From: Bacteroidota bacterium
GTDB taxonomy: Bacteria; Bacteroidota; Bacteroidia; Palsa-948
Length of the DNA: 39,815 nt
Reading direction: 5' to 3'
Assembly (NCBI GenBank): GCA_016213435.1
Contig: JACRAL010000005.1
Location: 1-39,815, forward strand
Part shown: positions 1-39,815 of the stretch, piece by piece
Position numbering within the stretch: position 1 is the stretch's first letter
Layout: each line of letters opens with the position of its first letter
Notes under the pieces: model-generated
What the model saw: the letters and a program-made list of their open reading frames with translations, nothing else
What the model was told of the DNA's origin: nothing
Database searches by the model: none
Made by a program: the position numbers and the translations under genes

Positions 1-1
1 A

Positions 2-1123
2 AACTGGCTCACAAAAATAACAAATGCCGATGCCCTGCCCAGCGATGAAACCGTGGAAGATGAACTCATGCAGCTCAGCGCCACAGTGGAGGAAAAGATG
101 GAACTCTGCCGGCACAAATTTCAGGGCGCAAAGTTTTTTATTGAAAAAACTTTTCCGGACAACTTTGCGGTGCAGAACGAATTCGGATACGATGATTATG
201 AAGGAGCCCGCCAGAACCAGGCAAAGATGATTGGCTTTATGGAAAACTTTTACCGCGTGGCGAAAAAATACAAAGTAAAGCTCATCGCCAAAAATTACAC
301 CATGCCGATGATTGATGAAATAGGCACCCTGCGCGATGCGCTACGCACGGCAGATAACGATCAGGAAGCATTCAAATCGGGGCGGCCCGTGCTCACGCAG
401 GATCGTATTATTATACTCAATGCCTGCTGGATAGAAACATTAAAAGTATGCTCTGCCGGAAAAATTATTTTTCACAATAACCTTGCAAAGTATAACCAAT
501 ACCTGCTGCCCGATTCAGGAGGCACTGTTCCAACTCCTCCGCCTGCACTGGCCCTCATCACACTGACCACCGATCAAACCATTCTGCAGGCAATCATCCT
601 CAAAATAGCGGGCAATGCTTTGGCAACAGGCACCGAGCAATTCAAAATTGCTTTTGGCGATGGCAATGAAACTATTGGCACTTTAGCAAACGGAATTCTT
701 GCAAGCTATCCGCACGATTATAACATACCCGGTGCCGATGCATCGGGCATTTACACCATAACAATAACTCCCGTTACTGCCGGTGCTTTCGCCCTCATGG
801 GTATTTTGCAATTTGATAACTGCAAACTCATGGGCATAGTTACTATCCCGGCTGCGGTGCAGGCATCGGGCATTCAGACTCCAAATAATCATATAACAAA
901 TTTCAATATGCAGCCTGCTTCTTACAGCAAGCTCACTTCGCTTGTTCTTTTTAATAATGATATGACTGCAAGTAACGTAAACTTTAATATGATTGGTTTA
1001 GATGACAATGGCTTGCCTAATGGCTTTGCCAATTTTGGCGGTGGAAATGCTGCTCCCACAGGGGCAGGGATAACAGCTAAGAATAATTTAATTGCAAAAG
1101 GATGGACGGTAATAACGAATTAA
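2..1123 (+). CDS. hypothetical protein, 5'-truncated by window edge
   Basis: Frame is open from base 2 (NWLTKITNADALPSDETVEDELMQ...) to TAA at 1121-1123; no family recognised. Confidence 0.6.
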   Translation, partial: NWLTKITNADALPSDETVEDELMQLSATVEEKMELCRHKFQGAKFFIEKTFPDNFAVQNEFGYDDYEGARQNQAKMIGFMENFYRVAKKYKVKLIAKNYTMPMIDEIGTLRDALRTADNDQEAFKSGRPVLTQDRIIILNACWIETLKVCSAGKIIFHNNLAKYNQYLLPDSGGTVPTPPPALALITLTTDQTILQAIILKIAGNALATGTEQFKIAFGDGNETIGTLANGILASYPHDYNIPGADASGIYTITITPVTAGAFALMGILQFDNCKLMGIVTIPAAVQASGIQTPNNHITNFNMQPASYSKLTSLVLFNNDMTASNVNFNMIGLDDNGLPNGFANFGGGNAAPTGAGITAKNNLIAKGWTVITN

Positions 1124-1124
1124 A

Positions 1125-1203
1125 AGCCCCACCCCAACCCTCCCCATTGGGGAGGGAGCAAGTAATACAAGTCCTCCCTAACGGGGAGGATTTAGGAGGG
1201 GCT
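1125..1203. repeat. MITE-like palindromic element with two inverted ends
   Basis: Left end agccccaccccaaccctccccattggggaggg; right end (reverse complement) agcccctcctaaatcctccccgttagggagg. Confidence 0.75.
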
Positions 1204-1221
1204 AAATAATAACTACACATC

Positions 1222-4200
1222 ATGAAAAACAAAATCTTTACCCTTGCTCTACGCTCAATCTCCTCCCCTTTGGACAACCGTAGGTTGCGAGCGAAGCTCA
1301 CTGGGGTGGGGCTCCTCCTCCTCTGCCAATTTTGTTTTTGGCAACAGGCATTTGCTCAACCAAATACTGCAACGATAGCAACAACAACTATTGTAGCTGC
1401 GGCTGATATTTGTGCGGGTTCTACAAAGGTTCCTATTCATGCTTTCAGTATAACAACATCGGGTGGTACTCCCGGTAATGCATTTTTTCGGGGATTTAAT
1501 TATACAACTACCGGAACTTACCTTGCCATTGATATAAATAATTTTAAACTTTGGGTTAACACCGTAAATAATTTAAGCACGGCTACATTATGCCCAGGAG
1601 TGCCGGGAGGAACAAATACTAGTCCTGCCGGTCCGGGTACGCAATATTTTTCATATACCAATCTGGCGTTAATTGCTTACAATACAACCCGATATTTTTG
1701 GATAACGATGGATGTTGCTGCCTCCGCTATTGAAGGAAGCACCATTGCAGTGAATGCATCAGTAGCTACAGACATGTCTGTTTTACTTAATATAACCACC
1801 TTCCTTGGTACAGCTTCTGCAAGCGGAACACAAACGTTAAAAGCTCAACCGGCCATCACAGCTCAACCCGTTGCTCAGGCAACATGTGATGCCTATACTA
1901 CTGCTTTTAGCGTTACCGCTGCAGGTAGCGGATTAACTTATCAATGGAAGGAAAACGGAGTATCTATTACCGATGGAGGAATTTACAACGGAGCCACCAC
2001 GGCAACCTTAACGCTTACCGGAGTAACTACAGGCATGACCGGCTATCTATATACTTGCGTAATAACCAATGCCGCAGCTTGCCCGGTAACTTCCTCTTCT
2101 GCAGCGCTTACAGTTACTGCCATCCCTTTTGCTTATTCCGGCAGCAGTGTTACACAAAATAATACCTCGAATGTTTTACGCGGAACAAACTACAATGAGA
2201 TCATTGCTATTCCGATCGTTATGTCGGGAAACTGTACGCCATTCAATGCAACTTCTTTTTCTTTAAATACAACCGGAAGCACCGCACCAGCCACCGACAT
2301 TACCACTGCAAGTCTTTGGTACACGGGCGCTTCACCCTTGTTTGCAACCACCAGTCTTTTTGGCACGTTGGCATCTCCAAGCGGGGCGTTCACTATCACT
2401 GGAACTCAAAGTTTAGCTCCAGGCATCAATTATTTTTGGTTAACCTATGATGTTCCTGCTACCGCCACCGTTACCGATGTTCTGGACGGGGAATGTACTT
2501 CAGTAATTGTTGGCGGAACTGCTTATGCACCCACTGTTACTGCTCCGGCAGGAAGCAGATCCATAGTTGCCGTGAACAACTGGCTTTGGGCTAAGGGGGC
2601 CGTAGGCCCAGGAGGTGCTACAACATTGCATGATTTTTTTGACTGCGCCACCGATCCGTTGAACAATGTGTATGTTACAGGGGAGTTTATGGGTGTCATC
2701 ACTTTTGGATCTCTTCCCACATTGACATCTGCCGGAGTAACTAATACTGATGTTGTTGTTACTAAATATGATGCTTCGGGCAATGCCCTCTGGGCAAGAA
2801 AAGGAGGAAGCAATGGGAATAGAGCGGATAGGGGATGGCATGTGGCTACTGATGCTGCCGGCAATGTGTTTGTAACGGGAATAACAGGTTTTGGGGGTAC
2901 ATTTGGTTCTTTAACTTTTCAAGCCGGTATGTTTCTTGTAAAATACAATACTAACGGCACAGAGCAGTGGGTTAAAACTGGTACTACTGGTGATGATAGG
3001 AGTCAGGGGCTAAGTGTGGCAACAGATGCCTCTGGCAATATCTATGTAGCCGGGAATTTTTGGAGCCCTACCTTCACCATTGGCACATATACCCTTACCA
3101 ACAGTATGGGAGCTGCTAACCAGAGTGATGCCTTTGTGGTGAAATACGATGCATTGGGCACCGTGCTTTGGGTAAGAAAAGGAGCCAGTGGCAATGGAAG
3201 TACCTCTGCATATAGCGTTTCTGTTGACGGATCGGGCAATGTTTTTGTAGGGGGATACACCATACATAACACTTTCGTTTCCGGTGCATTCGGTGTTGCT
3301 TTTGGCGCATATTCTCTTGCTCAGGTTCAAACCGATGATTTTTTTCTTGTTAAGTATGATGCTAACGGAAATGAACAATGGTTAAAAGGTCCAACAGCAG
3401 GTGCAGGAGGCGGAGGCGGTGGGAATAGGAACCATATTTACGGTGTGAAAGCGGATGCTGCAGGCAATGTATATATAACAGGGGAGTTTGTAAGCAATTT
3501 AAAAATTGGAACAACAGCCCTCACCACTGCCGGGTTCGGAAACGTGGATATGTTTCTTGCCAAGTACGATGCCTCTGGCGCTGTTCAATGGGCTGTGAAA
3601 GGAGGAGGTACCAGCACCGACCGTGGTTACGACATAGACATAAACCCACTCAATGGCCACTTGTTTGTGGTTGGGGACGCGGGTGTATGGACAAGCACCA
3701 GCAACTTTACTTTCGGAGCGGTTACTGTAACCGGTGGGAACGAATCTTTGTTTATTGTGGAATACTTAGCAACTAACGGAACTGCGGTTTGCGGGAGTGC
3801 ATTACCAGGTGGGGCAGAAGATAAATCGGGTGTTGCTGCAGACAGTTGGGGCTACGCGTATGTAGGAGGAGATTTTGAGGCAATCGACCCCTTTGTTGTA
3901 GGTTCTACTAGTATAGCAAGTTCTGCCGGTGAAACAGGATATGTCGCCAAATGGTCCACGTGTGTTGCCATTCCTCTTCCTGTGGAGATGATGTCGTTCA
4001 CAGCAGTATGCAGCGATGGCAAAGCAAAACTGGCATGGAGCACCGCCAGCGAAAGCAACAATGATTACTTTACGGTAGAACGTAGCAAAGAAGCGGCAGG
4101 AGGCAGCAGCAGTTTGCAGTGGGAGCAAATCGGCACAGTAAAGGGTATAGGCAACAGCAGCACAACAACAGAGTATACATTTGTTGATGAGCAACTCCTC

Positions 4201-4569
4201 TCTCCTGTGGGAGAGGGGCAGGGGGTGAGGTATTATCGCCTCAAACAAACAGATTATAACGGCAGCAGTAATTATTCAAATATTGTGAGCTTCAATAAGA
4301 ATAATTGTTCCATGTCTGTTTATCCTAATCCATTTGATAAAACTATTTATGTGAGCAGCGGAACCGCTGTGAATGCATTGTTTAGAATCGTGAATGTACT
4401 GGGACAAGAGGTGTGTGCACGAAACATAATTATTCCCGGAGATGGTACAAGCCTTGCCATTGACTTGCCCTCATTAGCCAGCGGAATGTACATAGTACGA
4501 ATCAGTGATACAGATAATTCAACACTATTGATGAGCACGAAAGTGGTGAGGGCGGGAGTGGGAGATTAG
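1222..4569 (+). CDS. large secreted SBBP/beta-propeller-repeat protein with T9SS type A C-terminal sorting domain
   Basis: Repeated 'KYDASGN..W..K.GG....R...VATDAAGNVFVTG' units; C-terminal 'VYPNPFDKTIYVSS...VLGQEV...LASGMYIVRI' sorting domain; signal peptide. Confidence 0.85.
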   Translation: MKNKIFTLALRSISSPLDNRRLRAKLTGVGLLLLCQFCFWQQAFAQPNTATIATTTIVAAADICAGSTKVPIHAFSITTSGGTPGNAFFRGFNYTTTGTYLAIDINNFKLWVNTVNNLSTATLCPGVPGGTNTSPAGPGTQYFSYTNLALIAYNTTRYFWITMDVAASAIEGSTIAVNASVATDMSVLLNITTFLGTASASGTQTLKAQPAITAQPVAQATCDAYTTAFSVTAAGSGLTYQWKENGVSITDGGIYNGATTATLTLTGVTTGMTGYLYTCVITNAAACPVTSSSAALTVTAIPFAYSGSSVTQNNTSNVLRGTNYNEIIAIPIVMSGNCTPFNATSFSLNTTGSTAPATDITTASLWYTGASPLFATTSLFGTLASPSGAFTITGTQSLAPGINYFWLTYDVPATATVTDVLDGECTSVIVGGTAYAPTVTAPAGSRSIVAVNNWLWAKGAVGPGGATTLHDFFDCATDPLNNVYVTGEFMGVITFGSLPTLTSAGVTNTDVVVTKYDASGNALWARKGGSNGNRADRGWHVATDAAGNVFVTGITGFGGTFGSLTFQAGMFLVKYNTNGTEQWVKTGTTGDDRSQGLSVATDASGNIYVAGNFWSPTFTIGTYTLTNSMGAANQSDAFVVKYDALGTVLWVRKGASGNGSTSAYSVSVDGSGNVFVGGYTIHNTFVSGAFGVAFGAYSLAQVQTDDFFLVKYDANGNEQWLKGPTAGAGGGGGGNRNHIYGVKADAAGNVYITGEFVSNLKIGTTALTTAGFGNVDMFLAKYDASGAVQWAVKGGGTSTDRGYDIDINPLNGHLFVVGDAGVWTSTSNFTFGAVTVTGGNESLFIVEYLATNGTAVCGSALPGGAEDKSGVAADSWGYAYVGGDFEAIDPFVVGSTSIASSAGETGYVAKWSTCVAIPLPVEMMSFTAVCSDGKAKLAWSTASESNNDYFTVERSKEAAGGSSSLQWEQIGTVKGIGNSSTTTEYTFVDEQLLSPVGEGQGVRYYRLKQTDYNGSSNYSNIVSFNKNNCSMSVYPNPFDKTIYVSSGTAVNALFRIVNVLGQEVCARNIIIPGDGTSLAIDLPSLASGMYIVRISDTDNSTLLMSTKVVRAGVGD
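1254..1315 (+). repeat. palindromic element variant inside CDS (signal peptide)
   Basis: tctcctcccctttggacaaccgtaggttgcgagcgaagctcactggggtggggct; shares TGAGCTTCGCTCGCAA and TTGTCCAAAGGGGAGGA (reverse complement) with 18841-18926. Confidence 0.7.
4196..4230 (+). repeat. in-frame solo palindromic end (LLSPVGEGQGVR)
   Basis: ctcctctctcctgtgggagaggggcagggggtgagg inside a conserved '..YTFVDE..[insert]..YYRLKQTDY' segment. Confidence 0.7.
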
Positions 4570-4587
4570 CATAGAGGAAATTAGTTT

Positions 4588-5328
4588 CTAGCTCCCCGCT
4601 CCAATACTTTTTCCTCCATCCACATAAATTAGCTGCCCGGTAATGAACTGCGCTTTCTCGGAAGAGAGAAAAGCAACCACATTGGCAACGTCTTCCGGCT
4701 TGCCCATTGTTTTTGTGGGCTGCGCATCTATGAGCTGCTGCTGAACTTCGGGTTTCAGCGCTTGCGTCATGGGAGTTTCGATCAACCCCGGTGCAACGGT
4801 ATTGACCAGCACATTGAACTTGCCGAGTTCCAGTGCGAGCACACGCGTAAGGGCGTTAACACCGCCTTTGGAAGCGGAGTAATTGGATTGCCCGCGGTTG
4901 CCAAGCCATGCGCGCGAAGAAATATTTATTATCCTTCCCGATTTCTGTTCCTTCATGATCTTTGCTGCCTCCTTGCACATGAGCCATGTTCCTTTCAGAT
5001 TGACATTTATAACAGTGTCAAAATCCTCTTCGCTCATCTTCCAGATCATGCTGTCGCGTATGATGCCGGCATTGTTCACCACCACATCCACGCGCCCGTG
5101 CTGCTTCATCACCTCTGCGAACAGCGCAGTAACCGGTTCAGACTTGCCGATATGGCAAAGATGAGCGGATGATTTATCTTTTCCGATTTCATTTCGCAGG
5201 CTTTCGCATCCTGCAATATCCGTGCTTACTACCATGACCACGAAAAAACCATCAGCAGAAAGTTTTTGAGCGATGGCTCTTCCGATTCCGCGGGATGCTC
5301 CCGTTACAATTGCAATTCTTTTTTCCAT
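4588..5328 (-). CDS. short-chain dehydrogenase/reductase (FabG/3-hydroxyacyl-CoA dehydrogenase-like)
   Basis: TGASRGIGRAIA nucleotide-binding motif, NNAG, YSASKGG catalytic motif, YVDGG C-terminus. Confidence 0.9.
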   Translation of the reverse strand: MEKRIAIVTGASRGIGRAIAQKLSADGFFVVMVVSTDIAGCESLRNEIGKDKSSAHLCHIGKSEPVTALFAEVMKQHGRVDVVVNNAGIIRDSMIWKMSEEDFDTVINVNLKGTWLMCKEAAKIMKEQKSGRIINISSRAWLGNRGQSNYSASKGGVNALTRVLALELGKFNVLVNTVAPGLIETPMTQALKPEVQQQLIDAQPTKTMGKPEDVANVVAFLSSEKAQFITGQLIYVDGGKSIGAGS

Positions 5329-6092
5329 AATGAGATTTTATTTTTAACAGCGATTAATTTTCCAAGAATGCTCAATGCGATTTCCTCCGGTCCCTCTGCG
5401 TCAATATCAATTCCCATCGGCATGTCAATTTTATCTAATTCCTCTTCAGAAATATTCAATCCTTCACTGAACATTTTTTTTGTTACCTCCACTTTGCGCT
5501 GGCTGCCGATCATTCCGAGATAAGCAAAAGGTTTTTTTACGCAGAAAGCGAGAATGTCCCTGTCAACAGGGTGGCTGTAGGTCATGATGCAGATGTAGGT
5601 TTGCTCATCGAAGGGAAGTAATTTCAGCGCCTCGCCAAAAGGTAAATTCATTTTGTTTATCTCCTTTGATTTGCAATCGTCTACGTATTCCTTTCGGTCA
5701 TCTATCAGTACTGTTTCAAAGTCGAAATCTTTCGCAAGTTTTGCAAGCGATTGTCCAGTATGCCCCGCTCCAAAAATGTAAAGTTTGTTTTTCTTCATGA
5801 TGGGTTCAATGTAAATTTCAACAGTGCCACCGCAGCACATGCTATGCTGGTGCAGCAGGTCATGACGAAATAATTTCGGCTGTTTTGTTTCGAAGAGATT
5901 AACTGCATTTTCAATTACTGTTTTTTCAAGGTCACCTCCGCCAATTGTTCCGAATATTTTTCCGTCAGCATATACGATCATTTTTGCACCCACTTTGCGC
6001 GGTGTGCTTCCTTTTGTATTTACAATGGTGCAGATAACCGCTTCCTTACCGCCTTTCTGAATCTCTATTATTTTTTCAAAAATATTTTTCAC
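5304..6092 (-). CDS. XdhC/CoxI family molybdoenzyme accessory protein
   Basis: GSTPRKVGAKMIVYADGKIFGTIGGGDLE; CCGG; FGAGHTGQSLA Rossmann motif; YLGMIGSQRK. Confidence 0.85.
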   Translation of the reverse strand: MKNIFEKIIEIQKGGKEAVICTIVNTKGSTPRKVGAKMIVYADGKIFGTIGGGDLEKTVIENAVNLFETKQPKLFRHDLLHQHSMCCGGTVEIYIEPIMKKNKLYIFGAGHTGQSLAKLAKDFDFETVLIDDRKEYVDDCKSKEINKMNLPFGEALKLLPFDEQTYICIMTYSHPVDRDILAFCVKKPFAYLGMIGSQRKVEVTKKMFSEGLNISEEELDKIDMPMGIDIDAEGPEEIALSILGKLIAVKNKISLWKKELQL

Positions 6093-6679
6093 GATTTTAT
6101 TGCAACAAATTTCTCATACTCTTCAAGGGTGTTTATATTCATCAGAACAGAATCATTTCCCATCTCCGCAGTCTTTATACTGAACGACCAGTAAAAGTCT
6201 TTCAAATGCTGTTTTGTGTCCTCTGTCAATGATATTTTTTCAATAACATTTTTTGAAACTAAAATTGGATGCCCGCCTTTCCCATTATGCATAGGAACGG
6301 TGATTCCATTCGGGTTTTTATTCTTCATGAGTGAGTTCAAAGTAAATGAACTTACAAAAGGATTGTCCACATTCTGAATAAAGCAATATTCACTGGTAAT
6401 TTTTTTTACTCCAAGTTGTAATGAATAAAACTTTCCTTTTTCGCTGTGATGATTCAATACAATTTTGCATTCGGTATCAATAGTATCTGAAAAGTTTTTC
6501 CATTTCTCTTGCGAAAGTTCATCGTTAAGCACCACTACAATTTCCGAAAGCATCTCCTTGTATATGTCAATTAGTTTTTTCAGAAAGGTGACTCCATCGA
6601 TTTCTAGAAATGCTTTTGGATAATTCATGCGTTCTGATTTCCCGCCTGAAAGAATAATTGCTCCAAAAGTATTTTTCAT
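6089..6679 (-). CDS. nucleotidyltransferase, MocA/MobA-like (molybdenum cofactor cytidylyl/guanylyltransferase-like)
   Basis: N-terminal AIILSGGKSERMNYPKAFLEIDG motif; GGHPILVS; 4-bp overlap with the XdhC-like gene. Confidence 0.75.
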   Translation of the reverse strand: MKNTFGAIILSGGKSERMNYPKAFLEIDGVTFLKKLIDIYKEMLSEIVVVLNDELSQEKWKNFSDTIDTECKIVLNHHSEKGKFYSLQLGVKKITSEYCFIQNVDNPFVSSFTLNSLMKNKNPNGITVPMHNGKGGHPILVSKNVIEKISLTEDTKQHLKDFYWSFSIKTAEMGNDSVLMNINTLEEYEKFVAIKS

Positions 6680-6727
6680 TTGCTGATAATTTCAAAACGA
6701 AAGTACTCTCCTTGCCTTTTTGAAATC

Positions 6728-6741
6728 ATGATGAATATCAT
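6728..6741. promoter_or_regulatory. candidate operator: perfect inverted repeat ATGAT-gaat-ATCAT in the divergent mocA/bcr intergenic region
   Basis: Exact 5-bp arms in the roughly 110-bp divergent promoter region. Confidence 0.3.
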
Positions 6742-6788
6742 AGAATTATCTTGCACATAAAAGTTACTTTGCTCAAAATAATTAAGAA

Positions 6789-7952
6789 ATGAAATCTCTT
6801 GATATCATCCTGAAAGAATGTGAAATCTTGGCTTTTGATTTAACTTTTTCAAAGGCAAAAAAATGGAAAGCAGAAGACAAAAAAAGAATTCTTGTCGGTT
6901 ACCTTCCTATTTATGTTCCACGCGAAATCATTCATGCGGCAAATGGATTGCCTGTGGGAATAATGGGAGCGGGGGATAGAAAGCAAATTATTAAAGGAGA
7001 TGCGTATTACCAATCCTACATCTGCCATCTTCCTCGCGGAATAATAGAAATGGCACTCGATAAAAATTTAGATGACTTTGACGGATTTATGTTCCCTGCC
7101 ATTTGCGATTGCGTACGAAATCTTTCCGGAATGTTCAAGCTTTCAAAGAAAGGAAAATTTCAGCGCTACTTTGATTATCCTCAAAACTTTGATGCGCTCA
7201 TTGGCGGTACTTTTTACATCCAGGAAATGGAGAAGATATTGGAAGATATGCATGCGATCAATGGCGTGAAAGTTACAGCAGAAGCGATCAACAAAGCCAT
7301 AAAGCTTTACAATGTTAACCGTAAGTTGATTGAAGAGATATATAGCATCCGCCAACAATATCCATGGAGATTATCCGCAGTGGAAACCTATCACATTCTG
7401 CGTGCGGGAATTACTATTCCTGTTGAAGAACACAATGAAATGTTGAAGCAAGTGGTTGATCATATTCAGAAAGAACGTGGTGAGCCCATGGATAATATCC
7501 GCGTGGTAGTCACCGGTTCGTTCTGCGAACAACCTCCCATCGGCCTGATCAAATCCATTGAGATGGCAGGGTGTTATATTGTAGAGGATGATTTCATGCT
7601 GGGTTCAAGGCAGATACAGGGAGAGATAAAGGATAATAGCAAGAATCCGCTAGAGGCGCTTGCAGATGCTTACATCCATCAAAGCACATTTACTTCCTGT
7701 TTTTACGATGTTGAAAACCCAAGAGGAAAAAGGTTGGTTAAACTTGCGAAAGAAAGAAATGCAGATGGAATCATTTTCTCCGCAGCAAGTTTCTGCGATC
7801 CTGCGTTGCTGGATCGTCCGCAAATGCAGCAGGAATGCGATGCAGTCGGAATTCCGCACATTAATTTCCAGTATCACGAAAACACCGGGCAGTTCAAAGT
7901 CATTAAAGAACAGGCCGGAACTTTTTCCGATTCAATAAAATTGTGGGCGTAA
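6789..7952 (+). CDS. bcrC: benzoyl-CoA reductase subunit C (2-hydroxyacyl-CoA dehydratase family)
   Basis: GYLPIYVPREIIHAANGLPVGIMGAGDRKQIIKGDAYYQSYICHLPRG; size and first position in a CBAD gene order. Confidence 0.9.
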   Translation: MKSLDIILKECEILAFDLTFSKAKKWKAEDKKRILVGYLPIYVPREIIHAANGLPVGIMGAGDRKQIIKGDAYYQSYICHLPRGIIEMALDKNLDDFDGFMFPAICDCVRNLSGMFKLSKKGKFQRYFDYPQNFDALIGGTFYIQEMEKILEDMHAINGVKVTAEAINKAIKLYNVNRKLIEEIYSIRQQYPWRLSAVETYHILRAGITIPVEEHNEMLKQVVDHIQKERGEPMDNIRVVVTGSFCEQPPIGLIKSIEMAGCYIVEDDFMLGSRQIQGEIKDNSKNPLEALADAYIHQSTFTSCFYDVENPRGKRLVKLAKERNADGIIFSAASFCDPALLDRPQMQQECDAVGIPHINFQYHENTGQFKVIKEQAGTFSDSIKLWA

Positions 7953-8022
7953 GAAACAGTAGACAATTGGCAGTAGGCAAAAAAATAAATAATAAATAGT
8001 AAATCTAAAATTGTAATTCCCC

Positions 8023-9324
8023 ATGGCAGATCCAAAAGAAGCAATTAAAGAAAAGAGCATGGTCATTCAGAAGGATATGCTCGCAAAACAATTTCATGAT
8101 CTCAGCAAAGCAAAGGAGCTTGGAAAAAAAGTAGTGTACACTTTTGTTCCCGGAAACCTGACGGAACTTATTCTTTCCTTCGATATGCTGCCGGTGTATC
8201 CTGAAATCAATGCGCTGCAATCCGGCATGCGGAAAAAATCGGCTGCATATATTCGTGAAGCCGAAAAGATGGGGCACTCCGAAGATGTTTGTACCTATGT
8301 GAAGTGCGATATCGGAATGATGCTCAACGGAAATATTGGGCCCACCGGAGAACAACTTCCAAAACCTGATCTGTTGTTGTTGAGTTATACCGGCTGTTTC
8401 ACTTTCTTGAAATGGTTTGAAAACCTGGAGCGTTTGTATCCCGGAGTTCCTGTTGCGATGCTTCATACTCCTTACCAGGAAGATGGCAAGATTACAAAAG
8501 ACCAAGTAGATTACATGGTGAAGCAGCTGAATGAAGAAGTGATTCCAAAGATGGAAAAAGTTACAGGTAAAAAATTTGATTCGGCTAAACTTTCAAAACT
8601 GATGGAGAACTCTGCAAAGGCAGAAGACCTGTTGGTGAAGATATTGGAAAGCGCAAAAAGAAAACCATCGCCTATCGATGCGTATTTCGCAGGTGTTTAT
8701 TACATCGGTCCGATTTTTACCGCTTTCCGCGGAACAGATTCTGCAGTTGAATATTACACAGAGCTCTGGAGTGAAGTTCAGGAAAGAATTAAATTGGGTC
8801 TTGGTCCTGTAACTCCTGAAGGAGAATTGAAAGAAGAAAAATACCGTTTGGTAATGGAAGGTCCTCCAAACTGGACAAACTTCCGTGAGTTCTGGAAGAT
8901 ATTTTATGACATGGGTGCGGTGATCGTTGCTTCTACTTATACAAAAGTAGGTGGAGTGTATGACACCGGATTCCGTCATGATCCTAAAAATCCGCTGGAG
9001 AGTTTATCGAAATATTGTATGGGAGTTTATACCAATCTGAATCTTCCTCAGCGAGTAGATCTGATCGAGAATTATGTAAAAGAATATAAGGCGGACGGAT
9101 TCCTGATCAATTCTATCAAGAGTTGCAATTCGTTTTCAGCAGGACAATTGATGATCATGCGCCAGATCGAACAGCGCACAGGTGTTCCGGTTGGATTTAT
9201 AGAAAGTGATCTGGTGGATCCGCGTTATTTCTCTTATGCGAACATTAAGAACCGTTTGGAATCTTATTTCCAGATGTTGGAGCAAAGAAAAATTATTCTC
9301 AAACAGGAAGGAGTAGAAGCATAA
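8023..9324 (+). CDS. bcrB: benzoyl-CoA reductase subunit B
   Basis: VVYTFVPGNLTELILSFDMLPVYPEINALQSGMRKKS, DVCTYVKCDIGMM; 2-HAD-family fold; adjacency to bcrC and bcrA. Confidence 0.9.
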   Translation: MADPKEAIKEKSMVIQKDMLAKQFHDLSKAKELGKKVVYTFVPGNLTELILSFDMLPVYPEINALQSGMRKKSAAYIREAEKMGHSEDVCTYVKCDIGMMLNGNIGPTGEQLPKPDLLLLSYTGCFTFLKWFENLERLYPGVPVAMLHTPYQEDGKITKDQVDYMVKQLNEEVIPKMEKVTGKKFDSAKLSKLMENSAKAEDLLVKILESAKRKPSPIDAYFAGVYYIGPIFTAFRGTDSAVEYYTELWSEVQERIKLGLGPVTPEGELKEEKYRLVMEGPPNWTNFREFWKIFYDMGAVIVASTYTKVGGVYDTGFRHDPKNPLESLSKYCMGVYTNLNLPQRVDLIENYVKEYKADGFLINSIKSCNSFSAGQLMIMRQIEQRTGVPVGFIESDLVDPRYFSYANIKNRLESYFQMLEQRKIILKQEGVEA

Positions 9325-9357
9325 AGTTTAAACACGAATAAAAAAGAATATATCCCA

Positions 9358-10779
9358 ATGAACAAATACTATCTCGGAGTTGATCTTGGTTCAACCACAT
9401 CCAAAGCGGTGATCATAAATGAGGATGATGAAATTATCGGTCGTGGCATCACCAACACGCGTTCCAATTATTCTGTTGCTGCGGATATTGCGCGAGATGA
9501 AGCAATTTACAATGCCCGCTTTTCCATCCTTCAAAAAAAAATGGGAGAAGAGATGAAAGCGAAACCCGAGTACAAAAGATACATCATTGATCTGGAAAGT
9601 GTTTTTCAATACGAACAGTTCAAGGTTCGTTTGGATAAATTAGGAGAAGAACTGGTAAAAACCTGCAATGCATTTTTTAAAGATGAAAAAAAGCGGGATG
9701 AAATTCTTGGGCATTTGAGAAGCATTCGCAAAGTATTCAAGCCGGTGATCAAGCATGATTATCTGTACAACAACCTTGGATCAAAAAATCAGTTCTTCCG
9801 TGATATTGTTTCTGAAAAGTATAATGAAGAGGTGAACAAACTCGACATGTCACTCTTTGAACCGCTTATGACCGTGTGGGACAAGAGCATCAGCCCTGCC
9901 GAAAATGAACGTGTTACTTTTAATTTCAAAGAACTGGTTCATAAAGCGATGGATGAACTGAGGGATAAATACAAAAACCTTCCTGAAACTTCTGCCGATA
10001 ATAAAAGCGTGAACTTTGATGCTGAAATGAATCTGCTGAAAGGAAATTTCGATCATGTTTCGGAAACCCTGCGTCAGCATATTGACGAAATTGCAGATAT
10101 TGAATTTCATATTGAGAATATGACCGGCACCGGTTATGGTCGTGCGTTGCTGCCTTTCCCTCAGGATTGCATCCGCTCTGAAATTTTATGTCATGCGTTT
10201 GGCGCTCACGCAATTTTTCCTGAAACAAGAACAGTGCTTGACATTGGCGGACAGGATACCAAAGCAATTCAAGTGGATAAATACGGATTGGTAACCAGTT
10301 TCCAGATGAACGATCGCTGCGCTGCAGGTTGCGGACGTTACCTCGGTTACATTGCCGATGAAATGAGTATTTCACTCAATGAACTCGGTCCCATGGCAAT
10401 GAAGGCGGATAAAGAAGTTGTCATTTGTTCCACTTGTACCGTGTTTGCAGGAGCGGAACTTCGTGAGCTCACCAACTTAGGTGAAAAGCGCGAAGATATT
10501 TTAGGTGGATTGCACAAAGCCATCATCATGCGTGCCATGTCACTCATTGCACGTTCGGGCGGTGTGTTCAATGAATTTACTTTCACAGGCGGTGTTGCAC
10601 GTAATCCTGCCGTGATAAAATATCTTACTCAATTGGTGAAAGAGAATTACGGAGATAGCATCAAAATAAATATTCACACCGATTCTATTTTCATGGGTGC
10701 GCTTGGTGGTGCCATGTTTGCCCGCAGAAATATTCAGGCGGAACTTCCTTCTGCGAAGAAAGGGAAGCAGGTGGCATAG
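9358..10779 (+). CDS. bcrA: benzoyl-CoA reductase subunit A (BadF/BcrA ATPase)
   Basis: YYLGVDLGSTTSKAVII, DIGGQDTKAI, NDRCAAGCGRY, FTGGVARNP. Confidence 0.92.
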   Translation: MNKYYLGVDLGSTTSKAVIINEDDEIIGRGITNTRSNYSVAADIARDEAIYNARFSILQKKMGEEMKAKPEYKRYIIDLESVFQYEQFKVRLDKLGEELVKTCNAFFKDEKKRDEILGHLRSIRKVFKPVIKHDYLYNNLGSKNQFFRDIVSEKYNEEVNKLDMSLFEPLMTVWDKSISPAENERVTFNFKELVHKAMDELRDKYKNLPETSADNKSVNFDAEMNLLKGNFDHVSETLRQHIDEIADIEFHIENMTGTGYGRALLPFPQDCIRSEILCHAFGAHAIFPETRTVLDIGGQDTKAIQVDKYGLVTSFQMNDRCAAGCGRYLGYIADEMSISLNELGPMAMKADKEVVICSTCTVFAGAELRELTNLGEKREDILGGLHKAIIMRAMSLIARSGGVFNEFTFTGGVARNPAVIKYLTQLVKENYGDSIKINIHTDSIFMGALGGAMFARRNIQAELPSAKKGKQVA

Positions 10780-10787
10780 TTTTATTC

Positions 10788-10874
10788 TAGCCCTCATCCT
10801 CAATCCTTCTCCCACAGTGAGAAGGAAGTTCACGGTTATTTCCCTCTCCTGTGGGGGAGGGTAGGGTGAGGGTT
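10788..10874. repeat. MITE-like palindromic element, two inverted ends, between bcrA and bcrD
   Basis: agccctcatcctcaatccttctcccacagtgagaagga ... tccctctcctgtgggggagggtagggtgagggtta. Confidence 0.7.
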
Positions 10875-10987
10875 ATGCTTCTCATTTTCTCTCTTTAAAC
10901 ATGACTGTTGTCATAGTATGAAATGAGGAATGGTGTTTACTTTGTTGCAACAAAACCCCCATTGTAATGAATATAGTATTTGGTTAC

Positions 10988-11066
10988 TCCTTCCCCCTTG
11001 CAAAGGCAAACGTAGTCCCGATATCTATCGGGAGCGAGCGTAGCTCATACACGCAGTGGCGGGGAA
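10988..11066. repeat. composite palindromic repeat (TCCCGATATCTATCGGGA plus GAGCGAGCGTAGCTC module)
   Basis: tccttcccccttgcaaaggcaaacgtagtcccgatatctatcgggagcgagcgtagctcatacacgcagtggcggggaa. Confidence 0.55.
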
Positions 11067-11114
11067 TTTTTCTCTTCAAATTTCATAAAACAATTACTGA
11101 ATAAAATAAATTCT

Positions 11115-11954
11115 ATGGATAAATCATTTAACACTATGGGAATTGATGTCGGTAGCAACTTCATCAAACTGGTTTTAATGGATTATTCTGACAAGCCAAA
11201 ACTATTAGATAAGCAAACGGAAAAGATCCGCAAAAGAAATCCTACTCAGGTTGCCGATGAAATGATTCAAACCATGCTTACCAAGCATAAGTTGAAATAC
11301 GAAGACATTGCCTACCTCGCTTCTACAGGTGAAGGAGACCTGGTAAAACGCAAACGCGGACATTTTTACGGCATGACTACGCACGCAAAAGGCGCTCACT
11401 TCTTTTTCCCCGATGCAAGAACTGTGGTGGATATGGGAGCACTGTATGTGCGCGCGGTAAAAATTTCAGGTGATGCTCGCGTGGAGGATTATAAAATGAC
11501 AGGACAGTGCGCATCGGGTTCCGGACAGTTTGTTGAAAATATTTCCCGTTACCTTGGATTATCCATTGAAGAAGTAGGCGAAGTTTCTTTATCGGCAAAA
11601 AATCCTGAAATATCATCCGGCATTTGTGCGGTGCTTGCCGAAACAGATGTCATCAATATGGTATCGCGCGGAATTTCTACGCCCGATATTATTAAAGGAA
11701 TTCATCTTTCCATTGCAAACAGAATTATCAAGCTTATGAGTTCGCTGAAAGGAGAATCGCCAATTATTCTCACAGGAGGAATGGCTTTGAACAAAGGAAT
11801 GCTTCAGGCGATCGAAGAGCAATTGAAAGAAACAGGAAAGAAATTTGAAATAAAAACTCATCCAGATGCTGGATATGCCGGAGCGATTGGTGCAGCATTG
11901 TGGGGAGGGTTTCGTCATATTAAGTTGAAAGAGAAAAAAGCAGTAGCAGCGTAA
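11115..11954 (+). CDS. bcrD: benzoyl-CoA reductase subunit D (BadG/BcrD ATPase)
   Basis: MGIDVGSNFIKLVLMD, DMGALYVRAVKI, GQCASGSGQFVE, ILTGGMALNKGM. Confidence 0.92.
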   Translation: MDKSFNTMGIDVGSNFIKLVLMDYSDKPKLLDKQTEKIRKRNPTQVADEMIQTMLTKHKLKYEDIAYLASTGEGDLVKRKRGHFYGMTTHAKGAHFFFPDARTVVDMGALYVRAVKISGDARVEDYKMTGQCASGSGQFVENISRYLGLSIEEVGEVSLSAKNPEISSGICAVLAETDVINMVSRGISTPDIIKGIHLSIANRIIKLMSSLKGESPIILTGGMALNKGMLQAIEEQLKETGKKFEIKTHPDAGYAGAIGAALWGGFRHIKLKEKKAVAA

Positions 11955-12094
11955 AAATTATTTCATGTCAGATAAAAATTATTCGCTGAATTTTGATGCC
12001 AGAGAGAATGCAAGATGTTTGATCCTGTGCGACTTAGGGACTATGGGGGTTCCCATGCGCGTGCATTTCACTCATTGACAAGTTCTCTTGCAAA

Positions 12095-12116
12095 GGGCAG
12101 GCAGCAATGCCTGCCC
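12095..12116. repeat. perfect hairpin GGGCAGGCA-gcaa-TGCCTGCCC
   Basis: 9-bp perfect stem with 4-nt loop between bcrD and the ACD gene. Confidence 0.5.
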
Positions 12117-12164
12117 GAGCATCATCTCTTCGGTGAAATTCCAGAATAATAAAAATAGTTTATT

Positions 12165-14354
12165 ATGAATTATCCCGAAGCCAAAGAAAAAAAATCCACT
12201 TCAAAAATTGTTCATGAACTGGATTCACTTTTTAAACCAAAGTCCATTGCCATCATTGGCGCCTCTTCCAAAGAACTTTCTATCGGGAATGTTATTCTGA
12301 AAAATCTTGTTCACTTTGGTTACACAGGAAAAATATATCCCATCAATCCCAAGGAACCTGAAGTAAGAGGAATAAAAGCATATCCAACCATCTTTGATGT
12401 TCCGGATAATATTGATCTTGCTCACGTAATTATTCCCAGCAAATTTGTTCCGCAGATAATTGAAGATTGTGGCAAGAAAGGAATTAAATCCGTTATCATC
12501 AATTCGGCTGGCTTCAGCGAAATGGGAGAAGAAGGCAAAGCGCTTCAAAAAGCATTTTTAGCAAAAGCAAAAGAATATGGAGTACGAATATTCGGTCCTA
12601 ATTGCCAGGGAATTATCAATTGTGATCCTGAATACAATGCGTATTGTGATTTCACTTTTACTTTTCCGAAACCCGGTTCTATTTCCATTGTTGCATTGAG
12701 CGGTGGAGTAGGGGCATTCATCATGCAAAGTTTGTTCGATCTTGAGATCGGCATGCGCATGTACGCATCCAACGGAAATGCCTGCGATATTTCTATTTCG
12801 GATGTGGTGAATTATTACGGAGAGGACGAAGGAACAAAAGCCATCATTTTATATACCGAAGGATTTCACAATCCAAAAGAGTTTCTGGAAGTTGCAAAAG
12901 TTGTTGCAAAGAAAAAACCGATTCTTGCCATGAAAGCAGGACGTACCGAAGCAGGCGCGCAAGCTGCCGCTTCTCATACAGGTTCACTTGCAGGAGTTGA
13001 TATTGCAACAGAATTAATTTTTGAAAAAGCAGGAATACTTGCTTTTAATAATGAAGAGGAAATGTGCCAGGTGGCGATGGCATTTTCCACGCAGCCCATT
13101 CCGAAAGGAAACCGTGTGGGAATCATTACAAACACCGGAGGACCTGCTGTTATTGCAACCGATGAACTGGTGAGTGCGGGATTAGTACTTCCTCCGCTTT
13201 CAGACAAAGCAAAAAATATTCTAAAAACAACTTTACTTCCGGAAGCTACTATTGGAAATCCCATTGATGTGGTGGCAACAGGTGGAGGAACACATTTCCG
13301 CAGCGCTCTGGATGTGTTGATGAATGAGGAAACGATAGATTCCATCTACATAAATTTTGTTACCGCTCCTTTCACTGATACGGATGAAGTAGCCAGACAA
13401 ATCGTGGAAGTGAACAAGATGAAGAAGAAACCCATCGTTTGCAATTTCATGACCAACCTGAGTATGGAACGATATCAGGTTACTACTAAGATAATGAAAG
13501 AAGGTGGTGTTCCTTGCTACGCATTTCCAACCACCGCAGCAAAAGCACTTGGTGCTTTGTATAAATACCACAAAGTGCGCTCAAGGAATATTGGAGAAGC
13601 AAAAGTATTTAAAGAAGTAGATAAAGAAAAGGCTAAAAAAATTATTCAATCAGGTTCCTCCCCTTCGGGGAGGTCAGGTTGGGTCTTCCTCTCCTCTGAT
13701 AAAGTGTACACCTTGCTTTCCGCCTACGGGATTCCCGTTGCAGATTGGAGATTAGTTGACGATGTCGAAAAAACAGTTAAAGCAGCTACCGAAATCGGTT
13801 TCCCCGTTGTGATAAAGGCAGATGCAGAATCATTGGTACATAAAAGTGATCTCGGTGGAGTGGCTGTAAATATTAAGAATGCGGATGAAGTACGGGCAGT
13901 TGTTGAGAATATGAAAAGAAAGTTCGGACCATCCTCTGGCTCCTCCCCTTCGGGGAGGTCGGGTGGGGTGGCTGATCTGAAATTCTTCGTCCAGAAATTT
14001 CTTCCCGGTGGAAAGGAGCTTGTGGCAGGAGTAAGTGCACAGCGCGGATTGGAGCCACTTGTCATGTTTGGGCTCGGTGGAATATATGTGGAGGTGCTGA
14101 AAGATGTTGTTTTCAAAATAGCACCTGTAACAGAACTGGAAGCAAAAGAAATGCTTTCCTCCATCAAAGCTTCTAAGCTATTGGATGGCGTGCGTGGCGA
14201 GAAAGGAATTCACAAAGAAAGCGTTATAGAGATTATTCAGCGTCTTTCCCAATTGGTAATTGACTTCCCCGAAATTCAAGAAATGGATCTGAATCCCATC
14301 ATGGCTTTTGTGGATAAGGCGTTTGTGGTGGATGCAAGAATAAAAGTTCAATAA
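12165..14354 (+). CDS. ADP-forming acyl-CoA synthetase (fused alpha/beta, ACD family)
   Basis: CoA-binding N-terminus 'LFKPKSIAIIGAS', GPNCQGI, catalytic 'AASHTGSLAG', C-terminal ATP-grasp 'GFPVVIKADAESLVHKSDLGGV'. Confidence 0.9.
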   Translation: MNYPEAKEKKSTSKIVHELDSLFKPKSIAIIGASSKELSIGNVILKNLVHFGYTGKIYPINPKEPEVRGIKAYPTIFDVPDNIDLAHVIIPSKFVPQIIEDCGKKGIKSVIINSAGFSEMGEEGKALQKAFLAKAKEYGVRIFGPNCQGIINCDPEYNAYCDFTFTFPKPGSISIVALSGGVGAFIMQSLFDLEIGMRMYASNGNACDISISDVVNYYGEDEGTKAIILYTEGFHNPKEFLEVAKVVAKKKPILAMKAGRTEAGAQAAASHTGSLAGVDIATELIFEKAGILAFNNEEEMCQVAMAFSTQPIPKGNRVGIITNTGGPAVIATDELVSAGLVLPPLSDKAKNILKTTLLPEATIGNPIDVVATGGGTHFRSALDVLMNEETIDSIYINFVTAPFTDTDEVARQIVEVNKMKKKPIVCNFMTNLSMERYQVTTKIMKEGGVPCYAFPTTAAKALGALYKYHKVRSRNIGEAKVFKEVDKEKAKKIIQSGSSPSGRSGWVFLSSDKVYTLLSAYGIPVADWRLVDDVEKTVKAATEIGFPVVIKADAESLVHKSDLGGVAVNIKNADEVRAVVENMKRKFGPSSGSSPSGRSGGVADLKFFVQKFLPGGKELVAGVSAQRGLEPLVMFGLGGIYVEVLKDVVFKIAPVTELEAKEMLSSIKASKLLDGVRGEKGIHKESVIEIIQRLSQLVIDFPEIQEMDLNPIMAFVDKAFVVDARIKVQ
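13655..13687 (+). repeat. in-frame solo palindromic end (SGSSPSGRSGW)
   Basis: CCTCCCCTTCGGGGAGG at 13657-13673 followed by tcaggttgggt. Confidence 0.75.
13940..13972 (+). repeat. in-frame solo palindromic end (GSSPSGRSGGV)
   Basis: CCTCCCCTTCGGGGAGG at 13942-13958 followed by tcgggtggggtgg; second copy in the same gene. Confidence 0.75.
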
Positions 14355-14408
14355 GTACATTCATTTGCCGCTTTCTTATTTGAATGCCAAACGATATAAC
14401 AGACTTAA

Positions 14409-14981
14409 ATGCAACAATCAGTATTCGCTAAATATGTTCTTCCTTTTTTTCAATGGTATGCATTGATGATCGTACTGGCAATTATCATTGACTATTTTCT
14501 TCATCGTTATCATCTCATTGTTGTCGGTCGTTATCTTGGTTATCTGGGAACTTTCGTTGTGATCTTATCCTTTATTTATTCCTTACGCAAGCGGCAGTTA
14601 ATAAGATCGGGCTCGCCAAAAGAACTTTTGCTTCTGCATGAATACATGGCATGGGTTGGCTCTGTCATGATCCTTGTTCACGCAGGCATTCATTTCAACG
14701 CAATATTGCCATGGCTTGCCATCCTGATGCTGCTGATTGCCGTAGCAAGCGGACTGATCGGCAAATTTCTTTTAAAAAAATCTCATGATGCTTTGAAAGA
14801 GAAAAAGCAGGATTTGATGAATAAAGGAATCACCGAAGCAGAAGCAGAAAAAAATCTTTTTTTAGATTCCATTACAGTTGATCTGATGAGGAAATGGAGA
14901 GCCGTTCATCTTCCCATCACATTGCTGTTAGGCGTTTTGGTATTGATTCATATAATCACCATCGTAATGTTCAGCAAATGA
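14409..14981 (+). CDS. integral membrane protein, cytochrome b-like
   Basis: Several hydrophobic helices with His residues (HEYMAWVGSVMILVHAGIH; WRAVHLPITLLLGVLVLIHIITI). Confidence 0.65.
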   Translation: MQQSVFAKYVLPFFQWYALMIVLAIIIDYFLHRYHLIVVGRYLGYLGTFVVILSFIYSLRKRQLIRSGSPKELLLLHEYMAWVGSVMILVHAGIHFNAILPWLAILMLLIAVASGLIGKFLLKKSHDALKEKKQDLMNKGITEAEAEKNLFLDSITVDLMRKWRAVHLPITLLLGVLVLIHIITIVMFSK

Positions 14982-15865
14982 AAAGAATAGTTGTTTTAGT
15001 GATCGTTGCCTTATGCGCATGTATGGTATACCTGTTTCCTCAGGAGATGATCAATCCCGGAGATCTGGTAGCAGGACATCAGCACCTGAAAGACAAATGC
15101 CTCGCATGTCATCATCCCTTTTGGGGAATAGCTTCCGAAAAATGTATCAGCTGCCATAAACTCTCCGATATCGGTAAGGATACACTCATGTCAAATGATT
15201 CGACTTCAAACAAGAGCAAAACATCTTTTCATCTTAATTTTTCAAATCAGGAATGTACCGGCTGTCATACCGATCATAAAGGACTCAAGCCCGGTATTTC
15301 TTTAAGCAGATTTGATCATAAATTTTTATCGGGAGCGGAGAATGCGCAATGCATCAGCTGTCACAGCAAACCTACAGATGATGTTCATGCGCAATTATCT
15401 ACTGCCTGCAACAACTGCCATAACACGCAAGGATGGAGATCTTTTGTATCCTTTGATCATGCCATGATACAGGGCGCAGATAAAAACAATTGCATTACCT
15501 GTCATCAGCAGCCAAAAGCAACTTATCATAATCAATTCAATACCGATTGCGCAAAATGCCACATCACCAGCAAATGGCGGCCCTCTTCTTTTGATCATTC
15601 ATCGTATTTTATACTCGACCAAAACCATAATGCCAATTGCATTACCTGCCACTCCGATAATAACTTCAGCGCATACACCTGTTATGGCTGCCACGAACAT
15701 TCGCAGGGAAAAATGGAGAGCAAACATTACGAGGAAGGAATTACAAATATTATTAATTGTGTAAGATGCCATAAAAGCGGCAATGAACATGAAACCGAAG
15801 GCGGCTCGCGCTCAAATGAAGGAGGAGAGGGACACGGAAAACACGAAGATCATGATGATGATTAA
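14978..15865 (+). CDS. decaheme c-type cytochrome
   Basis: ATGA overlap with the preceding gene; ten CxxCH motifs (CLACH, CISCH, CTGCH, CISCH, CNNCH, CITCH, CAKCH, CITCH, CYGCH, CVRCH). Confidence 0.88.
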   Translation: MKRIVVLVIVALCACMVYLFPQEMINPGDLVAGHQHLKDKCLACHHPFWGIASEKCISCHKLSDIGKDTLMSNDSTSNKSKTSFHLNFSNQECTGCHTDHKGLKPGISLSRFDHKFLSGAENAQCISCHSKPTDDVHAQLSTACNNCHNTQGWRSFVSFDHAMIQGADKNNCITCHQQPKATYHNQFNTDCAKCHITSKWRPSSFDHSSYFILDQNHNANCITCHSDNNFSAYTCYGCHEHSQGKMESKHYEEGITNIINCVRCHKSGNEHETEGGSRSNEGGEGHGKHEDHDDD

Positions 15866-15868
15866 ACT

Positions 15869-16072
15869 ATGATTACAACAGCTGTCAAATACAAAAATCC
15901 CATATTCTTCATCGTAAAGGACATATTGTCCATCGTAAAGCCAATATCCTCTATCGTAAAGGACATATTGTCTATCGTAAAGCCAATATCCTTTGCTATA
16001 ACTCCAATATCCTCCGCTATAACTCCAATATCCTCTGCTATAACTCCTCAGTACGCGCTAAGCTCTGCTTAG
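15869..16072 (+). CDS. possible heptad-repeat peptide encoded by the 21-nt array
   Basis: ORF reads IVKDILS-IVKPISS-IVKDILS-IVKPISF-AITPISS-AITPISS-AITP. Confidence 0.25.
   Translation: MITTAVKYKNPIFFIVKDILSIVKPISSIVKDILSIVKPISFAITPISSAITPISSAITPQYALSSA
15911..16048 (+). repeat. 21-nt tandem repeat array
   Basis: atcgtaaaggacatattgtcc / atcgtaaagccaatatcctct alternating, then gctataactccaatatcctcY units; six full units plus a partial one. Confidence 0.85.
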
Positions 16073-16080
16073 TGCGCGCA
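16053..16080. repeat. inverted repeat GCGCTAAGC-tct-GCTTAGTGCGC
   Basis: acgcgctaagctctgcttagtgcgcgca immediately after the tandem array; could act as a terminator but has no clear T-tract. Confidence 0.4.
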
Positions 16081-16116
16081 TAAGTAAAGTTAGTAGCAAT
16101 GCTTAAAAAAAACACT

Positions 16117-16329
16117 ATGAAAACAATAGCCCTCTTATTTACAGTCGCAACAGTATTTCTTGCGGCAACTTCCTGCAACAAGAACAGACCCGATTGTTTT
16201 GACAAAAAACTTTACCGACAGCACAAAAATGACCTCTGCACAGACGATTGTCCTGGCGTGGTAGGTTGTGATGGAAAATTGTATTGCAACGAGTGTTACG
16301 CAACAAGACAAGGTATACATGTTAAATAG
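16117..16329 (+). CDS. small Kazal-type protease-inhibitor-like lipoprotein
   Basis: Lipobox-like ATSC; CTDDCPGVVGCDGKLYCNECYA Kazal-like cysteine pattern; ORF track start at 16099. Confidence 0.6.
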   Translation: MKTIALLFTVATVFLAATSCNKNRPDCFDKKLYRQHKNDLCTDDCPGVVGCDGKLYCNECYATRQGIHVK

Positions 16330-16342
16330 AAACACAACGATA

Positions 16343-16930
16343 ATGACTACAAGACAAACACAACTTTTGACGGTTGCAATTGTAACACTTTCGTTCTTCG
16401 TGACGACTTGCAGTAAAGATGTATGTGATAATTATACGGAGTTGACAGACCATAACCACTTAGTCGACCTCAGCCCTTTAAATGGAGCGCATGAACTTCT
16501 TGATACCTTGACAAAGTATCCGCAGTTACAAGTTTACAGAGTGCTCAACAACCAATACTGTTATGGAATGCAGTGTAATGTTTTTTATAAGGGATTTAAA
16601 GTTTTCACCGACTACTACGCTCTTTATAAGAGTAAATCTGACAACAATATCTACACTGCCGACCCTGCAATCGTTGACACAATAAATATTTCGCTGACCG
16701 CATCCATACAATTCGACAAAGCAATCAGTATTGCAAGACAAAATATGAATTATAGCAACACTTGTATTTCATACCGACTTGGAATTTACAACTTAAATGC
16801 GGGGACATCAAACCAGACAAAAAATTACAAATTGATTTGGAAAATTCAGGGTGAAAATGGTTATCCGGTTGTAGACCTTGACGCAAACAGCGGACAAGTT
16901 TATTATGCGTTCGATGGGAAAGAACAATAA
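16343..16930 (+). CDS. hypothetical lipoprotein
   Basis: N-terminal MTTRQTQLLTVAIVTLSFFVTTCSKD signal/lipobox-like; start chosen from the in-frame ATG downstream of the 16268 ORF start. Confidence 0.55.
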   Translation: MTTRQTQLLTVAIVTLSFFVTTCSKDVCDNYTELTDHNHLVDLSPLNGAHELLDTLTKYPQLQVYRVLNNQYCYGMQCNVFYKGFKVFTDYYALYKSKSDNNIYTADPAIVDTINISLTASIQFDKAISIARQNMNYSNTCISYRLGIYNLNAGTSNQTKNYKLIWKIQGENGYPVVDLDANSGQVYYAFDGKEQ

Positions 16931-16993
16931 ATATAAATACGTAAGCTAAGCTTGAAAGACAACAATAAAATCAACAAACAAAAAACCATAGTT

Positions 16994-18268
16994 ATGTATA
17001 AAATTCAATCAGCAAAATTGTTAAAGGAAGTAATGGGAAATTATTTCCTTGGGTTTAAGGATCCTGACGCTTCTGGTCAGGATGCTGACCGTAAGCGTCA
17101 GCACACAACCAAAAAGATCGCATGGTGCACCAGCGTAGGTCCCGCTGAATTGCTGCGTTCTTTTGGCTTTGATGTTCATTTTCCCGAAAACCATGGAGCA
17201 TTGCTCGGAGCCACCCGCACTGCCGGAGATTTTATTCCCGAAAGCACCAAGCTTGGCTACAACAACGATATTTGTTCCTACCTCACTGCCGACATAGGTT
17301 CCTATTTAAAAAAGCAAACTCCCTTGCAGGAGCATTATGGTTTGCAAGGACCTCCCAAACCCGATTTGATAGTGTATAACACCAATCAATGCCGTGAAGT
17401 GCAGGATTGGATGAATTATTTTGCCAAGGAAATGAATTGTCCAATTTTCGGAATCACTCCTCCGCGTCACATGGACGAAGTAAGCGAAGCGCATATTCTG
17501 GATGTGAGCGCACAGTTTAAAGCCATGATCCCCGCTTGTGAAAAAGCCAGCGGAAAGAAATTTGACATTGATCGTTTCCGCGAAGTGTTAAAGCTGAGCA
17601 AAGAAGCTACCGATCTCTGGAAAAAAGTATTGTGGACAGCAACTTCTTCTCCTTCTCCCATAAGTTTTTTCGATGCCACCATTCACATGGGTCCGATAGT
17701 GGTTTTGCGCGGCACACAAGTAGCAAAAGATTATTATGCCGCATTGTTAAAAGAATTAGAAGGCAATGTTTCTAAAAAGATCGGATTCCTTGCCGAAGAA
17801 AGCAGCCGCATCTATTGGGATGGAATGCCCGTCTGGGGAAAGCTACGACCGATGTCGGAATTATTTATCGAGAACAAAGCGGCAGTGGTGGCTTCCACGT
17901 ATTGCAACAGCTGGGTGTTCGATGCCTTTGATGAAAAAAATCCTTTCGAATCATCTGCAAAAGCATACACCGAGATTTTTATCAATAGAAGCGAAGACGC
18001 AAAAGAAAAAATATTATCAAGATTAGTAAAAGACTTCCGTATTGACGGAATGATTTTTCATGATGCAAAGACCTGCGCCAATAATTCCAATTCACGTTTT
18101 GGAATGCCGCAAAGGATTTCGGAAAAACTTGGCATTCCGACTTTGGTGATCGAAGCCGACTTGTGCGATCTGAGATTTTATTCTGAAGGACAAAGCACCA
18201 CAAAGATCGAAACGTTTCTTGAGCAGATAGAGAGTTCAAAAGGAATACGAAAAACAGCAATGGTATAA
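16994..18268 (+). CDS. 2-hydroxyacyl-CoA dehydratase / double-cubane-cluster-like family protein (second system)
   Basis: WCTSVGPAELLRSFGFDVHFPENHGALLGA, NDICSYLTADIGSYLK, NTNQCREVQDW, AKTCANNS; ATG at 16994 preferred over TTG 16952. Confidence 0.8.
   Translation: MYKIQSAKLLKEVMGNYFLGFKDPDASGQDADRKRQHTTKKIAWCTSVGPAELLRSFGFDVHFPENHGALLGATRTAGDFIPESTKLGYNNDICSYLTADIGSYLKKQTPLQEHYGLQGPPKPDLIVYNTNQCREVQDWMNYFAKEMNCPIFGITPPRHMDEVSEAHILDVSAQFKAMIPACEKASGKKFDIDRFREVLKLSKEATDLWKKVLWTATSSPSPISFFDATIHMGPIVVLRGTQVAKDYYAALLKELEGNVSKKIGFLAEESSRIYWDGMPVWGKLRPMSELFIENKAAVVASTYCNSWVFDAFDEKNPFESSAKAYTEIFINRSEDAKEKILSRLVKDFRIDGMIFHDAKTCANNSNSRFGMPQRISEKLGIPTLVIEADLCDLRFYSEGQSTTKIETFLEQIESSKGIRKTAMV
17063..17102 (+). 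repeat. in-frame 40-bp palindrome of a different family (PDASGQDADRKRQ)
   Basis: cctgacgcttctggtcagg-atgctgaccgtaagcgtcagc; arms ctgacgctt..ggtcag / ctgacc..aagcgtcag. Confidence 0.7.
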
Positions 18269-18278
18269 CTAAAAATTA

Positions 18279-18357
18279 TCTCGCAAAGATGCAAAGCCGC
18301 TAAGAAAACACTAAAAATAATAGATGTATAACTTGGCGTCTTAGCGTCTTTGCGAGA
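18279..18357. repeat. long imperfect inverted repeat (TCTCGCAAAGAYGCWAAG...)
   Basis: Left arm tctcgcaaagatgcaaagccgctaag; right arm reverse complement tctcgcaaagacgctaagacgccaag. Confidence 0.7.
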
Positions 18358-18373
18358 AAAAAATTAAATCACC

Positions 18374-18817
18374 ATGAGCGAGAAAACATCTTTAGAAGGC
18401 CGCATATTCAAACTTTCCACCGGAGAAAAGATCGCCCCTGCTGATCTTGAAAAACTAATCGGGGAGGTATGTCATTACATTAAATATGTTGCTGTCAGCG
18501 AGGATGAAAAAGAAAATCCTGTCGCCTTGATCTTTCCGAATAAAAAATTACTGGATCAGCCCGATTATAAATTAACTCCGGAGGAAGGTTGTTTTTGTCC
18601 GCGCAGTCTCGATGAACTTGGCCGGTGTCTGACAGGTTGTTTGAAACTGGTGAATCGTCAGATAGCAGATGATTCCTTAAAATTAAAATCAGCAGCAATA
18701 ATTAATAATGAAAATTATTCTGCCGATATTGTGAATAAATATAAAGCATTGCTAAGGGAAAAACACGGGGACAAAGTTCCTGCCGATGAAGAGATTTATT
18801 TTATAAAGAATGTTTGA
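18374..18817 (+). CDS. small protein resembling the C-terminal subdomain of AMP-forming acyl-CoA synthetases
   Basis: 'GEVCHYIKYVAVSEDEKENPVALIFPNKKLL' resembles the synthetase C-terminal 'V.QVMVVGD.R.YVAALIVPN' segment; weak resemblance. Confidence 0.4.
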   Translation: MSEKTSLEGRIFKLSTGEKIAPADLEKLIGEVCHYIKYVAVSEDEKENPVALIFPNKKLLDQPDYKLTPEEGCFCPRSLDELGRCLTGCLKLVNRQIADDSLKLKSAAIINNENYSADIVNKYKALLREKHGDKVPADEEIYFIKNV

Positions 18818-20370
18818 GGGATAAGATGAACCAGATGCCCTACTTAAATGAGCTTCGCTCGCAAGCTCCGCTTGTCCAAAGGGGAGGACTTTCGCGCGTA
18901 ACTCTCCCCCTTTGGGGGAGTTGGAGGGGGCTACCCAAGAAGCCGATACTATATCTCTCATTAGCATGTATCGCTTTTCTTGTCATTACTTGCCGGAAGG
19001 ATGAACAAGGTTCTGATTACAAAGGTTATCCGCTTGAAGTAGGAAAAATAATTCTTACTAAATGTGCCATTGCCGGCTGCCATACGGATAAAAGCAAGGA
19101 AGCCAGCAATGGTTTGTCTTTGGAAAGCTGGAGCAGTTTATTTAACGGAAGCCGTTACGGAAACACGGCTGTAATTCCTTACCGTTCGGATATTAGTTTC
19201 CTTTCCTATTTTATAAATACTTATAGTGATCTGGGTATTTCCATTCCTCCCGCCATGCCTCCGGGGAAAGACCCTCTGACGAGAGAAGAAGTAATTACCG
19301 TTCGCGACTGGATTAACTTAGGCGCACCGGCACGCAACGGACTGATCCCTTTTTCCGACATGGCACACAGAAGAAGAATGTTTGTTGTGAATCAGGGCTG
19401 CGATAATGTTTTCATCATCGATGCCGCAACCGGTTTGATCATGCGTAGTGTTGATATAGGTGTCAGCCCTTCCATCGAATCTCCTCATTTTATTGAAATA
19501 TCGCCTGACGAAGAATATTTCTATACATGTTTTTTTGCCGGCAGTGTATTTCAAAAGTTTAACATCAATGACGGTACTTTGGCAGGGGAAGCAAACATTG
19601 GTTCGGGGCAATGGAGCGTTTTCGAAATCACTCCCGATGGGAAACGCGCTTTTGTGGTTGACTGGAGTGCAAATGGTTCCATTGCGGTGATGGATTTGGA
19701 AACCATGACTCTGCTGGTAAAATGGCAGGGCAACGGATTGCTGCAATATCCTCATGGTACAGGCATGAAAGGAAATAATCTTTATGTAACATCCCAGCCC
19801 GGAAATTTTTTCTATAAGATTGATTTTACGGATATCTATAATCCAAATATCTCGCAAATCCCATTGCAGGCAAATGCAAACTCACATGAAATTCATTTCT
19901 CGCAGGATGGAAGCGAATATGCTGTTAGTTGTGTTGGATTAAATGAGATATGGTTCTTCAATGCTTCGAACGATGCATTGATTGCCAAAGTTGCTACCGG
20001 AAAAGGTCCTGAAGAGCCGCACTATGCAGGAGATACTTTGTTTGTTACCTGTCCGAATGATGATGTTACATTTCCCGGAAAAATTGGTGCTGTATCCATC
20101 ATTAATGGAAAAACCCATACATTAATTAAAAATATATATACCGGATGGGAGCCGCACGGCATTGTGCCCGATGTACAGGGAAGAAAAGTTTGGATCCTGC
20201 ACCGCAATATTGCAGGCGGAGGACCGCCACCGCATCATTCTTCTTCTTGCTCCGGAAGAAACGGCTACATGACCGCGATTGATTTGAATACATTGGACTT
20301 GATACCAAATCTAAAACCTGAATTATCTGTTGATCCGTATTTTGGGGCAATTGTTGGACATCATCATTAA
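18814..20370 (+). CDS. CX4CH cytochrome-like plus YVTN-type beta-propeller lipoprotein
   Basis: KCAIAGCHTDKS; MPPGKDPLTREEVITVRDWINLGAP; propeller repeats 'MFVVNQGCDNVFIIDAATGLIMRSVDIG'; lipobox-like FLVITC. Confidence 0.65.
   Translation: MRDKMNQMPYLNELRSQAPLVQRGGLSRVTLPLWGSWRGLPKKPILYLSLACIAFLVITCRKDEQGSDYKGYPLEVGKIILTKCAIAGCHTDKSKEASNGLSLESWSSLFNGSRYGNTAVIPYRSDISFLSYFINTYSDLGISIPPAMPPGKDPLTREEVITVRDWINLGAPARNGLIPFSDMAHRRRMFVVNQGCDNVFIIDAATGLIMRSVDIGVSPSIESPHFIEISPDEEYFYTCFFAGSVFQKFNINDGTLAGEANIGSGQWSVFEITPDGKRAFVVDWSANGSIAVMDLETMTLLVKWQGNGLLQYPHGTGMKGNNLYVTSQPGNFFYKIDFTDIYNPNISQIPLQANANSHEIHFSQDGSEYAVSCVGLNEIWFFNASNDALIAKVATGKGPEEPHYAGDTLFVTCPNDDVTFPGKIGAVSIINGKTHTLIKNIYTGWEPHGIVPDVQGRKVWILHRNIAGGGPPPHHSSSCSGRNGYMTAIDLNTLDLIPNLKPELSVDPYFGAIVGHHH
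18841..18926. repeat. two-ended palindromic element forming the N-terminus of the 18814 CDS
   Basis: gagcttcgctcgcaagctccgcttgtccaaaggggagga...ctccccctttgggggagttggagggggct; right end matches the right end of the DUF559 element at 35308-35347. Confidence 0.75.
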
Positions 20371-20385
20371 AACTACACATCACGA

Positions 20386-20805
20386 ATGAAACTCTGCCAA
20401 ATGTCAACTGCTAACTGCCAACTGGTTTTTTTGCTTTTTGTTTTTTGCTTTTTATTTATTTCCTGCCACAAAGCAGGAACAGGCGGCAATGCCTCATTGA
20501 TGGTTTATCCACAGCATCACGATGTTCCAATCATCAATCATGTCGGATATCCTGACACAGTGTTTCTGAAATTTAATGTGGATGAACTTTCCGGCACAAG
20601 ACCTTCGGATTACGATGTGTTTTATGTGGGTACACCGAGAGAAGATTTTATTCATTGTGATGGGTTGAAAGCAGGAAAATATTTTGTGTATGCCGTGGGA
20701 TATGACAGTTTTTATATGCAACGGGTTTCAGGTGGAATACCTTTAAAAATAAAATATTCACAGCGAAAAGAAATGATCATGGTAACTGTTCCGGTTGTAG
20801 AATAA
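20386..20805 (+). CDS. hypothetical lipoprotein
   Basis: Signal/lipobox LFVFCFLFISCHK; located between cytochrome genes. Confidence 0.55.
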   Translation: MKLCQMSTANCQLVFLLFVFCFLFISCHKAGTGGNASLMVYPQHHDVPIINHVGYPDTVFLKFNVDELSGTRPSDYDVFYVGTPREDFIHCDGLKAGKYFVYAVGYDSFYMQRVSGGIPLKIKYSQRKEMIMVTVPVVE

Positions 20806-20810
20806 ACACT

Positions 20811-22739
20811 ATGAAAAAGGAGATAAATAGTATCAGGTATCAGGTATTAAGTATCGCATTCATTATTTTTTACTTTTTATTTTTTACTTGTGCATCCCAG
20901 CCATGGTTGGTTCCGCAAGGATGGTCTGTTAAAAGAAATCCAACCCCTTTAGGCAGTGTATCCGTTCAGGCGGGAAAAAATATTTATCGTGCCAACTGTA
21001 TTATCTGCCATGGTGAAGGAGGAAAAGGAAATGGAACATTGGCTCTGAGTTTAAATCCCCGTCCTGCAGATCATACAAGCAAAAAATTTCAGCAGCAGAA
21101 AGATGGAGAACTGTTTTATAAAATCATCACGGGCAGGAACGCAATGCCGTCTTTCAAACAAGTGCTTTCTGAAAATGAGATATGGAGCGTTATTAATTTT
21201 ATTCGCACACTGGAAGTGAAAGCAAAACCAGTTTCACCTAAATCTACTGCTACTGCTACTGCTACTGTCGCTGCCTCTGTTCAATCTAATCAGCAAAAGA
21301 ATATTTTTAAAGATACTTCATCGGAAAAGCAAGCTGCCTCAGTTGTAAAAAGGCTTGATACACTTTCAATTCATCAGGAAAATATCTCGCAAACAGTAAT
21401 TCTTCAAAAAAGAATAGCCGATACTTCATCTTTTGTTTCTGCTATTGCTTCCGATACTATTGCCATTGATAGTCTGACTCTAAATAATCCAAACGAAGAT
21501 TCGAAAGAAGAAAGACGAAAATTTCTTCTCAGCGGTTCTGCCAACTTGGATATTAATATTGACGGAAGAAAATTCAACTCTGCCGGTATTGCGGTTGGGT
21601 TCATGCCCGTTATTCTCTGGAAGCCATCCAAAAATTTATTCTTTGAATCTCATTTTCATATTATGGCCGGCTCAGGCACATCACAAAGCAACACATCTTC
21701 GTCCTCCGGAAGTATGTCGGGGATGTTGATGCGTATTGGAACTCCTCCTCCTACGGTCCAACATAGCGGGATGAATTCAACACCCGCAGTAACTTCATCC
21801 ACTTCTACTTCGTCAACAATATCCATGGCAAGTATTATGTTGGCGTATGCCGATTTGGTTTATTTCATTAATCCTTATGTAACGCTTACCGGTGGAATAT
21901 TTCTCTCTCCTTTCGGTTTGTATCCCGAGCGCCTGCACGCGCCCTGGTTAAACCGTTTGCCCGATGCTCCTGCAGGAATGGGTAATGAACAAGTTCTTCC
22001 TGAAACTGAATTGGGTGTTCAGTTCAGAGGAGGAATCCCCATTGGAAAAACAAAACTGGTTTATGCCACGTATATTTCTAACGGACCTTTTTTAGTTGAC
22101 GACACAAGCGGAAATGCCGGCAAACTTTCTTTCAATAATCTGGTTGACAATAACAAGAATAAAGCGCTTGGAGGGAGAATCGGTTTTTTCCCGTTGCCGA
22201 ATAACCGTTCTCTGGAAATAGGATTTTTTGGACAACGCGCTCGGGTTGGGCAGGATGCAACACCGCATGCGGGTGTGCAGGCTTTGCTTTATGGTTCCGA
22301 CATTTCCTTTCATCATTATTTCAGGTTCATTAAAGGAACAATCGATATGAAAGGACAGCACTGCAAAGTATCATTGGATAAAGTTTATTATAAAGCCAAT
22401 CCCATGGAGGTGATTAATGTTCCGGCAGAAGATGTAAATCTTAAAGATTCTACTTATCGGTTTAATAACGTAACGGAATTATATTTTATAATGATGTCAT
22501 ATCGACCCACTGCTTCTGAACATTTTTTGAAGAACGTAGAATATAATTTCAGGTATGATTATTTAAAAGAGCCTGCCTTCGCAAGGTGGAATATAAGTGC
22601 ATCGCGTTTAACGATGGGAATTACTTATTGGCTGGAAAGCCGCTCTGCAATGAAACTGGCGTATCAGATCAGTATGCCCCAAAATATATTTTCTAAAAAT
22701 CAGAATATGTTAATGCTCCAATGGGTAATAGGCTTATAA
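20811..22739 (+). CDS. cytochrome c domain fused to porin-like outer-membrane beta-barrel
   Basis: N-terminal CIICHGEGGKGNGTLA...MPSFKQVLSENEIWSVINFIRTL cytochrome c; C-terminal alternating barrel-like strands with GGIFLSPFGLYPERLHAPWLNRLPDAP porin-like motif. Confidence 0.7.
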   Translation: MKKEINSIRYQVLSIAFIIFYFLFFTCASQPWLVPQGWSVKRNPTPLGSVSVQAGKNIYRANCIICHGEGGKGNGTLALSLNPRPADHTSKKFQQQKDGELFYKIITGRNAMPSFKQVLSENEIWSVINFIRTLEVKAKPVSPKSTATATATVAASVQSNQQKNIFKDTSSEKQAASVVKRLDTLSIHQENISQTVILQKRIADTSSFVSAIASDTIAIDSLTLNNPNEDSKEERRKFLLSGSANLDINIDGRKFNSAGIAVGFMPVILWKPSKNLFFESHFHIMAGSGTSQSNTSSSSGSMSGMLMRIGTPPPTVQHSGMNSTPAVTSSTSTSSTISMASIMLAYADLVYFINPYVTLTGGIFLSPFGLYPERLHAPWLNRLPDAPAGMGNEQVLPETELGVQFRGGIPIGKTKLVYATYISNGPFLVDDTSGNAGKLSFNNLVDNNKNKALGGRIGFFPLPNNRSLEIGFFGQRARVGQDATPHAGVQALLYGSDISFHHYFRFIKGTIDMKGQHCKVSLDKVYYKANPMEVINVPAEDVNLKDSTYRFNNVTELYFIMMSYRPTASEHFLKNVEYNFRYDYLKEPAFARWNISASRLTMGITYWLESRSAMKLAYQISMPQNIFSKNQNMLMLQWVIGL

Positions 22740-22747
22740 TATATATT

Positions 22748-23074
22748 ATGAAACTAAGAGAGAAGTCAGTAATTGTTATGAAAAAATGCCTTAATTTCCC
22801 GATAGTTTTCGGGATTAAGTTTTTTGTGATCCTGATGGTGATTTTGGTTGCGGGTTGTACGCTGACTAAAGAAGCAAAAGATAGAAAAGAACACATAAGC
22901 AATTCGGGGCAGAAATTATGGGAGCAAAATTGTTCTCGCTGTCACAACAGTCCTTCTCCTGCTTCTTTCAGCGATGCGGAATGGGATGTGGTTGGATCAC
23001 ATATGCGTGTGCGCGCTTATCTCACAGGAAAAGAAGCAGATGCAATAATTAAATTTTTGAAATCAATCAATTAA
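22748..23074 (+). CDS. small monoheme c-type cytochrome lipoprotein
   Basis: VAGC lipobox; NCSRCHNSPSPASFSDAEW...GKEADAIIKFLKS; alternative start 22778. Confidence 0.65.
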   Translation: MKLREKSVIVMKKCLNFPIVFGIKFFVILMVILVAGCTLTKEAKDRKEHISNSGQKLWEQNCSRCHNSPSPASFSDAEWDVVGSHMRVRAYLTGKEADAIIKFLKSIN

Positions 23075-23121
23075 AAAAGAAATCATCATTCGCCAATAAT
23101 AATCAGTGTAAATTTTTAACC

Positions 23122-24963
23122 ATGAAAGATATAGTTTCAGGAAATAAAAAGAAAAAAGTTGCCGTCATCGGCATTGGTCCTGTAGGAATGATCCTCGCAG
23201 TTCATTTGCAGGAAGCCGGTTGTGAGGTTGCAGTTTGCGACCTTGATAAAATGAAGATTAACCTTGTAAAAAAAGATGGTGTGGAGCTGACAGGTGAGAT
23301 CAAAAAGAGAACGGTTTTCAAAAATGTTTTTAGTTCCATTGCAGATATCGAACAATTCAATCCTGATCTGCTGGTGGTTTGCTTGAAAACCACTCACCTT
23401 CCTTCTGCTATGAAAGAGATTGAAAAATTAAGCAACTCTTCCATGGGGGTTATCTGCGCAATGAATGGAATTGATGTGGAGAAGATGGTCTCAAAAGTGA
23501 TCGGAGAAAGCCGATCGTTCCGGATGGTAATAAATTATGCAGGAAATCTTACCGCTCCAAACATAACTAAAGTGACTTTTTTCACTCCTCCGAATTACTT
23601 GGCTTCCGTCAATGATTCAAGAATGGCAGAAGTGGAAGAAATTTGTTCTCTGCTGAAAAAAGTTTCGCTTGAAACAAAAGCCATTACCTCATTTGAATTG
23701 CTCAAAGCTACCTGGGAGAAAACAATTCTGAATTCCTCGCTGAGCGCTTTATGCGGAGTGGGAAGAATGACCATGTCAGAAGCAATGAGCAATTCCGATA
23801 CGGTTGAACTTGTGGAGCAGATTATTGAAGAAGCGGTGGAAGTTGCCGCAGCCGAAAAAATAAAGTTTGAAGATGATTTTGTTCGCAAATGTCTGCGATA
23901 TTTGGGTAAAGCAGGAAATCACTTTCCTTCACTGGCGGTGGATCTGTTGAACAATCGTCCTACAGAAATTGATTGGCTCAATGGTAAAATTGTGGAGTAC
24001 GGTCGCAAGCATTACATCCGCACTTCGCTCAATCTTACTTTCACAAACATGGTGAAAGCGATGTCGGATAAAAATTTTTCATCCTCTGTTCAAACTGCAA
24101 AGGTAGCTATCGCTCAGAATTTAATGGCTAAAGAAAAGCCTTCGAAGAACGGAAGTTCAAAATCGCATACTTATTATTTAGGAGTTGATCTGGGTTCAGC
24201 ATACACGAAGTTTTCCGTTATTGATGAAAATGAAAAAATAGTTTTTCAAACTGCGCTCAAAACTCTGAACCGTGATAAAATTTCTGTTCGTCACGTGATC
24301 GAAGCGGTGAAAAAGGAATATCCAATATCTCATACGTGTGCTACCGGCTACGGACGAAAACATTTTCCGGATGCAGATGTTGTTAAAACCGAATTGAATT
24401 GCGCTGCACTTGGAGTTTCAAAATATTTTCCGGGAGAAAAAAACATCATTGACATTGGCGGAGAAGATATTAAAGTAATCAAATGCAAAGCGGATAACAA
24501 CATTGAAAATTTTTACCTGAACGATAAATGCGCTTCAGGTACAGGTTCTTTTATTACAGAAGTAGCGGAACGAGCAGACATTCGAATTACCGATATGAGC
24601 GACCTCGCAGGAAAATCAACCTTCCGCAAGGAACTGAACAGTTTTTGCACGGTGTTCGCAAAAACTGAGATCATGAGCTGGATGTTTGAAGGACTTCCGA
24701 TCGAAGACATTGCAAAAGGAATTTATATTTCCATCGTCAATCGCATAACGAAACTGAGAATAGATCCCAATGCACCGATTTATATGATAGGAGGAGTGAT
24801 TGCGCACCATCCTGCTCTAAAAGGTTTATTGCAGGAACGTTACAAAAAAGACGTTGGCGTGGTAGAAAAATCCCAGTTTGTTGTTTCGCTTGGCGCTGCA
24901 TTATATGCTAAAGAGTACACCCCGACCCTAAAGGGAGAAAGACAAATAGAAACCCTGCCTTAA
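23122..24963 (+). CDS. fusion: ketopantoate reductase-like (ApbA/PanE) dehydrogenase + BadF/HgdC-type ATPase activator
   Basis: N-terminal KVAVIGIGPVGMILAVHLQEAGCEVAVCD...AMNGID; C-terminal YYLGVDLGSAYTKFSVID, DIGGEDIKVIK, NDKCASGTGSF, GGVIAHHP. Confidence 0.85.
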   Translation: MKDIVSGNKKKKVAVIGIGPVGMILAVHLQEAGCEVAVCDLDKMKINLVKKDGVELTGEIKKRTVFKNVFSSIADIEQFNPDLLVVCLKTTHLPSAMKEIEKLSNSSMGVICAMNGIDVEKMVSKVIGESRSFRMVINYAGNLTAPNITKVTFFTPPNYLASVNDSRMAEVEEICSLLKKVSLETKAITSFELLKATWEKTILNSSLSALCGVGRMTMSEAMSNSDTVELVEQIIEEAVEVAAAEKIKFEDDFVRKCLRYLGKAGNHFPSLAVDLLNNRPTEIDWLNGKIVEYGRKHYIRTSLNLTFTNMVKAMSDKNFSSSVQTAKVAIAQNLMAKEKPSKNGSSKSHTYYLGVDLGSAYTKFSVIDENEKIVFQTALKTLNRDKISVRHVIEAVKKEYPISHTCATGYGRKHFPDADVVKTELNCAALGVSKYFPGEKNIIDIGGEDIKVIKCKADNNIENFYLNDKCASGTGSFITEVAERADIRITDMSDLAGKSTFRKELNSFCTVFAKTEIMSWMFEGLPIEDIAKGIYISIVNRITKLRIDPNAPIYMIGGVIAHHPALKGLLQERYKKDVGVVEKSQFVVSLGAALYAKEYTPTLKGERQIETLP

Positions 24964-25047
24964 AAGGGGAAAAGAAAATGACAAATACAAATAATGCATT
25001 AATAACTACAATCAACACATCCTCTCCCTTTAGGGTAGGGGTAAAAC
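24917..25047. repeat. two-ended palindromic element overlapping the 3' end of the fusion gene
   Basis: Left acaccccgaccctaaagggaga; right (reverse complement) ttacccctaccctaaagggagagga. Confidence 0.65.
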
Positions 25048-25054
25048 TATTATT

Positions 25055-26317
25055 ATGAAAGGATTTCACAACAAAGAAAAAGGTATCGGTATTTTGTATG
25101 ATGATATCTATCTGGTAAACGGAATGCGTACGCCATTCGGAAAATTATGCGGCACCATCGGACAAGTTTCTCCTACTGATCTTGGAATTTATGCTGCTAA
25201 AGCTGCAATGGAAAAATCAGAAATAAAACCAACAGATATTGATCAGATTTTTGTCGCCAACATCGGGCAGAGCTCACCTGACACTTATTTTCTTCCGCGT
25301 CATATCGGTTTGTATGCCGGAATTCCGTTTGGTATTCCATCGGTAATGCTTCAGCGCATTTGTGGTTCAGGATTTGAAACGATCATTGCAGGTGCAGAAC
25401 AAATTTCATTGGGAAAAGCAGGCATTTCACTTTGCGGTGGTACGGAAAATATGTCGCTTTCGCCAACAGCAGCTTTCGGAAACAGAATGGGATATGCACT
25501 CGGAAAACCCGGATTTGTGGATATGCTTTGGGAAGCGCTGAACGATACGGCTGCAGTTCCGATGGGATGCACGGCAGAAAATGTTGCTAAGAAACATAAC
25601 ATCACAAAGAACGATGCGAATGAATTTGCGAAACTTTCGGTTGACCGTGCTATGGCTGCTATAGAAAGCGGATTTTATAAAGAGGAGATTCTCCCAATGA
25701 ACACCACCGTTTTTGAAGCGGAAGGTTTGAAGCCAAGAAAAGTTTTTCTTCCGAGAGGCGTAAAAGATTTTGCGAAGGATGAACACATTCGCGCTTCCAC
25801 AATGGAAGAGATGGCAAAACTTCCTCCCGTATTTATGAAAGACGGAGTGCAAAATGCTGCTAACTCCAGCGGAATAGTGGATGGTTCTGCCATGGTGGTG
25901 GTTGCGCATAAAAATTCTGTGAAAGAAAAAAATATGAAGCCGCTTACCAAAGTGGTCGCTTCGGCAACCAGCGCTCTGGATCCGAGTGTGATGGGACTGG
26001 GACCAGTTCCTGCAATAAAATTAATTCTTGAGATGACGGGATTAAAAGTTTCGGATATAGGATTGGTGGAGATCAATGAAGCTTTCGCAGCTCAGTTCAT
26101 AGGATGTGAAAGAGAATTGGGTCTTGACAGAAATAAATGCAATGTGAACGGTGGTGCGATTGCGATCGGTCATCCGCTCGCTGCAACAGGAGCACGTTTG
26201 TCGCTCACCATTTCAAGAGAAATGAATTTAAGAAAAGTGAAATACGGAATTGCTTCGGCTTGCATTGGCGGAGGACAAGGAACTGCAATCTTATTTGAAA
26301 ATGTGACCCATCCCTAA
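25055..26317 (+). CDS. acyl-CoA thiolase (acetyl-CoA acetyltransferase family)
   Basis: RTPFGKLCGTI, QRICGSGFETI active-site Cys, NEAFAAQ, NVNGGAIAIGHPLAATGAR, SACIGGGQGTA. Confidence 0.92.
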   Translation: MKGFHNKEKGIGILYDDIYLVNGMRTPFGKLCGTIGQVSPTDLGIYAAKAAMEKSEIKPTDIDQIFVANIGQSSPDTYFLPRHIGLYAGIPFGIPSVMLQRICGSGFETIIAGAEQISLGKAGISLCGGTENMSLSPTAAFGNRMGYALGKPGFVDMLWEALNDTAAVPMGCTAENVAKKHNITKNDANEFAKLSVDRAMAAIESGFYKEEILPMNTTVFEAEGLKPRKVFLPRGVKDFAKDEHIRASTMEEMAKLPPVFMKDGVQNAANSSGIVDGSAMVVVAHKNSVKEKNMKPLTKVVASATSALDPSVMGLGPVPAIKLILEMTGLKVSDIGLVEINEAFAAQFIGCERELGLDRNKCNVNGGAIAIGHPLAATGARLSLTISREMNLRKVKYGIASACIGGGQGTAILFENVTHP

Positions 26318-26337
26318 CCCTTCACGAAGGGAAGGGA
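26305..26337. repeat. solo palindromic end at the thiolase 3' end
   Basis: tgacccatccctaacccttcacgaagggaaggga; supplies the C-terminal THP and stop. Confidence 0.5.
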
Positions 26338-26368
26338 ATATTGAAAAATTTAACAAATAATAAAAATT

Positions 26369-27484
26369 ATGGAAAAGACAAAAAATGAAACACACACAGT
26401 TTCCTCCCCTTCGGGGAGGAGTAAGGTGGGGATCCTATATCAATGGCAAATGACGGAACCTGATAAGGAGTTCAAGCTGACGGAAATTAATTTTCCTGAT
26501 CTGAAAGAAGGAGAAGTATTGGTGAAAGTTGCCGGCTGCGGAGTATGTCATACCGACATAAGTTTCTGGCACCACGGTGTGCAAACAAAACATGCGCTTC
26601 CGCTTACGCTGGGGCATGAGATCAGCGGAGTGGTGGTTGGCGGAGATGCAAAATGGCTGAATAAACCTGTGATCATTCCGGCTGTTCTTCCCTGCGGAGA
26701 ATGCGAGCTTTGCAAAAAAGGAAGAAGCAACATCTGCAGAAACCAACTCATGCCGGGTAATGATTTTCACGGAGGATTTGCTTCGCATATAAAAGTGTCT
26801 TCAAAATTTTTGTGTGCGGTGCCTGATGCTGTGTTGAAAAAATATCCGCTCGAGAATTTATCTGTGATTGCCGATGCGATTTCAACGCCTTATCAAGTAG
26901 TGAAAAAATCCGAACTGGAAGCAGGCGATCTGGCAATCATCATCGGAGTGGGCGGGGTAGGAGTGTACGGTGCGCTCATCGCGAAGATTTTCGGAGCAAA
27001 AGTGATCGCGCTCGATATCAACGATGAAAAATTAAACATTGCAAAAGCAAACGGAGTTGATGCGGTTCTGAATATAAAAGGACTGGATGCAAAAGCCATC
27101 AAAGACAAAGTGAAAGAACTTGCCAAAGAAATCAAAGCTCCGAAAACCGGCTGGAAAATTTTTGAGATCAGCGGCACAAAATCCGGACAGGATATGGCAT
27201 TCAATCTTGTCACATTCACCTCCACGCTTTCCATTGTTGGATTCACGATGGATAAAGTGGAAGTTCGTTTGAGCAACCTAATGGCATTTGATGCGAAACT
27301 CATAGGAACCTGGGGCTGCCGTGCAGAATTATATCCCGAAGTATTGGAACTTGTCGCTAACGGAAAACTGAAGATCGAGCAATTTGTGCAAACTTTCCCT
27401 ATGTCAAAAATAAATGAAGTGTTTAAAAATACATTGGAATACAAATACACAAAGCGTTCGGTGATGGTGCCGGATTTTAATTAA
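26369..27484 (+). CDS. had: 6-hydroxycyclohex-1-ene-1-carbonyl-CoA dehydrogenase
   Basis: Zn-ADH fold CGVCHTDISFWHHGVQTKHALPLTLGHEISGVV; CGECELCKKGRSNIC; context next to oah and dch. Confidence 0.88.
   Translation: MEKTKNETHTVSSPSGRSKVGILYQWQMTEPDKEFKLTEINFPDLKEGEVLVKVAGCGVCHTDISFWHHGVQTKHALPLTLGHEISGVVVGGDAKWLNKPVIIPAVLPCGECELCKKGRSNICRNQLMPGNDFHGGFASHIKVSSKFLCAVPDAVLKKYPLENLSVIADAISTPYQVVKKSELEAGDLAIIIGVGGVGVYGALIAKIFGAKVIALDINDEKLNIAKANGVDAVLNIKGLDAKAIKDKVKELAKEIKAPKTGWKIFEISGTKSGQDMAFNLVTFTSTLSIVGFTMDKVEVRLSNLMAFDAKLIGTWGCRAELYPEVLELVANGKLKIEQFVQTFPMSKINEVFKNTLEYKYTKRSVMVPDFN
26401..26433 (+). repeat. in-frame solo palindromic end in the had N-terminus (SSPSGRSKVG)
   Basis: CCTCCCCTTCGGGGAGG at 26403-26419 then agtaaggtgggga. 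Confidence 0.75.
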
Positions 27485-27502
27485 TTAATAATATTTATAA
27501 AA

Positions 27503-28600
27503 ATGGAAACAAAAAATCATAACATCGTAGAACACAGTTTCAAAGAGATTCTCTTTGAAAAACGTCCTTGTTTAAATCATGACGGCACGCCCGTAAAAGA
27601 TTTATACAATGCGTGGATTATTCTGAATAATCCCAAGCAATTTAATTCTTACACCACTGCTGCAGTAAAAGAGATTATTCTTGCTTTTGCCGAAGCATCG
27701 AACGACCGCAGCGTAGTTGCAGTTGTTTTCACCGCAGTGGGTGATAAAGCATTTTGCACCGGAGGAAATACAAAAGAGTATGCAGAATATTATGCGGGAA
27801 ATCCTCAGGAATATTCTCAGTATATGCGTTTATTTAATGATATGGTAAGCGCAATTTTAAAATGCGAAAAGCCTGTTGTCTGCCGTGTGAACGGAATGCG
27901 TATCGGTGGTGGACAGGAGATCGGCATGGCTTGCGATTTCACTATTGCACAAGACATGGCTCGTTTCGGTCAGGCAGGACCGAAGCACGGAAGCGCTGCG
28001 ATTGGCGGTGCAACGGATTTTCTACATCTCTATGTTGGAATTGAAAGAGCCATGATGTCGCTCACGCTTTGTGAACCTTGGACTGCGCATCAGGCATATA
28101 ATTTCGGAATGATAACCGATATTGTTCCTGCGTTGAAAGTGGATGGAAAGTTTGTAGCGAACCCTTTGGTTGTGATAGATAAACAAACGGATGAATTCGG
28201 AAAGCTTATTTTCGGCACTATGAAAACAGGAGAAGAACTTAAGAAAGGAAAAGAAGTGTTGGTAAAAGGTGTTGTTGATCTTTCATTATTGGATGAAGCG
28301 GTGAATAAACTGATTGCAAAACTGCTGCACACCTTCCCCAATTGCACTTCAAAAACTTTATCGGAAGTGCGCAAGAAAAAACTGGAGCATTGGGATAAGA
28401 ATAAAGAAAGCAGCCGCGAATGGCTTGCGCTCAACATGATGACCGAAGCGAAAGCAGGTTTCCGTGCGTTCAACGAAGGGCCGAAAGATAATCGCGAAGC
28501 GGATTTCATCAAGCTTCGCCAGCTGCTTGCTCAAGGTCACGAATGGAACGATGAGCTTCATAAAATAATTTCTCCTCAATTTCAAAAAGCTAAAGTCTGA
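27503..28600 (+). CDS. oah: 6-oxocyclohex-1-ene-1-carbonyl-CoA hydrolase (ring-opening)
   Basis: CLNHDGTPVKDLYNAWIILNNPKQFNSYTT, FCTGGNTKEYAEYYAGNPQEYSQYMRLFNDMVSAIL, QAGPKHGSAAIGGATDFL typical of the Oah/BamA family. Confidence 0.92.
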   Translation: METKNHNIVEHSFKEILFEKRPCLNHDGTPVKDLYNAWIILNNPKQFNSYTTAAVKEIILAFAEASNDRSVVAVVFTAVGDKAFCTGGNTKEYAEYYAGNPQEYSQYMRLFNDMVSAILKCEKPVVCRVNGMRIGGGQEIGMACDFTIAQDMARFGQAGPKHGSAAIGGATDFLHLYVGIERAMMSLTLCEPWTAHQAYNFGMITDIVPALKVDGKFVANPLVVIDKQTDEFGKLIFGTMKTGEELKKGKEVLVKGVVDLSLLDEAVNKLIAKLLHTFPNCTSKTLSEVRKKKLEHWDKNKESSREWLALNMMTEAKAGFRAFNEGPKDNREADFIKLRQLLAQGHEWNDELHKIISPQFQKAKV

Positions 28601-28603
28601 ACT

Positions 28604-29377
28604 ATGCAAAAAGTAAAAACTACTTACACCCACGATAATTCCGTTGCAAGAATAGTTCTTGACGATGGAAAAGGAAATGTGCTTGACCATGTAATGATGG
28701 AAGAGTTGCAGGAATTGTTTAATTCTTTCTCGAAGAATAACAATCTGAAACTTCTTGTGTTTGAAGGAGCAGGGAAACATTTTTCTTTCGGTGCGAGTGT
28801 GGAAGAGCACAAAAAGGATTCTGCCACTGCCATGCTTCGTGGATTTCACCAATTGTTCTATTCTCTGCGCGATCTTTCCATTCCAACGGTGGCAAAGATC
28901 AGCGGACAATGTCTCGGTGGAGGATTGGAACTTGCATTGATGTGCAATGTCCTATACGCGGATAAAACCGCCAAGCTAGGCCAGCCCGAAATTGTGCTGG
29001 GCGTATTTCCTCCGCCTGCTTCTATTTTGCTGCCTGAAAAAATTGGTTTTGCGCGTGCGGAAGAATTGCTCATCACCGGAAGAACTATTTCTGCCGATGA
29101 GGCAAAAGCGCTCGGACTGGTGAATGAATTATTTGCTGATAAAGAAACTATGGAAGCCGAAATTGCAAAGTGGATAGAACTGAACATTGTTCCTAAGAGT
29201 GCTTCCTCATTGCGCTTTGCAGTAAAAGCATCCCGTGCAAAATTAAATCATGTTATTTCTAATTTCTTACCGCAGTTGGAAGCTTTGTATGTAAAACACC
29301 TCATGGAAACACACGATGCGAATGAGGGAATAAATGCTTTTCTTGAAAAGAGGAAGCCTATTTGGAAAAACAATTAA
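28604..29377 (+). CDS. dch: cyclohexa-1,5-diene-1-carbonyl-CoA hydratase
   Basis: Crotonase fold; GKHFSFGASVEEH, GQCLGGGLELALMCNVLYAD, LGQPEIVLGVFPPPAS. Confidence 0.88.
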   Translation: MQKVKTTYTHDNSVARIVLDDGKGNVLDHVMMEELQELFNSFSKNNNLKLLVFEGAGKHFSFGASVEEHKKDSATAMLRGFHQLFYSLRDLSIPTVAKISGQCLGGGLELALMCNVLYADKTAKLGQPEIVLGVFPPPASILLPEKIGFARAEELLITGRTISADEAKALGLVNELFADKETMEAEIAKWIELNIVPKSASSLRFAVKASRAKLNHVISNFLPQLEALYVKHLMETHDANEGINAFLEKRKPIWKNN

Positions 29378-29425
29378 ATTGAGTTGAGAAAAATCGTGGG
29401 GCTAAAAAAATGAAAACAATAGCTG

Positions 29426-30448
29426 CTAGAACAAATCTCCTGTCTTTGAATTCGGAGTTTTCCCAAGATGCTTGTAAGCAAGTTCAGTAGCTTCTCTTCC
29501 GCGGGGAGTGCGCTTGAGGTAACCTTCCTTTATAAGAAAGGGTTCGTACACTTCTTCAATGGTTCCGGATTCTTCGCCCACCGCGGTGGCAATGGTGGTG
29601 ATGCCCACCGGTCCTCCCTGGAATTTTTCAATGATAGTGCTGAGGATCTTATTATCCATTTCGTCTAATCCGTGCTTATCTACATTCAGCGCGTTGAGGG
29701 CGTACTCGGCAATTTTCAGATCAATGTTTCCGTCTCCTTTAATTTGTGCAAAGTCACGCACACGCCTGAGCAATGCGTTTGCAATACGCGGAGTGCCGCG
29801 GCTTCTGCGTGCAATTTCATCGGCCGCTTTATCGTCAATGGAAATATTTAAAATGGAAGAAGAGCGCAAAAGAATTTTTTTGATCAGCGCGGCATCGTAA
29901 TAATCCAACCGCAGATTAATGCTGAAGCGCGAACGCAAAGGTGAAGTGAGTAATCCTGCACGCGTGGTTGCACCTACGAGCGTGAATGGATTTAATTTTA
30001 TCTGAACGCTTCGTGCATTGGGTCCGCTGTCGAGCATAATGTCGATGCGGTAATCTTCCATGGCAGAATATAAATATTCTTCCACGGTAGTATTAAGGCG
30101 GTGAATCTCGTCAATGAATAAAACATCGTTGGGTTCAAGGTTGGTGAGCAATCCGGCAAGGTCGCCCGGTTTTTCAAGTACAGGACCGGAAGTGGTGCGT
30201 ACGCTTACGCCCAATTCGTTCGCAATTATATAAGAGAGCGTTGTTTTTCCAAGTCCCGGAGGCCCGTGCAGCAACACGTGATCGAGCGATTCACCCCGTT
30301 GCTTGGCGGCTCTTACAAATATTTTCAGGTTCTCAACAACTTTATCCTGCCCCGTAAAATCGCTGAACTCACTCGGACGCAGAACTTTCTCCAGCTCTTT
30401 ATCTGCTGCGCTCAGGTCTTCGGAATCGGGAGTGAGGTTTGGATTCAT
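29426..30448 (-). CDS. ruvB: Holliday junction branch migration helicase RuvB
   Basis: [50 protein letters not shown]. Confidence 0.97.
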
Positions 30449-30610
30449 TTCTAAAAATCAAAAGTAATACAAATGGCGATGTGAAAATAATTTTTTGACA
30501 ATATTCGTTAGTTGCCTAACTAACATTGTCATGTGAATAAGTCAGAATTCCCGTATTTTTTTCTGGTATTAATAAAAGTAAATTTGGACAAACCAAAAAA
30601 TCGTTCTACA

Positions 30611-30643
30611 AGTCCTCCCATTTAGGGAGGATTTAGGTGGGGC
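30611..30643. repeat. solo palindromic end upstream of the exbB-like gene
   Basis: agtcctcccatttagggaggatttaggtggggc. Confidence 0.7.
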
Positions 30644-30653
30644 ACTTTTAACT

Positions 30654-31382
30654 ATGTTCAACTCCATTCTTCTTCAGATAGTAACATCTCCCGCAGGAGA
30701 TTCAGCAAGCAAAGCAACAGCAGGGGTTGCAAACGCAATGCCGGTAGCGGGACCTGTACAGGATACACTTTCTCTCCTTGATCTGCTGATGAAAGGCGGA
30801 CCCATGATGATACCAATAGGAATCCTTTTTCTCATGGCAATTTATTTTTTCGTGGAGCGGCTTCTTACCATTTCGCGCACGGGAAAAGCGGATGATAACT
30901 TCATCAACAATCTGAAAGACTCGCTCAGTACCGGAAATATTGAAAGCGCAAAAATGCTTTGCAAGCAAACCAAGGGTCCTCAGGGAAGGATCGTAGAAAA
31001 AGGAATGTCACGCCTGGGGAAACCCATTAAAGAAATTGAAGAAGCGATGCAAGGTGTTGCGCAACAGGAATTATACAAGTTGGAAAAAAATGTTCCCATC
31101 CTCAGCATTGTGGGTCGCGTAGCGCCAATGATCGGATTCATTGGAACCATCATCGGAGTTATATACATCTTTTACGAAATTTCATTATCCAAAACGGTGG
31201 AAATAGACGTGATCTCAAAAGGATTGTACCAAAAAATGGTGAGCAGCGGTTCGGGACTATTTGTCGGAATTCTTGCTTTTGTGTTTTATTACATTTTGCA
31301 GATGATGGTGGACAAAAGAGTTCATGCCATGGAAAGAACGAGTATGGATTTTATGGATATACTGCAGGAGCCGAATAAATAA
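30654..31382 (+). CDS. MotA/TolQ/ExbB proton channel family protein
   Basis: GPMMIPIGILFLMAIYFFVERLL; VGRVAPMIGFIGTIIGVIYIF. Confidence 0.9.
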   Translation: MFNSILLQIVTSPAGDSASKATAGVANAMPVAGPVQDTLSLLDLLMKGGPMMIPIGILFLMAIYFFVERLLTISRTGKADDNFINNLKDSLSTGNIESAKMLCKQTKGPQGRIVEKGMSRLGKPIKEIEEAMQGVAQQELYKLEKNVPILSIVGRVAPMIGFIGTIIGVIYIFYEISLSKTVEIDVISKGLYQKMVSSGSGLFVGILAFVFYYILQMMVDKRVHAMERTSMDFMDILQEPNK

Positions 31383-31416
31383 CCACCTCACCCTGGCCCT
31401 CTTCCAAGGGAGAGGG
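31383..31416. repeat. solo palindromic end between the exbB- and exbD-like genes
   Basis: ccacctcaccctggccctcttccaagggagaggg. Confidence 0.6.
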
Positions 31417-31435
31417 AGAAATACAAAATAGAATT

Positions 31436-31840
31436 ATGAAAATCAGCAGACGACACAGAGAAGGAGCCGAAGTGAGCACAGATTCGCTTAGCGATATCAT
31501 GTTCTTTCTTTTGATATTCTTTCTCATACTTTCCACACTGGTGAATCCCAGCGTGATAAAAATTAATCTGCCATCGTCAAAAGCAAATCAGCAGATCGAT
31601 ACAAAACCCATAGCGCTAGTGGTGACAAAAGATATGCAATACTACCTGAACAACAAACTCGTTGATGCAATGAATCTTGAAAACGAACTGGTAGTAGCAA
31701 TGAGCCAGATGAAAGAACCCACTGTAATTCTGAAGGTGGATAATTCGCTTACCGTACAAGATCTGGTAAATGTAATGCAAATAGGAGCAAAGTTGAAAGT
31801 TAAGATGGTGCTTGGCACCAAACCTCCAAACGCAGGATGA
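31436..31840 (+). CDS. ExbD/TolR family biopolymer transporter
   Basis: SLSDIMFFLLIFFLILSTLVNPSVIKINLPSSK. Confidence 0.9.
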   Translation: MKISRRHREGAEVSTDSLSDIMFFLLIFFLILSTLVNPSVIKINLPSSKANQQIDTKPIALVVTKDMQYYLNNKLVDAMNLENELVVAMSQMKEPTVILKVDNSLTVQDLVNVMQIGAKLKVKMVLGTKPPNAG

Positions 31841-31875
31841 TATGGAAAGTCGTCAACCTTTGCATCTGAAATAAC

Positions 31876-32652
31876 ATGGAAGCATCATTCGAAAGAAATA
31901 ACCGTTTAATTTCAATGGGAATAACCACTCTCGTTGCGATTTTACTGTTATTGATTTTCCTGTACATAAAATTCATCACACCCATTCCTCCGTTCGAAGC
32001 AAGTACGATTGGAGGATTGGAAGTTAATTTTGGTTTTGATGCGGCAGGGATGGGAGAGAATAATTCTCTTCAGCCGGCTACGGAAGATCAAAAGAATAGA
32101 ACAGAAGCAAGTCAACCAGCAAGTAATTCTCCATCTGATATGATCTCCAGCGCAGAAGCAAGTGTTGTGGTTGCACCTCCGGTGAAAAAAGTTAAAAATA
32201 ATGAGGTAAAAGTGGAAGAACCAAGACCAGATCAGAATTTAGTAAATGCATCTGATAAACTTTCAAGTAAACCATCCTTAAACACAGGAGATGGAGATGA
32301 CAAGACTCCAGGCAATAAGGGCAGTATTGAAGGTACATTAAATTCAAATGTCTATAGTGATTTTGGCGGGCGCGGAACAAAAGGAAGAATTAAAGGGGTT
32401 GGCAGAAAAATGATCGGTGATGTAGCTATTTACGATGACTCGCAGGAAACGGGGATTGTCGCGGTAGAGATTCTAGTTGATAGAATGGGAAAAATCACTA
32501 AAGCAGAACCTGTGCTGATGGGATCAACCACTACCAGTTCTCTTCTCTGGAAAAAAGCAAAAGAAGGATTGATCAATAAAGTTCTTTTTAATCAAAGTGC
32601 AATCGGAGAAGAAGCTCGAGGAACTATTTACATTAATTTTACGGTGAGATAA
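31876..32652 (+). CDS. TonB-like energy transducer
   Basis: Single N-terminal TM, low-complexity periplasmic spacer, C-terminal 'GIVAVEILVDRMGKITKAEPVLMGSTT...GTIYINFTV' TonB-like fold; third gene after exbB/exbD. Confidence 0.7.
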   Translation: MEASFERNNRLISMGITTLVAILLLLIFLYIKFITPIPPFEASTIGGLEVNFGFDAAGMGENNSLQPATEDQKNRTEASQPASNSPSDMISSAEASVVVAPPVKKVKNNEVKVEEPRPDQNLVNASDKLSSKPSLNTGDGDDKTPGNKGSIEGTLNSNVYSDFGGRGTKGRIKGVGRKMIGDVAIYDDSQETGIVAVEILVDRMGKITKAEPVLMGSTTTSSLLWKKAKEGLINKVLFNQSAIGEEARGTIYINFTVR

Positions 32653-32660
32653 AGCGACTT

Positions 32661-32858
32661 TTACTTCCGAAGCTTATATCTTCTCTCCTGAACTTTTCTG
32701 TCAACGTCATGAGCAATATCCCTAAGTTGATCGTCAGAACATTTTGTCAGATGTTTCTCCTGATAAACGTCATCTTTCCGTTTTATAAAATCAATAAGCT
32801 GCTGTCGCGTGAGTGCATAAATAAGTATTGACCTTATTCCATTTGATTTTTTAGACAT
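32661..32858 (-). CDS. small hypothetical protein
   Basis: 65-aa Lys/Arg-rich ORF in an otherwise empty interval; no recognised family. Confidence 0.35.
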   Translation of the reverse strand: MSKKSNGIRSILIYALTRQQLIDFIKRKDDVYQEKHLTKCSDDQLRDIAHDVDRKVQERRYKLRK

Positions 32859-33035
32859 ATTGAAGTAGGATATATAAATTAATATTTTGTTTCTGTTTCG
32901 TTTTTATTGAAGAATATGATGCGGATACAAATGTATGATAAAATCTTAAAGTGTGCATTAAAATATCACACAATGTGAATATATGCATCTCACATTTATG
33001 ATTTGATTACTCTCATAACTCAACAACTTTGTGTT

Positions 33036-33407
33036 ATGAAAATGCACATAGGAAAAAAAATAAAAGAAGCAGTGAAACGAAGCGGAATGTCAGTCACCGA
33101 GTTTGCTGCAAAAATTAATTACTCCCGCAGAAATATCTATTCTATTTTTGAAAAAGAAAGTGTTGATACTTCGCTGCTGACCAAAATAAGTGATGTGTTG
33201 GGACAGGATTTTTTCGTTCACTATAGTTCGGACTCTAAAAAATACGCTGCTCAACATGGTCGGGTAGAGGAACCATCGGGAGCATCGGAATACAGCGAAA
33301 ATAGAATCAGGGAACTCCTTAAAGAAGTGGAGTATCTAAAGGAAATAAATTCCCTTTTAAAAATTCAGATAGAGAAGTTGTCAAAGAGAAAAGAAAGCAA
33401 GAAGTAA
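33036..33407 (+). CDS. XRE-family helix-turn-helix protein
   Basis: GKKIKEAVKRSGMSVTEFAAKINYSRRNIYSIFEKESVDTSLLTKISDVLG. Confidence 0.75.
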   Translation: MKMHIGKKIKEAVKRSGMSVTEFAAKINYSRRNIYSIFEKESVDTSLLTKISDVLGQDFFVHYSSDSKKYAAQHGRVEEPSGASEYSENRIRELLKEVEYLKEINSLLKIQIEKLSKRKESKK

Positions 33408-33418
33408 TATTCAACAAG

Positions 33419-35671
33419 TCATTGTGCTTTTTTGAGGTCTTTCACTTGTAATTGTAAATATGATTTTCCTTCCCATTCCTGTTCGTTAATGTGGTAACAA
33501 ATCGTGAAAGGATTTTTCTTCGCCACAAACTCATAATACTGATCCATCCCAAAACCAATTGCAGGTATAGAAACTCCCCTCTCCTTTGACAATCGAACCG
33601 AAGGCGAAGGTTGGGAGCGTAGCTCGGGGACTGGGGGTGAGGTCTGAAGCAACTCCATCTTCAAATGATTTTTCCCTACAATACTAGCATATCCTTTATC
33701 GGAAACATTTTTTGTCATAAAGTTAGGATTCATATTTCCGGGACCGAAAGGCGAGAATTGTTTCAGGATATTGTAAAATCCGGGAGTAACATCGCTAAGA
33801 TTTATTTCAGCATCAATTTCAATTTCAGGAACAAGCATTTCATCGGTAATTGTTGAAGAAACCACTTTCTCAAATTTTTCCTGAAATGCTTTCACATTTT
33901 CCGGCAACATGGTCAATCCTGCTGCAAATTTATGTCCGCCAAATTGAATGAGCAGATCGCTGCAGGCACTTATGGCCTCATATACATCAAAATCTTTTAC
34001 CGAACGCGCAGAACCCGAGACAACACCATTAGATTGCGTGAGCATAATTGTTGGGCGGTAATACGACTCGGTTAATCGCGATGCCACAATTCCAATAACG
34101 CCTTTGTGCCAGTTGGGATCAAAAAGCACAGTGGTTTTTTTTGTTTGAAGAATTGAACTATCGGCTACCATCTGCAACGCTTGCTGTGTTGTATAAATGT
34201 CCAGATCTCGTCTGTCAGAATTATTTTTGTCGAGATAATTCCCTGCTTCAACCGCATGTTCTGCCGTAGCTGAAATAAGCATTTCCACCGCCTTCTTTCC
34301 GCTTTCCATTCTTCCGGCAGCATTAATTCTCGGACCGATCACAAAAACAATATCAGTGATGGTGAGTTCTTTTTTCATTTTGGTAAGCTCCAGCATAGCA
34401 CGTATTCCGGCACGGGGGGAATTGTTAAGGTGTTTGAGTCCGTAATGAGCCAGTATACGGTTTTCTCCTGTGATGGGAACAATATCTGCCGCAATGCTGA
34501 TGGCGGTAAGATCAAGATATTGTTCAAGATTTTCAATTGGAATATTATTTTTCTGTGCAAAGGCTTGAATCAATTTAAATCCAATTCCACATCCTGAAAG
34601 TTCTTTATACGGATACGGACAATCCTTCCTTTTAGGATCAAGTACTGCTACGGCATTAGGAATTTTTTCTCCCGGCAAGTGGTGATCGCAAATAATGAAA
34701 TCAATATTTTTCTGATTTGCGTATTCTATTTTGTCAACTGCTTTGATGCCGCAGTCCAGCGCGATGATGAGAGAAAAATTATTTGCTGCAGCGAAATCAA
34801 TTCCTGCCGTGGATATTCCGTAGCCCTCTTTGTAACGATCAGGGATGTAGTAATCAATAAGACCAGACCAGACCCCCTCTCTTATCTCCCCCAAAGGGGG
34901 AGAAGATTGGGCGTGTAATGGATTACTTGAAGGAAGAGAATGAAGTTTGTTGGAAATTTGTTTTAGTACATTGTCTGTATTTCCAATCACTTCTTCGTTT
35001 TTAAATCGAATGACTGTGAATCCATTTCGATTCAGAAAATCTGTGCGATCTTCATCTTCTTGTTTTTGATAATCGTGTATATCGCCATCAACCTCAATAA
35101 TCAAAGATTTTTCTAAACAAACAAAATCTACAATAAACCTATCAATTAAATGCTGCCTTCTAAAATGAAAATCCACTCCATGTTTTCTAAGCAACTGCCA
35201 CATTATATTTTCAGCAGGAGTTGGATTATTCCTCATCTCAACAGCTTTGCTGTGCAACAACTTCCACATTTGCTTATCTGTAGTATGATAACTTGGAATG
35301 TTTCCTTCACGCCCAAACTCTCCCCCTTTGGGGGAGCTGGAGGGGGTTTGGTGTTGATTTTTAAAGAATGAATAAACCAAAGCGACCGAAGTTGTTCCAT
35401 CCACATCGTAATCGCCATAAATCAAAATCTTTTCATTGTTTTTAATTGCGCTCTCAATACGTTCAATGGCTTTGTCCATGTCCTTCATCAGGAAGGGATC
35501 ATGAAGCTGAGCTAACTGAGGACGGAAAAACAATTTTGCTTCATCGTAAGTTGTTATTCCGCGATGCCAGAGAAGATTGGCAATGACAGAACTTACATTG
35601 ATGTCTTTTGCAAGGCGCTCAACAATTTCTGCAGGTGCAGAGTCTTTTATTTTCCAACGTTTCTTAACCAC
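33419..35671 (-). CDS. recJ: single-stranded-DNA exonuclease RecJ carrying two in-frame insertions, one containing a DUF559 domain
   Basis: YGDYDVDGTTSVALVYSFF (motif I), ALDCGIKA, CDHHLPGE, GPRINAAGRM, FGGHKFAAG; interrupted at about residues 108-270 and again near the C-terminus, frame open throughout. Confidence 0.92.
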   Translation of the reverse strand: MVKKRWKIKDSAPAEIVERLAKDINVSSVIANLLWHRGITTYDEAKLFFRPQLAQLHDPFLMKDMDKAIERIESAIKNNEKILIYGDYDVDGTTSVALVYSFFKNQHQTPSSSPKGGEFGREGNIPSYHTTDKQMWKLLHSKAVEMRNNPTPAENIMWQLLRKHGVDFHFRRQHLIDRFIVDFVCLEKSLIIEVDGDIHDYQKQEDEDRTDFLNRNGFTVIRFKNEEVIGNTDNVLKQISNKLHSLPSSNPLHAQSSPPLGEIREGVWSGLIDYYIPDRYKEGYGISTAGIDFAAANNFSLIIALDCGIKAVDKIEYANQKNIDFIICDHHLPGEKIPNAVAVLDPKRKDCPYPYKELSGCGIGFKLIQAFAQKNNIPIENLEQYLDLTAISIAADIVPITGENRILAHYGLKHLNNSPRAGIRAMLELTKMKKELTITDIVFVIGPRINAAGRMESGKKAVEMLISATAEHAVEAGNYLDKNNSDRRDLDIYTTQQALQMVADSSILQTKKTTVLFDPNWHKGVIGIVASRLTESYYRPTIMLTQSNGVVSGSARSVKDFDVYEAISACSDLLIQFGGHKFAAGLTMLPENVKAFQEKFEKVVSSTITDEMLVPEIEIDAEINLSDVTPGFYNILKQFSPFGPGNMNPNFMTKNVSDKGYASIVGKNHLKMELLQTSPPVPELRSQPSPSVRLSKERGVSIPAIGFGMDQYYEFVAKKNPFTICYHINEQEWEGKSYLQLQVKDLKKAQ
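33574..33645. repeat. in-frame palindromic element near the RecJ C-terminus (QTSPPVPELRSQPSPSVRLSKERGVS)
   Basis: actcccctctcctttgacaatcgaaccgaaggcgaaggttgggagcgtagctcggggactgggggtgaggtc; interrupts '..HLKMELL...IPAIGFGMDQYY'. Confidence 0.7.
34871..34915. repeat. left inverted end of the DUF559 element
   Basis: gaccccctctcttatctcccccaaagggggagaagattgggcgtg. Confidence 0.85.
35308..35347. repeat. right inverted end of the DUF559 element
   Basis: Reverse complement aaccccctccagctcccccaaagggggagagtttgggcgtg matches the left end. Confidence 0.85.
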
Positions 35672-35743
35672 AGATTACGCAGATTAACTCAGATGAATTA
35701 CAATATTACGAAAAAGTGAAATCCTAATTCTTAAATCCTAAAT

Positions 35744-36985
35744 CTAAAACGGAAGTTGATGGGGATATCTTTCCGTATGAAGTTCTTTTACAGTTGAGAA
35801 TAGTAATTGCTTAAGTTCGTTCATGTTTTCTTTTGTGACAGCAGAAATGAAAACACATGGATCAAATAATTTTGCGATCCAGCTTTTTTTCAGATCCTCC
35901 AGGGAAATAGGTTTCAGCTCTTCCACGTCATCTGTGGTTTCATCGCCACGCAGAGTTTCTGTTTCACTTTTCAGGATGCGATGGATTTCGTGCTCCCCGC
36001 TTCGCACGGCATCAATTTTATTGAATACAGTGATGATGTATTTATCTCCCACGCCAATTTCAAGCAGTGTCTTTTTTACTTCTTTCATCTGCTCTTCAAA
36101 ACCCGGATGAGAAATATCCACCACATGAATGAGAATATCCGCTTCGCGCAGTTCATCTAGCGTGGATTTAAAACTATCTACTAATTGGTGCGGTAGTTTT
36201 CGGATAAAACCAACTGTGTCGGAAAGAAGAAAGGGCACTCTGTCGATTACCACTTTTCGAACTGTTGTATCCAGAGTTGCAAATAATTTATTTTCAGCAA
36301 ACACATCTGATTTTGCCAGCAGATTCATCAGCGTGGACTTTCCAACATTTGTATATCCAACCAGCGCAACGCGGATCATGTCTCCACGATTTCTGCGCTG
36401 TGTAGCCATCTGCCTGTCTATCTCAACTAACTTCTCTTTCAGTAAATGAATTTTCTTTCGCACGATACGTCTGTCAGTCTCGATCTCTTTTTCTCCTGCA
36501 CCGCCTCGTGTTCCTGTGCCTCCGCGCTGGCGTTCCAGGTGAGTCCACATTCCCATCAGGCGAGGATATAAATATTCGTGCTGTGCAAGTTCCACCTGAG
36601 TTTTTGCGTAAGAAGTTTTCGCGCGCTGGGCGAAAATTTCAAGGATCAACCCGGTTCGGTCTAATACTTTCCTTTCTAAGAGAATTTCCAAATTGCGTTG
36701 TTGGGAAGGAGAAATCTCATCGTCAAAAATTACGAGATCAATCTTGTTTGCATCCACAAACAATTTTACTTCATCCACTTTTCCCTTGCCGATGAAAGTT
36801 CCGGAATCGGGTCGTGATAATTGCTGGGTAAATCGTTTTACGGGTGTTGATCCCGCAGTTTCCGCAAGGAAAGCAAGCTCATCCAAAAACTCTTTGATCT
36901 TAACTTCGTTCTGTTTTTGATTGATGATTCCAATCAAAATTGATCGCTTCAGTATTTTTCCTTTTTCCTTTTTGCTTCCTAACAT
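35744..36985 (-). CDS. hflX: GTPase HflX
   Basis: RPDSGTFIGKGKVDEVK, LIFDDEISPSQQRNLE, VALVGYTNVGKSTLMNLL, LSDTVGFIRKLPHQLV. Confidence 0.95.
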   Translation of the reverse strand: MLGSKKEKGKILKRSILIGIINQKQNEVKIKEFLDELAFLAETAGSTPVKRFTQQLSRPDSGTFIGKGKVDEVKLFVDANKIDLVIFDDEISPSQQRNLEILLERKVLDRTGLILEIFAQRAKTSYAKTQVELAQHEYLYPRLMGMWTHLERQRGGTGTRGGAGEKEIETDRRIVRKKIHLLKEKLVEIDRQMATQRRNRGDMIRVALVGYTNVGKSTLMNLLAKSDVFAENKLFATLDTTVRKVVIDRVPFLLSDTVGFIRKLPHQLVDSFKSTLDELREADILIHVVDISHPGFEEQMKEVKKTLLEIGVGDKYIITVFNKIDAVRSGEHEIHRILKSETETLRGDETTDDVEELKPISLEDLKKSWIAKLFDPCVFISAVTKENMNELKQLLFSTVKELHTERYPHQLPF

Positions 36986-36997
36986 TTCATAGAAGAT

Positions 36998-37456
36998 TTA
37001 CATGCCGGGCAGCCATCCTCGCGCTACTTTTGCCCAAGGCCATGGAATAGCAAGAAAGATCACAAGAAGTGCAAGTAAGTAAAAAATCGCAGTGCGCATG
37101 TGTTTTCCTTTATCTGTTTTTGCGCGCTTTGTGAGCATGTAGCCGAGTGTGATTAAAATAATTGCGAGAACCATCATGAAAACATGTTCTATGGTCCAAA
37201 AGCGTGCAATAGGATCTTTCATGGCCGTGCCCATATCTGCTTTGCTTGCCACATTCGGGCTGATGAAATATAATAACAGCCCGAGAATTAATTGTGTGTG
37301 CGCGGATATAAATGTGAAAAGCGAAACTTTTTTATCTCCGGGCAAATAGTTTTTTTTGCCAAACCATCCGCTGAATGATTTGAAAATAGTAACGAGTAAA
37401 AGCACAAGAATAATGTAGCGGAGAAGAGAGTGGAAGAGAAGGAGTCCTGTAAGCAT
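36998..37456 (-). CDS. small integral membrane protein (cytochrome b-like family of Bacteroidota)
   Basis: Four predicted hydrophobic helices; LLFHSLLRYIILVLL, FISAHTQLILGLLLYF, IEHVFMMVLAIILITLG. Confidence 0.6.
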   Translation of the reverse strand: MLTGLLLFHSLLRYIILVLLLVTIFKSFSGWFGKKNYLPGDKKVSLFTFISAHTQLILGLLLYFISPNVASKADMGTAMKDPIARFWTIEHVFMMVLAIILITLGYMLTKRAKTDKGKHMRTAIFYLLALLVIFLAIPWPWAKVARGWLPGM

Positions 37457-37550
37457 GTGAATCAGTTTAGGGGGGTTAATGTTTAAGGTTGCAAGTTCAA
37501 AGTTATAAAAAATTGCTTCTTGTATTTAAAACACACATCTTACAATTCTT

Positions 37551-37558
37551 ATATTTGT
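37551..37558 (+). promoter_or_regulatory. candidate Bacteroidota -7 element TATATTTG upstream of thiH
   Basis: Matches TAnnTTTG; lies 6 nt before the ATG at 37565, so it would imply a near-leaderless mRNA; no clear -33 at standard spacing. Confidence 0.3.
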
Positions 37559-37564
37559 CATACT

Positions 37565-38734
37565 ATGACATTTGAAAAGGTATTTGATAAGTTTGATTGG
37601 GAAGAAGTAAAGGAAAGCATTTATTCCAAAACTTCTTTGGATGTGGAAATTGCACTTCGTAAAAAAGGGAAGCACACACTCGAAGATTTCAAAGCGCTTA
37701 TATCTCCTGGTGCATCTGAATATTTGGAGGAAATGGCACAGTTAAGTCATAGCATTACGCAAAAGCGTTTTGGGAAAACAGTTCAGCTTTATATTCCGCT
37801 TTATCTTTCGAATGAGTGTCAGAACATCTGTACCTATTGCGGTTTTAGTTTCGACAATAAAATTGCAAGGCGAACGCTTTCGAATGAGGAGATTTTAAAA
37901 GAAGTTGCTGAAATAAAAAAACTTGGATTCGAGCACGTTCTATTAGTTACCGGTGAAGCGAATAAAACTGTTGGCCTAGATTATCTGAAAAATGCCATAC
38001 AGTTGATTCGTCCTTTTTTTTCAAATATTTCCATTGAAGTTCAGCCGCTGGATACAAATGAATATGCAGAATTGATTGCACTTGGGCTCTATTCCGTACT
38101 TGTTTACCAGGAAACCTATTACCGAAAAAATTATTCCCTGCATCACACAAAAGGAAAAAAATCAAATTTCTCCTACAGAATTGAAACTCCCGAGCGGCTT
38201 GGAAATGCCGGAGTTCATAAAATTGGGATTGGGATTTTAATTGGACTCGAAGACTGGCGCACGGATAGTTTCTTTACTGCCATGCATTTGGATTATCTTG
38301 AAAAAAAATTCTGGCAGACAAAATATTCCATTTCATTTCCGCGTCTTCGTCCGCATGCGAACGAACATCCCTCTCCCGAGGGAGAGGGGGTGAGGGCTAT
38401 GTCGGACAAAGAACTCACTCAACTCATTTGCGCTTACAGGATTTTTGACGAAGAAGTGGAGCTTTCTCTTTCTACTCGCGAAAGTCCAAGATTCCGGGAT
38501 AATATTATTAAACTCGGAATCACTTCTGTCAGCGCAGGCTCAAAAACAAATCCGGGTGGATATTCGGTCGCCACTGAATCTCTTGAACAATTTGAGGTTC
38601 ACGATGACCGCTCTCCTCGGGAAATTGCTTCTATGATTCGCACAAAAGGATATGAGGCGGTTTGGAAAGATTGGGATAAAGGGTTTACTGTTTCGGGTTT
38701 GCAGTTTCCGGTTCAAATACAAAATACAGAATGA
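37565..38734 (+). CDS. thiH: 2-iminoacetate synthase ThiH (radical SAM)
   Basis: NECQNICTYCGFSFDNKI radical SAM motif; LVTGEANKTVG; YQETYYRKNYSLHHTKGKKSNF; ESPRFRDNIIKLG. Confidence 0.93.
   Translation: MTFEKVFDKFDWEEVKESIYSKTSLDVEIALRKKGKHTLEDFKALISPGASEYLEEMAQLSHSITQKRFGKTVQLYIPLYLSNECQNICTYCGFSFDNKIARRTLSNEEILKEVAEIKKLGFEHVLLVTGEANKTVGLDYLKNAIQLIRPFFSNISIEVQPLDTNEYAELIALGLYSVLVYQETYYRKNYSLHHTKGKKSNFSYRIETPERLGNAGVHKIGIGILIGLEDWRTDSFFTAMHLDYLEKKFWQTKYSISFPRLRPHANEHPSPEGEGVRAMSDKELTQLICAYRIFDEEVELSLSTRESPRFRDNIIKLGITSVSAGSKTNPGGYSVATESLEQFEVHDDRSPREIASMIRTKGYEAVWKDWDKGFTVSGLQFPVQIQNTE
38367..38399 (+). repeat. in-frame solo palindromic end in thiH (HPSPEGEGVRA)
   Basis: CCCTCTCCC-GA-GGGAGAGGG at 38369-38388 then gggtgagggct. 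Confidence 0.75.
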
Positions 38735-39489
38735 GTGTGTACCAACTTCCGGTTTTGCTTTATCATCGCATTGTCCATTCAAAAAAAGAAGTTGGCAGGC
38801 ATAAAATTTATGTTTTTAAAGACAAGTTTGAAGCACAATTAAAATTTCTGAAAGAGAATGGGTATGAAACTTTGACTTTTCAAGATTTAAAGTCTCCACT
38901 GCTCCCCTCTCCCGTGGGAGAGGGGTTGGGGGTGAGGTCAAAAATAATCCTCACATTCGATGACGGCTACGAAGACAATTACACTATTCTTTTTCCTCTT
39001 CTAAAAAAATACGGATTCAAAGCGGTAATCTATTTAGTTACACAAAAGAAAGATAATAGCTGGGGAGTTCAGGAAGGCGAACCGGTTTTTAAGATGATGA
39101 ATGAAAAACAAATTCGTGAGATGAGCGATTATGGAATTGAATTTGGCGGGCACACGCAGAACCATCCTGATCTGACAAAAATATCCATTGAAGAAGCGAA
39201 AAAAGAAATTGAAGGATGTAAAAAAGATGTGGAAGCGATCACCGGAAAACCTGCTCTGAGTTTTGCTTATCCTTTCGGTGCGCTGAATGAAAAAGTAAAA
39301 TCAGCAGTAAAAGATGCAGGATACAATTTTGGAATTGCGACTACCTCAGGCGCCAATTCATTTTCGGATGATAGGTTTCAAATCCGAAGAATAGAAATAC
39401 GTCCGCAAAATGGATTAGCAAGATTTAAATATAAAGCAAGCGGGTATTATTTTCAGAAATCTTTACTGAGTTCATTCTTTGCGAAATAG
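38731..39489 (+). CDS. polysaccharide deacetylase family protein
   Basis: LLYHRIV, ILTFDDGYEDNY, IEFGGHTQNHPDLTKIS, FAYPFGALNEKVK. Confidence 0.9.
   Translation: MSVYQLPVLLYHRIVHSKKEVGRHKIYVFKDKFEAQLKFLKENGYETLTFQDLKSPLLPSPVGEGLGVRSKIILTFDDGYEDNYTILFPLLKKYGFKAVIYLVTQKKDNSWGVQEGEPVFKMMNEKQIREMSDYGIEFGGHTQNHPDLTKISIEEAKKEIEGCKKDVEAITGKPALSFAYPFGALNEKVKSAVKDAGYNFGIATTSGANSFSDDRFQIRRIEIRPQNGLARFKYKASGYYFQKSLLSSFFAK
38900..38939 (+). repeat. in-frame solo palindromic end in the deacetylase gene (LLPSPVGEGLGVRS)
   Basis: CCCCTCTCCC-GT-GGGAGAGGGG at 38904-38925 then ttgggggtgagg. Confidence 0.8.
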
Positions 39490-39500
39490 TTTCTTCCAAT

Positions 39501-39779
39501 TTAACGTTTGTATTGCTTTAACGCGTTGGAATACAGTTTCAAAATTTCTTTCTTAAGTTTTGGAGGTGAAATGACTTTTAACATTTCTCCGTAGGAGAGC
39601 AGTTCCATAAGAAAATCAAAAGTGATACAAAGTTTGAGCCTGACACGAACTTCATCATCATCATTTATTAGTTGCCAAGGCAATCGGGTTAAACGGCATT
39701 GATTTCTATTAACATAGGAGTGATGAAAAAAAGAGAAGGGCGGCAAAATAAATAATTGTAACAAGTAGGTTCTTAGCAT
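39501..39779 (-). CDS. C-terminal part of a WYL-domain-like regulator, possibly truncated or frameshifted
   Basis: DEVRVRLKLCITFDFLMELLSYGEMLKVISPPKLKKEILKLYSNALKQY resembles the WYL C-terminal segment; the upstream portion does not read as WYL. Confidence 0.45.
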   Translation of the reverse strand: MLRTYLLQLFILPPFSFFHHSYVNRNQCRLTRLPWQLINDDDEVRVRLKLCITFDFLMELLSYGEMLKVISPPKLKKEILKLYSNALKQYKR

Positions 39780-39815
39780 AAAAATTAAAATGCTATGAAT
39801 CCACTAACAACCTCT

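Follow-up and report, generated by a model that had tools for sequence, protein, structure and literature searches.

The open reading frame at 23122-24963 of the analysed window, a stretch of 39,815 nt that lies on one contig of a 3.7-Mb Bacteroidota genome, encodes a fusion of a ketopantoate reductase-type (KPR) half with an HgdC/BadF-type activator ATPase half, and the fusion is located within a full gene cluster for class I benzoyl-CoA degradation that comprises bcrCBAD, had, oah and dch. We regard this architecture and genomic context as near certain. The near-exclusive co-occurrence of the fusion with the class I ring-reduction gene set points to an undescribed extra branch of the pathway. 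We tentatively propose that the fusion is the bifunctional part of a lineage-specific auxiliary module, made up of a five-cysteine domain, a PF06050 protein (hereafter X) and the fusion itself, and that members of Bacteroidota, Ignavibacteriota and Calditrichota carry this module together with the class I benzoyl-CoA reductase pathway. The fusion was laid out as follows:

23122-24963 (+): KPR::activator fusion, 613 aa, no internal stop codon
23122-24075 (+): KPR/D-mandelate-dehydrogenase-like half, residues 1-318; N115, K200, N204 and E282 invariant
24076-24171 (+): variable linker, residues 319-350; low confidence in the structural model
24172-24963 (+): activator ATPase half, residues 351-613; motifs GVDLGS, DIGGEDIK, NDKC470ASGTG and NSFC509TVFAKTE

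The sequence-only reading had described this frame as a fusion of the two families, and Pfam, NCBIfam, full-length homologues and purifying selection all bore it out. Pfam placed ApbA at residues 13-151 (1.8e-19), ApbA_C at 194-314 (2.1e-28) and BcrAD_BadFG at 353-596 (2.8e-35), and the protein scored above the NCBIfam cut-offs both for apbA_panE (TIGR00745, 162 against 141 bits) and for the acyl-CoA dehydratase activase (TIGR00241, 170 against 125 bits). At least 80 GTDB loci among the matches listed carried the fusion, nearly all at about full length; they were mostly from Bacteroidota, with a few from Ignavibacteriota/Chlorobiota and one from Calditrichota. A search of 60 genomes as relatives found it in 14 others, 13 of them without an internal stop, and the homologues came from metagenome assemblies in nearly every case. 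None of the plasmid records searched had a match covering 80% of the query (P0001). Between conserved flanking motifs the linker measured 35-49 residues (81 sequences). The catalytic Lys and Glu of the KPR half (K200 and E282), with N115, N204 and S270, and the [4Fe-4S]-ligating cysteines of the activator half (C470 and C509), with GxDLGS and DIGGEDIK, were all retained and invariant or nearly so in the aligned fusions (n = 87; n = 32). Measured against the nearest homologues, dN/dS was 0.055-0.072 for both halves, indicating strong purifying selection.

In two relatives (G042 and G219) the halves were two adjacent separate ORFs, which shows that they are able to work as separate proteins and could be taken to favour a missed stop codon or an assembly chimera in the others, but an identical junction in about 80 independent assemblies across three phyla rules such an artefact out for practical purposes, including the sequencing error that the earlier reading had named as its possible undoing. 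That reading had also supposed the architecture to be undescribed, and no description of a KPR-activator fusion, or of the module in the Bacteroidota group, was found in the open literature, to which the search was confined.

A distant fusion with 39% identity and both active sites kept was present in another genome (G162, L114:3780-5618, - strand), an 82% complete MAG in which it lay on a 6.8-kb contig and which had no PF06050 protein. Four other genomes of the same order did not contain a fusion of this type, and the distant copy yielded no functional clue.

The benzoyl-CoA context of the fusion had been overlooked in the earlier reading. The genes of the cluster in the window were the following:

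6789-7952 (+): bcrC, benzoyl-CoA reductase subunit C (TIGR02263, 471.6 bits; cut-off 421.15)
8023-9324 (+): bcrB, benzoyl-CoA reductase subunit B (TIGR02260, 701.7 bits; cut-off 486.55)
9358-10779 (+): bcrA, ATPase subunit A (best family TIGR02259, 438.7 bits; below the cut-off of 578)
11115-11954 (+): bcrD, ATPase subunit D (best family TIGR02261, 311.6 bits; just below the cut-off of 312.85)
12165-14354 (+): acd, ADP-forming acyl-CoA synthetase
16994-18268 (+): X, PF06050 protein with a HadB-type alpha fold, in a clade of its own and always linked to the fusion
18374-18817 (+): five-cysteine domain, 147 aa, with C33 and C73-x-C75-x9-C85-x3-C89; orphan AMP-ligase C-terminal domain
25055-26317 (+): thiolase (thl), usually directly 3' of the fusion
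26369-27484 (+): had, 6-hydroxycyclohex-1-ene-1-carbonyl-CoA dehydrogenase (TIGR03201, 458 bits; cut-off 339)
27503-28600 (+): oah, 6-oxocyclohex-1-ene-1-carbonyl-CoA hydratase/hydrolase (TIGR03200, 603 bits; cut-off 464)
28604-29377 (+): dch, cyclohexa-1,5-dienecarbonyl-CoA hydratase (best family TIGR03189, 233.5 bits; below the cut-off of 292.5)

All four genes of a class I benzoyl-CoA reductase, bcrC, bcrB, bcrA and bcrD, were thus in the locus. Relatives showed two types of gene order, bcrC-bcrB-bcrA-bcrD-[AMP ligase]-X-fusion-thl-had-oah-dch and bcrCBAD-[acd]-X-[small five-cysteine protein]-fusion-thl-had-oah-dch, and about half of the clusters had acd in place of the AMP-forming ligase. 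The linkage between the fusion and X, to which the sequence-only reading had drawn attention, was conserved: the two genes overlapped in 14 loci, lay within 60 nt of each other in 24 and had the five-cysteine gene between them in 32. Multifunctional 3HCDH/ECH genes were found in many clusters, and a tyrosine-phenol-lyase/tryptophanase-family gene sat between the fusion and the thiolase in two (L074 and L100). XdhC-/MocA-like genes upstream, and genes for FAD and molybdopterin subunits in relatives, suggest a 4-hydroxybenzoyl-CoA reductase. In the window, X and the five-cysteine gene were flanked on both sides by interposed genes (14409-16930 and 18814-23074), several of which were common to two loci of the same genus (L020 and L023). 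The interposed genes included the following, given by position:

14894: multihaem cytochrome c
18814: cytochrome/beta-propeller-like gene
20811: cytochrome/porin-like gene
22721: small cytochrome-like protein

Across 247 genomes of the class, BcrB was found in 35, belonging to 21 genera; X was found in exactly the same 35, and so was the fusion, counted whole or as adjacent or split pieces. The only fusion outside these 35 was the distant copy in G162. In a sample of 148 Ignavibacteriota genomes, two had BcrB, and the fusion was confined to that pair. These counts are given without a p-value because the genomes are kin by descent and share an operon, and are not independent tests.

We then compared the inheritance of the genes by distance correlation over 31 loci, uncorrected for species kinship. 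Among bcrC, bcrB, bcrA and bcrD the correlations were 0.95-0.98. The two halves of the fusion correlated with each other at 0.91 and with X at 0.68-0.70, and the thiolase correlated with X or either half at 0.55-0.62. Against bcr, X and the halves gave only 0.24-0.45, with X at 0.40-0.45. In bootstraps over loci, the X-fusion correlation exceeded X-bcr in 97% and fusion-thiolase exceeded fusion-bcr in 98%. X, the fusion and the thiolase therefore travel together, while their bcr partners have been partly exchanged. The AMP ligase correlated at 0.80 with bcr against 0.58 with X, so that it may be the benzoate-CoA ligase and its assignment to X is weakened. The same measure did not discriminate in tying the five-cysteine domain to X.

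X was most similar to HadB (192.9 bits; TM 0.92 to 3o3m_A), which is the alpha subunit of 2-hydroxyisocaproyl-CoA dehydratase. Among NCBIfam models it scored 217.6 bits for HadB and 154.8 bits for BcrB, the former well short of the cut-off of 750 bits for the HadB equivalog (NF052455). When X was aligned to 3o3m_A, C94, C133 and C361 fell on the positions of the HadB cluster cysteines and S47 and E65 on HadB S37 and E55, so that the three cysteines, the Ser and the Glu of a HadB-type alpha subunit were all present. The Glu and Ser kept in X correspond to active-site residues described for BzdO as Glu65 and Ser44 (PMC11971306). In a tree with HgdA, HadB, the Proteus dehydratase, proteobacterial homologues, MbdO and BcrB, X formed a separate clade (100/100) outside the HgdA/HadB clade; in this tree and that of the activators, PDB sequences were represented by their aligned stretches only. 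Each of the eight bcr-positive genomes of the class that were tested had exactly three PF06050 proteins, BcrB, BcrC and X, as had one Ignavibacteriota genome and also one Calditrichota genome when a cut-off BcrC is counted. X therefore has no beta subunit of its own. It is possible that X is partnered by BcrC, as BcrB and BcrC were the only other PF06050 proteins, but the distance correlations did not favour this.

We also considered X as a double-cubane protein, since C45 and C304 aligned near C36 and C263 of BzdN. This was rejected: the sixth cysteine (C293-type) was absent and NF040772 gave 56 bits against a cut-off of 350. The Proteus dehydratase alpha subunit also had a Cys at the C45 position, and the alignment of C304 was off by one in places.

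The counterpart of the five-cysteine protein in the other type of cluster was a homologous domain at the C-terminus of the AMP-forming ligase. C33 and C73-x-C75-x9-C85-x3-C89 were kept in all 44 ligase C-terminal domains and all 36 orphans (with one Ser at the third position), and the ligase lysine motif LTPSMK was present in 42 of the 44 ligases and in none of the orphans. At E <= 1e-6 the domain was detected in 34 genomes of the class, all bcr-positive, and the contig of the one bcr-positive genome lacking it ended just upstream of X. From these patterns it follows that the adenylating part was lost and the cysteine domain kept when the ADP-forming enzyme took over. The conserved cysteines make a metal or Fe-S site the obvious prediction. 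Classical ferredoxin motifs were almost absent from the clusters.

The structure of the fusion was predicted by AlphaFold with 32 homologues, giving a model of moderate quality (mean pLDDT 75) in which the linker and part of the KPR C-terminal domain were poor. Foldseek matched its N-terminal half to D-mandelate dehydrogenases first (3wfi/5x20) and to ketopantoate reductases next, and its C-terminal half to MbdQ, HadI and HgdC, in agreement with the two families originally assigned. By PDB sequence and NCBIfam, the activator half was nearest to the HgdC/HadI-type activators, and MbdQ and HadI were nearest by fold. As in such activators, with which it shares the TIGR00241 match and the two cysteines, the cysteines of two subunits would bind one [4Fe-4S] cluster in a homodimer. 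In the tree the activator half formed a separate clade (100/100) on a long branch, apart from BcrA, BcrD and the HgdC/HadI types; this and low scores for TIGR02259 (93 against 578 bits) and TIGR02261 (49 against 313 bits) ruled out a modified BcrA or BcrD.

The KPR half belonged to the ketopantoate reductase family by both Pfam domains, the TIGR00745 score and the catalytic Lys and Glu; no PanE equivalog model of NCBIfam reached its cut-off. In sequence and fold it was nearest to D-mandelate dehydrogenase, an NAD-dependent enzyme that reduces aromatic 2-oxoacids. An Asp that follows the second beta strand of the KPR half suggests a preference for NAD over NADP. In the sampled class this KPR subfamily was restricted to bcr-positive genomes and G162, and its one stand-alone member was a paralogue in the genome of the window itself. 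This paralogue, 48% identical to the N-terminal half, lay in a second, partial aromatic cluster (G000 contig C14, locus L033, 5682-10614) beside a sodium/solute symporter gene and second copies of had and oah; that cluster contained neither an activator nor X.

By homology, the activator halves would likely form a dimer with one [4Fe-4S] cluster between them and use ATP hydrolysis to feed low-potential electrons, one at a time, into X, which the activator half likely energises and whose three-cysteine [4Fe-4S] site would bind a CoA thioester, while the KPR half would likely reduce a 2-oxoacid with NADH to the (R)-2-hydroxyacid. At the level of substrates, we lean, with reserve, towards an aromatic 2-oxoacid. 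Phenylpyruvate and 4-hydroxyphenylpyruvate would be the simplest candidates because benzoyl-CoA is the sink and a thiolase belongs to the module, and phenyllactate would perhaps be the product of the KPR half, as an intermediate towards benzoyl-CoA. A CoA ligase encoded in the cluster might then form the 2-hydroxyacyl-CoA, X might remove water by a ketyl-radical route to give a cinnamoyl-CoA, and enoyl-CoA hydratase/3-hydroxyacyl-CoA dehydrogenase with the adjoining thiolase might yield benzoyl-CoA or 4-hydroxybenzoyl-CoA for reduction by BcrABCD. The five-cysteine domain may serve as an electron relay or as a docking piece replacing the missing beta subunit. A route from phenylpyruvate through phenyllactyl-CoA and cinnamoyl-CoA to benzoyl-CoA has been proposed for another anaerobe, a benzene degrader (PMC13416013).

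The aromatic 2-oxoacid route is consistent with the likeness of the KPR half to D-mandelate dehydrogenase and its invariant K/N/S/E positions, the HgdC/HadI-like activator half, the HadB-like X with its cysteines, Ser and Glu, the proximity of X and the fusion and their co-inheritance with each other and the thiolase over bcr, the tryptophanase/tyrosine-phenol-lyase-family gene in L074 and L100, and the 3HCDH/ECH genes in many clusters. On the other hand, the characterised 2-hydroxyacyl-CoA dehydratases known to us are all alpha-beta heterodimers, and X has no dedicated beta partner; X and the activator half both branch apart from the known clades; all 37 bcr-positive genomes carry the module, which is unexpected for a merely peripheral funnel; the AMP ligase tracks bcr more than X; and no FldA-type CoA-transferase was seen in the clusters. 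The beta-less X, its position outside the HgdA/HadB clade and the KPR paralogue adjoining had2 and oah2 rather than a dehydratase argue against a simple dehydratase.

Alternatively, the module may be intrinsic to ring reduction instead of a funnel, which we consider rather unlikely though a serious contender. X and the activator half could then form a second ATP-driven reductase that acts on ring substrates, for example by reductive removal of the hydroxyl group of a hydroxybenzoyl-CoA or the amino group of an aminobenzoyl-CoA. They could instead deliver electrons to BcrABCD or rescue it. The five-cysteine domain would conceivably be a dedicated iron-sulfur carrier. The perfect co-occurrence with bcr (35/35 in the class and 2/2 in Ignavibacteriota), the restriction of the five-cysteine domain to bcr-positive genomes (34/35), the near absence of classical ferredoxin genes, and the 4-hydroxybenzoyl-CoA-reductase-like and, in some loci, hydantoinase/TrpB-like genes nearby all speak for such a role. 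However, X and the fusion are co-inherited with each other and the thiolase over bcr, the intact 2-oxoacid-reductase active site is left unexplained and, to our knowledge, the same ring pathway operates in Thauera and Rhodopseudomonas with no module of this kind.

A role of the KPR half in the lower pathway, such as oxidation of 3-hydroxypimelyl-CoA or of a ring alcohol, with the fusion to the activator only fixing co-expression or co-localisation, would fit the gene order KPR::activator-thl-had-oah-dch and the paralogue by the second had and oah copies and the sodium symporter; it is improbable given that the invariant Lys/Asn/Ser/Glu set is of the kind that binds a 2-oxoacid carboxylate and that 3HCDH/ECH proteins for this step are encoded in many clusters. 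Still less probable is that the KPR half is a redox sensor in which NAD(H) binding gates costly ATP hydrolysis by the activator: the nucleotide-binding domain is covalently joined to the ATPase by a linker of nearly constant length, but the catalytic and not only the nucleotide-binding residues are fully conserved, and the halves are separate genes in G042 and G219.

Compared with known systems, the module shares with the 2-hydroxyacyl-CoA dehydratases (HgdABC, HadBC-HadI and FldBC-FldI) an ATP-driven HgdC-type [4Fe-4S] activator, an alpha-type subunit with three cluster cysteines, Ser and Glu, and a 2-hydroxyacid dehydrogenase as pathway neighbour; it differs in the fusion of the activator to a KPR-type reductase, the lack of a beta subunit, the separate clades of X and the activator, the benzoyl-CoA cluster and the extra five-cysteine domain. 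The class I benzoyl-CoA reductases (BcrCBAD, BzdNOPQ and MbdONPQ) are of the same superfamily and the locus has an ordinary bcrCBAD with had, oah and dch, yet the fusion is distinct from BcrA and BcrD, as X is from BcrB, and both are extra to the full set. The double-cubane cluster protein with its reductase (DCCP/DCCP-R) likewise pairs a single PF06050 protein with one activator, whereas X is only weakly similar to DCCP (28 bits), lacks the six-cysteine set and is strongly HadB-like. Members of the D-mandelate dehydrogenase/ketopantoate reductase family have the fold, catalytic residues and NAD-type Asp of the KPR half, which differs in being fused to an ATPase and in forming its own subfamily. 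The AMP-binding ligase C-terminal domain (PF23562), homologous to the five-cysteine domain, is still part of a ligase in half of the clusters; here it has five invariant cysteines, and its orphan form lacks the ligase lysine. The parts are of known kinds; new to us are the architecture, the strict link to bcr, the beta-less X and the cysteine domain.

It is conceivable, if doubtful, that, next to the 2-hydroxyacyl-CoA dehydratases and the benzoyl-CoA reductases, ATP-driven radical enzymes include a third type, made up of X, the five-cysteine domain and the fusion, that serves benzoyl-CoA metabolism in the Bacteroidota group. Such an enzyme would have a single alpha-type catalytic subunit, a metal-binding domain derived from a CoA ligase in place of the beta subunit, and a substrate-making reductase covalently joined to the electron pump.

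Few electrons in biology have potentials as low as those delivered by class I benzoyl-CoA reductases and their dehydratase cousins, enzymes known best from Proteobacteria and Clostridia. In the Bacteroidota-group version, widespread and apparently uncultured, the set is always supplemented by a further catalytic subunit, a further activator that is fused to a reductase, and a five-cysteine domain, which outlived its ligase of origin. Should the module turn aromatic 2-oxoacids into cinnamoyl-CoA or benzoyl-CoA, this would account for the mineralisation of aromatic amino acids by these bacteria; if it belongs to ring reduction itself, the textbook pathway would be short of one step in this group.

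Several further features of the loci were observed. In seven clusters (L045, L047, L056, L062, L065, L095 and L113), the fusion was followed on its 3' side by a 3HCDH/ECH protein and then hydantoinase A/B-like genes, and some of these clusters had genes for a PLP enzyme of the PALP family, or thiolase-like or acyl-CoA dehydrogenase genes; these downstream genes are reminiscent of anaerobic indoleacetate degradation. In G103 (C64:271617-274061, - strand), bcrC and bcrB apparently formed one open frame of 884 aa, possibly a BcrC-BcrB fusion. G+C-rich short palindromic repeats (e.g. CCTCCCCTTCGGGGAGG) lay in or between genes of the window at 4201, 10845, 13659, 13944, 26405, 34903, 35335, 38372 and 38908, and were read in frame within acd, had, a recJ-like gene and others; a similar stretch separated the split KPR and activator genes in G219. 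The recJ-like ORF (33419-35671, - strand) contained an insert that by eye resembled a DUF559/very-short-patch-type endonuclease and was bracketed by the repeats at 34903 and 35335.
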